DNA of 64,000 nucleotides. Source: Malania oleifera. Its lineage: Eukaryota > Streptophyta > Magnoliopsida > Santalales > Ximeniaceae. The stretch covers positions 551,501-615,500 of the forward strand of contig NC_080424.1 of assembly GCF_029873635.1 (NCBI RefSeq), in the 5' to 3' direction. The translations under genes were made by a program, and so were the position numbers. Below the pieces are notes generated by a model. The model searched no databases and had not been told where the DNA came from. It saw only the letters and a program-made list of their open reading frames with translations. The stretch's first letter is position 1. The number at the start of each line of letters is the position of its first letter. This document shows positions 1 to 64,000 of this stretch, in pieces.

Positions 1-477
1 ACATTAGTCACACGCTGCTTTAATATATTGTTTCTTCCCTTACTAAAATGTGTCTCACCCGAATATGAATTTATCTTTTTCAAGATTTCCTCGAGATCAA
101 ACTTAAAGAGCTCGAGATTTTATAGCATTTTTGTAAGATATAAGGAAAATGGTATAAACATTTTAATGATATGGGAATGTAAATATTTTATGTTTTATGT
201 TTTAAGTCTTCTAGATTTTATGAATGGTTGTGAAACATACGGGTGTTGTGAATACTGGAAGTGTAGGTTATGTTTTTGGAGATATGTATACATTTGAATA
301 TAGGTGGATGATTAATTTATTTTGGTTGGTAGATAGATTTAGAAAACTCTGTTATTATATTTTTTGGGAGATTATATTTATATTTTTCGCTGCGTACATG
401 ATATTAGAATGTGGATTATCAGGTAAATGAATAGATTAGTAGCACTCCGGGCCCACTTAGAGGGTTAGGGCGTTACA
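1..477 (+). repeat. LTR A, 3' part of a long LTR (non-autonomous retrotransposon)
   Basis: This is the right-hand end of a long terminal repeat that starts outside the window. It matches the ends of LTR B (2632-5149) and LTR C (5487-8255) over its whole length, including the block with CTTACT...GTGTCTCACCC near 38-60. It ends in GGGCGTTACA and is followed directly by a tRNA-Met-type primer binding site. Short ORFs in it are not conserved and I treat them as chance. Confidence 0.8.
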
Positions 478-479
478 GA

Positions 480-491
480 TGGTATCAGAGC
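480..491 (+). other. Primer binding site of LTR retrotransposon
   Basis: TGGTATCAGAGC lies 2 nt after the CA end of LTR A. This sequence is the usual plant LTR-retrotransposon primer site complementary to the 3' end of initiator tRNA-Met. It fixes the element orientation as plus strand. Confidence 0.8.
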
Positions 492-625
492 AATGTCTAG
501 TCGGAAGTGTGATTAATTTCACATCGTTTGGATATGAAAATGTTAGAGTATTAGGTTAGAGATGATTTATACCAGAGTATAGGATTAAGTTGTGATAAGG
601 ATAAGGATGGGTAGATTAAGATTCC

Positions 626-2001
626 TGATTATGCTCAAAATATACTAGCGGTTATTGAAGTATAGATTGAGGTGTCGATCCCACGAGAAAGTGTTTATAA
701 CAAAATAAGTTGAAGAGAATCAAGTATTAAGGATAACAAGGCGTTGAGAATCCCTTCTATACTTCGTAAATCTATTTCCTATTTTGATTCAATTTTATAA
801 CTCAACTGAAAGTTTCACTTCCCAAACCTTCAATCGAAAAGTATTATTTTGAAGAACAAATGATAAGCAAATGTATTTAATATGCATAAAACTCTTTTTC
901 CTTGAGAACAAGAAGATGTTATCTTATAGGTTCTCCAAAATCGACAATATATCTACTAACAATATTGCAGTAAAAGATCAACCTATAAAATAAAATTACG
1001 ATTAAAAAGAAATCGCATAAAGAAAGCATGACTGAATTTATACGAACTTGAAAACCATAATCTTTGGTTTAATTGAAACTACAAATGATAAAGAGTTTCA
1101 TACATAATAAAAAAATATTATATTTATTAAACTCCAATTTGAATCAAAATATAGAAGTAGAAATACTACACATAGAAGTTCATCTCTAGCCTTGTTAAGA
1201 ACTCTAGCCTAACTTACAATTCATCTCACAAACTTGAGAGAGAAGTTCTACAACAATTTTGGGAGAATAATGGTCAGAATTTCGTGTCCCTAGAGCTCTC
1301 TGAAGGTTTCCTTTTATAGGCATCACAAGGACCTTATGCAAGTATGAACACAAGTTTGAACACAAGCTGAAATTTTATCAACTTCCACGAGATTGCTCCA
1401 TTTTCACCCCTTTACACATGGAATTGGGAGCTGGTCAAAATATAAAAGTTGTAACCCAATGTCTTGGGCATTCAGATATCAAATTTAATCTTCATTCAAG
1501 ATTTGCAGCTCCAACTATGTCCAAAATAGCAAGCTGTACGTAGCCAGCATTGTTGACTTGTCTTCACCCAGATTGATTGCTATATTTCACTGACATGCAC
1601 ACCAAATTTGAATTTATTAAGAAGACAAAAGTTGTAGATATATGTCTTGTCTTTCTATATATAAAATATCAGCTCATTTGGAGATCTACAACTTCATATA
1701 TGTTCAAAATATTGACTGCTATGCAGTAGGTAAGCAAGCTGAAATGTTGGCTTTTCTTTCACACATTTTTTTCCATTTGCACACAACAAATACACTACAT
1801 AAATACTATACTTTATGAATAATACTCAAGACAACCTAAACATGTATGCATAATCTTATTTTTACAATTAAAGTCAATACAAATTAAAGTTGTGACATGA
1901 GTTTCTATTTTGACCAAAAGTATGAGTATTAATATAATGGAAGTATAATAAAGTCTTATGAAGTGTATAAAAATACAGAATTTTTAGACTATTATCAATT
2001 T
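626..2001. other. 1.4-kb segment present in internal copy 1, absent from copy 2
   Basis: Copy 1 reads AGATTAAGATTCC, then about 1376 bp of unrelated sequence, then ATTAGGAATTTTAAG. Copy 2 reads straight through as AAGATTCCATTAGGAATTC. The segment has no ORF of note and contains a GTGTCGATCCCACGAGAAAG motif near 671. I see no clear terminal inverted repeat or target duplication, so I cannot tell an insertion in copy 1 from a deletion in copy 2. Confidence 0.6.
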
Positions 2002-2631
2002 CATTAGGAATTTTAAGTTGTGTTTCGTAAGCTTGGGGGCAGAAATCCCTTAATGGTCTATTGTGTTTTTCTGAAGAAGTAACTAGCTTTAGAAAATCAT
2101 GGTAAATCCATCAATGGTAATGTTTCCGAGCAGAGATATTAGAACTCAAGATTTGAACTCGAAGGTTAGGTTGGTTGATTTAGGGAGAAAAAATCTTTGA
2201 AGGAGAGTAATTTAAGTGATGTGATTTAATGGTTTGTAGTCAAGTTGGGTGTTTGATATTTAAATTGGAGTATATGAAAATGTGTGGTATGAGGTTGGTT
2301 AGTTGATTTTAGAGGTTATACTATAGGGGGAAACCAGCAAGTACCTCTAAGTAGAGGTGGACCAGGACAAGTGTACTCGTTAATCCCGAGTGAGGCAGAT
2401 ATTGCCAAGGGGACAGGTATGAGTTTATGATTAAGATAATAATGATTTAATTTAACTATGGATGATTGAGAAGTTTATATGATGATTTTATATCATTGTG
2501 GATAATGTACAAATTCATTGAATAGATATTGGGATATGTAAGGTGTGTTAAGTTATAAATTCCTAAAATGAGAAAATAATTGATTAGTTGGTAAAAATTT
2601 TGAGGATGAAATTCTTTAAAGGATGGAAGAA

Positions 2632-5149
2632 TGTAATAACCTGGAAAAATAATAATAATAAAAAATTAATTAATTAAAATTATCAATCAATTAATTAATT
2701 AAATATTATTAAATTAATGTATTAAATAAACAAATAAAAGGATTAAAAAATTAAATTAAATTAAAATTATTTATTATTAATCAATTAATTAATTAAGTAT
2801 TGTTAAATTTGATTTGTTGAATAAATAATATGATATATATATATATATATATATATAATATAATATTTTTAGATAAAGTAAGTAAAAAAAAAAAAAAAGC
2901 AAAAAGGATAAAGAAGCCTGAGCTTCCTGCGAATTGCAGAGAGAGAGCTCTGCGCTCACTCTCAGTCCGTCACTCCTCCGTCTCCGTCTCTCTCTCTTCT
3001 CAATTTCTCGGCGAATGTTCGGCTGATCAAAAAACAGAAGGTGTCGTTAGATTCCTAACTCCATCACCGTCATTTCTACTGAAGCAGATTTGTTGTGAGA
3101 GCGGCGTAGGCACCACTCTTGGGGAAAAGTATATTTCCTCTAAAGCCTTAATTTTTCATTAAATATGTCATTAAATCAACGATCAGGCACCACCATGGGG
3201 TCCTAGTCGTGATCTTCGTCATTTTGGCATAAGTAAATTTTCAATTAGGGTTTTCCAAACCCCACTTCAAAGCAAGAGTGGGATTTAAAAATTTTGATAA
3301 ATTGGTTATATTTGAGGGTATAATTATTTATTTGAAATTTATGGGCTTAAGAAATATTAAAATAATATTTTATTTCAGATTAATTTGATGGAATTAGGAT
3401 TTTTGATTCAGGACTCGAGTGAGCGCTGCAAGTAATTTTCGGGGTCCCTATTGGCGTAGTTCAAGAAATCAGGTAAGGGGAAAAATATATATTAAACTAA
3501 ATTTTTTATGAATTTAATGGAAAATGAATTGTGTTATATATACGTGTATATGTTTCGGTATGAGTTTAAAATTCCAACCATTTAAATTATGTTTTTCTGA
3601 GCTTAGGGTTATTTATTAGATACGTATATGCGAAAATGAACTTATGAAAGTGGAAAATATTTTTAGGATAATTATGTAAGAAATGAAAGATATTTACAGT
3701 ATATAAATATTAAATGTTTGTTGGCTTATTTTATAGGCAGTGTATGAATTTTATTACTAAATTGTGTAGCATGAGTAAATGCAAGTTCTGTGCAAATATA
3801 TGTTAAATGTATGAGATGCAGGTTAAGTAAGTAATGCATTGAGAATGAAATATGATATGAACTATGTTGGTTGTGTGTGTTAATGCAACCATGTAAACAG
3901 GTGAAAGATGCTGGATAAAACAGTTGAAAGATATTGGGTAAAATAACTAAAAGATGTTGGGTAAGACAACTGAAAGATGTTGGGTAAAACAACTTAAAAA
4001 TGCTGGGTAAAACAGTTGAAAGATGCTGGGTATGTAATGAAATGAAATGAAATTGGAAATGAATGAAATGAAAATGAAGTGTGAAATGTGAACAATGTAG
4101 AATGGTAAAGAGTCACTTAAAGTGAAATGAAGTGAAATGTTAAAGTTATGAACATGAACATATATGAATAGTTGAGTAATGACAAAAAGAACAATGTATT
4201 ATGATACTAGAAGTATCTATACTCGTAGAACATGTTACAATTGGGCAGGGCGTACTTTTTGCCTGAGGGCTTGCTAAGAAAGGCGAGTGTACTAGTAACT
4301 TTAAATATGGTAGTAGCTGCATAACGTACTAGGGCAGAGGGAACCTATTTATATGGGCGGGTAGATTTCCCTATCCTTGGGACCTTCGCTGGTAAACCTT
4401 TGTTTGAATTGTGTGAGTATGAGATCAATCTAACACTAAAGGGCTTACTGAGTAAGGTTAGTGCCCTGATATGCTTCAATAGTGACCTTTGGGTTGCCAA
4501 ATGTATCAGAGCAGAGAGGTGCTACTTGTATAGGCAGATAATCACCCCTATCCTTGGGTAATCTCGTGAGTTAAATTTTTTGCATGTGATTGAATAGGAT
4601 CAGAAAATGATTTCAGAAATTATGTTAACGATTTTCAAATGTTAAATATTATGTTATTATATAAACTCAATGTAGCCACACACTGTTTTAATATATTGTT
4701 TCTTCCCTTACTGAGATGTGTCTCACCTGAATATGAATTTATCTTTTTCAAGATTTCCTCGAGATCAAGCTTAAAGAGCTCGAGGTTTTATAGCATTTTT
4801 AGGAGATATAAGAAAAATGGTATAAACATTTTAATGATGTTTTTAGGAATGTAAATATTTTATATTTTATGTTTTAACTCTTCTAGATTTTATGAATGGT
4901 TGTGAAACATATTGGTGTTGTGAATACTGAAAGTGTAGGTTATGTTTTTGGAGATATTTATATATTTGAATAAAGGTGGATGATTAATTTATTATGGTTG
5001 GTAGATAGATTTAGAAAACTCTGGTATTATATTTTTTGGGAGATTATATTTATATTTTCTGCTGCGTACATGATATTAGAATATGGATTATCAGGTAAAT
5101 GAATGAATTAGTAGCACTTCGGACCCACTTAGAGGGTCAGGACATTACA
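2632..5149 (+). repeat. LTR B, full-length long LTR (2518 bp)
   Basis: It begins TGTAATAACC and ends GGACATTACA. It has a purine tract just before it and a primer binding site (5152-5163) just after it, so it is flanked by internal domain on both sides and is shared by two tandem elements. It contains an (AT)n run at 2831-2856, a C/T-rich stretch with many TCTC motifs near 2950-3010, and a 23-24-bp minisatellite at about 3895-4031. It aligns with LTR C over its full length, apart from the minisatellite size. Confidence 0.8.
3895..4031 (+). repeat. Minisatellite within LTR B
   Basis: About six imperfect units of 23-24 bp of the form AGTTGAAAGATGCTGGGTAA AAC. The same place in LTR C holds a longer array built from a related but longer unit. 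Confidence 0.8.
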
Positions 5150-5486
5150 GATGGTATCAGAGCAATGTCCAGTCCGAAGTGTGATTAATTTCACATCGTT
5201 TGGATATGGAAATGTTAGAGTATTAGGTTAAGGATGATTTATACCAGAGTATAGGATTAAGTTGTGATAAGGATAAGGATAGGTAGATTAAGATTCCATT
5301 AGGAATTCTAAGTTGTGTTTCGTAAGCGTAGGGGCAGAAATCCCTTAATGGTCTTCTGTGTTTTTCTGAAAAAGTAGCTAGCTTCATAAAATCATGGTAA
5401 ATCCATTGATGGTGATGTTTCCGAGCAGAAATATTAGAACTCAAGATTTGAACTCGAAGGTTAGGTTGGTTGATTTAGGGAGAAAA
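5150..5486 (+). mobile_element. Internal domain copy 2, left part
   Basis: It matches 478-625 and 2002-2189 of copy 1 without the 1.4-kb segment. It is interrupted at 5487 by solo LTR C and resumes at 8261. It is non-coding. Confidence 0.75.
5152..5163 (+). other. Primer binding site of second tandem element
   Basis: TGGTATCAGAGC, 2 nt after the CA end of LTR B, identical to the site at 480-491. Confidence 0.8.
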
Positions 5487-5645
5487 TGTAATAACCCGAG
5501 AAAAAAATTAATTAAAATTATTAATTAATTAATTGGTTAAACATTATTAAATTAGTGTATTAAATAAACAAGTAAAAAGAAATAGTATGAAAAAAATAAA
5601 AAAAAATAATAGTAAAATTAAATTAATTAAAGAAATTATGTGATG

Positions 5646-5694
<49 letters not shown>

Positions 5695-8255
5695 AAATAA
5701 TGTAAAGATAGAATTAAATGATTTGAATTTCAATTTGAAATCCAATTCAATCTTACCTCTCAGGATCTTCTCAGACTCTCTCTGTGCCTATTTCAATCTT
5801 CTTCTCTCCCTTTGTTATCTCCTTTTGTCTCCTGCTCTCTCTCCTCAATTTCGTCAGCTTAACGAGCACCAATCGAAAAACGGAAAGTGTCATTGGATTC
5901 CTAGCTCTGCCACCGACATTTCTACTAGAGTAGATTTTTCATAAGAATGACTTAGGCACTGCTCTTGGAAAAAGGTAATTTTTTCTCAATTTCTCAATTT
6001 CTGGTTAAATCTACTGTTAAATCAATGATCAGGCACCACCACCGGCTCCTAATCGTCACTATCGTCATTTTGGCGTAGGTAATTTTTCAATTGGGATTTT
6101 CTACGCCCTACTCCAAAGCGAGAGTGGGATTTGAGAAATTTGGCAATTTGACTAAATTTAAGGGTATATTTATTTATTTAGGAATTATAATCATAGGAAA
6201 TATTTAAATAATATTTTATTTATGAATAATTTATTGAAGTTAGGAATTTTTAATTCAGGGTCCAGGTGAGCGTCGCAGGTATTTTTCGGAGTCCCTGTTA
6301 GCATAGTTCAAGAAATCAGATAAGGGAAAATTATATATTAAATAAAATTTTATGAAATTAAAGGTAATAATTTATGTTATATTATATGTATGTTTTGGTG
6401 TGAATTATTAAAATGCCAACCATGTAAAACTATGATTTCTGAGCCTAGGACCTTTTATTTAGTTATGTATTTGTGGAAATGAACTGAATAAAGTGGAAAG
6501 AATTTTCTAGATAATTATGTAAGAAATGGAAATTGTATTTTCAGTTATTAAATGTTAAATGTGGTTTGGCTTATTTTATGAGAAATATGTATGAATTTTA
6601 CTATTAAATTGTGTGGCATGAGAATCTGTGCAAATTATATGTTAAATGTATGAGATGCAAGCTAAATAAGTAAAACAATGAAAATAAAATATGATATGAA
6701 CAATGTTGTCTGTGTATGTTAAATGCAATCATCTAAACAACTGAAATATGCTGGATAAACAGCTAAAATATGTTGGGTAAAATAGTTAAAAGTGGCTGGA
6801 TAAATGTGTAACAGTTGAAAGTGACTGGGTAAATATGTCACAGCTGAAAGTGGCTGGGTAAATGTGTCACAGGTGAAAGTGGCTGGGTAAAAATGTCACA
6901 ACTGAAAGTGGCTGGGTAAATGTGTCACAGCTGAAAGTGGCTGGGTAAATGTGTCACAGCTAAAAGTGGTTGGGTAAAAGTGTCACAGCTGAAAGTGGTT
7001 AGGTAAATGTATCACAACTGAAAGTGGCTAGGTAAACCTGTCACAGCTGAAAGTGGCTGGGTAAATGAGTCACAGCTGAAAGTGGCTGGGTAAATGTGAA
7101 ACAGCTGAAAGTGGTTGGGTAAATGTATAACAGCTGAAAAATACTGGGTAAAATAGCTGAAAGATGTTGGGTATGAAATGAAATGAAATGAAAAAGGAAA
7201 TGAATGCAATGAAAAGAAATGTGTAATGTGAATGATACAAATGGGAAAGAGTCACTTAAAGTGAAACACAAGAAAATGTTAAGTTATGAATATGAAGAAA
7301 TGTGTATGATTGAATAATGATAGCAAGAACGATGTATTATGATATTAGAAGTATTTATGTACGTAGAACATGTTACGATTGGGCGAGGCATACTCTTCAC
7401 CTGAGGGCTTGCTGGGTAAGGCGAGTGCACTTGTAGCTTCAAATGTGGCAGTAGCTACATAACGCACTAGGACAGAGGGAACCTATTTGCATGGACGGGT
7501 AGATTTCCCTATCCTTAGGGCCTTTACCGGTAAGCTATTGTTGAACGGTATGAGTACGAGATCAATTTATCACTTGAGGGTTTACTGAGTAAGGTGAGTG
7601 CCCTGGTATGCTTTAACCCCGACCTTTGGGTTACCTAAATATCAGAGTAGAGGGGTGCTACTTGTATGAGCGGGTAATCACCCCTATCCTCAGGTAATCT
7701 CATGGGTTAAACATTTGCATGTGTTTGTTTAGGATCAGAAAATGGTTTCAGGAAATTATGTTAGTGATTTGCAAATATTATAAAATGATATGTATAATCT
7801 CATGATGGCCACATGCTGAATTTAATATTTTATTTCTTCCCTTACTGAGATGTGTCTCACCCGAATATGAATTCATTTTTTTCAGGATTTCTCAGGATCG
7901 AGCTTTGAGAGCTCGAGATTTTATAACATTTTTGGAAGATATAAGATAAATGGTTTATGTTAATTCTGATATATATATTTTATGTTTTATATATTTATGT
8001 TTTAACTCAGTTATGAAAGGATAGTTATGAAACATACCGATATTAGTGGATAATGTTTTGGAGACATGTATATATTTGAATACTGGTGGATGATTAATTT
8101 ATTATGGTTGGTAGTTAGAATTAGTAAACTCTGGTATCATGTAATATGAAGTTTATGATGTATGTTTTCCGCTGCGTATGTTATAGATTATGATCTATCA
8201 AGATATTATCAAGTTTAACGCGCCGGACCCTGGTTTAAGGATTCAGGGCGTTACA
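5487..8255 (+). repeat. Solo LTR C inserted in internal domain copy 2
   Basis: It begins TGTAATAACC, ends GGGCGTTACA, and is flanked on both sides by GAAAA (5482-5486 and 8256-8260). The uninterrupted site is preserved in copy 1, where the sequence reads GGGAGAAAAAATCTTTG, so this is an exact insertion. There is no internal domain, so it is a solo LTR left by LTR-LTR recombination. It is 2769 bp, about 250 bp longer than LTR B, mostly because of its minisatellite. An (AT)n run lies at about 5648-5690. Confidence 0.85.
6817..7140 (+). repeat. 29-bp minisatellite in LTR C
   Basis: About twelve units of roughly 29 bp, each containing CTGAAAGTGGCTGGGTAAAT followed by a GTGTCACAG-type spacer. Flanking shorter units (around 6735-6800 and 7141-7170) resemble the 23-bp unit of LTR B, so the longer unit probably arose from it by adding a short spacer and was then amplified. 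Overlapping minus-strand ORFs here are only the repeat read in three frames. Confidence 0.85.
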
Positions 8256-8260
8256 GAAAA

Positions 8261-8701
8261 AATCTTTGAAGGAGTATAATTTAAGTGATGTGATTTAATG
8301 GTTTGTGGTCAAGTTGGGTGTTTGATATTTAAATTGGAGTATATGAAAATGTGTGGTATGAGGTTGGTTAGTTGATTTCAGAGGTTATGGTATTGAGGGA
8401 AACCAGCAAGTACCTCTAGGTAGAGGTGGACCAGGACGAGTGTACTCGTTGATCCCGACTGAGGCAGATATTGCCAAGGGGGTAGGTATGAGTTTATGAT
8501 TAAGGTAATAATGATTTAATTTGGTTATGGATGATTGAGAGGTTTATATGATGATTTTATTTCATTGTAGATAATGTAGGAATTCATTTGGATAGATATT
8601 GGGATATATAAGGTGTGTTAAGTTATAAATTCCTAGAATGAGGAAATGATTGATTAGTCGATAAAAATTTCGAGGATGAAATTCTTTAAAGGAGGGAAGA
8701 A
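8261..8701 (+). mobile_element. Internal domain copy 2, right part
   Basis: It matches 2190-2631 of copy 1, including the closing purine tract (AAAGGAGGGAAGAA), and leads into TGTAATAAC of a third LTR start at 8702. Confidence 0.75.
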
Positions 8702-8718
8702 TGTAATAACTCGGAAAA
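8702..8718 (+). repeat. Stub of a third LTR (LTR D), truncated
   Basis: The sequence TGTAATAACTCGGAAAAG copies the first bases of LTR B and LTR C, placed directly after the purine tract. Similarity stops after about 17 bp. The LTR was truncated or replaced here. Confidence 0.55.
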
Positions 8719-9105
8719 GAGGTTTCTAGGGTTCTATGTGAGAGCAATTATGTTGGCTTTCAATAGAGGGACCCTCCACTCAGCTATGTAAAACATGACT
8801 TCTTATAAATTCATATTTTCTAAAAAGAATTTCATTTTCTTCATACTAAGTTTGTTCATGTTTAGATTCTTATCCCTTTTATTTATTGTCTACTTCCTTT
8901 ATTTACATATTTATTATTCAAATTCTATGTATCATTAGTATCATTGTGACTTTTTTTTTTCTTTTGTTAGTAAGATTTATCCACTATATATTGGTCATTC
9001 TAGTAAATTGTAAAGAGTTACGCTCATATTTTTTGAGAGTTGACAAAGTTTACTATTTAGCAGCCCTGAAGTCCTTGAATGGTGTCCATTGATTTATATG
9101 CTTGT
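8719..9105. other. Unassigned AT-rich DNA
   Basis: Sequence between the LTR D stub and the Copia 3' LTR. It has T-rich runs and a hydrophobic 68-codon plus-strand ORF (8886-9092) with no recognisable motif. I see no gene or repeat boundary. Confidence 0.4.
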
Positions 9106-9515
9106 TGTTGGAAATCATACCCTAAGATTATGCACACATATAAAGCAATATGAAAAGAGAAATCAAAAGAGAAGAGGAAGACAATGAATTTACGTTGTTT
9201 GACAGTATGCTTATGTCTAGGAGACCTTGCATAATTTTCACCATATCATCAAACGAAAAATACCTTCTGATTTCAACTTTTGGCTACAATATGCATATGT
9301 AGCCCCATATGGAAATCCCAAAATACCCTTATATGCACTACTCTTATACTACACCCAAGCTCAAACATATTGTACCATACCATGAAGGGGCAAACCAACA
9401 CGCCTGCATTGGGCTTGGTTTAAGTAAATAAAGAGAGAGCTCAAAGGCCCATAGTGAAAGCCCCCACTTGTAACAACTTCAAGTGGATAACCCATTTGAA
9501 TATGAGTATAACTCA
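9106..9515 (-). repeat. 3' LTR of outer Copia
   Basis: It starts (plus-strand view) TGTTGGAAATCATAC and ends near ATAACTCA. It matches 22440-22915 at many positions, for example AGTGGATAACCC and CATATCATCAAAC/TATATCATCAAAC. The outer edge is approximate. Confidence 0.65.
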
Positions 9516-9699
9516 TTAGCCTCCACCTTAGTGAATATTAACACCCTTCGGCTTTCAAACCTATACCTCCACCTCAAGCTACACATCATTGATTCAACAA
9601 CTAGCAATATATAGTAAGTGCAAGCAATGCAAGAATTTCTTCTTAATAATAACCTTCTTCAACATGTCAACTACATTTTTTTTTGGGTAGCCACCTTAG

Positions 9700-11181
9700 T
9701 AATTTGAATCTCAAATTAACTATCATATCTTGTACTATCTGACTGCAATGTGCTTTGTTCTAGCATGATAAACTTGATTCATTACTAAGTGAATGACACT
9801 AACTATCACAATGTAAATGAATAATCTTCTACTCTATGCCAAGTTTAGTTATCAATCTCTTCAATCACATAGCCTCCTTTATAGTCGTTATCACTATCAT
9901 ATATTGTGCTTCAATGGTAGATAATGCAAAGACTACCTATAACATCAATTTCCAACAACTACGACGACATGTCATAGTTATACATAACCTATGGTGAACC
10001 TTTTGTACGTTATCTAAATCTCTTCCATAATATGCATCAGCAAATCCCTATATTAAAGCTAAAGCCAATTATATACCAAACTCATGCCAAAATCTATAAT
10101 GCTTTACAAGTACCTAAGGACCCACTTCAAAGCACTCCAATGTTTTTTACATGAATTTGCTATACTCACTCTCCATACTAACTGCATGTGTAGGATTTGG
10201 ATGAGTACAAACCATGGCATACATCAAGTAACCAGCTAGATTGGCATATGGTACCCTTGACATCTCCTTCATATCCTACTCTAATTATGGACAGTATGTT
10301 AAAGTTAGCTTGAAATGATTTGCCAATAAATAGACATTGGGTTAGCATTGTTCATACTAAATCTCTTCAACACCTTATTTACGTAAGTTTTTTAAGAGAC
10401 TCAAAACTTTTGATCTTTCTTTTCTTTCCATAGTTCCATCCTAAGGATCTTCATTACTATAACACCAAGATCCTTCATCTTAAATTCCTTACTCAATAAT
10501 GATTTTTAACCATTGACATCATGGATATTCTTTGTAGCAATCAATGTATCATCATATATTATAGCAGAAAGATAAATGAATCATTAGACATACTTTTAAA
10601 ATAAACATAGCAAGCATACTCATTGTAGGTATATCCAATACTCATCATGTATGAATCAAAGCTTTTGTATAACTTCCTTGACAATCGCTTTTGACTATAC
10701 AATGATTTCCTCAATCTACAAACATTTATCTCCTTCACGAGTTACTTGAAACCTTTTGGATGCTCTATATAAATTTGTTCCTTTAAGTCAGCATGAAGAA
10801 ATGTTGTTTGGACATCCGATTACTCTAACTCCAAATCAAACTAAGTTGCCATGACTAGTAAAACTTGAATGGGGATATGTCGAACAACTGGAGAAAATAT
10901 ATTATCATAGCCTAATTCTTCCCTCTAAGAGTACACTTTCACCACTAGTCTGGCCGTGAACCATTTACCATATCTTTCTAAAATATCATTTTTCTTTTTG
11001 AACACCCATTTACATCTCATTGCTTTCCTTCTCTTAGAAAGTTCCACCAACTTTGTTCCTTTAAACCACCATGAAGAAATGTTCTTTTGACATCCAATTG
11101 CTCTAACTCCAAATCAAAATGAGTTGCCATGACTAGTAAAACCCAAATGAAGGTATGTCGAACAACCAGAGAAAATACATG
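9700..11181 (-). pseudogene. Copia reverse transcriptase / RNase H remnant (3' part of pol)
   Basis: Minus-strand translation, broken by many stops, shows Copia RT pieces: QLDVKRTFLHGGLKEQ (around 11.05-11.1 kb, usual QLDVKTAFLHGDLEE) and a second, older version of the same block near 10.8 kb. Further on lie VNVCRLRKSLY-like text and an EAQYM...AIKEAM-type RNase H ending near 9.86 kb. The usual YVDD is degraded. This continues the coding sequence at 19.8-20.0 kb on the other side of the Gypsy element. Confidence 0.7.
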
Positions 11182-11186
11182 ATCAT
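10774..11186 (-). repeat. Tandem duplication of about 279 bp in the Copia RT region
   Basis: Block X (10774-10908) recurs as X' (11053-11186): both start TTGTTCCTTTAA and share AACTCCAAATCAAA and GAGTTGCCATGAC-like text. Block Y (10909-11052) recurs as Y' at 19814-19957, across the Gypsy insertion: both contain ACTAGTCTGG, GAACCATTTA and TCTTAGAAAGTTCCACCAAC. The order was X-Y-X'-Y' with a period of about 279 bp, and the Gypsy element inserted between X' and Y'. Confidence 0.75.
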
Positions 11187-12670
11187 TGTAACACCCCGGT
11201 CCCAACTTACGACCCGGGTGTTACTGTAGTGACGTCTGTGTACCTAATATACTTCTCAACAGATATATACGTAGCGGAAAACATAAACATCCATCAAACT
11301 ATTACCAGAGTTCTAACTGCCTGATAGATACATACAGCTATTCCAACATCCATATACAATATTGTATGATACTCGACGCATCCTCGAGTCTTACAACATT
11401 TTACAAATTCTGAAAACCTATAACATAACTTACAAAATTGAGCTCATGGAGACGCTCACTCAAAAACATATCGCTACCCTGCCCCAGTCCTTGCTAATCT
11501 CAACCTCGATAAGGACCTGAAAAGACAGTTTGTATGATAGGGCGAGACACCTCTCAATAATGGACGATTAAGCTAATAATTGTGTGTGACCAGCATGTTT
11601 TATGTATTTAACAAAAACAAAAACATATATAATTATCATTTCCATAATTGTAAAATACGTAGCCCATTTTCATCATATGAACAGCCACATAGTATATAAC
11701 AATAATTACATAAATGTACAGATATGCAGGATAGGACACGCCCTTAAACTCTATACCATGTATAAATCCCCACAATCTGGGTTGACCGCCCCTACTATCT
11801 TAATACAGCCTAGGTACACGATCAAGAGGCAAACTCACACTAAGACCGCCCCTACTATCTCAATATAGCCTGGGTTCATATAGATCAAAAGTATAGTGCC
11901 TTCACTGGCAATGGATCCGTGCCTACACTATCAATCCCTAGGGTTCCTAAACCATATCGTGCAATTTAAGCAATTTAAACACTCTTTTGAAATCATTTCA
12001 CAAAACACATCATTACGTGAAATCCGGCCCGTAGCCGTGAAATAAACTTCTCACATTTTCACAACAGTCTCAGTATTTTACAACATCAACACCTGTCACA
12101 CAGTTTTCCACATTCAAAAACAACTCGAAAGTAAATATAAACAGTTAATATCACAGTATGGATTTTAAACAACAAAAACAACATTTCCAACAGGTAAAAA
12201 GGTCCGAAATGACAAGTACAATATTCTAAAAATATAACATTTGAATTTAACCAATTGGTTTTGAAAATAAAGCCGATTTACCAAATCGGGGCTCGGAAAC
12301 CCTAAAATCGCAGTAACTCGATATCTAAAATTTATTTCAACATTTCAGTCGATTCATATTGTATAAATTACTGTATTAACATAACCCCCTTACTTGCGTG
12401 TGAATCGGAGTCCGAAACGACCCGAAACTCAAGCCTAGCTTTCCGAAATCCAAACCTAAACAATTCAAAACAATGGCACAAAAACCCCAAAACCTAATAC
12501 TCAAAGAACAACAATTCAGTATAATCTCGTATGCTACAGATCTGCCAGACCAAAAGCAAAAACCGACCTGTAGAGATTCATTCCTTGATCCACGTAACAA
12601 CGTCAGATCATCTATTCCGGCAACACACGGCCAGGAAATCTTAAAGAGAGAAAGAGTGAAGTTCATGTCT

Positions 12671-12704
<34 letters not shown>

Positions 12705-12849
12705 TTTATAAAGAAAAACCTAACTTATCTTTTAAGTAATCAAAATAAATATCTCTTCCAAGATATTTATATATAAATATCTCAAAATATCTACTTTCAA
12801 AATATCTTCTCCAAAATATCTCCTCCAAAATATCTCTTTATTTATTTAT

Positions 12850-12880
<31 letters not shown>

Positions 12881-12890
12881 CAGGTTACTA
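11187..12890 (-). repeat. 3' LTR of the Gypsy element
   Basis: It starts TGTAACACCCCGGTCCC (plus view) and ends GGTTACTA, matching the 5' LTR at 18026-19813 throughout. It holds a (GA)n run at about 12672-12698 and an (AT)n run at about 12851-12877. Its outer TSD is ATCAT. The expected TACA at the inner end is changed to TAAT. Confidence 0.85.
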
Positions 12891-13169
12891 ATATCTCCCC
12901 TAATTATAAAATTTTATCCTTGAAATTTGCTAATTGTTCCTATCACATCGTCTGAACTATAACTACTTTGTCTCTAGGAAGAGCTGGCAGCCACCCACAT
13001 AGTAGCCTCATCCCAAATTTATTACCTACCCTCACTTATGGCGGAGGAATATTGTGGTTACATACAATAGTCTCGAAAGCTCACATTACATATACAAACT
13101 CCCCCATAGACAATCCACATACCCTTACCATAAGCAAAAAGGGATACACTCACATATCTACAATACCTG

Positions 13170-13630
13170 TCTAACTATGAACATCTCTGAATAGTTGAGG
13201 ATACTTATGACGTATCTCGATCTCTAATTTCCAAGAAGCCTCCTTAACCATGTGGTAGCACCTTTACCAATGGTATCTCCTTGGTACACAGCTTTCGTAC
13301 CTTATGATCCAAAATCTGAACCGATACCTCACTATAAGCTAGTGTTTCACTGATCTCTAAGGACTCATAACTGATCACGTGCAACTAATCTAGCATGTAC
13401 TTCCTCAGCACCGACACGCGAAACACATCATGCACCCTAGATAAGGTCGGGGGTAAGGCTACTTGATAAGCAACTGGACTTATCCTCTCCAGGATCTCAA
13501 ACGACCCAATGTACAGAGGACTCAACTTGCCCTTCCTCTTGAGCCTCATCACTCCTTTCATAGGAGCAACCCTCAGAAATACCATATCTCCGATATCAAA
13601 TTTCAGTTCCCATCGGTGAAGTATCGGCAT
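13170..13630 (-). pseudogene. Gypsy integrase C-terminus and chromodomain-like tail
   Basis: Minus-strand text includes LKFDIGDMVFLRVAPMKG, LSPLYIGSFEILERIS and YQVALPPTLSRVHDVFRVS, the usual integrase C-terminal module of plant chromoviruses. Past a stop it continues as HVISYESLEI...KVRKLCTKEIPLVKVL, which resembles the C-terminal tail of the Tekay/Del lineage. Frame breaks interrupt it near 13385 and in the tail. Confidence 0.75.
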
Positions 13631-13749
13631 AACTCTTCTACTGACTCTGAGCGGATCTAATCTTTTCTCTAATAAGCTCGACGTTCGTAGAGGTCTGCTG
13701 AACTAGTTCTGGTCCTAAAATCTGCCGCTCACCTACCTCATCCCAGTAC

Positions 13750-14470
13750 AACGGAGATCAGCACCAATGACCATATAAGGTCTCATATGGTGTCATCTCA
13801 ATACTGGCCCGGTAGTTGTTGTTATAAGAAAATTCTACGAGCGGTAGATACCGGATCCAATTGTTACCGAAATCCAACACATATACCTGCAACATATCCT
13901 CCAAAATCTGAATCGTCCTTTTAGACTGCCCATTCGCCTGTGGGTGAAATGCCGTACTGAATGTGAGTTGTGACCCCAAGGCATCCTACAACCCCTTTCA
14001 GAACCGAGACGGGAAACATGGGTCTCGATCTGAAACGATAGACACTGAGACGCCATGGATTCGTACTACCTCCTAAACATACAACTCTGTCAGCCTATTC
14101 ATAGAATAGCTGACTCTGATTAGAATGAAGTGTGCCGTCTTCATCAGCCGATCCACCACCACCTAGATAGCATTCTATCTGTGCACCGTTGAAGGCAACC
14201 ACGAAACAAAATCCATCGAGATATGTTCCCATTTCCACTTGGGAATGTCAAGCGGCTGTAGTGGTCCTGTTGGTCTCTAATGCTCAACCTTCACCTATTG
14301 AGCCGTCAGGTATTGCCCAACAAACCCGGCCACTTCCCTCTTCATATTACTCCACCATAACAATTCTCGCAAATCTCTATACATTTTCATGTTCCTTGGA
14401 TGAACAGTATAGAGAGAGCAATGAGCCTCCTCTATAATCATCCTCTTTATCTTTGCGTCATCTGGTACAC
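13750..14470 (-). pseudogene. Gypsy integrase core
   Basis: Minus-strand translation shows VSDRDPCF (first DDE block region), FSTAFHPQANGQSKRTIQ and WIRYLPLVEFSYNN. Active relatives normally carry a glutamate in the ANGQSERTIQ block; here it is lysine, so the catalytic triad appears lost. An N-terminal H-H-C-C-like region and several in-frame stops lie upstream, around 14.2-14.45 kb. Confidence 0.8.
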
Positions 14471-14849
14471 ACAGTCTGTTGTGGAATCTGAGAACTCCAT
14501 CCTCAGAGACATTAAAGTCTAAATGTGGTTCACTCTACAGTTTCTCCACAATCTTTACCAACTCCGCGTCGTTCAACTGAGCAGCTTTGATTCGTTCTCG
14601 TAAGGTCAGGTAAACCACCAACCCAGCAATGATGGCCTAGGGATCCCTGTCCACCAACTCTACCCTCAATCTATCTAGATCCATCCTAATCTGATGCTAC
14701 CCCACAACTACTGAAACTAGCGCCTCCACTAACTTTCAACTTAGTGCATTAGCTACCACATTAGCTTTTCTAGGGTGATAGCTAATGCTACAGTCGTAGT
14801 CTTTGATCAATTCAAGCCACCTGCACTGCCTCATATTCAACTCCTTCTA

Positions 14850-15896
14850 GGTGAAGAAGTATTTAAGACTCTTATGATCAGTAAAGATCTCGTACTTCTC
14901 ACCATAATGATAGTGTCGCCAGATCTTTAGAGCAAACACAACTGCTATCAGCTCCAAATCATACGTAGGGTAATTCTTCTCGTACTCCTTAAGCTAACGA
15001 GAAGCGTAGGCAACTACTTTACCTTGTTGCATCAAAACACAACCTAATCCCTTCAGGGACGCATCACTGTAGATCACAAAGCCACCATTGCTTAATGGAA
15101 TGGTCAACACAAGAGTCGTAACCAAGCGCCGCTTCAACTCTTGGAAACTCTGCTCGCAGTCTCCAATCCACGCAAACCTGCTACCCTTCCTAGTAAGATG
15201 TGTCAAAGGGCCCGACAGCTTAGAAAAGCCCTCGACGAACCAGAGATAATACCCAGCCAGACCCAAGAAACTACAAACCTCATGCATATTCCTTCATCTC
15301 ACCCAGTCAACTACCACCTCAACTTTACCTAGGTCAACTGAAATCCCCTCCTTGGACACCACGTGCCCTAGAAATGCAACTTGCTCAAGCCAAAATTCGC
15401 ATTTTTTGAATTTAGCAAATAGTTCATTCTCTCTAAGTACCTGAAGGACTACTCTAAGATAAGCATAATGCTCTACTGGACTCTTTGAATACACCAAGAT
15501 GTCGTTGATGAACACCACCACGAATTTATCCAGGTACTTGTGGAACACCTTGTTCATCAAGTCCATGAATGCTGCAAGTGCATTTGTCAAACCAAACGGC
15601 ATAATCAAAAACTCGTAATGGCCATACCGAGTTCGGAAAGCAGTTTTCGATACATCCTCTGCGTTCACCTTCAGCTGGTGATACCCAAACCGCAGATCAA
15701 TCTTCGAAAAGACCTAAGTACCCTGCAATTGGTCAAACAAGTCATCAATCCGAGGCAATAAATATATGTTCTTCATGATCACCTTATTGATCTCCTGGTA
15801 ATCGATGCACATTCCCCTCAACTCGTCCTTCTTTTTGACAAACAACACATGTGCACCCCAGGGTGACAGTCTCGGCCTGATGAACCCCTTGTGCAA
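14850..15896 (-). pseudogene. Gypsy reverse transcriptase and RNase H
   Basis: Three minus-strand blocks (15896-15714, 15668-15294, 15287-14994) read as one RT-RNase H interrupted by stops. They show [26 protein letters not shown] and, at the active site, FINDIL where FIDDIL is expected, that is one catalytic aspartate replaced by asparagine. Then come [11 protein letters not shown] and the RNase H block SDASLKGLGCVLMQQGKVVAYASR. The element is inactive. Confidence 0.85.
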
Positions 15897-15902
15897 AAGT
15901 TC

Positions 15903-16560
15903 CTACAATTGCTCCTTTAACTCTTTCAACCCAACTGGAGCTGTCCTGTAAGGCGCCTTGGAGATTGGTGTCATCCTCGGTGCTAACTTAATAGCAAACT
16001 CCACTTCCCTATCTGCAAGCAACCCTGGCAAGTCTTCAGGAAAGACATCGGAGAACTCCTTTATCACCGGAATATCCTCCAACTTCAATCCCTCCTTAGG
16101 TGACTCTTTCACACTCGCCAAGTATCCCTGACAACCCCCCATAAGTAGCTATCTCACCTACATCGCCGAGAGGATCCGTGGTGCAAAACGCACACATGAC
16201 CCAACAAATAGAAATTCCTGCTCTCCATGAGGACTGAACACTACTTCCTTCCTACGGCAGTCAATGCTCGCAAAATTGGATGTCAGCTAATCCATCCCTA
16301 GGATTACATATGCATATCAAACACGATTAGACTAGCAGGCAGCCTCCTCTCCTGAATCTCTATCAGGTAATCCCTGACCACTCTACTGCATACCACCACT
16401 AACCCTGATGGCAATCCACACCTAACTCAACCTCTAACGGTTGAGCCTTCACTCCACACCGTTTAACAAATTCTCGAGATATAAAGGAGTGGGTTGCACC
16501 CCGAATTAAAAAGAACTACAACATTATATGATAAGTTGTAAATGGTACCTGTCACCACAT
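15903..16560 (-). pseudogene. Gypsy protease / RT N-terminal region
   Basis: Block 16142-15903 contains EFSDVFPEDLPGLLADREVEF and PISKAPYRTAPVGLKELKEQL, the segment that precedes plant chromovirus RT. Upstream (to about 16560) the protease is badly degraded: a DSGATHSFI-type motif is only hinted at by LFNSGCN. Confidence 0.65.
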
Positions 16561-16699
16561 TGTCGGCGTTCTCTGCATCTCCCAACATCATCGAGTACAC
16601 CCTAGCCTGAGCGGTACCTCCCTAGTGACCACCTCGAGGTGCCTGGTTACTACCCCGGTTCTGAGTCTGTACTAAAGGAAGAGTCATTGTCACTGTCGC

Positions 16700-17498
16700 C
16701 CAACAGTCTCTTATCAGATGCCCTGACTCCCCACACCTGTAGCAACCCGTGAATCAAGACTTGCACTCACCCCAATGCTGCTTCTGGCACTTGGGACACA
16801 TTAGCTTCTTTGAACTCCCCTGGGAAGCCTGAGATCCCGATTGTTGCTGCTGTTGGCCCAAAGGACCACTAGACTTCTTCCAATAACTTTTGCTGGAGCC
16901 TGACTACGAATTCTAGGGAAAAGGCTTCTTCTTCTAATTCGCCTCTCTCCCCCTCCTAGACGCTGGCTTCAACAGCCATGGCTCTATCCACAAGCTCGTA
17001 AAAGCCCTAGACCATCAACGCTACCACCTGCATGTATATAGCCTGCTTCAGGCCCCTCTCAAACATACGAGCCTCCTTCGGCTCATCTGAAACCATGTGA
17101 GGTGCAAACCGAGATAACTTCACGAACCTAGCCACGTACTGTTGCACCAACATTGATCCCTGAGTCAAGTGGAGGAATTCCTCAAACTTCGGCTCACGGG
17201 TGGCGATGGGGAAGTATCGTGCGAAGAACACCTCCCTGAAGCAACTCCAGGTAGTCAACACGTACCCTGGGTGCTGCTCCTCGACCAACCTAGCTGATCA
17301 CCACCATCTCTTGGCCTCCCCCACCAGCTTGAGGGCGGCGTATTTAACCTTCTGTTCCTCTATGCACTCAGACACCTCTAGCAGATCCTCTATCTCTTGT
17401 AACCAGTCCTCCGCCGCAATTGAGTTCTGCCCTCCCGAAAATGTTGGCAGATTCGCTCTGGAGAACTGCTGGTACGTGTAGCCTTTATCTGTAACCAT
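16700..17498 (-). pseudogene. Gypsy gag
   Basis: Minus-strand blocks 17498-17298 and 17288-17007 contain FSRANLPTFSGGQNSIAAED and LVGEAKRWW, and after a stop FARYFPIATREPKFEEFLHL and YVARFVKLSRFAPH. This is the retrotransposon gag domain. Near 16.72-16.80 kb two zinc-knuckle-like blocks follow: CPKCQKQHWGEC and CYRCGESGHLIRDC. One-codon stops break the frame. Confidence 0.85.
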
Positions 17499-18012
17499 CT
17501 GATCTTGCTCCTTTGAACCACTCCTGGGTTCCTTCCTGGCCTACCTCGCTATATCGCGAAGGAACATAGGAGCCTCAGTCTCATCCTCATTGGAGGCATC
17601 CAGGTGATTATTGCCTCCTACCATAATCCCCTTCCCTCTGGGTTCCATCATGTACACAAGTAAAAGCCTACTTAATCATTCCACATTTAACACAATAAAT
17701 GCAAATATGGAACAAGAAGATTAATCAACACGTATTTGAGACACCGACAGCCCACACACACTAGACCGTCTAACATCTCATCTCGATATCTGAGTCAAGT
17801 CTCTTAACTTAGAAATGAAACCATCGATGAATTTACCATGGTTTTCCTGAAATCATCATTCCCGGAAAAGCACATAAAACCATCGAAGGAAATCCCGCCT
17901 CGGAGCCTCCAAACTAAAACCCGACTAACTCTCTAACTCTATCTCATTACAGCCAACACTCTAGTAATTTACTCACTGACTGTCAAAGTCTGCAGAACCT
18001 AGCAAACCTAGG

Positions 18013-18023
18013 CTCTGATACCA
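18013..18023 (-). other. Primer binding site of the Gypsy element
   Basis: On the minus strand TGGTATCAGAG begins 2 nt after the end of the 5' LTR. This is the usual initiator tRNA-Met primer site. Confidence 0.8.
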
Positions 18024-18025
18024 CC

Positions 18026-19544
18026 TGTAATGCCCCAGTCCCAACTTACGGCCTAGGTATTACTCTAGTGACATCTATGTACCTGTTATACTTCTCAACA
18101 GATATATACGCAGCGGAAAACATAAACATCCATCAAACTATTACTAGAGTTCTAATTGCTTGATAGATACATACAGCTATTCCAACATCCATATACAATA
18201 CTGTATGATACTCGACGCATCCTCGAGTCTTACAACATTTTACAAGTTCTGAAAACCTATTTCATAACCTACAAAATCGAGCTTGTGGAGATGCTCACTT
18301 AAAAACAGATCGCTACCCTGCCCCAGTCCTTACTAATTTCAACCTCGATAAGGACCTGAAAAGATAGTTTGTATGATAGGGTGAGACACCTCTCAGTAAG
18401 GGACGATTAAGCTAATAACAATGTATGGCCAACATGCTTTATATGTTTAACAAAAACATAAACATATATAATCATTGTTTTCATAATTGTAAAATATGTA
18501 GCCCATTTTCATCATATGAACAGCCCCATAGTATATAACAACAATTACATAAATGTACAGATATGCAGGATAGGACACGCCATCGAAGTCTATACCATGT
18601 ATAAATCCCCACAATCGAGGTTGACCACCCCTATTGTCTCAATACCACCTGGGTACACGATCAAGAGGCAAACTCACACTAAGACCACCCTTACTGTCTC
18701 AATACAGCGTGGGTTCATATAGATCAAAAGTATGGTGCCCTCACTGGCAACAGATTCGTGCCTACACTATCAATCCCCAGGATTCCTAAAGCATATCGTG
18801 CAATTTAAGCAATTTAAACAATCTTTTAAAATCATTTCACAAAACATATCATTACGTGAATTCTGGCCTGTAGCCGTCAAATAAACTTCCTGCATTTTCA
18901 CAACAATTCCAGTATTTCACAACATCAATGCCTGCCACACAATTTTCCACATTCGAAAACAACTCGAAAGTAAATATAAACAATTAATATCACAGTACGG
19001 GTTTTAAACAACGAAAACAACATTTCCAACCGATGAAAAGGTCTGAAATGACAAGTACAATATTCTAAAAATATAACATTTGAATTTGACCAGTTGGTTT
19101 TGGAAATAAAGCCGATTTACCAAACCGGGGCTCGAAAACCCTAAAGTCGCCATAACTCGATATCTAAAAATTATTTCAACATTTCAATCGATTCATATTG
19201 TATAAATCATTGTATTAACGTAACCCCCTTACTTGCGTGTGAATCGGAGTCCAAAACGACCCGAAACTCAAGCCCTAACTTTCCGAACTCCGAACCTAAA
19301 CGGTTCAAAACAATCACATGAAAACCCTGAAACCTAATACTCGATGAACAACACTTCAGTATAATCTTGTATACTACAGATCTATCGGACCAAAAGCAAA
19401 AACCGACCCTTACCTCGATTTTCAAGAAAAACTCGAAAATCTTCGAAATGAAATTCTGATCTGTAAAACCTGCAGAGATTCCTTCCCTAATCCACGTAAC
19501 AACGTCGGATCATCGATTCCGGCAACACATGGCCTGAAAATCTT

Positions 19545-19597
<53 letters not shown>

Positions 19598-19813
19598 TTC
19601 GTGTCTAGAGAGAGAGAGAGAGAGAGAATGAGAGTTTATAAAGAAAACCTAACTTAGCCTTTAAGTAATCAAAATAAATATCTCCTCCAAAATATTTATA
19701 TATAAATATCTCAAAATATCTCCTTTTAAAATATCTTCTCCAAAATATCTCTTTATTTATTTATTATATATATATATATATATATATATTATTTTTTTGA
19801 TTAGGTTACTACA
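18026..19813 (-). repeat. 5' LTR of the Gypsy element
   Basis: It starts TGTAATGCCCC and ends GGTTACTACA (plus view), 1788 bp. It is slightly longer than the 3' LTR, largely because of (GA)n expansions at about 19548-19628; it also has an (AT)n run at about 19766-19790. The TSD ATCAT follows at 19814. Confidence 0.88.
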
Positions 19814-20668
19814 ATCATAGTATATACCTTCCCTTTGAGAGTATCCTTTTCTCACTAGTCTGGTCTTGAACCATTTAACATTGCTTTTTAAAGTATCATT
19901 TTTCTTTTTAAACAACCATATACATCCCATTACTTTCCATCTCTTAGAAAGTTCCACCAACTTACAAGACAGATTTTTACTCAAAGACTCCACCTCTTCC
20001 ATCATAACTTTCATCTATCTATTTTTCTTTAGACCAAAAAATGCATCTTGGAAAGAATATGAACCTTCACTATCACTAACTAGAGCAAAGAAGAACATAT
20101 CCGCAAAACCATATACATGCATTGCATGGGCAATGCATTTAGGTTTGTCTATAGCTGCATCATGGCAATCTATTTGCTGCTAATCATGTTGCTCAACTAA
20201 AGGCACCTTTGCTTGCTGGTCATCTAGTTTACCAAGCTCCACCTGTACCTGTGACCCTTTCTATCAACTTTATTGCCTTGTCTATCTTCTTTGTACCTTA
20301 ACATGGATGTCATATTGAACACCACATCTCTTGTCATAAATACCTTATTATCCTTTAGATCCCACAACTTTAACCCTTTAAGCCTCTTTTCTATAGCCAA
20401 TGAAAATGCACCACTTGGATTTGGGGTTTAGTTTTGATTAAAGATCACTAGGGATGTGAGTGTATGTTGGACAATTGAAGACCCTCAATGTAGAGTAACC
20501 AACCTCTTGACCTGTCCAAACTTTCTCAATCCATTTATCATTCAACTTTGTAGAAGGTGAACATTGAATAATATACCAAGTTCTACTAACTACGTCAACG
20601 TTGAAAGTCTTAGGTCTTGTACTCAAAGCTTTCTCATGTAGAGTCCTATTCATCCTTTTAGTCACCAC
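19814..20668 (-). pseudogene. Copia integrase C-terminal part and RT start
   Basis: Minus-strand block 20668-20438 shows MVTKRMNRTLHEKA (integrase; relatives have ...ERMNRTLLEKA) and WTGQEVGYSTLRVFNCPTY. Block 20014-19819 shows WKVMGCIWLFKKKND and KTRLVRKGYSQREG, the beginning of the RT. The RT is cut at 19813 by the Gypsy element and continues at 11186. Confidence 0.75.
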
Positions 20669-20863
20669 ATTCTACTATGGAATCCAACAAACTGTAAAAT
20701 GTTTGACAATTTCCTTAAACCTACAAAAGTTCGAATTAGACTTGTACTCTAACCCATTATTTGACTTAAGACACTTCACTAACTTTTCCATTTGTTTCTC
20801 AAACTCTATCTTCTATTGCTTGAATTTGGGGAATACTTTTAACTTTTCCTTCATGAATTAAAC

Positions 20864-22425
20864 TCAAAGCTTCCTAGAGTAATCATCAATGAAGCTAACA
20901 AAATAATGAACTTCATTCCTAACTAGTACACCTATAGGTCCCCAAACATCACTATAAATATAATCTAAAATGTCTCTACTTTTTTCGGACAATAAATTGA
21001 ATTTCACTCTGCATTGTTTACCCAAAACACAATACTTGCAAAAATCAACTCTACACTCTTTCAACCCTTTCAACAATTTTCTCTTATGGAGTTTCATCAT
21101 ACCTTACTTATATGTCCCAAGCCCATATTTTAGATTTTAGTGATAACTATATTGGCATCCAATGAAATAGTTATTGCACTACCCAAAATTGTACTGCCTA
21201 TTAGCTAATAAAGATTGTTATCATCTAGTTTACCCTTCATAACAATCTTTAAACCATTTGACACCTTTAGAATTCCGCTTTCTTGAATTGATGAAAGTCC
21301 ATGCAAAGTCTTTTTATTTTTTTTTTAATTTAAAGAAGGCATACTTTTATTTAATCCTGGAACATGTCTAACATTTTGTAATATTCTAACAATACCATCA
21401 AACATTTTAACTTTTATAGTAACAACACTTATTACAGGAAAAAGGATGACATCCCCAAAAACTAAGGACCCATCATCACATTCCCTATAAGTATCAACCA
21501 CTCCCTATATAGACAACAATGAAAAAAAACAACTAAAATCCATAGTCCAAGTATCCTGAAAAGAATTGTGACCTAAAGCAACTAGCAAGAGCTCTTCATC
21601 GTCTAAATTATCTACCACCACACTTATAGAGCATAATGGTCGATCTTTCTAACCTTCCTATTTCTCCAAAAGAGGAATGTCCAGTTTAAAATGCACCTTT
21701 TGTTTCTACTTGTGAAACATTCAATGTTCTTGGCTCTAGATATAGACTTCAATCTACCCCTTATACTTGCCTTGGATCTCCTTCTCCTATGCTTAGCCTT
21801 GGCAAGCAAGCCCTCTAGTTTATGGTCCTCTTTATTGAGTCTCCTTCTAACCTCATTTGACCATAGAACCTTAGAAACCTCTTTATAGCTTAGAGTAAAT
21901 TTTTTGTAGAGTAGTGTCATAACCAAATATTAAAATGAAGAGGAAAAAGGAAATAACAATTCCAATGTTTTATCTTCATCTTCAATCCTCATATCCACTT
22001 TAAGCAAATCGTTCAAAAAATGATTAAACTAATTCTTATGCTCATTCAAATCCTCACTCTCGAGCATACGAAGAAACAACAATGACATCTTTGAAAACAA
22101 TTTGTTAGATTTATTCTTTGACATATATAGACTCTCCAATTTCATCCATAAATCCTTGATAGTTTTCTCCTCCATCACATCAAATACAATCTACCAAACA
22201 AGATCAGATAGTATTGAATGTGATCTGTTCTAGTTCCACCTAATAATCTTCATCCATCTTCTCCATTTTCTCTCCAATAAAAGCCCTGTAAAGCTTCTAT
22301 TGAACTAACGAATCAATACCTACACCTGCCACAAGTTGAAATTTCCTTTACCATCAAACTTGTCAAATCTAGTCTTCATCTCGATTATCCTTGTTGCCAT
22401 CAAGAAGCCCTAGCATGAACCTAGT
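20864..22425 (-). pseudogene. Copia gag, protease and GAG-pre-integrase remnant
   Basis: Block 21100-20864 contains CRVDFCKYCVLGKQ and DYIYSDVWGP...FVSFIDDYSR, the GAG-pre-integrase and start of the integrase. Block 21926-21624 and degenerate text up to 22.39 kb (KTRFDKFDGKGNFNLWQ) look like Tork-type gag. Stops are frequent. Confidence 0.7.
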
Positions 22426-22426
22426 T

Positions 22427-22437
22427 CTCTGATACCA
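22427..22437 (-). other. Primer binding site of the outer Copia
   Basis: CTCTGATACCA (minus: TGGTATCAGAG), 2 nt from the LTR start at 22440. Confidence 0.75.
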
Positions 22438-22439
22438 AT

Positions 22440-22915
22440 TGTTGTAAAATCATACTCGTACTCTAGGACTACACACACACACACACACAGACACACACAC
22501 ACATACACACTCACCAAAGATGAATATGAAAAGAGAAATAAAAAGAGGAAAAGAAAAACACAATGAATTAACATGGTTTGGTAATGTGATTACGTCTACG
22601 AAGCCCCTATGCAATTTCATTATATCATCAAACAAAACTTGTCTTAGGATTTTAGCCCTTAACTACATATATAACCCCATAAGAAAATCCCAAAATAGTT
22701 TCATACGACAATACAAATTCAATATGTTCATAAGAGGAGGGGCGGGGGGTGGCAACACACCCTCATTAGACTTGGTTTAATTGTAAATAAGGAGGTCTCC
22801 TGCAAAGAGCAAGGGGGAACTTAAGGGCCCTATAGGCCACCTCGCCCTTCACACAAAACCTCCCACTTATAACAAATTTCAAGTGGATAACCCCTCTAAA
22901 CATAAACCATAACTC
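22440..22915 (-). repeat. 5' LTR of outer Copia
   Basis: It starts TGTTGTAAAATCATAC (plus view). It has an (AC)n run at about 22472-22515 that the 3' LTR lacks, a G-run near 22738-22750, and ends near ATAACTCA. It is homologous to 9106-9515. Confidence 0.7.
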
Positions 22916-23158
22916 AATAATTGCTTACTACAATTCTTTTACAAAATCAATTGCAAAAATGATCCTTTTTTTTTTTTTTTCATAAACATATAAAAACAAT
23001 GAATTTGGTTCGATTTGCAACTGTGACCAAATTTCGCAAACTCAAAATAAGCTCCTTTCTCTCCCTCCCCCTGTCTTAATTTCCTCTTAAGTACTTCTCT
23101 AGAGTGCTTGTGAATTAAAAAGTTTGGTCTCCTAAGCTTCAACATGGTTACAAATTAG

Positions 23159-23198
<40 letters not shown>

Positions 23199-23392
23199 CT
23201 GATATAATATAGTTGATACATATCAACTATATACAAGTAACAATTTTGTAAATGTATTAATCATCGGGGCTTACATGTAAATATGCAGGAAGCAGATAAT
23301 GATGATGATACTCAATATGTATATATAGAGTGCTGGTGAGTCTTAGCTGGATTAGCCGGAGGGGCGCAAGCAGCAGCAGCAGCAGCTGCAAG
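22916..23392. other. 3' flank of the hydrolase gene
   Basis: Non-coding DNA between the Copia LTR and the hydrolase stop codon. It contains a T run (about 22968-22981), a long (AT)n run at about 23161-23198, and, in the probable 3' untranslated region, a (CAG)n stretch at about 23368-23386. No gene is visible. Confidence 0.5.
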
Positions 23393-25527
23393 CTAAGGAA
23401 GCAGCAGGGAATGCAACCATGGAAGCAGCTTTTCATGAACCAGGTCAGGTCTGTCATCATGGGGACAATGCCCCACCCCTTCCAATACGAAGAGGCTTAT
23501 ATTTGGCAGTGAACAGAAGAATTTACCCACAGGCCCATCCAGCGGAGTCAATGGGTCTTCATCACCCCACAGAACTAGCACTGGCAAATTAGAGATCCTT
23601 GGCATCAACCTCACCGGATTTGGCCCCGGCGGGCCAGTCACTATGGAAATGAAAGCGTCAAGTGCTCCTTCATCATTTGCTGGCTCCCTGATGATCTGCA
23701 CCTTCGTTTATTTAATTAATTAACCGCATGAACTGACGAGCAGAAGTTGATTTTCCCTACGGAAATTTTGATCGATTCCATTTGGGACATGAACGATGGA
23801 AAACGTTTTCATATGAAGGAAAGCTAGGAAAGCGGGAAAAATCAAAGATCTATATTAAATGTTTGCATGCCAATATTAGCTTTTTGATTTTTCTTGCTTT
23901 TTGATAGAATTTTCATTCTCTATATTATTTGTGATAGAGAGAAAATATATAGAATGGGTTAATTTGCAGCACGGGAATGGTCGTACCTCCACTAGATCCT
24001 CATCCACGGATTCTTTATTTCCATAAACAGACAGTAAAATGTTCCTTAGATTATCCCTGCATTAGCCCCCCAAAAATAATTTAAAAAAAAAAAAACTAGT
24101 TCCCTGCATCTCTGATTAATTAATTTATATGCTGGATATCATCTTCTGAAGAATATTTATATACAAACATGAATGTGAACTATGAAGAGAAACTTGAAAG
24201 ATTACCTCTGCTTGACACGCTCAAAGATTGCGGAAGCAATGATCCTTTGCTTCAATAAGAAGTCGAACAACCAGAGCAAAGGTAATAGCAGTCTGATTCG
24301 CCAATCATCAACAATTGCCTTGTTGTTCATGCCACCTGCACAGTTTAGCAGCACAAGCCCTCGGACCAAGTCTTGAGTAGACTCTGATTCATTATGGGCC
24401 ACCAAAATAATGGAATTATACATATACATGATCATCAGGAAGCTAATTAAAACCTCCATTCCATAGATGCCTACCACCAATGCTAGGTCTAGCTAATTTG
24501 AAATATAACATGCCAAATATTAATTAATTGTACCTGTTGCCGCAATTACGCAGGCCAGACTCCCCACGGAGTTTCCTATCAGCACAGTTGGCTTCTGAAC
24601 GATTTCGTCCAAGAAATCCAGTATTAACTGTTCAGATCAGCGAAAAAAAAGTATTGGCAAAAGGTAGGGGGTGTGTTAATGGATAATCGAGATCAAAGAA
24701 AAAAATCCAACCCTGGGTTTCTACATATATATATAAATTATGTATATCAACATTATAAATTAATATACCTGTGCCCATATTTCCATTGTATATGCAAAGC
24801 CTGGAGGTTTATCCGAAGCACCAAAACCAAGAAGATCAATAGCATAAACCGTGTAAGTTTCAGCCAGGGTCAAGATATTCCTGAAAGCCAATTGGGTACA
24901 CAAACACAGGGGCATTATGTCGAACGCATGAATGATATGTGTGTGTGTGTGTGTGTGTCACATTCACCTATATATATATATATTGAAAGAGGAAAAGAGA
25001 AATGGTAGAAGTTAATTCAGATAAGGAGGAATTGAAGAAGTTGAGGAAGGAAGGAAGAACTGAATTAATTAAAAATGAAGGGATGGATATAGAGAGATGA
25101 ATGTGAATGTAAAGGAAGTAGGTGTGAGACACCTGCGCCAGTGAGGAATGGAGGCGCCGAAGCCGTGAACGAGGAGGAGGGGGGGAGGGGAGGGGGACTG
25201 ACGCTGAGCGGCAGTGAGCACCAAGTAGTTGATGCCGTGGCCCTTCCACTCCCACTTCTTGCAGTACCTCTCCCTTATCTCCCTCACCCCCAAACTCAAA
25301 CACGTCGTTTGGATCTGCCTGCTCCTGCTGCTGCTGCAGCAATAATATTGTTTAGAGGAAACAGCATTGGGAATATGGTTGGGAGTGGTAGTGGGGGTGG
25401 TGGCGGGGACTCTTTTTCTTCTGATGCACCTCAACCTGATCTTCACTTTTGCAGCAAGAGGAAGAGGAAGATCAGTAGCAGCAGCAGCAGCTACCCTTAC
25501 CCTCATTGTTATCCATAAGTATTCCAC
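23393..25527 (-). CDS. Alpha/beta-fold hydrolase, probably plastid-targeted (6 exons, 383 aa)
   Basis: Coding exons by GT-AG borders and continuous phase: 25527-25133, 24880-24769, 24627-24534, 24383-24206, 24056-23987, 23695-23393. Together they give 1152 nt, 383 aa plus stop. Visible landmarks are the oxyanion motif HGFGAS (residues 121-126), DLLGFGASDKP in exon 2, the nucleophile elbow GNSVG with Ser189 (exon 3), a lid-region NCAGGMNNKAIVDDWR (exon 4), the acid motif WGDEDPLTP with probable Asp330, and GVGHCPHDD with His359. The catalytic triad is complete. The Ala- and basic-rich N-terminus with few acidic residues fits a plastid transit peptide. It resembles the plant group that contains pheophytinase and Arabidopsis At5g19850, recalled from memory; the substrate is unknown. 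Start Met at 25527 is the first in frame; Met8 is an alternative. Confidence 0.92.
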
Positions 25528-27423
25528 ACATACTTCGATAATATACCAAGTCGTACAATTGTGTATGTATATGTATACTTGTGGTAGCTTTCTGTGGTCA
25601 TCTAATATATTTGATTGATTTAGTGCTTAATTACTGGTTACCAGTCCAGATGCAATTAAACAAGTTGCTTCTCATGCTAGCTTAGTTAACTAAAAGTTCA
25701 ACTCCTCAAGAATTGTTAATATTGTCACCCCCCTTTAATTTACCAGTTAAGCTTCATTTGTATTGTATGTGGACATAGTACTTTTCACCTCACAAAAATA
25801 AATAAATAATCATGCATGTGTTTGTGTGTGTGTGTGTGTATACTCTCGCTATCTCTTAAGATACACTTTATGGTTAAAACTCACAATTTTTCATATTGAA
25901 TATTTATAATTTGAATTTTTAGAATTATTAGAAGCGGCATGAATGAGAGTATTGAAGCTTATATAATGCATATAAATTTATGCAAGCTAGTGTTATTTTC
26001 ATTTTCTTGTCAAGAACTATTTGAAACTTAAGGACCTAAAATAATTTAGCATGAGATAGTGAATAAATATTTAACAATCGTCAAAATATTGGAAAAAATC
26101 TCCTACAATCTTGTAAATTGGTAGTAAACGGGTTTATATAATTGACTCCATCTGATAAGGATTTAATCATATTTGCTATCCAAATTTATATAAGATTTGT
26201 TTTTATTCAATTTCCATTAGTTTTTGCGATTGGTCATCCACCTTAATTCCCACTTTTTGCCATATGTTATGGTTGTCCTTTCATCTCAAACCCTATGTTT
26301 CTACGAGGATCATTAAACTTTGAAGTATTACTAGAATACTTTTAAATTAGAGCTCTTAAGTATTCAACAGGAAAAGTGTTGAAGGTCATAAATACTGTTC
26401 AGTTATGTGTAAAAATAAGCATTGATCATAAGTACTTACAAAATAAGTGATGTTTGGTTAATCACCTTATTATTAGTGTTGTGCAGATATATTATAATAA
26501 TATTATTAAATTTCAATATGAATATATTATAGTCAAAAAGTAATCTATGAGTATGAAGTTGTGCTAATAATAATATTATTAAATAAATTAATATTTTATT
26601 AAAATATTGTTTTCTAATTGACAATTTAATTCATATTTATGTTGCTTAACATTTTATTATTCTCTAATTAACATTTTAAACTTTTTTAATTAACAAAATA
26701 AATAACATTTCAATTAACAATTTTAATTAACATTAGAAGTAGCCAACAGTTTTGCTAAATTGAAAATTTGACACGCAATTAAAATAAATTAACGATAATT
26801 AAACCTAAAATATTAATATTTATTAATGAAGATATTATATGTTAATTACAATTTTAAACTGATGTTAATCAGAATGATTATTTGCTATTAATTATCTAAC
26901 AATATCCTCCTCTACAACCAACATTGGCTAACATTGGTTGGTAGACCTAGTATAAAAGGCGAATTGGACGCGCATACATCAATCAAGCACAAACGGCTGG
27001 CTCCTAAAGAAACAATTTCAATATAAATAAATAATTCTCCCTTTTTTATAAAATGAAATCTTGAACAAAAAATTAAGTTCCAAATTTTAGTTTGGTATTT
27101 TGTTAAATTGACATGGTTCCTTTTGTACTTTTATCTTCTTAAAAACAAATGTTTTTTTTTTTTTTTGGGTTGCGCAAGTGTAAGAATAACATCCATTTCT
27201 ACCACAAAAATTACATTTTACGAAAGAATAGTCGATTGATAGTTTTTACAGAAGTAATCTGTGTTTAACTTTTGAGCATGATTACACTCAATGCCGACTT
27301 TGTCAAAAAAACATATTTTTAACTTAGAATTTTGTCTAAATTCTCCTTTCTTTGAGTAAATTTTGAGAGTACTGGATTGAAATCTTGAACTTTTTTTTTT
27401 TTTTTCAAATTTTCAATATCAAA
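25528..27423. other. Intergenic DNA, promoter side of the hydrolase gene
   Basis: AT-rich sequence between the two host genes. It holds a (GT)n run at about 25815-25840 and several AATTAAT-rich stretches (26.5-26.9 kb). No protein-coding signal or transposon end is convincing. Confidence 0.5.
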
Positions 27424-27720
27424 CTAACTACAATTTGTAACATTTAAACCTTCATTTTCCCTTTTCAAGTTCTCATATACAAAAGACAAGGTATTCAATT
27501 GTTTTTTTTTTTTTAATTTTGTTATATTTAGTGCTAATATTTTCTCATATATTTCATTTAGGGCATCACTAAACTCATCAGAAGATGGTTTTTCTTCGTA
27601 ATTGATTGAGTCACATATCTCTTCTTTGTCTTCAATAGCTATTAGAGAACAATTTGTGACTTCATTATCTTCTTTCTCCTTTTTCTCTATTTCAAACATG
27701 TCACAATTTTTAACGAACAC
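27424..27720 (-). pseudogene. Possible Copia gag-like remnant
   Basis: A 98-codon minus-strand ORF rich in Glu, Lys and Asn with EEKPSSDEFSDALNEIYEKI and VYENLKRENEGLNV. The acidic stretch followed by a KENE-type coiled coil recalls the C-terminal gag of some plant Copia elements. Poly-T runs (27149-27163, 27390-27404, 27505-27514) flank or interrupt it. The call is weak: composition alone could mislead. Confidence 0.3.
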
Positions 27721-27829
27721 ATTTGCATTTGATAATTTTATTTCTTCATGTGAATCTTCAAGGATGTGTCAATTTTGCTTTTTCGTATCACAAATAGAGA
27801 CTCTTATCAATTTCACAAAGGTCTAAAGC

Positions 27830-28404
27830 ACAAAACATTGTATTCATTGCCTTGGCATTTATAGTGTGCATTAATGTTACATTTTCATTCCACCTATTTC
27901 TAAGTTTTCCTTTCTTTTCTCACATATTTTTCAAGTTCCAAAAAAAGTCTAAATGACAAGAGACCTTCGTTTTCTCATAACCTAATTCTTTTATATATAT
28001 AACACACATTATTAGAAAGGCAATTCCCTTTCTTGGACTAATTTTTAAGTTATCCAGAAAACCCTTACAAGTATCAACAATTTTTCAAAAACCCTATAAT
28101 CACCATAACTAAAGATTTCTCAAAATATCCCTATAAACTACCACAATTACCCAAAACACCCCAAAGCCACGGAACACTCATGAACTGCATGGCCATGACT
28201 AGTATGTATGTATATTGCAATTGCAAAAGACTAAAAGAGATGCTTCTTTCTCACCTTTCAAAAGTTAGATGCCAAAAGTAGCCGTAGTGATCATATGACA
28301 TATACATGGCACCAACTTCCAAACAAAAAAAAAAAAGCAGCTGTGATCACAACAAAAAAAATTTTATGTCAGAAGCTTAACCAAAATAGCTCCAACGCTT
28401 CTGT
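27830..28404. other. 3' flank of PETs
   Basis: Non-coding, AT-rich. It should include the PETs 3' untranslated region next to the stop at 28405. I see no repeat boundary. Confidence 0.45.
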
Positions 28405-29020
28405 TTAATGTGTTGTTGACTCCCCAAGAGTAAACCGAGCAAACCTCCTCACCTTAATGTTCTCCCCAAGAGCAGCAACAGTTTGGTTCAATAAGTCTTT
28501 TACCAGAATACTGTCATTCTTAATGAAGGGCTGCTCCAAAAGAGCAAACTCTCCAAGCCTCTTTGACACCCTCCCCTCAACAATCCTCTCCCTTATGTTC
28601 TCTGGTTTTGACAGGAGGTCCTCTCTCTGCATCTCAAGCTCTTTTTCCTTCACAAAGATGCTTTCTGGGATTTCTTCCACAGATACAAACTGCACTTGTG
28701 GGCAGGCCACCACTTGCATTGCAAGATCGGCCACGAACTCCTTAAAATTTTCACTTCTTCCCACAAAATCAGTTTCACAGTTCACTTCGATAAGAACTCC
28801 GATTCGGGAGTCATGGACGTATGACCCAACCCGGCCTTCAGCTGCAAGCCGACTGGACTTTTTGTCAGCAGTTGAAAGACCCTTCTTTCTGAGGTACACT
28901 TGCGCCTTCTCCACGTCCCCTCCAGTTTCAGAGAGAGCTCTCTTGCAGTCCATCATGCCTGCTCCAGTTTCTTCCCGTAGCTGTTTGACCATTGCAGCTG
29001 TTATCGTTACCATTGGTGGC
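28405..29020 (-). CDS. PETs: PETs last coding exon: second EF-Ts module
   Basis: 616 nt, acceptor TTGTAG|G. It starts [18 protein letters not shown] and repeats the whole EF-Ts module, with [16 protein letters not shown] and FARFTLGE, to a stop at 28407-28405. It is closely similar to the first module, as expected from an old internal duplication known in plant PETs. Confidence 0.95.
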
Positions 29021-32000
29021 CTACAATAGATATTGGAAGATATAAAATAGTAGAATTAAAACATGTAGTTTTTCATCAGGAGTATGAAGCTACTTCAGGA
29101 AAATAGATGTAGAAAGAGGCATGTGCATTCGCCAACCTTTTTACTACTACAACTACAGCAATCCTTTTAAAATTTCACAACTGTAGTACTCCTCAGACCA
29201 ATATATGACTGTTAAAAGTGACGAACACTACAATAAACTAGATAAACATGAAATCTTTTGAATACTGGTAATTAAATTTGAAACACTATGGTGTATCTGC
29301 TTCTCTCAAAAGAATCCAATTTACAAACAGGTAAATGAGAAAATTTTGATGCAAAACAGAAAATGAAAATGGAAAGATGTTGTTTCATCTCTCATGGCAC
29401 CCATGCAAGTACTCGCTAGATTTCATGTTTTTGCCAATTTTGCACCAATATAGTGCCTAATCAACCATTCACAAAAAAGCCTTCTTTGCCATTTTAACAT
29501 GTTAGTCTAAAAAATTTTACAATATATGAATTGACACAGTTAATATGAATTCAAAATTCACAAGAAACAGGGACTCACTTTTGAACAGCTTCCTTGGCTT
29601 CAGCTGCACCAGCCTGCTCTTTCACCAGTTGAGGCACTGGTTTGCCTGCAGTTTGAGCTGCCACCTCTGCAGCAAAATCCTGGCTTTTCTTCTCCAGACC
29701 TTCTCCAAGATTGTACCGCACAAACCTCTTCACTTTTATATTTTCCCCTATGGTTGCAATCATCTTCTTGACCCAGTCCTTTACCACCACCTTATCATTC
29801 TTAATGTAGGGCTGTTCAAGCAATGCCAGCTCTTCAAGCCCCTTCCTGATCCGCCCTTCAACAATCTTCAATCTGATCTGCTCTGGTTTTGACAAGAGAT
29901 CTTCCTTCTGCATTTCAATCTCTTTTTCTTTGTTTACAAGCTCTTCAGGAACATCTTCGGTAGCAAGATACTGAACTAGAGGGCATGCAGCCACTTGCAT
30001 GGCAAGATCATCAACCAGTTCCTTAAAGATGTCACCTCGAGAGACAAAATCTGTCTCACAGTTCACTTCTATCAGGACCCCTATCCTACAATCATGAATG
30101 TACGAACCTATTCTACCTTCAGCTGTGGCTCTACCCGCTTTCTTATCTGCACTTGCTAAACCTTTTTTCCTGAGGAACTCCTGAGCTTTAACAATATCAC
30201 CTCCAGTTTCTGAGAGAGCCTTTTTGCAATCCATCATTCCTGCTCCTGTTTCTTCACGCAAATGCTTCACTAAAGCTGGTGATATAGTTGCTGAATTTTA
30301 TCCACAAGTTGAAATAAGTAGAGGAAGGAACACATCTCCATAAGAAACTGGCATTCTTATGTGAAACAGATGCAGACCAAAGTAATCAAAAAGTTTAAAG
30401 TGTGATGGTATCCTGACTGAAAATATCAGAGTAGGATTTAAACAGTTGTGGATCAGAGTACACAAGAAAATCATAACATTAGAACTTTTTGGCCAAGCCA
30501 TAATGGTTATTTTTTTTTTCAAGTAACAAAAACTTCATTAATGCAAGAAATAACTAAAAAATTCACATGAAAAAGAGGACAAGTCATCCTCCTTCGCAGC
30601 AAAAACAAAAGGAAAAGCAAATACCCTCAAAAACCCCCAAAAGAATCAGCCCAAACTGTAGCCATAATGAAGCTTTCTCCCAAATCAAATTCTCTGGAGC
30701 CTTCTAATCTCTGAATATCCTGGCATTCCTTTCAAGCCAAAGAGTTGACAATATAGAAAAAACAAAACAAAACCACCATTTCTCTCTCTTCCTTCTGAAG
30801 ACCAAAAACTGTACCACCGTGAAATCTTAACTGATCTTTCAAACTACCCAATCCTCACCACTGTAGGAAAAAAAATTATACCATAGTGCCCTTGCCACCT
30901 CACAATTAATCTCACTTTCCTTGCCATGCATCAAGCAGACGTCACTGAGAGCCTTATGAGGCCTCCTAATCTGAAGCAAGTCACTTGTGTTAACCCTGTT
31001 GAGAACCAAAGTCCATATGAAAGCTAAAATCTTAAAAGGAACAGCAACCTTCCACACTATATTCAAATGAAAGGACTGGGATAGACTTTGAAGAGAATGA
31101 ACCCGAATAGTCCCCAGTCCAAAGCCTACTACCCCCCAGGTTTTGGGAATTAATGAAAATTCAAACGCTCAACAGGAAAGTGAGCTCTTCTATCTCTCTC
31201 ATTGGGACTCCTAGAAAAAATGGAAGTCCCAAGACACAAGAACCCTCTCAGAAGAATATAATTCAGAAATAGGAGCATCATGCACAGATAAACGTCCACA
31301 CAATCGAGGCACAAGGTATTCCAACGAAGCCACGCCCACCCAAATATCTTCCCAAGAGTGAACCCTATCCCCAACACCAACAGAAAAACAAATGAAAGGA
31401 AAGAAAAGACCAGAAACCTAAGAGACAAATTTCCAAGGGCATGCAAGAGAACCAATTCCAACCCCCCTTGGTATCCCACCAATTCCTATGAATACCTACT
31501 TAGTACTTACTCTTTATTACTTTGTGCCATAAGGAACCACACTCTAAGGGGAATCTCCATAACCATTTGCCTATTAAAGAAATGTTTTTAGAAACCAAAC
31601 TATCGCTGAACAGACCTCCCTCAGACTTTGGTCTACTAACAGCCTCCCAATTAAGATTATCCCTCTTATACTCCCCAATATCAGACCATAAAAAATCTCT
31701 CATAAGCTTCTCTAAACTCCCAGCGACTTTCACGCAAATTTTAAAAAGAGAGAGACAATAAATATGAACATTGAAAAGACAAGCACCAATGAGAGTAATT
31801 ATACCACCCAAGGAAATATAAGCCCTCTTCAACCCTTCCAGTCTTCCGACCCTCTCAAGCACTGGATCACAAAAGGCAGTGAACAACAGACAACCCCAAG
31901 AGGAAGGCCAAGATACAAAATGGACCAAGACAACAAATTGCACCCCACAAGAGATATAAAACCCTCCCAACTCCCTATTGCTCAGATTAATACCAGCCAA

Positions 32001-35000
32001 ACCACTATTAACCAAATTAATTTTCAGTCCTGAAATCTTCTCAAAAACTTCTAGCAGTGCAAGTACCTTGCAAAATTTCTCAGCACTATTCTCTGAAAGG
32101 AAAATTAGCATCGTCGGAAAATTGCAAGTGAGACACTCTCACCTCATCCCTAACAACCTCCAAATCCCTAATCACACCATAATCCTGAGCACGCAACACC
32201 AGTCTACTCAAACCATCCAAAACTAACGTGAACAAGAACAAAGATAACAAATCCCTTGTCTTAACCCCCTGGACATCTCAAACCACTCCCTAGGCTTACC
32301 ATTAATAATCACAAAAAAGTTGACCGAACTAAGACAACCTCTGATCCATTTATGCCATAAAAACCCAAAGCCCTTCTTAACTGTCACCCAATCCAATAAT
32401 CCCCAATTAACCATATTGTAAGCTTTCTCAAAATCTATTTTTAAAAAATTGCCTTGTTTACCTTTCCTTTTAGCATCCTCTACCACTTTAGCTACCAAAA
32501 TTGCGTCTAGAATTTGTCTCTGTAACAAATGCAGATAGGGCTAATGAAATAGTATCCCCAACACCTCTTTAAGTCTCCTCGGCAAGACTTTAGTAAGAAT
32601 ATTATAGATGCTAGTGACTAAGTTAATTGGTAAAAAATCTCTCACATTCCTCAACCTCTCGTTTTTGGGAATGAGTGCAATAAAAGAGGAATTAATGCTA
32701 TTACACACTATACACCATTTTTATGAAATCCCCTAAAAATATTTATATTTTTTAAAAAAAAGAAAAAAAAAAAAAAACTCATTACATCATCCATCAAAGC
32801 ATCCCAACAATCCTAGGAAAAAGCCAATGTAAAACTATCCAAACCTAGAGCTTTATTCATATCCATGCCCATCATTGCCTTCCTTATCTCTTCCATTTCA
32901 AACAACCTCTAAAGCCAAATAGTAGACTCTTCCCCAATAGGTTCCTAATCAAGCCCCTCCACCATCAACCCATCCCCACAATTCTCAGAGTAAGGGGATT
33001 TTAAATTAGTAATCCCTTTATCTTGACTAATCCTTCACCATCATACCTGATTCCAATTCCAATTCTTTAATCAAACACTACCTTCTCCTCCCATTAGCAA
33101 CTCTATGGAACAATCTAGAATTACAATCCCCATCCTTAGCCCAATGAACCCTAAATTTCTGACGCCAACTTCTTTCTTCTCAGAACAAAAGCAATTCCAA
33201 CTCACTAGACAAATGAGTCCTCCTTTCCCTCTCTTCCTAGCCCGATAAACCACACTCCTATAATCCGTATAAACACTTTAAAGTATTCAAAATGTTATCC
33301 CCAATATTCCTTAAAATCTCTTTGTTCCACACCTTAAGCCTATCTTTAGCAAAATTCAGCTTCTTCATCAACCTAAAACCTGCCCACCCCAAAACTTAGC
33401 ACTCCTTCCACCATTCCCGAATTCTTTCTCGAATAGACAAATGAGACAACCACATATTCTCAAATCTAAAGGGAATGGGTCCATATTGATGGCATTAAAG
33501 TCCAAGAGAATAGGGCTACAATCGGAGGTAGGTTTGACCAGCACCTCTTGTACAATGATTGGAAACAATTCTTCCTAAACATTTGTAAAGAGGAATTTAT
33601 AGATGCATGAGCTAGCTCTATTCCCCAAGTCCACCAAAGTAAGACTGCCATTATTTAAGGGAACATCTCTAAGGCAGCAATCACAAATAAAATTATTGAA
33701 TCTTCACATCCCATTATTCACCTAAAACTCCCATCCTCTCCGTCATATTATGAACAACATTAAAATCACCCCCCACACCCCCGTGGGTTACAAAGACCAA
33801 ACAAAATACCCAACTCTTCAAGAAAACCATTACACTAAAAAGAAATACAAGGGCCATACGCAAAAGTAAATCACTAGATTCACCACCACCCCCCCCCCCC
33901 AACTCCCTTAATATCTAATAAAATAGATAGGGAAAAAGAACTAAGTAAATAGTCCTATAACAAACAAACTTTGGTGTCCCATGCCACTAATTGAACACCT
34001 TAAGGCCTCAGACAAAGGGAAAACCAACCAACCTTGACTTCAAATCCCAAATACTCCTAAAAAGTTGGGGGCTAATGTCCTCTAATTTGGTTTCTTGGAG
34101 AAATAAAATATCGAGGACAATTCTATTAGCCAAATCTCTAACAACCCTCCTTTTTCCCAACCCCCCTCAACTACTAACATTCCATGAAAGGATCATTTAG
34201 CACCCTTCCCCCTTTATCATGGTTAACTGAAGACCCTAATCTACCCAATTACCCAACCAATTTTTTGTTTTTTCTTCTCTCCTAGCCCCCTCCAAACAAA
34301 TACTAAACTCCTCCCTACCCAAACACACCAACTTAAGACCTAAATCATTCAGAAATACCTAGGTGCCCTTGTGATATCTCTCACCCCCAAAAATGCTTAT
34401 AGTACCGGGCATCCCCCTAACCACTAGTTCTTTATGATATAAAGATAATTCAAAATCAATCTCAATAGACCCAAGAATGGAAGGTTTACCATTAGGTGTG
34501 CCATTGTATTCCTATTTCGCTCTAGAAAGATTTTGAGGTTATTGGCAAAGCTAAATGGCTAGAGAAAAACTCGAATAAGTTGGGAGAAACATTTTTCCTC
34601 TAGATAAGTTGTTACCCTTTAGAATCAAAGCCACATCTGAGCTCTAAGCTCCCTAAACAAAATTTGTCCAAGGCTTTTTAGATTGTGGAGGCCTAGTAAT
34701 ATCACTCCAACTCTTTCCCAATCTCAATGCCTCCTCCCCCCCCCCCCCTACTTCCTTGCTATTTTCTCCCCCACCTACTCTTCAAAGACTCTCAATAAGT
34801 AACTCCTCATAATCAGGGGAAGAAAACGAAATTTCTTCTTCTTCTTCAAACACCATTGGACTTTCAATGTGATTGTCCCAAAGCATTACCTCCTTACCTT
34901 TCCTCCTTACACTCGCTTCTTCATCCTCCATCTTCCTCTACACACGATTATAGATATCCTCTAGCCTTCTCAAAGTTCGCGCCTGAATCCCTTCGCCATG

Positions 35001-38000
35001 GTCCTCACTCACTCCCCTTGAAGCTTCTTTAAGCATCGTTTTATGCTTTCCTTCTTCTCTGTTAGCATTATTGATATCCTATATTTGCACATTGGAAGGC
35101 TTCCTGTTTGTATTTCTTTGAGCCTAGAAAAATCTGCTTCTTGGGGAAGAGAGCTCTTGGTTATTTAAGAATCCCCAAGCCCAAAACCCATGAAACTCTA
35201 TCTCCATCTGGGCTGAAATTTTATTTTTCTATTTGGGCTTCCTTTAGGCTTGTGTTATTAAGCCCATTTTTAAGAGCTTGACTATAAGTAACCTTGGCTA
35301 GAATGGGCTTTTGATTTCCTCCTTGCAGCCCCTTTTGTCTAAACCTTTGCATCCATATCTTCCTATCCCCTCCACATCCATAATTGCTCCCCCCGCCCCC
35401 CAAAATCTCTCACCATGAATGCACTAAGAATTCGCTGACTATCCTCCCTAAAAATTACAAAATTCAAAATCATTCCTTCTCTGTTGAGAACTCCTTGAAT
35501 ATCCTCCCTAAAAATTTTGAAATTCAAAATCTTTCCCTCTTTAGAAAAAATTCCCCGAAATCCTCCCCTAAGATTCTAAAATTCAAAATCTTTCATTCTT
35601 TGCTAAGAATTCCCTAAATTTTTTCCCTGAAAATTCTAAAACTCAAATTCTTTCCTTATCCAATCATCTGCATTCCAGCTTCCCCTCTTCTGGCAAAGCC
35701 TAAGCATGCCTAACTCCATGGCTAATTTCAAGCACTGCCTAAACACAACTTAAACCAGACAAAAGACTTGATTGATAAGGGGTGTTTGTCCCCTGTCCCT
35801 AAGCCTATCCCTAATACGGTGGAAATTGATGATATTCCTTCAGTTAGTGACTCAATGCCCCTCCTGCACCTAGGCAGGGGGTGTTTACGAATGAAAAGGT
35901 GGCTATCTCCATGATTGGTCAATTTTCCTAAATCTAGAAAAAGTAACTTCCCCTTCTTGTTCAATCCATTTTTTCTTTTGACACTAGCCATAAGGAGGGC
36001 TCTATTGGGGGTAGCGCTTTCTAGTGTTGGCTTGGGGGGGGGGGGTAGTGAGAGAGACTTTTTAGATCCAAAAAAGCTTTTTGAGCAATTGGGTTTAAAT
36101 TAGTTAGTCCTCTTAAGATTTGACTAAAATGAATGACCTAACTTGAATATAGGTCTCTCCCACTATTTACAATACAAAGTAAATACATTCTCATGACAAT
36201 AATACCCTTACTAACTCTCACTAATTAACATACTAACACATTTAATAACAATAATACTAAAAGACATAAATAACCTCTTAACACCTCCTCTCAAGCTGAA
36301 GCATAAATGTCATATGCTCCTAGCGTTTTACAAATAAATTTAACACGAGCACCCCTCAACGCTTAGGTAAACAAATCAGCAAGTTGCATATCCGACTTCA
36401 CATAAGCGGTAGTAATGAGCTTCTACACAAGTTTCTCTCAAACAAAGTGGCAATCAACTTCAATGTGCTTCATCCACTCATGAAAGACCAGGTTGGAGAC
36501 TTGGAGGCAATATGAAGAGCAGCTTGATTGTCACATATCAACTTCATAGGCTGAGAATGAGAAATACACAATTCTTTCAAAATGTTATTCAACTAGACAA
36601 GTTCACAAGCAATGTGAGCCATAGCTCTATATTCTTATTCAACACTTGACCTTGCCACCACAGTTTGTTTCTTACTCTTCCAAGAAACCAAATTACCACC
36701 AACTAAAATACAGTACCCGATTGTGGATCTCCGGTAGGAAGGCGACCTAGCCCAATTTGCATTTTGAATTTTTATATCCATGGATATAAGTTGATGATGA
36801 AGAAATATTGGAGGAATATTGGAGACAAAGTTAAACTTGATGATGAAGAAATAAATAGCACTTGTAGATTTCGATACCTTGGATCTATTATGCAAGCTGA
36901 AGGAGAAATTGAAGATGATGTAATGCATAGAGTTAAAGCAGGTTGGGTAAAGTGGAGAAGTTCTTCAAGTGTTCTATGTGATCGTAGAATACCCTTAAAA
37001 TTGAAAGGGAAGTTTTATAGGACAGCTATAAGACCAGCTATGCTATATGGATTAGAATGTTGGGCGACGAAAAAACATAATATCCAAAAAGTAAAAGTTG
37101 TCGAGATGAGGATGCTTAGATGGATGAGTGGTATAACATTGAAAGATAAATTAAGGAATGAACATATTCGTGGTAAGTTAGGTGTAGCTCTTATAGAAGA
37201 TAAGATAAGGGAAGGACGACTCAGATGGTATGGACACTTGCAACATAGGCCTTATAGTGCACCTGTGAGGAAGAGTGACTTAGTTACTGTGGGGGGCTGT
37301 AGAAGGGGTAGGGGTAGACCTAAAATAACTTGCGAGGAGATAGTGAGTAAGGATTTAATATCTTTGAATCTATCAAATGAAATGGTCCATGATCGCATAA
37401 ATTGGCGAAAAAGGATTCATATAGCTGACCCCACTTAGTGGGACTAAGGCTTGGTTTTGTTGTTGTTGTTGTTGTTTATGGATATAAGTGTGACTCTAAT
37501 AACGATATAAAAGATGTCCCCTAAGTGCATCTTTGAGATATCTCAAGATGCAAATTACTGCATCCCAATGACTTGTTCTCGGAGAATCTAAAATTGACTC
37601 ATAATGCTTGTTGCAAAAGATATATCCGGCCAAGTGACTGTGAGATAATTCAACTTTCAACAAGTCTCTGGTATTGTCCAGGATTAGGTAGCAAATCACC
37701 TATATCCGGCACTAACTTGCTGTTAGAATTCATAGGTGTATCAATTGGTTTAGATCCCAACAATCCAGTTTCATCCAACAGATCAAGAATATACTTCCTC
37801 AGTGACAAAACAGTTCCCATATGAGATCTAGATACTTCTATACCCAAGAAGAATTTCAACAGTCCCAAATCTTTGGTCTAAAACTTACTATGTAGAAAAA
37901 GTTTGAGACTCTGAATACCTTTATCATCATCACCTATAATAACAATATCATCCACATAAACAACAAGAAGGATCCTCCCGATGAAGTATGACAATAAAAC

Positions 38001-41000
38001 ATGGAATGATCCACAGCATACCGTCAAAGACCAAACTCAAGTACCACAGCACTTAAACAACCAAACCATGCTCTGGGAGACTATTTTAAGCATATAGAGT
38101 CTTCTTAAGCCGACACACTAAGCCAGACCCCCCCCCCCCCGGGGGAGCAACAAACCCAGTTGATTGCTCTATATAAACCTCCACCTCAAGGTCGCTATGC
38201 AAGAATGCATTTTTCACATCTAACTGATGTAGAGGCCAGTGACAGGAACAGCCAAGGAGATGAACAAGCATACTGATGTAAGTTTGACAACAGGAGAAAA
38301 AGTATCATAAATATTCAAACTATGCACCTGAGTGTATCCCTTAGCAACAAGACAGGCCTTTAGATGAGCCACAAAACCATCAAGGTTGACTTTCACTGTA
38401 TAAATCCAGCGACAACCAACCACAGACTTGTCAAGAGGAAGAGGTACCAAGTCTCAAGTACCATTGTCATGTAAAGCATTCGTCTCTTCAACCATAGCAT
38501 CCCTCCACGCAGAATAGGCTAAGGCTTCCGAGACAATTTTAGGAAGGGTAATTGATGATAAATTGGTAATAAAACAATAATAGGGGGGTGATAAGGAGTC
38601 ATAACAAACACAGTTGGAAATGGGTTGTTGAGTACATGTGCATTTACCTTTCCGAACAGCAATAGGAGGACCAACATCATGGAGAGTATGATCATTAGAC
38701 GAGGAAACTAAAGGCGTGATAGTAGAAGCTAGAGGGGACTCTCTTCCTTGGTGCTGCCGTCGTGAATACACCTACAAATTAGGATGATCAAGACAATGAG
38801 AAGGACTCAAACTACATGGAGACATAGATGGTTGCTTGGGCAAGGACAGAAAAGTAGAATCTCAAAGGTTAGGCAAAGGAAGAGACTCATTGAGCTCAGA
38901 TGCACTCAGTGATTGGGTGTAGTAAGGTGTAGACTCAAATAAAAGTAACATCGGCAAAAACAAAGAAGCGATGCAGCATAGTACTATAACAACAATATCC
39001 CTTTTGAGTATATAAGTAACCTAGAGAGACACGTTTTATAGCATGAGGATTCAAATTATCTACCCCAGGTGTTAGTTGATGAACAAGAGACACACACCCA
39101 AATATACAAAGGAAAAGAGAAAATAAAGGTGAATTAGGAAAGAGAATGAAGTTGGGAATTTTACCACTAAGAAGATAGGATGGCATTACGTTGATTAGAT
39201 AACAAGCAGTAAGTACAACATGACTCCAAAACACTTTAGGTACATGCATTTGATAAAGGTGCGAGTGGTCTCAAGAGGTCTATGTTTACTCTCTGCAGCC
39301 CCATTTTGTTGAGGAGTGCGAGTGCAAGATGATTGATGAACAATACCAAACCGAGTCATATAAGTAGTGAATTGTGCACTGAAATACTCTTTAGAATTAT
39401 CACTTTGAAGTATTTGAACTGGCAAACCAAATTGGGACTTTATTTCAGAACAAAAGGCACAAAATACATGAAATAACTCAGAACAATCCTTTATTAAGTA
39501 TAACCAAGTCATTCTTGAATAATCATCCACAAAGGTTACAAAGTACCGAAAACCCAACTTGAACACAACCCTACTACGACCCCAAACACCAAAATGAACT
39601 AACATAAAAGGGCTTGCAGCCTATTTATTAACTCAGGAAGTGAAAGGAACACGATGGTGTTTTCCCAACTGACAAGACTCACCAGTGAGACTAGACACAA
39701 AACTCAAACTAGGAACAAGACATTTTAACTTTTCCAACGAAGGATGACCAAGGCAACAATGAATTTGGAAAAGTGTGGCATCAACAATGCAAGCGGTAGA
39801 AGGAGATAGCAACTCAAAGTGATAGAGTCCACCAGCTTTACACCCTCCACCAATCATCTTCCTCATCTTCAAATCCTAAATAATCACAGAATCAGGGAAG
39901 AATGTCACTGAACAATTCATGGATTTAGTAATTTTTCTAACAGACATAAGATTGAAAGAAAATTTGGGAATATATAAAAACCAAAAGAAGAGAAATAGAA
40001 GAGGTGGGATTTACAGACCCAGTAAATCCCCAATACCCTTGACTACAGTGGTGGATCCATCAACAAAAGTAACACATGGTAAATTTGCAAGATATTGAAG
40101 AGTAGAGAAGAATAGGTATACCTGTGATATGATTAGTGGTAACAAATCTATGACCCAAGGACTAGGACAAGAAGTATTAGTTGACAGGCATACTGTGGGA
40201 TTACCTGTTTGCGCAAGAGATGGAATGGGAAGAGAAGCTTTTTGTGATGCTTGATACTGTTTGAACTTGAAATACTCTTCCTCTGACATGGATACAATAT
40301 GTTGCCCCCCACTCAGCCCCAAAGGTGAGGAGTCGATGGTGACTGCATTGGCTGCCCCCAAAGGTGTGAATTCGGTAGCTGTATTGGCACCATGTGAAGG
40401 TCTACCGTGAAGATCCCAACATTACTCAACAGTATGATTACTCTGTCCACAATGAGTGCACTTGCGAGGAGTACCTCTACCACTACAACCACTCTAACTA
40501 GCTCAATAACTTTTGCAATTGTGTCGTAGAGAACTAGAATCACTTTGTGTTGCAAAGTTGTCCTCTCAAAGCCAGATGCAAAAAAATGCGTGCTAAAGGA
40601 AGCACAAAGGACACAACAATAAACATTGGAAAATGATGGCATCTCGGCACTATTAAGTATCTGAGACCAGACTGCCTCAAACTTGGGTCTCAAGCCTACT
40701 AGAACAAAGAACTATCATCTGCTCCCCCTGCTTCTGCATCTTATGAACGTTGGCAATTATAGGTTGCATGACATTAAGTTCCTCATGAATACACTTCATC
40801 TTTCCAAAATAAATTGGTTAATTGACAAAAATTCATGTACTTGATGTCCCGCCCACGAAAGAGACCAAAGTCCTAGTAGCCCTTCTAATAGTATCTCCTT
40901 GTTGTAACTAAAAGTACTCCTAGGATAAATTATACATACATGTAATGTTACTAGAGTATAGAAGTTTGACATAATCTCAAATCTCCTTGGACGTTTCTAG

Positions 41001-44000
41001 ATGCGTGCATACACATCCGTGCAATATATGGCTCCATCCAATTCCATAAGAGGGAAACAATCAAGGCATTTTCTGGAAGACACACGTCTTTTCTCTTCTC
41101 ATCAGAAGGATCAGATTGGGACAAGTGGTCAAATTTTCCGAATCGTGCTAAATAAACTCGAACAACTTTAAACCATTGAACGTAGTTCTTTCCATCCAAC
41201 TTTTAAGTCATTATTTGTAGCAGCGATGTAGGAAACAAATTTTTAGGATTCATAGATTCCATCCCAACACTCACAAATCAACAACCACACCAATGTCAAA
41301 CAAGAAGAACAAGCAAAACTAATCGAGCAATCGCAAACTATGTGAAGCACCGACATGACCATGAACGAGGTGAACAACTCACAAACAGATATAGCACTGC
41401 CATAGCCTCACAATGGAACATACAAATGCTGCCACTGCTCCAAAAAAAATCACAAAGAAGCCTTCCCAAACCTTGAACAGAGATTAACAGAATACCACGA
41501 GTGCATAGTCAAAAAAAGTTGAATTTTTAAGCAAAAAACAGGCCTAACAGCTTGATAACATTGTCTATAGAAGGAATCAGAACATGACAGAGGAAAAAAG
41601 AAGAAAAAGGTGGCCAGAAATTCAATCACGGGCCGGCATGCGGGGTTGGCTCTACTGGTATTTGGCCGGCACATGCGTGGGGGCTCCTCCGGCGATGGGA
41701 TTTTGTGGGGTTAGGCTTCGGGAAGTTCTGTTTATGGGTGTATGGTTGGTTTTGTGAAATATGTGGGGTGGAGGTGGATCTGCGAAGGACAGCCACGAGA
41801 ATGGTGTTTTCCAGCGACAGGTGAGGGGGATAGGGTTTAGGTTGGATCACACTTTGATACCAAGTTAAGATTTGATTAAAATCGATGACCTAACTTGAAG
41901 ATAGATCTCTCCCTCTATTTATAATACAAATTAAGTACATTCTAATGACAATAATACCCTTACTAACTCTCACTCACACTTATAATAATAATGCAAAAAA
42001 GACATAATTTACCTCTAACAAGTCCCATTGGGGCCAAGGTGAAATTGGCATTGAGAAGGACCTAGGTCCCATAGGGGTCGAGGTTAAATTGGCATTAAGT
42101 CCTAGAATATATGATCATAAAAAGAAAAAGGTTCAAAAAAAATCTAAAGAACCTAGTCTCTTCTATCAATTATGGGGGAGGGGAGGGAGTTGGGAAGGGA
42201 GGGAAATGAGAAATTATGAAGATTGTCTATTGGAATGTTAGAGTCCTAGGGGACTTTAAAAAGAGAGGGTTAATTAGGGATGTTTACTTAGATATTCTCC
42301 TAAGACTGTTTTGATTCTAGAGACTAAGTTGAGCACATTGACAGGGGGGTTGTTTAGAGGGATATGGGAAGGTCATTGTAAGGATTAGGCCTTTGTGCCT
42401 TCTTGGGGGTCAGCAGGTGGTCTTATGGTATTGCAGGACACCTACTCAATTCTAAAGTGGATAGTCTAATAGGCTTTTTCTCTCTATCTATCCTGGTAGA
42501 AGTGAAAGGCCAAGGCCAATGGTGGGTGTCGTCGGCATATGGTCCTTCTAAACCAGCCCATAGGAGTTCTTTTGTGGATCTATTATGTATTTGGCTTTTG
42601 CACTCCTAACTGGATAGTGAGTGGTGATTTTAATGCTGCGAGGTTTCCTCGATTTCCTTGACAGAAGAAGGGGCGAGATAGGGTTATTGCTACTATGCGG
42701 CGTTTTGGTTTGTTTTCTAGGGACTGTGTTGTAAGAGGTCTTCCCCTAGATAATGCTAATTTTACATGTTCAAAGGAAGGAGATAGCAGTGGCAAGCAAG
42801 CTTGGCATATTTTTGTTTTGGACGGAATGGGAGGATGAGTTCCCTAATCTCTTCCATTATGTTTTACCTAGGACTCCTTCTAACCACTTTCCTATCATGT
42901 TAGAATCAAGGAAGATTTCTTGGGGTCCCACTCCTTTTAAGGTTGAAAATATGCGGTATCATGATTTCTTCTAGTCCTTGGTGAGGGATTCTTGGAATGA
43001 GGATGTCAAGAGGGATTGGAAAGGGTTTAGATTCAGGAAGATATCGAAGAGGTTAAAAGAGAAGTTGAAAGAATGGAAAATGGAGGTGCTCAGAGATTTA
43101 AGGTTTAGAAAGGCTAGCATTTTAGGAGAGTTGGATGAATTAGATAGGAAGGAAGAAGATGCCATTATCTCAGGGAAGGAAGAGATGAAAAGGGTATCTT
43201 TGAAGAACAAATTGTAGGAGGTGATTTTCAAGGAAATGAGAAGTTGGGGGCAAAGACGAAGTTTAAATGGCTCAAAGACGGTGATTGTGATTCTAGATTT
43301 TTCTATAGGATGGCTAATGGAAATTAAGGTAGAATCTGATAAGGGAGTTGGACATGGGCAGGGGGGGTATTTTTTTTAAGGGGGGAGGAGGAGAAATTCA
43401 TTAGATAGAGTAAGAATGTACAATCAAGAAGAGACATATCCTTAACGAAATCTAGTAAATCCCAGAGAGAGGGGAAAAAAAAAAAAAAACCAAAAGTGTA
43501 AAGAACAGCACAAGGAAACTAGCACACACTAAGAAGTCAACAAAGAATAACAATTGCGTTGAATATCTAAGTACATTCCCTTGAAGTTTCCATTACCCAC
43601 ACACCATAGAGAAGCCAGAAATGGATCTTCTCCCACATCAACAAAAATGATAACTTCTTCTCTAAAAATATACATGAGTACGTTCCTTCCACAAACCCCA
43701 AAATAGTACAAATAAAGCACAATTCCATAGTGCTTTTCCTTCTTTCTTCCTACCAAATCCAACAAAAGATATTGCCAAAAACTCCTCCAATGTCCCTAGA
43801 CAGATCTAAATTTCTCCAAAATAATTGAATAAGTTATTTCAAACCTTCCATGTGAAATCACAAAGCAAGAAAAGATGTGGAGCAGATTCTAAGCTGTTAG
43901 GCTTTTAGGTAAAGTGGTAATCTAACATGGTATCAAAACCAGGTTCAATCCTAGGACCTATGGTTTATAGGCCCACAAGCAAAGCACGCATATATTTGGA

Positions 44001-47000
44001 GAGAGAGCCTTTAAAGGCCTCCTAATCTATTGCAAATTATTAGTGTTTATCCTATTAAGCACAACCAACCATAGAAAAGCCTTGATTTCAGGGGGGATTT
44101 TGACCTTCCAAATAGTTTTGTAAAGTAGAAAGGGAAAATTGGTGCAACCAAGAGTTCCCAAAAGGATTTGCAAGAATAAACCCCTAAGGGATCCAACAAC
44201 CAGGATCAACTATCAACTTCCAAGGATACCTGATAATTATTCAACAAGATCAACAATGAAGATAACTCATTTGTTTTCCTATCATTCAACGATCTCCTAA
44301 AATGAATATTCTAAGAAGGTAAAGGACCACTTGGATCTGCACTAAAAGAGGAAATGGGATCATTCTATCCTAAGCTCAAACGAAATAGGTGAGGAAAAGA
44401 GGTGGAAAAAGCAACATTCCCCAACCAAAGGTCTTTCCAAAAACGGATATTACACCCCTTACCCAACACAAATTTAGTATGGGGAATAAAGAGAGGGTAA
44501 ATCTAGGAAATAGCTTTCCACGGACTTTCGAAAGAAAAACTAGAACCCAATTTAGTATCCCACCCATTCCCATCAAGTCCAAACTTGCTTTTAATAACTT
44601 TATGCTACAAGAAAGAATGCTAGAAGGAACCACCAAACCCATCTTCTTAGGCACCAAATTTCAAGACCAAAACCGCCCTTTTGTTTGGACCTACAAACCA
44701 CCTCCCATCTCACCAAATGGTGACTAAAACCCCCTACCCCTGACTAGAGAAAATCTCTCATAATTCTCTCAATTTTACTAGCAAATCCTGCTGGAATTTG
44801 GAAAATTGAAAGAAAATACAACCGGATACTAGAAAAACAAGCCTGAATTAGAGTAACCCTGCCTCCCAAAGAAAAAAAAGCTCCCTTCCACCCATCTAGA
44901 CTCTCTCAATCGCCTAATCTTAAAAACTAACTATTCTAGGATTACCCCCCAAAGGAACCCTTAGCTAGGACAACACACACTCCAACTTAGCGCGCCCTAC
45001 CTCGAAAGATAACACCCTAACATGCTCAGAAGGCATGTTAATCGCCACAATACGAATCTTCCCTATATTAATCTTAATCCCCAAAATAATTTCAATTATG
45101 TAGAGAAACCCCAATATATTCCCCAAAAAAATTAAAAAAATAAATAAATAAAGGCCTATGATCGTCCAAGAAAATATAGTATCATCAACAAACTGAAGGT
45201 GCAAAACTATAATTTCCTCCCTCCCCACTCCCAAACTTTTCACTAAACCTCTCTCCACCGCCCTATCATCATCCTACTTTATAAAAACGGGGAAAGAGGA
45301 TCCCCTTTCTAACTCCCCCTAGTGGCCCTAAACCAAGTTTAGGCTCACCATTCACTATCACCGAGTAGTATACGTTAAGCATACAGTCTTTCATCCATCT
45401 TCGCCATCTCTCACCAAACCCCTTACTCATAAAATCTTATCCAAAAAGTTCCAATTCACTCTATCATAAGCCTTCCAAAATCCAGCTTAAAAATGAACCC
45501 CTTCTTCTTCCTCCTCCTAACGTCCTCAACAACTTCATTTGCAATCAAAATGGCATCCACTTGTCTCCTTACTCCCCCCACCCCAAAAAAAAAAAACAAA
45601 ACAAAAGCACTTTGGGCCTTAGAAATAGTCTTATCAAGCACCACAATAAATCTATTAGCTGGTACTTTAGCAATTATTTTATAAACACTGGATACTAGAC
45701 TAATGGGCATATAATCAAAAATCTTAATGGACCTACTTTTCTTCAGCACCAAAGTAATAAAGGTAAAATTAATACTCTTAATGTTCCATTCCCATAAAAT
45801 TCATTGAAAACCTTCATCAAGTCATTCTTAATTATCAGCCAACAATCTTGATAAAAAGGTAAATTAAAACCATCCAGCCTAAGAGCTTTATCCCTCTCCA
45901 TCCCAGCACTGTAGACCTAACTTCCTCTTCCCCAAAAGGTCTCTCTAACCAAGCTATCTTGTCAACAAACAAAGGATCCCACTCCAGCCATTCCACCATT
46001 GGTCTACTCTCATCCTCCTCAAAAAACAAGTTGTAACAAAAATCATTGATCTCAAACGCAATCCAACTAGTATCCAAGATAATAACCCCCGCCAATCCCC
46101 TCCAACTCCCTAATCAAATTTTTTCTCATCCCACTAACTATCCTATGAAAAATTTAGAATTACAATCATCATTGCTTACCCATTAAAACTGTCTTCTGTC
46201 TCCAACTTCTCATTTCCTTAAATATCAGCTTTTCCAATTTGTTCTTCAATGATACCCTTCTTGCCTACTCCTCCCTTAAAAGAGTAGTAGTTTCTTCCTT
46301 TCTATCTATCTTTTCCAATTCGCACCTTCCTCAATTCCAAAAAAACAAGAAAATGATTGAAGGTGGGTCTAGGTAGCATGACTTGGAAAGATTAGGAAAC
46401 CCCTCCTTCACTCGTTGATAAACAAGAAATTATCAATTCTACCAGCCACCTCCGCTCCGCCAACTGATCACATAAAATTAGCATTTCCTAAAAGAAGATC
46501 CCTCAAACCACACTTCCTAATAACCAAAATAAACTTCTACATAGTTGCAGTAACCCTACCACCCCCCCTCTTCTCTCGAGGGAATCGCATACATTAAAAT
46601 CACCCCGCATAATCCACTTAGGTGACCAAAAGCCAAAGATAAAATAGAACGCATCCCAAAAATAACCCCTAAAATCAGATCTTGAAGGACCATAAAAAGA
46701 GGAAACCCAACAATGACCCCTATCTCTAGCTTCTAGTAGGACAGAGAGAGAAAGAGGGAGAGATAGAGAGGGAGAGAGAGAGAGGGAAAAAAAAAACACC
46801 ACTAGACTATCCAATCTGGCAATAGAACAAGTATCCCACAACTTGAGGATGTTGTCCTATTTAGAGGTTCCTTTGGGGTTAGCCCTAGATCTATTAGTTT
46901 TTGGGATCTTACTGTGGAAAGGGTTTCTAAGCGATTAGATAGGTGGAAAGGTGCTTTTTATTATTTTGGTGGTAGAATTACTCTCGTTCAAGCTTGTCTT

Positions 47001-50000
47001 TCTAGTATCCCATTATACTTTCTTTCTATTTTCAAGATTCCTGTGGGGTTGCTAGCTGGATTGAGAAAATAATGAGGGATTTATTATGGTTGGGGGTAGG
47101 GGACTTTAGGGATCATTTGGTAAGATGGGAAGTGGCGTGCGAGTCTAAACAAGAGGGTGGTTTGGATCTTAAAAATTTGATCTCTAAAGAAACAAGTCTC
47201 CCAGCTAAATGGGTTAGGCAGTTTCTGCTAGAGAATTATTCCCTGTGACAAAGAGTTGTAAAAAGTAAGTACGGATTAGATGAGAATGGGTAGGATACTA
47301 ATTTTGGATTTAGATGTTCTTTGAAGAGTCCATCGAAAGCTATCTCTCAAATTTTCCCTTTTCATTCCTCGTGTTAAATTCTTGTTGGGTAGGAGGGTAA
47401 TATCCGCTTTCAGAAAGATCCTTGGTTGAGCAATGTAGTTTTGTCCACCTTTTTACCTCGGCTCTTTTGCTTGAGCTTAAGGTAGGACAGCTCTATTTCT
47501 TTTTTTTATTATTGATCTTCGTGGACCTTTACCTTCATGTTATTTTCATTTTCAAAGATCACTAAATGATAGGAAGTCAATAGAGTTATCTTCTTTGCTA
47601 TTCTTGTTGAATAACTATTGGTTTTCCTTGAAGGAGGATAGTTGGTCATGGTCATGGATCATTGAGGGGTTTATTCTTACAAATCTTTTTGTGAATTTCT
47701 AACTAGATCTAAGTCCTTTTTCCTCCCTATAAATCTATATGGAAGGCCAATCCGCTCTAAAATCAAGGCTTTTATTTGATTGGTTGCACTTAATAGAATT
47801 AATACCAATAACTTGTTGCAGGTCAGGAGACCTTTGAAGGCTTTCTCTCCAGATGTTTGTCTACTTTGTTTTAACTGTTTGAAATCTGCATCACATCTTT
47901 TTATTCATTGTGATTATGCTCAGTGGGTACGGAATAAGTAATTTGGTTTTAGGCAAATGTTGGGTGAGTTCAGAGGCAGTGGAGGACTTTTTGACAGTTT
48001 CTTTTGTCAGTTTTGGCAGGAAAAAGGAAAGGGCAATGCTCTGGAAATGTGCTTCTTTGCAGCATTTTGGGAGCTGTGGGTGGAGTGTAATGCGAATATC
48101 GTTTTAGGGAAGAAATTGTCATATTTTCTGGTTTGGGAGAAGATACATTATTTGGCTTCTCTTTGGTGTGTTGGTCATGGGAATTTTAAGGGATGAGTTT
48201 TTCAGATATTCATGAGTGGCTTTATTTGTTGGATTGTTAGTTTGCGCTAATTTTATTTGTTATTTTTAGCTTCGGCTTTTTCTATGTCTTTCATCTGGAT
48301 TTTTTCTGATTTTTCTAAGGAGATGTCTTATTGTCCTGGTTGTACATTCTTAATCTATTAATGAAATCCTTCTTTTGCTATCTGAAAAAAAAACATTCAT
48401 GGAGCCATAATACATGCTTTGATGAGGCACCCTCGATTTTTCTAAAGAAATTATACCAACCTTTAGCCTCCTTCCCTTCCGAAATACAAATAGCTTGAAT
48501 AATGCCACTGTATGGAATTTTCTCTAGAGATAATAAAACATCCCAAAATTATTGGCCCTCAATCGAACCACGAGAAAATTTTTGGGTGTTCTGAGAGTCC
48601 TGACCCAACGATCAATAGTCTTTCAGAAGAGAAAGGATTTTGGTTCTTCGACAATCCAATTTCTCTCCTCCAAAGGTAGATGCTGCCAGAACACTCATCT
48701 TATGCTCTTCTCAATAATCTTGAATGAGTCTGCATCCTCAATGATAGCAAAGTTTCTTGCTGTGCCAATGATCAAAGAGAGCTTGGATTACAAGAGAAAA
48801 AAACAAAAGCACTCTAATTTTAAAAAAAAAAAAAATGAAAGGCTCTCTATTATGGCATAAATAGAGAGGTAATGGAAAAACACAAAGAAAAAATTTTGGG
48901 TGTTGGTAAAAAGAAACAAATGGTTTAAACTAAGAATTACAACAGAACAAGAAGGAAAAGCAAAATAGAAAGGCTTGTACTTCTTTATTTTTTTTATACC
49001 CAGCAGATTCACTTGTTGTTTGTAGTTGAGTGGCATCCCCTAGCTGCCCCTTAAATGAAACTTTCTTTGCTAATTAAGAAAAAATGATCAAGTTAACTTC
49101 ATCAGATATAAAACCACTAGATGTAAATTCATCAAATATATAATCTGATCACAATTCTTAATACCTACTATTGTATCAAATTCAATAATCCAAAATAATG
49201 TGTGGCTTAGGCATACATAACATTTACTTCACGTTTCCTACATAGAAATGGAATGGAATTGAATATTTCACTTGATTTCATCATTTCACTCATTCAAATT
49301 TTCATTCCATTCCTTCCCTACCCCATTCCATTCTGCAAACCAAACATGCCATTAAAAGAATGTTAGAACTTCGAAATGTACCAATAACCTCTTCAACCTT
49401 GGCTGCTAAACTGGCTGAAGAGAGTACCACAGACATACTGATCAAGCTCTTTGGAAATTGATTCCAGTAAGGAAATTTTTTCAGCACAAATTAATTTTTT
49501 ACTTATGGCAAAGTTGTCTGTACAAACTAATTTTTTTATTTATGAGACTGGAAAAGATATAAAAAGGTATGGAATTTTTTTTACACTAAATAAAGACAAG
49601 AAAAAGAGAAACTGGAAAGAAGAAAATACCTACAAATTTTGAAAATAATTTCAAAGGAATGGGAATGAAATGGGATGCTTGGCCAATGGGAATGGGAATG
49701 AGTTACTGTGGAAAAAACCAATGACCCGGTATACTCGGATTGGAATTCCGATGGTGAAGATGGGAATGGTAATCCAGGTGCGAGGAATAGAATTTTATCA
49801 TCTACAAAGACAAAAGTGAACAAAAACACCCTAGATGTCCTAATGATTTCAATTCCACTATAAAGACCAAATGCATGAAAGAGAATGAATCATTCACGTT
49901 CCTAAAGCCTTAGGAATGGGAATGATTAGATAGGGATTCCTATCTGGCTTATTCTCATTCCATGTTCCAAACAAGGCCTATAGGAGCATAGAGGCCCCCA

Positions 50001-52814
50001 AAAAAAATTCTAAGGTTAAAGCTCCTTTCATAGCTAGAGTTAACAGAGATGCTTTTGATTAATTTAGAAGGCAACTATTTGAAGTTGTGCTCCATCCTCC
50101 ATTCAATTCTTCTATTTTCATGATCTAGATTTTAAGCAATTGACAGCATCTCATTTTTAGGATGGTGATAACCACTTATCACAAATTTGTTCAAGATATC
50201 TTCTTATTCCTACTCCATCCCCTCAAAAATAATAATAATATTAATAATAATAAATTTTAAAAGAAAATAAATTGATAAAACAATGACAATTCACATTGCA
50301 TGTCTACAACTACCATATCTGCCATGATCATGCATTATATAATATGATTTTCCCAATCCTTCTAGGCATATGTCATGATACTACCAGTTCTGATACTTAA
50401 CTTCTGGTTCAGTCATATTATCCAAATAATTGCAGAAATTATGCATGTTGAAATTCATGGTTGGCATGCCAGGCATGGATTTTATGAAAATTTTCAAGAA
50501 TAGGAAAAATAATAAGTGCATCCACAAGAGAATACGTGTAAGACCTCTAGTCATGTTTTCCTTTGGAGAAAAAAAACCAGTTTGTCCATTAGATTTGGAA
50601 TGACTGTAATTTTTCTCAGGCTCAGGTCCTGCCTTTTCATCTTCAACCGGTGTAGCTGAAGGAATATCGATATCTGCAACAGGTTTTTGTATCTGCACTT
50701 CATCTTTGGCCATACTATCATCTGCTTGATTCTCTACAGTTTCTTTGCCGACCTGATGTTCCAACAGACCACGTTGATCATCAGCGACTTCTCCAGATGG
50801 ATCTACTTTTCCATCATATTCCAATTGCCCTGCATATATAAGTACACAGTTTAAAACATAAATGAAACTAATCTTTCCCCAATATTTCAAAATTGACAAA
50901 ATTAAAATGACTCTGGAGTTTACTCTCTAGTTATATTTTCTCATTCATTATTGTGCAGATACTGCCTCAGGTTCAAGCTGCCATTTTTCACATGGAGTTG
51001 ATACCAAAATTTCCCAAATGATGATTATATGAACACAAGAAGAAAAGCCAAGGGAGCAATAGTGAACCTTCATTCATGCTAACATCAATTTGTCCATTTG
51101 AGCTGCTGATACTGCGATGTTCCTCAATGATTGGTGCTACCTTTTGATCGTCAACATCTGCAGCAGCAACAATTTGATTCTTTGCACTAGCAGTTTGTAT
51201 CTGCACTTCATCTTTTGCTATGGTATCATCAGCTTGACTGCCTATAACTTTGCTAACCATACTTTCTGAAGACAAGATATTATCAGTTATTTCTCCTTCT
51301 AATCTTGAATCTTCGATGTTTTCCACCTCATCTGTGATAGAATCCTCTGTAATTATTTTTTTTGCATTATCAGAATCCAAATTTTCATAATTATTCTCCA
51401 TTTCATCTGTAGTTTGAACGATGCAATCAGAATTTTGTGATGAACTTGACACCATGCTACCAGACTTTTCATCATTTTTCACTGACACAGTTGAGGCACC
51501 GTCTACAGTATTGGTTCCTCCATCCACTTCCTGCAATGAATCTTCCTCTTCTACCAACTCATCCACAGCAGAAGGGACATTGACCAATTCTTCATTGATG
51601 CCAGCTGGCTGCTCCTGAACTTTGAGGATAGCAGACCCGGTTGTCTTTTGATTTACAGTTTCATCTCTCTCCTCTGAATTTTTTGGTGACTCCTTAATTT
51701 CAGTGGAATCCATCACTTTCTCCCTCTCCTCCAAAAATGCAGCAATATCTTTATTTTTACGGAAAGCCAGCATGAAGGGGTTCGTGGCAACATGGACAAC
51801 CCCCTGAACAATCTGCGAGTCCAACCCTTCAGTATCTTTTCTCTTCATTGTCAGTGTCACTTGTCCTCTTGTGATGCGTAACACCTGCACACTAACTTTT
51901 TGGCCAACTTGCAGAGAGGAGCCCCCCATAATGTTGACAAACCCTTCATCAGATTCTTCTGACAAGGGTAGAAATCCTTCCTCTCCCTCAGGAAGAGATA
52001 TAAAAGCACCAGATCTAATTAAATTTTTCACAATGCCCTCTAGGTCCTGCCCTTTAACAAACTTTGAGCTTTTCTTCATTGAAGTGCTTTTTCTGGTGGG
52101 CCTGGTGTTATCACTGCTAGCAGGAGCATCTTTAGGTTGCTGTATCTTACTAATATCATCATTTTCACGCATAGAAAGAGAAATCCGTCCTGTCTCAGTG
52201 TTTGCTTCCACTAATCTCACCGTCACCTGTTGTCCAACAGAAACCACACTTCCAACATCCTTAACAAAGCTATCACTTAGCCTCGAAACATGCACCAGAC
52301 CATCTGTGAAAGCTCCAAAATCAACAAAAGCACCAAATGGCTGTATTGACCTTACTTTCCCAGTAAAAGTTGCACCAGGCACCAGTTCTTCATTCTTCAC
52401 AGGCGGCATTTCACTCTTCCTGCTAGGCTTTGAACGTTTGGGTTGTACTGCACTGGCATCTAATTTGATTGATGAATCTTCACTGGCTTTAACTGCAGTG
52501 GACGGAATTTCTGAGATTCTGTCAGAATCATTATCTGCAATTGGGGAGTCAGGTTCCTCTACTGCTACATCAGTCCCTGTGGCTGATAATATATAGATCC
52601 TCGATTTACGATGTAAAACACATCCACTTGTGTATGGTTGAAATAATCTTACAGATGTTGACAGAGGCAAACTAAACTTTTGTGAGGATAATGTATGTTT
52701 CGAGAACTTCCTCAAAAAATTGCACCTTGTTAAATAATTGCTCCTCCTTAATGTAAAACTAGTACCAGGAATTAGTGAAACATTGGTGACTGAACATGGA
52801 ATTACAGGTGCCAT
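28405..52814 (-). CDS. PETs: Plastid polyprotein of EF-Ts (S1-S1-EF-Ts-EF-Ts), 1119 aa, 4 coding exons
   Basis: Coding exons: 52814-51068, 50829-50545, 30290-29579, 29020-28405. All borders are GT-AG and phases join exactly (3360 nt). It corresponds to the chloroplast EF-Ts polyprotein of plants and green algae (Arabidopsis At4g29060; PETs in Chlamydomonas), which supplies the nucleotide-exchange factor for plastid EF-Tu and an S1-domain ribosome-associated part. Domain order: transit peptide (about 1-75), S1 (145-217), S1 (255-325), long acidic linker (to about 677), first UBA/EF-Ts module (680-885), short linker, second module (about 925-1119). Both modules keep [13 protein letters not shown] and CETDFV. 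Intron 3 spans 50544-30291 (20,254 bp) and is full of retrotransposons; introns 2 and 4 are 238 and 558 bp. All coding sequence is intact. Confidence 0.95.
29579..30290 (-). CDS. PETs: PETs third coding exon: first EF-Ts module
   Basis: 712 nt, acceptor ATTCAG|CA, donor CAAAA|GTGAGT. It encodes the N-terminal UBA-like helix pair ([19 protein letters not shown]), the CETDFV signature that contacts EF-Tu in bacterial EF-Ts, and a complete core ending in [15 protein letters not shown]. An Ala/Gln/Pro-rich spacer follows. Confidence 0.95.
30510..35420 (-). mobile_element. LINE 1: L1-like non-LTR retrotransposon, degenerate
   Basis: Minus-strand order from 35.4 kb down: a Gly-rich ORF1-like region (35403-35221, YSQALKNGL), endonuclease (33902-33714, with [15 protein letters not shown]), RT (32528-32223, [18 protein letters not shown] and SRGLRQG), RT C-terminus (32111-31500, [11 protein letters not shown] and RDFLWSD), and a zinc-finger-type RT-associated end (31066-30839, [20 protein letters not shown]). 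It ends in TTAATGAAGTTTTTGTTACTTG plus an A-tail, seen as T10 at 30510-30519. Stops and frameshifts are many. The 5' limit is uncertain. Confidence 0.85.
31500..32528 (-). pseudogene. LINE 1 reverse transcriptase
   Basis: Two minus-strand blocks. 32528-32223 has [31 protein letters not shown] and [13 protein letters not shown]. 32111-31500 has [39 protein letters not shown] and [13 protein letters not shown]. The YADD box between them is lost to frame breaks around 32.2 kb. Confidence 0.85.
35426..35661. repeat. Four-unit 60-bp tandem repeat
   Basis: The word ATTCAAAATC (ACTCAAATTC in the last unit) recurs at 35462, 35522, 35581 and 35641, that is every 59-60 bp, with CCTCCCTAAAAATT and AATTCC blocks at the same spacing. 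It lies between the minus-strand ORF1-like start of LINE 1 and the plus-strand LINE 2 remnant, so it may be part of a LINE 5' region. The unit of about 20 codons is open in places on the minus strand. Confidence 0.75.
35670..36110 (+). mobile_element. LINE 2, 5' remnant (plus strand)
   Basis: This sequence continues at 42021 after removal of the Copia element and one AGTCC. The plus-strand ORF (35915-36103) has no firm motif. I assign it to LINE 2 because of the exact Copia insertion, not because of protein similarity. The true 5' end is unknown. Confidence 0.45.
36111..36283 (-). repeat. 3' LTR of inner Copia
   Basis: Shares GATTTGA.TAAAAT, ATGACCTAACTTGAA.ATAG, TCTCTCCC and ACAATAATACCCTTACTAACTC with 41864-42020. 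Starts TGTTAAGAGG on the minus strand. Confidence 0.85.
36635..36790 (-). pseudogene. Inner Copia RNase H, distal part
   Basis: Minus-strand reading shows [19 protein letters not shown] and [19 protein letters not shown], the Copia RNase H (relatives: DADWAGSPSDRRSTTGYC). It is separated from its upstream part (37496 onward) by the RTE insertion. Confidence 0.85.
36791..37477 (+). mobile_element. RTE-type non-LTR retrotransposon, 5'-truncated, with 11-bp TSD
   Basis: A plus-strand ORF (36764-37438; element-derived from 36791) encodes the RT C-terminal region of plant RTE-like elements: [41 protein letters not shown] and [13 protein letters not shown]. It ends with CCACTTAGTGGGACTAAGGC and a (TTG)n tail (37452-37476), the usual end of this family. 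ATGGATATAAG flanks it at 36780-36790 and 37478-37488. The ORF has no stop over 216 codons, so the insertion looks recent. It lacks the RT core, so it is dead on arrival. Confidence 0.9.
37496..38450 (-). pseudogene. Inner Copia reverse transcriptase
   Basis: Minus-strand blocks: [20 protein letters not shown] and LVAKGYTQ (38450-38220), [20 protein letters not shown] (38271-38086), VVYVDDIVI near 37.95 kb, [14 protein letters not shown] (37868-37650) and [14 protein letters not shown] (37699-37496). A run of C and G at 38130-38145 adds Pro/Gly codons. Frames shift between blocks. Confidence 0.85.
38935..39872 (-). pseudogene. Inner Copia GAG-pre-integrase and integrase
   Basis: 39872-39633 has [15 protein letters not shown]. 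39605-39195 has [35 protein letters not shown] and [16 protein letters not shown], so the D, D and E positions can be read. 39249-38935 continues with [18 protein letters not shown] and a GCVSLVH block. An internal stop separates the blocks. Confidence 0.88.
40011..41199 (-). pseudogene. Inner Copia gag and protease
   Basis: 41199-40951 begins [20 protein letters not shown], the gag start of plant Copia. 40693-40313 and 40361-40011 overlap in different frames; the latter has [14 protein letters not shown] where WVIDSGATDHIS is expected, so the protease aspartate context is lost by frameshift. Confidence 0.75.
41852..41862 (-). other. Primer binding site of inner Copia
   Basis: TGGTATCAAAG on the minus strand next to the 5' LTR, one change from the usual TGGTATCAGAG. 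Confidence 0.8.
41864..42020 (-). repeat. 5' LTR of inner Copia
   Basis: 157 bp, homologous to 36111-36283. It starts TGTTAGAGGT on the minus strand and is followed outward by the AGTCC target duplication. Confidence 0.85.
42021..43360 (+). mobile_element. LINE 2, endonuclease and start of RT region (plus strand)
   Basis: Plus-strand translation gives the endonuclease blocks [30 protein letters not shown] and NFTCSKEGD (42.49-42.79 kb), then a Lys/Glu-rich linker (42978-43217) and [19 protein letters not shown] (about 43.26-43.33 kb), which in L1-like elements precedes the RT core. It breaks off at about 43.36 kb, where LINE 3 begins on the other strand. Confidence 0.8.
43370..46845 (-). mobile_element. 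LINE 3, L1-like, inserted within LINE 2 (minus strand)
   Basis: Its A-tail shows as T8 at 43370-43377 beside the 3' end (GTACATTCTTACTCTATCTA ATG). Minus-strand order: endonuclease (46841-46503, [19 protein letters not shown] and [14 protein letters not shown]), RT N-terminal region (46095-45835), RT (45752-45456, [19 protein letters not shown]), LQFVDDTIF (45258-44965), RT C-terminus, and the zinc-finger-type end (44209-44027, [20 protein letters not shown]). It is 5'-truncated inside the endonuclease. A (GA)n run (46745-46790) interrupts the endonuclease frame. Inactive. Confidence 0.85.
46846..48393 (+). mobile_element. LINE 2, 3' part: RT C-terminus and zinc-finger-type end (plus strand)
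   Basis: Plus-strand text: [40 protein letters not shown], a DLLWLG block with [16 protein letters not shown], then [13 protein letters not shown] and [14 protein letters not shown] (47910-48196). It ends with TAATGAAATCC and an A9 tail (48385-48393). The RT core expected between 43.33 and 46.85 kb is missing, so LINE 2 lost about 1 kb as well as being interrupted. Confidence 0.8.
48400..48860 (-). pseudogene. LINE-associated ORF1-like fragment
   Basis: The minus strand reads, with one frame shift, [29 protein letters not shown] and upstream [22 protein letters not shown]. The pattern ([12 protein letters not shown] plus a short helix) resembles the protein that accompanies plant L1-like elements. 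Borders and assignment are uncertain. Confidence 0.4.
49255..49985. repeat. GGAATG-rich repeats, MITE-like ends
   Basis: Two GGAATG/CATTCC-rich stretches (49255-49346 and about 49640-49981). Each ends on its high side with ACCAAACATGCC or CCAAACAAGGCC, a form common at ends of plant hAT/PIF-type miniature elements. No target duplication was found, so the class is open. Confidence 0.4.
50545..50829 (-). CDS. PETs: PETs second coding exon: linker, repeats the end of the first exon
   Basis: A 285-nt exon (residues 583-678), acceptor TATGCAG|GG, donor AGAG|GTCTTA. Its [18 protein letters not shown] and SKSNGQTG parallel [18 protein letters not shown] and SSSNGQID near the end of the preceding exon, so it looks like a duplicated exon segment. 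Joining to 30290 gives [18 protein letters not shown], in phase. Without splicing the frame runs on through a hydrophobic stretch ([15 protein letters not shown]) to a stop at 50381. Confidence 0.9.
51068..52814 (-). CDS. PETs: PETs first coding exon: transit peptide, two S1 domains, acidic linker
   Basis: It encodes residues 1-582 plus one nt. The start [17 protein letters not shown], a Ser/Thr/Arg-rich leader and the junction [17 protein letters not shown] fit a plastid transit peptide and mature N-terminus. S1 domain 1 has [20 protein letters not shown] and RISLSMR; S1 domain 2 has [20 protein letters not shown] and QVTLTMK. The rest is Glu/Asp/Ser-rich and probably disordered. The donor site GAAG|GTTCAC is at 51067; reading through it adds about 26 codons including [11 protein letters not shown] before a stop. 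Confidence 0.95.
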
Positions 52815-53636
52815 GTTAACTTGAATTGCAAAGCCAGAGGAAAAAATGGTGGCTAGAATAAGTTATTCATCACTTTCTTCACCTACACAATTAATAAAAA
52901 TAATGTCAGAACAGAGTAAATATTCCTCGAGGTCAAAAACCAACTGTTAAAACCAAGGATGGGAAGCCAATGCTTAAAGAAAAAATGAACAGTGCCTCTT
53001 ATATGAACAAGCCAGCAATTTGATTCAGTAAGCTGCATTTTCCAGTTATATGAAAGAACATTTATTTGCAGCAAAGATTAAAGATACCATACATTTTGTC
53101 AAATCAGCTTCCTTGCAGTTAAATATATCTCAAAGTCAAATAGCCTGCAAGCAAGCCAAAGCCAAATTGTAGGGATACACAATTGAAATAGACTGAGGAA
53201 GGCATGTTATTAACCAATTGTCATTCTGAACAATACAACTGAGGTTAGCTGAGAATGATGGGTTTAGCATCCATGAGTAGCAGCGCTGGACATGTTCTCT
53301 ACATTTTTTCCTACCAATTCAACCAGACAATCCAGGTTAAAGTGAGAAAGCTTGTTGATTATATCAACTACATGGTATGGTAACATTGATTTTGCACATG
53401 GAGAATATTAATAATAGAGAGCCACATTAATTTATGACTGTCAACATCATATTATCTGCAGAAAACCAAGTAAAAGAGAGCGATGGCTTGTAGAATAAAC
53501 CCAGAAAAACACAAAAATAACAAAAGGGTCTTTTTTATGAGTGCAAATTTGCTGATATTGCTGACAGTCGCTATTAAAGATAATGAACCTATTCATTTAT
53601 AGACTACGAATTAACAGGCGCTCAAACAATTATAAT

Positions 53637-54253
53637 CAACGTTTCTAAAGGTGAAGGCGTAAGGTGAGGTGTTTTAACCGTTAGGAGGCAAGGCATAAGC
53701 CTTAAGGCGTTGGGGCATAAGCCTTTTGGGAATTTGTTTTTAAGATAAAAATATGTAATTAAATTATATTATAAAAATAAAGAAAGAAAAAAAAAAAATA
53801 ACAAATAAAATGTAAAAAAGAAAAATTATGTGTACTTTGCAAACTACTTGTGGGCATTCAACAATTGCTAACTTGAGTACATGACTTAAATCATGATGCG
53901 ATAGCTATACCATTGTAAAGTTTAAACTATTTTCATGATCTAAGATATAACTCTCAGTTATTTTGGAAAGGTTGAGGTTCAAGAGTTTTAAAAATCAACT
54001 CATATTATGACATCCCTTTTACATATACATGTAGTTAAAATTTTCTAACCAATTCTAACTTGAGAATCACACATCCAAAATGTGTAAGCCTCAACTGAAA
54101 AGGCGCAAAAGGCGTGCCTTTTGTAAAAATGTGTAAGCCTCAGCAACTAATGTGTTATCCTTTTTGGAATTTGGTATTTTATACTGAGCCTCAAGGTGTT
54201 TTAGGCATGCCTTGCCTTGAGGCGAGCCTCGATTGAGTCTTTTAAAACACTGG
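53637..54253. mobile_element. hAT-like MITE in the PETs leader region
   Basis: A 617-bp non-coding element flanked by TTATAAT (53630-53636 and 54254-54260). The right end reads on the minus strand CCAGTGTTTTAAAAGACTC; the left end reads CAACGTTTCTAAAGG, an imperfect inverted copy. The interior is rich in GAGGC/AAGGCG words (AAGGCATAAGCC, GCCTTGCCTTGAGGCGAGCC) that can fold back. A 7-bp visible (possibly 8-bp) duplication fits hAT. The ORF at 54091-54384 partly overlaps it and is not a gene. Confidence 0.65.
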
Positions 54254-54261
54254 TTATAATA

Positions 54262-54790
54262 AATGATGGGATAGCAGAAGGTTTGGAGAAATGGGAGTGT
54301 GGAAACCTCATCCTTATTTGGCACATCTATAGATTCTAGCGAAGGCAGTTTTCTAAGATGGGAGTGCACAGCACAAATCCTCACGAGCAGAGGATAATCG
54401 AATTTTGCCCTCTGTGATGAGCTGGCTCTTGCTGGTGGTTTTGAGTATAGTCAGCTTTGTCAGAATTCCATACTAGATACATTCCCAATCGTATTCAGGA
54501 AACAGGAGTAGCTTTCAGAGAACATTCTGTAGAAATAGACATTCAAGGTACAATTTTGAATGAGCAAATATACGGAACATGGACTTCTGGGAGGATTTGC
54601 AGCTCATCCAAACAGCTAGTAATTTCAAAGTTGCACCAGCTATTTAAGGACTCACATTTAAATGCAGCTGGAAACCAATGTTGGAAACAAGATGACACAG
54701 AAAACCTGAGTGCAGAATGTAACAGTGAGACATCTCATTTATACTTGTGCAGCATATTGGGTTGTCTCATACTCTTCCTCACTCCTAGTT
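54262..54790 (+). other. Unassigned region with a 136-codon plus-strand ORF
   Basis: The ORF 54457-54867 (MSEFHTRYIPNRIQETG...) has mixed, protein-like composition up to a poly-T run at about 54790-54808, after which it reads low-complexity Phe. I recognise no domain. It might be a captured gene fragment, a leader-intron exon, or chance. A LINE-like tail on the minus strand seems to start at the poly-T run. Confidence 0.3.
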
Positions 54791-55483
54791 TTTTTTTTTT
54801 TTTTTTCTTTTTTAGAAAAGAGAAAATTTCAATGATAGGACAAGAATTTATGGGAAGGAGAGAATAAGACACCTCCCACTAAATATCTGGGACAAGCCAG
54901 AAATAAAGATCTCATACTTGTTATAAAACCATTGACTGAAGATTTTGCTACTATAAAGAACTTGGGTCCTTGAGATGTTATCCTTCTCTTATACGAGTGT
55001 AAGGGAATTACCTTTTGTGTGATTGGTGAATGAACCCAAGCGACCTAGTGAATGTCATTTAAGGGTCATGAGCCTGATTGTGGACAAGTTGTACTGAGTG
55101 AAGTGCAGATGAGACACAGTTTTAATTGGGATATGACTCAATGATGAAGTGCTAGGTGAAGCACTAGTTGAAATGACTAGCATAAGCACATGGTTATAAA
55201 CCTAGAAGGGGATGGTTTTATCATTTAAAAACAATAGCCACATACCGATCAAAATAACAGAAAGGGACTAGAAATAAGCATGTAATCATAAACGTGGGAC
55301 AAGCCGTAAATGTTGCTAAAAGGGATTATGGCCGACAGACACCACTCAAGCATGTTAATAAAAAAAATTAGCCATTTAAAAAAAGCAATTACATTGTCTT
55401 AAGTAGCGTATTGCTTTATTCTCACAAAGGCAATCATGAATGAGACTTTGAATTATATGCGTGTTTGTGTGTGATGTATATTT

Positions 55484-55800
55484 TTTTCATCAGCAAAAGA
55501 GGTTTTATCGTTAATGCAATAGCATATTAAAGTTACCAGCTACACAAAAAATAAACGCATGAAAAGAAATTTCAACAGATGAAGAAAAGACTCAGAAAAA
55601 TCCAGATTAAAAACAGAGAACGCTCAGCATTCCCGAAAGCAGGACACTCAGAAACCCTTTAACTCAGCCACAAACCAAAATACGGTACCAAAGGTCCCTC
55701 TGAAACTAAAGGTCCGAATGATAGATTCAGTAACGTGCTCCTAATGCAGAAAACCATTTTTTTTATTTATGCATACGACAGATTTTTTTAAGAAGAATCC
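55484..55800 (-). mobile_element. Possible LINE 3'-end fragment
   Basis: The minus strand ends in ATTAACGATAAAACCTCTTT TGCTGATG followed by A7, the style of the L1-like tails elsewhere in this window. There is no protein match. A (GA)n run lies just beyond at about 55932-55957. Confidence 0.35.
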
Positions 55801-56156
55801 CTGAAACCTGCCATTGAACAAAATTTGAACATAGACAATCCTTAGAAGGCCATTTCTTCGAAAATTCATGCAAAAAAAAGACTACTTTTCATATTCTCGT
55901 AACAAAAAAGAGAATAAGAGCGAGTAAGCAGTAGAGAGAGAGAGAGAGAGAGAGAGTGACAATGTACCAGAGACAGAGAGAAAGAGCACGAACATAGCCA
56001 TGAACATACCTTTGGCTTTGGGAGCTGAGGGACACCAAGAATTGAGAGTGATGGCTGCTGCTGCTCATCCGCCCGCTTATCATCCTTATCCTTCGCTGCA
56101 TCCGTTTTTGGATTTTCAGTTTTTACTCTGTCCATCGTCCAGAAATTATCTGTCAC

Positions 56157-56803
56157 CGTGTCCCCCTCTTCGCCCGCTCTTCACCTCTTTTTCTAGTTTC
56201 TACAACTATTCAAAATTTTTAAATTAAATTATTTCATCACTCATTTCTAATCTTGGATTCCTTTTGTAACTTTTTTCAAAAATATTAAATTTTTCTCCAT
56301 AACTACATTTCAAAATATATTTATAATTATGTTAAATTTATCCGTATAACCATTCATAACTATCTAAAAATACTCTTATAACTATTCATAATCATCCCAA
56401 AATGACTCTATGATATTTTATTATTTATAATTTTTTATAATTTATTTTAAATTTTAAAATATAAAGAGTCATAAAGCATACACATAGTGTGTGCCCATGA
56501 TGCATGCTCTATGGCTAAATTCAATCTCTAATATTAAATTCTAGCTTTAAAAAATTCATTATATTATAAAAGATGTAAGAAATAAATAGAAAATTAAATA
56601 AGACAAAACTAAAATTTTACGTGGTTCAGAACTTCACGATTTTGAAAAAAAATTATAAAGTAATATGGAACTGACATTATATAAAATATCTCTCTCACTT
56701 TCTTTTATATCTCTCATCTTTCTTTCTACTTCTTTCTTTTTCTCTTCTTCTTTTTCTACTCTTCTATTCTTACTACACTGGTTATGTGGGAGGAGGTATT
56801 TAT
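56157..56803. other. Probable upstream region of the PETs leader exon
   Basis: AT-rich non-coding DNA. It ends in GGGAGGAGGTATTTAT, a purine tract placed right before a possible LTR start (TGTAGATATTC, 56804). No other feature is seen. Confidence 0.35.
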
Positions 56804-59279
56804 TGTAGATATTCAAGAAATAAAATAATAAAAGAAAATGAGAAAAATAGATTTTTGGCCGGAGTAAGAGAAAATCGACAACGGTTTCTGAAGGAGGTAG
56901 GAAACCGAAGACGGATTTGGGTTTTAACTGCGGGACGGTAAAGGTAAAACGGTAAAATCTGGCAGGTTAAAGAGAAAATCGGCGACGATTTTCTAAGAGT
57001 CCAAGAAAACCGTCGACGGTTTTTGGTTGCAGTGCTGGGAGTATAAAAAAAAGCCAAGAGACATTTGTAAATATAAAAATTAAAACTCTCTCTCTTCTCT
57101 CCCAAACCCTATGACCCTCCAAGTTTCCACCTTCGATTCTGGCTCCGTTAAGCCTAATTTCAACGATCAGGAACAACCACAAGGTTCCTGAGAAGATTTT
57201 CTACATCATATGCGAAGCGGAATTCCAATTTGGGGATGCCGGGGCACCATCCCATAACTGAGGTAAGGGTGTTATTTGAGTATTTATGGGTTGTTTATCT
57301 AAATTATGGGATGAATAGGCCTAAAAATGTGAATATATATATAGTTTTGGAGTTGAACTGAGGAATTGGGAATTTGTGAAATGCAAGGTTTGGTGAGAAT
57401 ATCATGGACAGGCTAAGGATTTTAGTGGGTATTTTCTCAGGAACCCAGGTAGAATAATGAATAATTTATAGTTAGGAAATTGTGGATATACGTATTTGGG
57501 GGAAACGTGAATACAATAGTTGTTGTGGATATTCAGTTGATTGATAGGAATATATTCATATGTGTGTTATTTTAGGGTGTCGAAATTATGAATGCCACAT
57601 GTGTGAGATTGTAAACTAATAATTAGTGCTCAAATAGTTAGGTAAGGGGAATACATGTTACGCCAGCTTTATTAGGAACTTTACTAGTAAATTTGATCAT
57701 GAGCTTTTAGAGTATGATTATTGAATATATGAGAGCATGCGTAAAACTGTATCATTTTCATGAGCTTTTAGAGTATTATTATTGAATATATATGAGAGCA
57801 TGAAAATTATACAGTTTTACGGAGTACATTTATAGAATTTTATTTAGTTGTGTGGCATGAGTAATACTGAGATATTATAGAATATCCATACAGAGTTACA
57901 AAATTATGTTTATGTAGTTTCTACGGAAATATGTAACGTAGATTTATAGAAACATAATTATATAGTTTTTATAGAGTTATGAGATACAACTTATACAGTT
58001 TTATTTACAAAGCTACAGCTATACAGAATATTACAGAATTACAACTTATATAGGTATACAGAATTATGATATACAGTATTTTACAGAATCATGTTTATAC
58101 AGTATGTTACAAAATCATAATTACACAGTGTATTACAGAACATGATTATACAGTGTTTTTATAATCATGATTATACAGAATTATGCAGAACCATGACTAT
58201 ACAGAATTTTATAGAACCATGATATACAGAGCATAAAGCCATGACATATAAAATTACAAAATTACAGAATATACAGATACACAATTATTACATTGTCATG
58301 GCTATACAAAAAATTAAATAATCATTGTAACGACCTACTACTTATTTAGCATTTTTTTCTGTAAAACATAATATCATCTGTCTGAAATACTACTAATAAC
58401 ATTCCATACCCATAGGAGCACTGGGGAAGACTCTGTACGTCATACAAAACTAGGCAGCGGTAAACAAAAACTAGAAACTACTATATACAATACAATACCA
58501 GAAAACTATAGAACTCTGGAATCTATTTACAATACAAAATACCCAATGACGCCACTATAATCTGAAAACTATCCCAAAACACTGTTATCTCAAAAATACC
58601 TACCCTTCCAACAAGGGCAGCTCAAGTCAACCTCTACCCGCGAGCCTGATCTGCTCGCCTAACTGGATCTCCTGAAAAATGATAAGTCACTGGGATGAGA
58701 CAACACTCAGTAAGTGGAAATATGCTATTACTAGTGTGTGGCGGCTGAGTTACATATTTAAAATACTAAAATAATATTGAAATATGAGAAAACTAATAAA
58801 CTATACAGAATATATCTATCTATCATGTAATCTTTAAAATATGACTACGTATCTGAGTTTGCTATTTGAAGGTACTGCTAGTATAATAGTATAAATTGCT
58901 GTTGTGTGATATATCTGTACATAGGAACTTCTGTTATACCCTGGGATCTATATATCATGATATAACCCCTCATGATAGGGTTGTGCGGCCCATAGGCTGG
59001 ACTTACTCTAGTTGGCCTACTAGACAAGTCAATCTATATCTGTACATTCGCCAATCTAGCCCACTGCAATCTCTTCGGGCAATCTCCAAACTCTAACATC
59101 ATCTAACCGACCACCTCAACCCAGCTCGCTGGGGGAACTACAATCTCTCCTGACTCGGCTAGACGGAATCCACATACAATCTGAGTTATGTGGTTGCACT
59201 CTATTCTGTACTAGCAACGGTACCGTACTTTGCTGTATATTCATCTGTCTGTAATTTCCATAGGATTATGTAATTGTGT

Positions 59280-61187
59280 TGTAGTGACCCGAAGAATAAT
59301 AGTATTTCAATAATAAAAAGGGAGAGAAATGTAAACAGTAACAGAAGGAGGCAATCGACGAGATCGAACTTTGGGAAAAAAAATACCCTAATAAATTTAT
59401 CAAGGCCTCGTCGACGAATACAGGGGATTCATCGACGAGGGTACAGCAAGACCTTGTCAACAATGGCAAGCTTTATCGACGAGAAAATACCAAGAGAAGA
59501 ATTTGGGCTACTCTGAATTTCATTGACAAAGGGTAAGGTTCGTCGATGAATCCCGTAGTATAAATAGCCCTAAACTGATTTTAATCACAAAAATTTTCTA
59601 TAAACCCTCTCTCTCTCTACCCCTACGGCTCCTCCCTCTTCTTCCTTTCAATTTTGGTCCCATTAGTCGCCGGATCGACGTCAGATGCCACCACGACACT
59701 CCTGGTGAAGTTCTTTGCAAGTCTGCCAAAGCGGATCATTGGTGGGGTAAAGTTGGAATTCATCCCAAATCTAGGGTAAGGTATTTTATTCAATTTTTGG
59801 CCTTTTGGCAGTTGTAGTGGAGAACCCTACGGGTGTAGGACCCGTTATAGTAAGGGGATTTTAGCAGGAATCAGGTAAGGGAAATATGCTATGCTAGGCA
59901 ATTTTACTATGTTTTAGTATAAATTATACGTTTTTATCAAATGATTATTCAAAATAGAAATTTATACAGTTTATTATTTATGTATAATATGTTTAAAACT
60001 TCTGTGTGGCTTGAGAATATGGGTATAGTAAAGAAACATGTTTTACAGTATTTTTTAGGATATGTTTTAAAGAATATACAGCCAATGGTTATGTTTTATA
60101 GTAATTACAAAATATCATGATTATACAGTTTACAGTACCATGATTATACAATTTATAGTACCATGATTATACAGTTTTCAGTACCATGACTTACAAATTA
60201 CAATTCAGTTCAGAAATACAGATGATACAGTTACAGTTTATTTCATTGTCATGGTTTATACAGTTATTACAGAATCATGGTAAAACAGCTAGTTGTATAT
60301 GGAAATATATTATATAGTATCAGACCTGTTCGACCATACAATTACAAAGCACGGTACCGTAGCTACAGATATTTCAGTTATAAGTGCAACCACCTATTTA
60401 GATAATATGTGGTAGTAGGTCGATTATATAGTGCCCTGACGTGGATAGAATCCCCATTAGATTTAGGTTGAGGAGGGCAGATCAGACCGAGGGAGTATAG
60501 TGGTTTGCCTTGGTCGGCCAGCCAAGGTAGATCCCGCCTACGGGCCGTACAACCTTGTCATGAGGGGTAAATCATGACACACAGTTATCTATAAAGAAGT
60601 TTTTAGTTATTATTATGTATATACAGATTTACAGAGACAGAAAATATATTAATGTACGTTAGAAGTATTTTAAATAGTACCCTAAAATACTGATATGTTA
60701 AGCAACATGGAAATGGTGGTGGTTTCTATTACTTGTATTGTCTTTACAGATCCAGTTATACATGATTTTATAGAAACAAATTTACATAATATTGTAACTC
60801 ATCTGCCACACACTAGCAATAACATATTTCATCTTACTGAGCGTTGGCTCATCCCAATTATTTTAACATTTTTCAGGTGATCCAGGATGGCGAGCAGATC
60901 AAACTCGTAGATAGAGGGGCCTTAGTACTGCCATAATATTAGAGTGAGTATTTTTGGGAGTATTTTTGTATAACCCTAGCCAGTTGAGGACATTTATAGG
61001 GAACAGTTATATATGTATATTTGGAAAATAATTTAGCACTCTGGTATTGTATATAATTACATATGGTTATGTTTATTTGATTTCTGCTTCTCGCAAGTTG
61101 ATGATTGGGTTTATTCCAGTATGGTATCAGGGCATTTTAAATGTTATAGTATAAAAAAAAACCCCATTAAAATAGTAGGTTGTTACA
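59280..61187 (+). repeat. Solo LTR E (plus strand), nested in LTR F
   Basis: It starts TGTAGTGACCCGAAGAATAA, ends GTAGGTTGTTACA, and is flanked by TGTGT (59275-59279 and 61188-61192). It is homologous to LTR F in opposite orientation: both share the GTCGACGA words, the TATA box (TATAAATAG, 59559), the CTGCCA(A/G)AGC(G/A)GATC block and ATTCATCCCAAATC. It is 1908 bp with no internal domain. Confidence 0.88.
59354..59567 (+). promoter_or_regulatory. Palindrome array and TATA box in LTR E
   Basis: Perfect TCGTCGACGA at 59408-59417 and several derivatives (ATCGACGAG, GTCAACAA, GTCGATGAA) between 59354 and 59546, followed by TATAAATAG at 59559-59567. This is the expected U3 promoter position in an LTR. 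The role of the palindrome is inferred. Confidence 0.6.
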
Positions 61188-62085
61188 TGTGTAATACTGT
61201 ATACATATATAAATATATAATAATCTTGCTGCTTTTAACATGATTTCAAAAACAATCATAACATTATAGTTCTGAACTATTTTCATAATATCTGTCTGTA
61301 TCATTTGTGATTCTGTCTGTACTATCTGTAACAAATGTATATAATATTTGTGTATAATATCTGTAATCTTTGTATAATCTAGTTATAGCATCTTGATGCT
61401 ATAACTGAATAATCTGTCTGAGTGTTATGGTGTAGAAATCATGTTATTCTAAGAAATACTGTAAGTCTCATTCATGGCTAATGATCTGAAATATCTGAAT
61501 ATCTATAATATTGAAAAATCTACATACTATACTATAATAAACTCATGCCACACATTTGAGTAAACATATTCTCATGCTCAATTTCTATAATTCTGCTATA
61601 AAGATAATATTCATAATTCTCTAGGAAAAATAATCTGATCTGCATGTTTGTATATACATGTTCACAATATTCTGTATACATAATAAAAATTGCTAGCATA
61701 ACATATTTTCTTTACCTTAAATCTGAAAAGCCCCTATAAAATTTTGACTCTATACCCACATGGTTCCTAACTCAACATCCTGAAAACAATATCCCCTAGA
61801 ACAAAATATTAGTATTTCCTTACCTACAATATTTCTTACAACTACAAGGAAGACATAATCTGAATAAAATGTCTTATCTTGGATTTGGGATGAATTTCAA
61901 ATCAACTTTCCCCACGATCTGCTCTGGCAGACTTGCAGAGAACTTCGTCAGGAGCATCGTGGTGGCCTCAGATCTTCAATCCGACAAGAAATGGGGCTAG
62001 GATCAAAGAGAGAAGGGAAGGGGGTCGTAGGAGAGAGAAAGGAGGATTTTGCACTGAATATTTTGGTTAAAAATCCGAGTTTCAG

Positions 62086-62347
62086 CTATTTATAGGATTG
62101 GATTCGTCGATGAGACACGTCACCTCGTCGACGAGTTCTTAAGTAATTTCGTCGATGAACCTTACCTCCTCGTCAACGAAATTCAGACTGCCTAAAAACC
62201 CTCTCTTGATATCTTCTCGTCGACGAGGCGTGGCTTCGTCAACGAGGCCTACTTATGTGCTCGTCGATGAACTCCCTCTGTTCATCGACGAGGACCTATG
62301 TAAAAATTTTCGAGTTATTATATTCAAAGTGCAATGTCGTCGACGAA
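62086..62347 (-). promoter_or_regulatory. Palindrome array and TATA box in LTR F
   Basis: On the minus strand TCGTCGACGA or close forms (GTCGATGAA, GTTGACGAA, CATCGACGAG) occur about ten times from 62347 down to 62104, at intervals of roughly 15-40 bp. CTATAAATAGC (62095-62086) follows at once. The layout matches LTR E. Confidence 0.6.
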
Positions 62348-63367
62348 GCCTGCTGCCCCCTTCTGTTTTTGTTTCCATTTCCCTCTCTCTTTATTATTAT
62401 TATACCATTATTCTTCGGGTTGTTACAATCATGGTTAATACTATTAATATAGAACCATGGTTAAACAGATAGATGTTATGTAGAGATATTATTATATAGT
62501 ATCAAACCCTAATGGAATAGAGTAGTATACATAATAGTATATAAAGTGCACTCATATGTTTCAGATAGAGTATGGTATTGCTAATTATGCCCACAGGTAG
62601 AGTTGAGAGCTCCCTGGCGTCCAGACCAGGTGGAGCGGAGCTTTTGTGCTATAGGCTCTAGATATGCATACAGTTAGGTTAGCATTGGAGGGTCAACCAG
62701 TGTTTAGCCCCGCCTACGGGCCGTACAACCCTGTCATGAGGAGTTAAATCATAACATACAGTCATTCAGGGAAGTTTTCATAGTTATGCATATATATAGT
62801 ATACATTGAAAACAGAGATTACCTAGTATAGTTAGAAGTATGTTTGAATGGATAACTCATAAATTTTCATATTTAAAATGACATAAGCATGAGTTATTAT
62901 ACAGATGTTTTTATATGATATATTGTTTATAGTCTTAATTAAAGGATATGATGTTAATAAACTCATATGCCACACACTGGTAATAACATGTTTCTCCTTA
63001 CTGAGAGGTGTCTCACCCCAGCATTATGAACATTTCAAGTAACCAAGAGAGGTGTGTAGGGCTGGCTCAGAGATAGAGGAGGCGGTTGAGTTGGCATAGT
63101 TTTTGGGGTGAGTCATGGGTTGGATAGTAGAGCCCACAACATTTTGGTATTTTTAGAAAATGTTATGCATATGTGTATATATACAGGTGGGTTGAGTGTA
63201 CTCTGGTATTGTGTTTTTGGAAAAGAGTTGGATATGTATGTTTTCTGTTGCATAGGTGTTACATGTTATGCACAGCCATGGCCCTCACTAATGGGTCCCT
63301 AATAATATGACTATAGGTACAAGATAATAGAATATGTTATGTAGTTTCAATAAATAAATAAATAAAT

Positions 63368-64000
63368 TGTAACGACCTACCTATTTTACCATTTTTTTTT
63401 CACATAATAATAATATTAATAATTCTAACATCCTGCTAAACTGTTATAATCATGATCAATCTAGACCCATGAGTACCAGGGATATACTTGTCATATAACT
63501 CTGATACCTAAGCAGTGGAAAATATAAAATTACATACATGTCATACAACACTAGAAACCATACCAGAGTTCTAGTGAATTTGTCATATATATACAGTCAT
63601 CCACAAAAAGACCCAAAAAGTATCTTAGGGTCATAATCACAAAAACTCATCTAACCCTATCTCACCTACTTACCCTTCTAATAGGGTAGTTCGGCTAACT
63701 CCTATTGCTGCGGAGCTTTATCTGCCATTCTACCTGGATTTCCTGAAATGTTTGTATGGCTGGGGTGAGACACCTCTTTGTAAGGGAGATAAACTAATAT
63801 CAGTGTGTGGTAACATGAGTATTGTTTGTGATATACATATAAACAGTACATAATTCATAACTGGTATAAACAGTTGTATCATATCTGAATAAAACATGAT
63901 TTATCATAACATAATTTAACATACCAAATTTCTATATTGAAAAATAATCTTATATAACCATATCATACTTGAATTATTACCTAGGATAGATAGTTAGTTG
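63368..64000 (-). repeat. LTR H, 3' end of a minus-strand LTR, cut by the window edge
   Basis: TGTAACGACCTACCTATTTTACC closely resembles the end of LTR F at 58326 (TGTAACGACCTACTACTTATT). It contains GGGGTGAGACACCTCTTTGTAAG (63763-63785), the reverse of the shared LTR module. The rest lies beyond the window. Confidence 0.7.

Follow-up and report, generated by a model that had tools for sequence, protein, structure and literature searches.

The window analysed here, the whole 64,000-nucleotide stretch of Malania oleifera DNA, carries on its minus strand four coding exons that together encode an intact plastid EF-Ts polyprotein (PETs) of 1,119 amino acids. Exon A (51068..52814, aa 1-582) contributes the start codon, a presumed transit peptide, two S1 domains, and the first part of an acidic linker, and exon B (50545..50829, about aa 583-677) the second part of this linker. 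The first EF-Ts module (EF-Ts_N and EF_TS) is encoded by exon C (29579..30290), and the second module together with the stop codon by exon D (28405..29020). All three coding introns have GT-AG borders, and their phases are, in order, 1, 1, and 2. Intron 1 (50830..51067; 238 bp, phase 1) lies within the linker at a position matched in other sources, and intron 3 (29021..29578; 558 bp, phase 2) separates the two EF-Ts modules. Compared to these, intron 2 (30291..50544; phase 1), situated where the linker gives way to EF-Ts module 1, is very long, with 20,254 bp.

Once joined, the exons read as 1,119 codons and a stop codon without an internal stop. Pfam identifies S1, EF-Ts_N, and EF_TS in two stretches each (best stretches: S1 146-216, EF-Ts_N 683-720, and EF_TS 735-874), so that two S1 domains at the N-terminus are followed, in a single frame, by two EF-Ts modules at the C-terminus, the arrangement that makes a PETs. 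Intron 2 falls after aa 677, so that the S1 half is encoded upstream and the EF-Ts half downstream of it. The joined protein is letter-for-letter identical to the NCBI model “polyprotein of EF-Ts, chloroplastic [Malania oleifera]” (P0002), which was made independently and rules out a chance join of the exons; this model may be based in part on protein similarity. Plastid targeting is presumed from the word “chloroplastic” in the NCBI name. The first-pass annotation had stated that the exon ends at 50545 and 30290 join in phase, that all PETs exons are intact, and that the intron measures 20,254 bp; its coordinates, phase, and length all proved correct, and the phase-1 join yields the NCBI protein.

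A five-codon upstream open frame (52853-52870, minus strand) is located shortly 5′ of the PETs start, if it lies within the mRNA. Downstream of PETs, at about 24200-25350 on the minus strand, exon-like stretches appear by eye to be alpha/beta-hydrolase-like. A search of the window against Rfam gave no match at gathering scores.

The PETs transcript of Chlamydomonas is said to undergo alternative splicing. As in Malania, Chlamydomonas PETs/PSRP-7 combines an S1 half and an EF-Ts half in one precursor, which is reportedly processed into PSRP-7 and EF-Ts, whereas no such processing was seen for Arabidopsis (work cited in PMC8343077 and PMC12156993). Arabidopsis EMB2726 (At4g29060) and rice OsAL7 are described as plastid proteins of similar length that share the two S1 and two EF-Ts domains of the Malania protein (PMC8343077, PMC12156993). 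OsAL7 has three exons and 1,123 aa (PMC12156993), whereas Malania PETs has four coding exons, with intron 1 splitting the linker, and a second intron of 20 kb. A division of OsAL7 into S1-plus-linker, EF-Ts 1, and EF-Ts 2 would fit its three exons.

Transposons and the size of intron 2

The extra length of intron 2 consists of transposons, namely a Copia element and LINE remnants, with part of the bases remaining without assignment. The Copia element (36113..42020, minus strand) has broken frames, and its coding pieces, an integrase (rve) and two RVT_2 matches of which one is below the curated Pfam cut-off, lie in separate frames between two LTRs. LTR alignment placed the 5′ LTR at 41865..42020 (156 bp) and the 3′ LTR at 36113..36283 (171 bp), both on the minus strand. 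The pair is identical at 139 of 155 ungapped positions, corresponding to a K2P (Kimura) distance of 0.111 and, with a rate of 1.3e-8 taken from PMC6377399, to an age of about 4.3 ± 1.0 My. This age is within the insertion peak of 2-10 My given in PMC6377399 for most clades in the Malania genome. A possible target-site duplication is given by two copies of GGACT, one immediately before the 5′ LTR and the other 2 nt beyond the point where the alignment of the 3′ LTR stops. The stretch that separates the reverse transcriptase of the Copia element from its 3′ LTR contains a putatively RTE-like open frame of 243 codons (36707..37438) on the opposite, plus strand.

A LINE remnant on the minus strand (30842..32540) consists of an RVT_1 piece (32226-32540, just below the curated cut-off) followed by a zf-RVT piece (30842-31168), both identified by Pfam. 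Further remnants, presumably LINE-like, comprise one on the minus strand (43370..46756) that lies between the two parts of another on the plus strand (42474..43352 and 46850..48392); pieces of these two parts are 68-75% and 69-71% identical, respectively, to the minus-strand remnant. No Pfam family matched the LINE-like remnants within 42474-48392. The description of the intron as nested LINE, Copia, and RTE DNA in the first-pass annotation is thus borne out for Copia and LINE by the Pfam pieces and the LTR pair, but not for RTE, as the open frame at 36707-37438 had no Pfam match, even at an E value of 5.

A PF00889 profile search of the 1.49-Gb assembly returned at least six matches, two in PETs and four in a single gene on C11. 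With this match count being a lower bound, PETs is the sole plastid EF-Ts gene found in the assembly. No intact short-intron duplicate was found elsewhere with PF00889. The C11 EF-Ts gene (C11:75518129-75568030, loci L007-L013), which is probably mitochondrial, spans about 50 kb. Its introns measure about 4.4, 30.9, 0.2, and 13.6 kb with exons set by eye on the DNA, and a tiny unseen exon is possible inside the 30.9-kb stretch. Published estimates put the repeat content of the Malania genome at 75% and 82%, the mean gene region at 11,809 bp compared to a transcript of 1,460 bp, and the number of exons at about 6 per gene (PMC10199050, PMC6377399). By arithmetic, these gene means imply a mean intron of some 2 kb. 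Overlap with Malania genes has been reported for about 1,500 Del elements, besides hundreds of other elements (PMC6377399). An intron of 20 kb is therefore large, yet in kind with its surroundings and, with the C11 gene as the one control, not special in Malania.

Intron position in other plants and S1-only proteins

In the Malania protein, the first EF-Ts module begins with an LVK motif, and the sites of introns 2 and 1 precede this motif by 6 and 101 residues, respectively. In a divergence-point test, each of 120 listed S1-half proteins (244-775 aa) was compared with its best partner among 119 listed PETs (P0002-P0120); the metagenome protein P0001, which lacks S1, did not serve as a partner. 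The match ends 0-6 residues before LVK, corresponding to the intron 2 site, in 11 of the 120 proteins and 84-111 residues before LVK, corresponding to the intron 1 region, in 28. Five proteins align beyond LVK, one of them, P0203, through a local match that is doubtful. The match ends elsewhere in the remaining 76, in many cases within a diverged linker, in which local alignments stop early. Two of the 11 proteins diverging at the intron 2 site carry species names, P0180 (Kingdonia uniflora) and P0219 (Rhamnella rubrinervis). Three of the 11 are weak or odd, with P0167 and P0235 matching at 45-46% only and P0219 running 178 residues further.

The clearest case is P0126, which is 95% identical to P0050: both share QKTK, after which P0126 continues with G and foreign sequence and P0050 with ATVSPALVK. 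The G at the divergence point of P0126 is explained by an exon that ends in G before GT and is read on, and the Malania read-through follows the same pattern (MTR-G vs. MTR-A). Judging from contig sizes and tails, we infer that many of the S1-half proteins come from other plants' DNA that was read as one frame without splicing. Read in this way, they mark intron positions and not S1-only mRNA. By these protein comparisons, intron 2 is at the same position as in relatives, and the G/A codon pattern suggests that its phase is the same as well. None of the three PETs coding introns interrupts a domain, and introns 1 and 2 both separate S1 from EF-Ts, so the idea that the border position is a striking coincidence was dismissed. 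The earlier statement that the intron splits the gene between its S1 and EF-Ts halves is correct, but the split is not striking, as the divergence points indicate an inherited site.

Besides P0001, six of the 120 PETs matches listed have EF-Ts without S1 in Pfam (P0031, P0037, P0047, P0086, P0089, and P0108, from Juglans, Citrus, Quercus suber, Rhizophora, and one unnamed source), and these are either partial models or downstream-start products. P0001, encoded on a JGI metagenome contig of 5,104 bp, is a 1,068-aa EF-Ts polyprotein of about four modules with near-unchanged repeats that lacks S1 and a start; its repeats reflect either a real tandem duplication or an assembly error.

The first-pass annotation had also suggested that intron 2 offers a transcript-level route to an S1-only plastid protein, a proposal for which we found no support. 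If Malania had an S1-only protein of 244-775 aa, it would be expected to head the 120 S1-half matches listed as a near-identical sequence, but none is among them, and the best match is 66% identical. Malania PETs is named by NCBI without an isoform tag and is the sole member of its cluster. If intron 2 were retained, the frame would continue for 54 further residues to a stop (50381..50544, minus strand), resulting in a hypothetical 731-aa S1-only protein. An S1-only reading, of 608 aa, would likewise follow if intron 1 were retained, and the 20-kb intron 2 is thus unnecessary for one. Intron 2 contains 16 AATAAA motifs, including those at 49540 and 48989, a number that may reflect chance.

Reports from other plants bear on what such a protein could do. 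In Arabidopsis, full-length PETs is reported as the major form, although the figure of “more than 80%” cited for proteins that carry two EF-Ts domains would allow for a minor form (PMC8343077). An EMB2726 allele without EF-Ts behaves as a null and S1-only is reported as lethal (PMC8343077), and rice plants with S1-only OsAL7 alleles are described as albino and die (PMC12156993). According to these reports, an S1-only product cannot replace PETs in these species, but it could add to the full-length protein.

In several species of Brassiceae and in cotton, S1-only PETs annotation models occur beside full-length ones. A tree of 39 hand-picked rows included 15 S1-only proteins (nine Brassiceae, three Gossypium, two Reevesia, and one Hibiscus), while the named Brassica models P0215, P0216, and P0237, which have other ends, and the unnamed Brassicaceae proteins P0206, P0209, P0214, P0220, and P0265 were left out. 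For P0221, P0222, P0223, P0225, P0227, P0234, and P0238 (Brassiceae), a full-length PETs is present in the same species. Six of the nine Brassiceae S1-only proteins have ETKNEEEVA as their end, a short way beyond the place in the linker that holds intron 1 in other plants; the Raphanus protein ends in ETKKEVA, and those of B. carinata and B. cretica end differently. At this place, the full-length proteins of Brassica rapa and Sinapis have ETKSEEEV and then continue, and that of Eruca has ETKNVEK. Eight of the nine Brassiceae S1-only rows form a group separate from the full-length proteins of Brassiceae (94/88, with an open fork), with B. carinata falling outside and the B. cretica row being long and unsure. 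The Brassiceae models look like a conserved truncated paralogue.

The Gossypium S1-only proteins P0173, P0231, and P0165 also cluster apart from full-length cotton PETs (100/100), and, by the names of the G. mustelinum models, A13 carries the S1-only form and A06 the full-length form. In Hibiscus, the S1-only row clusters with a full-length protein and could simply be an incomplete model. The S1-only label requires five changes on the tree, at least three of these changes being forced by strong branches, which makes more than one origin likely. Judged from protein models alone, those of Brassiceae and cotton have either lost the EF-Ts exons or reflect annotation gaps. One broad literature search gave no title or abstract on S1-only PETs copies among the 10 papers listed, which is weak evidence.

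Probable origin and possible consequences of the long intron

Taken together, intron 2 is very probably an ancient, inherited phase-1 intron of the only PETs gene found in Malania that was swollen to 20 kb by neutral transposon insertion. Several LINE-like copies, a Copia element of about 4 My, and an open frame landing inside this element would have enlarged the intron. The insertions would be neutral, with the whole unit transcribed and spliced into one full-length protein. The observation of the first-pass annotation is correct but ordinary, an old module-border intron fattened in a transposon-rich genome. That the exons surround such an intron by virtue of a misassembly, with transposon DNA drawn into a short intron, is extremely improbable. 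Nothing in favour of it was found, and the nested insertions, with a Copia element that has its own LTR pair and GGACT beside or near each LTR, are as expected for insertion in place. In addition, a long-read Malania assembly of nearly the same size, possibly the present one, has been described (PMC10199050).

In Arabidopsis, suppression was never observed for a T-DNA insertion in the GL2 intron, and according to the authors an intron of >20 kb, as produced by this insertion, may be beyond the capacity of the transcription or splicing machinery (PMC5364540). Such an intron length is accordingly not trivially harmless in every plant, and Malania might produce less full-length PETs, tolerating or compensating for the deficit. 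We regard such an impairment as very unlikely, given the intact PETs exons, the even longer intron of about 31 kb in the C11 gene of the same genome, and the many Del and other elements reported to overlap Malania genes (PMC6377399). Similarly doubtful is a regulatory role, in which heterochromatin in the intron, read by a complex of the IBM2/EDM2/AIPP1 type, would set the ratio of full-length to intron-ended S1-only mRNA. This mechanism is described for heterochromatin-bearing introns of Arabidopsis, such as that of IBM1 (PMC11265718, PMC5364540), and the open reading of 54 residues into a retained intron 2 and the AATAAA motifs at 49540 and 48989 would be compatible with it. As in Malania PETs, the coding exons of the IBM2/EDM2-controlled genes IBM1 and RPP7 flank a transposon-bearing intron; among the listed proteins, no short isoform of Malania PETs was seen. 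The missing isoform tag at NCBI, the possibly fortuitous nature of the 16 AATAAA motifs, and the null behaviour reported for EMB2726 and OsAL7 S1-only alleles (PMC8343077, PMC12156993) also argue against such a switch.

PETs, a gene reported as essential in Arabidopsis and rice (PMC8343077, PMC12156993), harbours in Malania a transposon-filled intron of 20 kb at an old module border. It is conceivable, though we give it little credence, that the conserved introns between S1 and EF-Ts form a recurrent break point at which S1-only plastid proteins arise repeatedly in flowering plants, through truncated copies of the gene in Brassiceae and cotton and perhaps through a transcript ending within intron 2 in Malania, with S1-only and full-length proteins coexisting in separate jobs. 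If an S1-only product were indeed made, this would bear on why plants keep the S1-EF-Ts fusion, although the alga reportedly cuts it.
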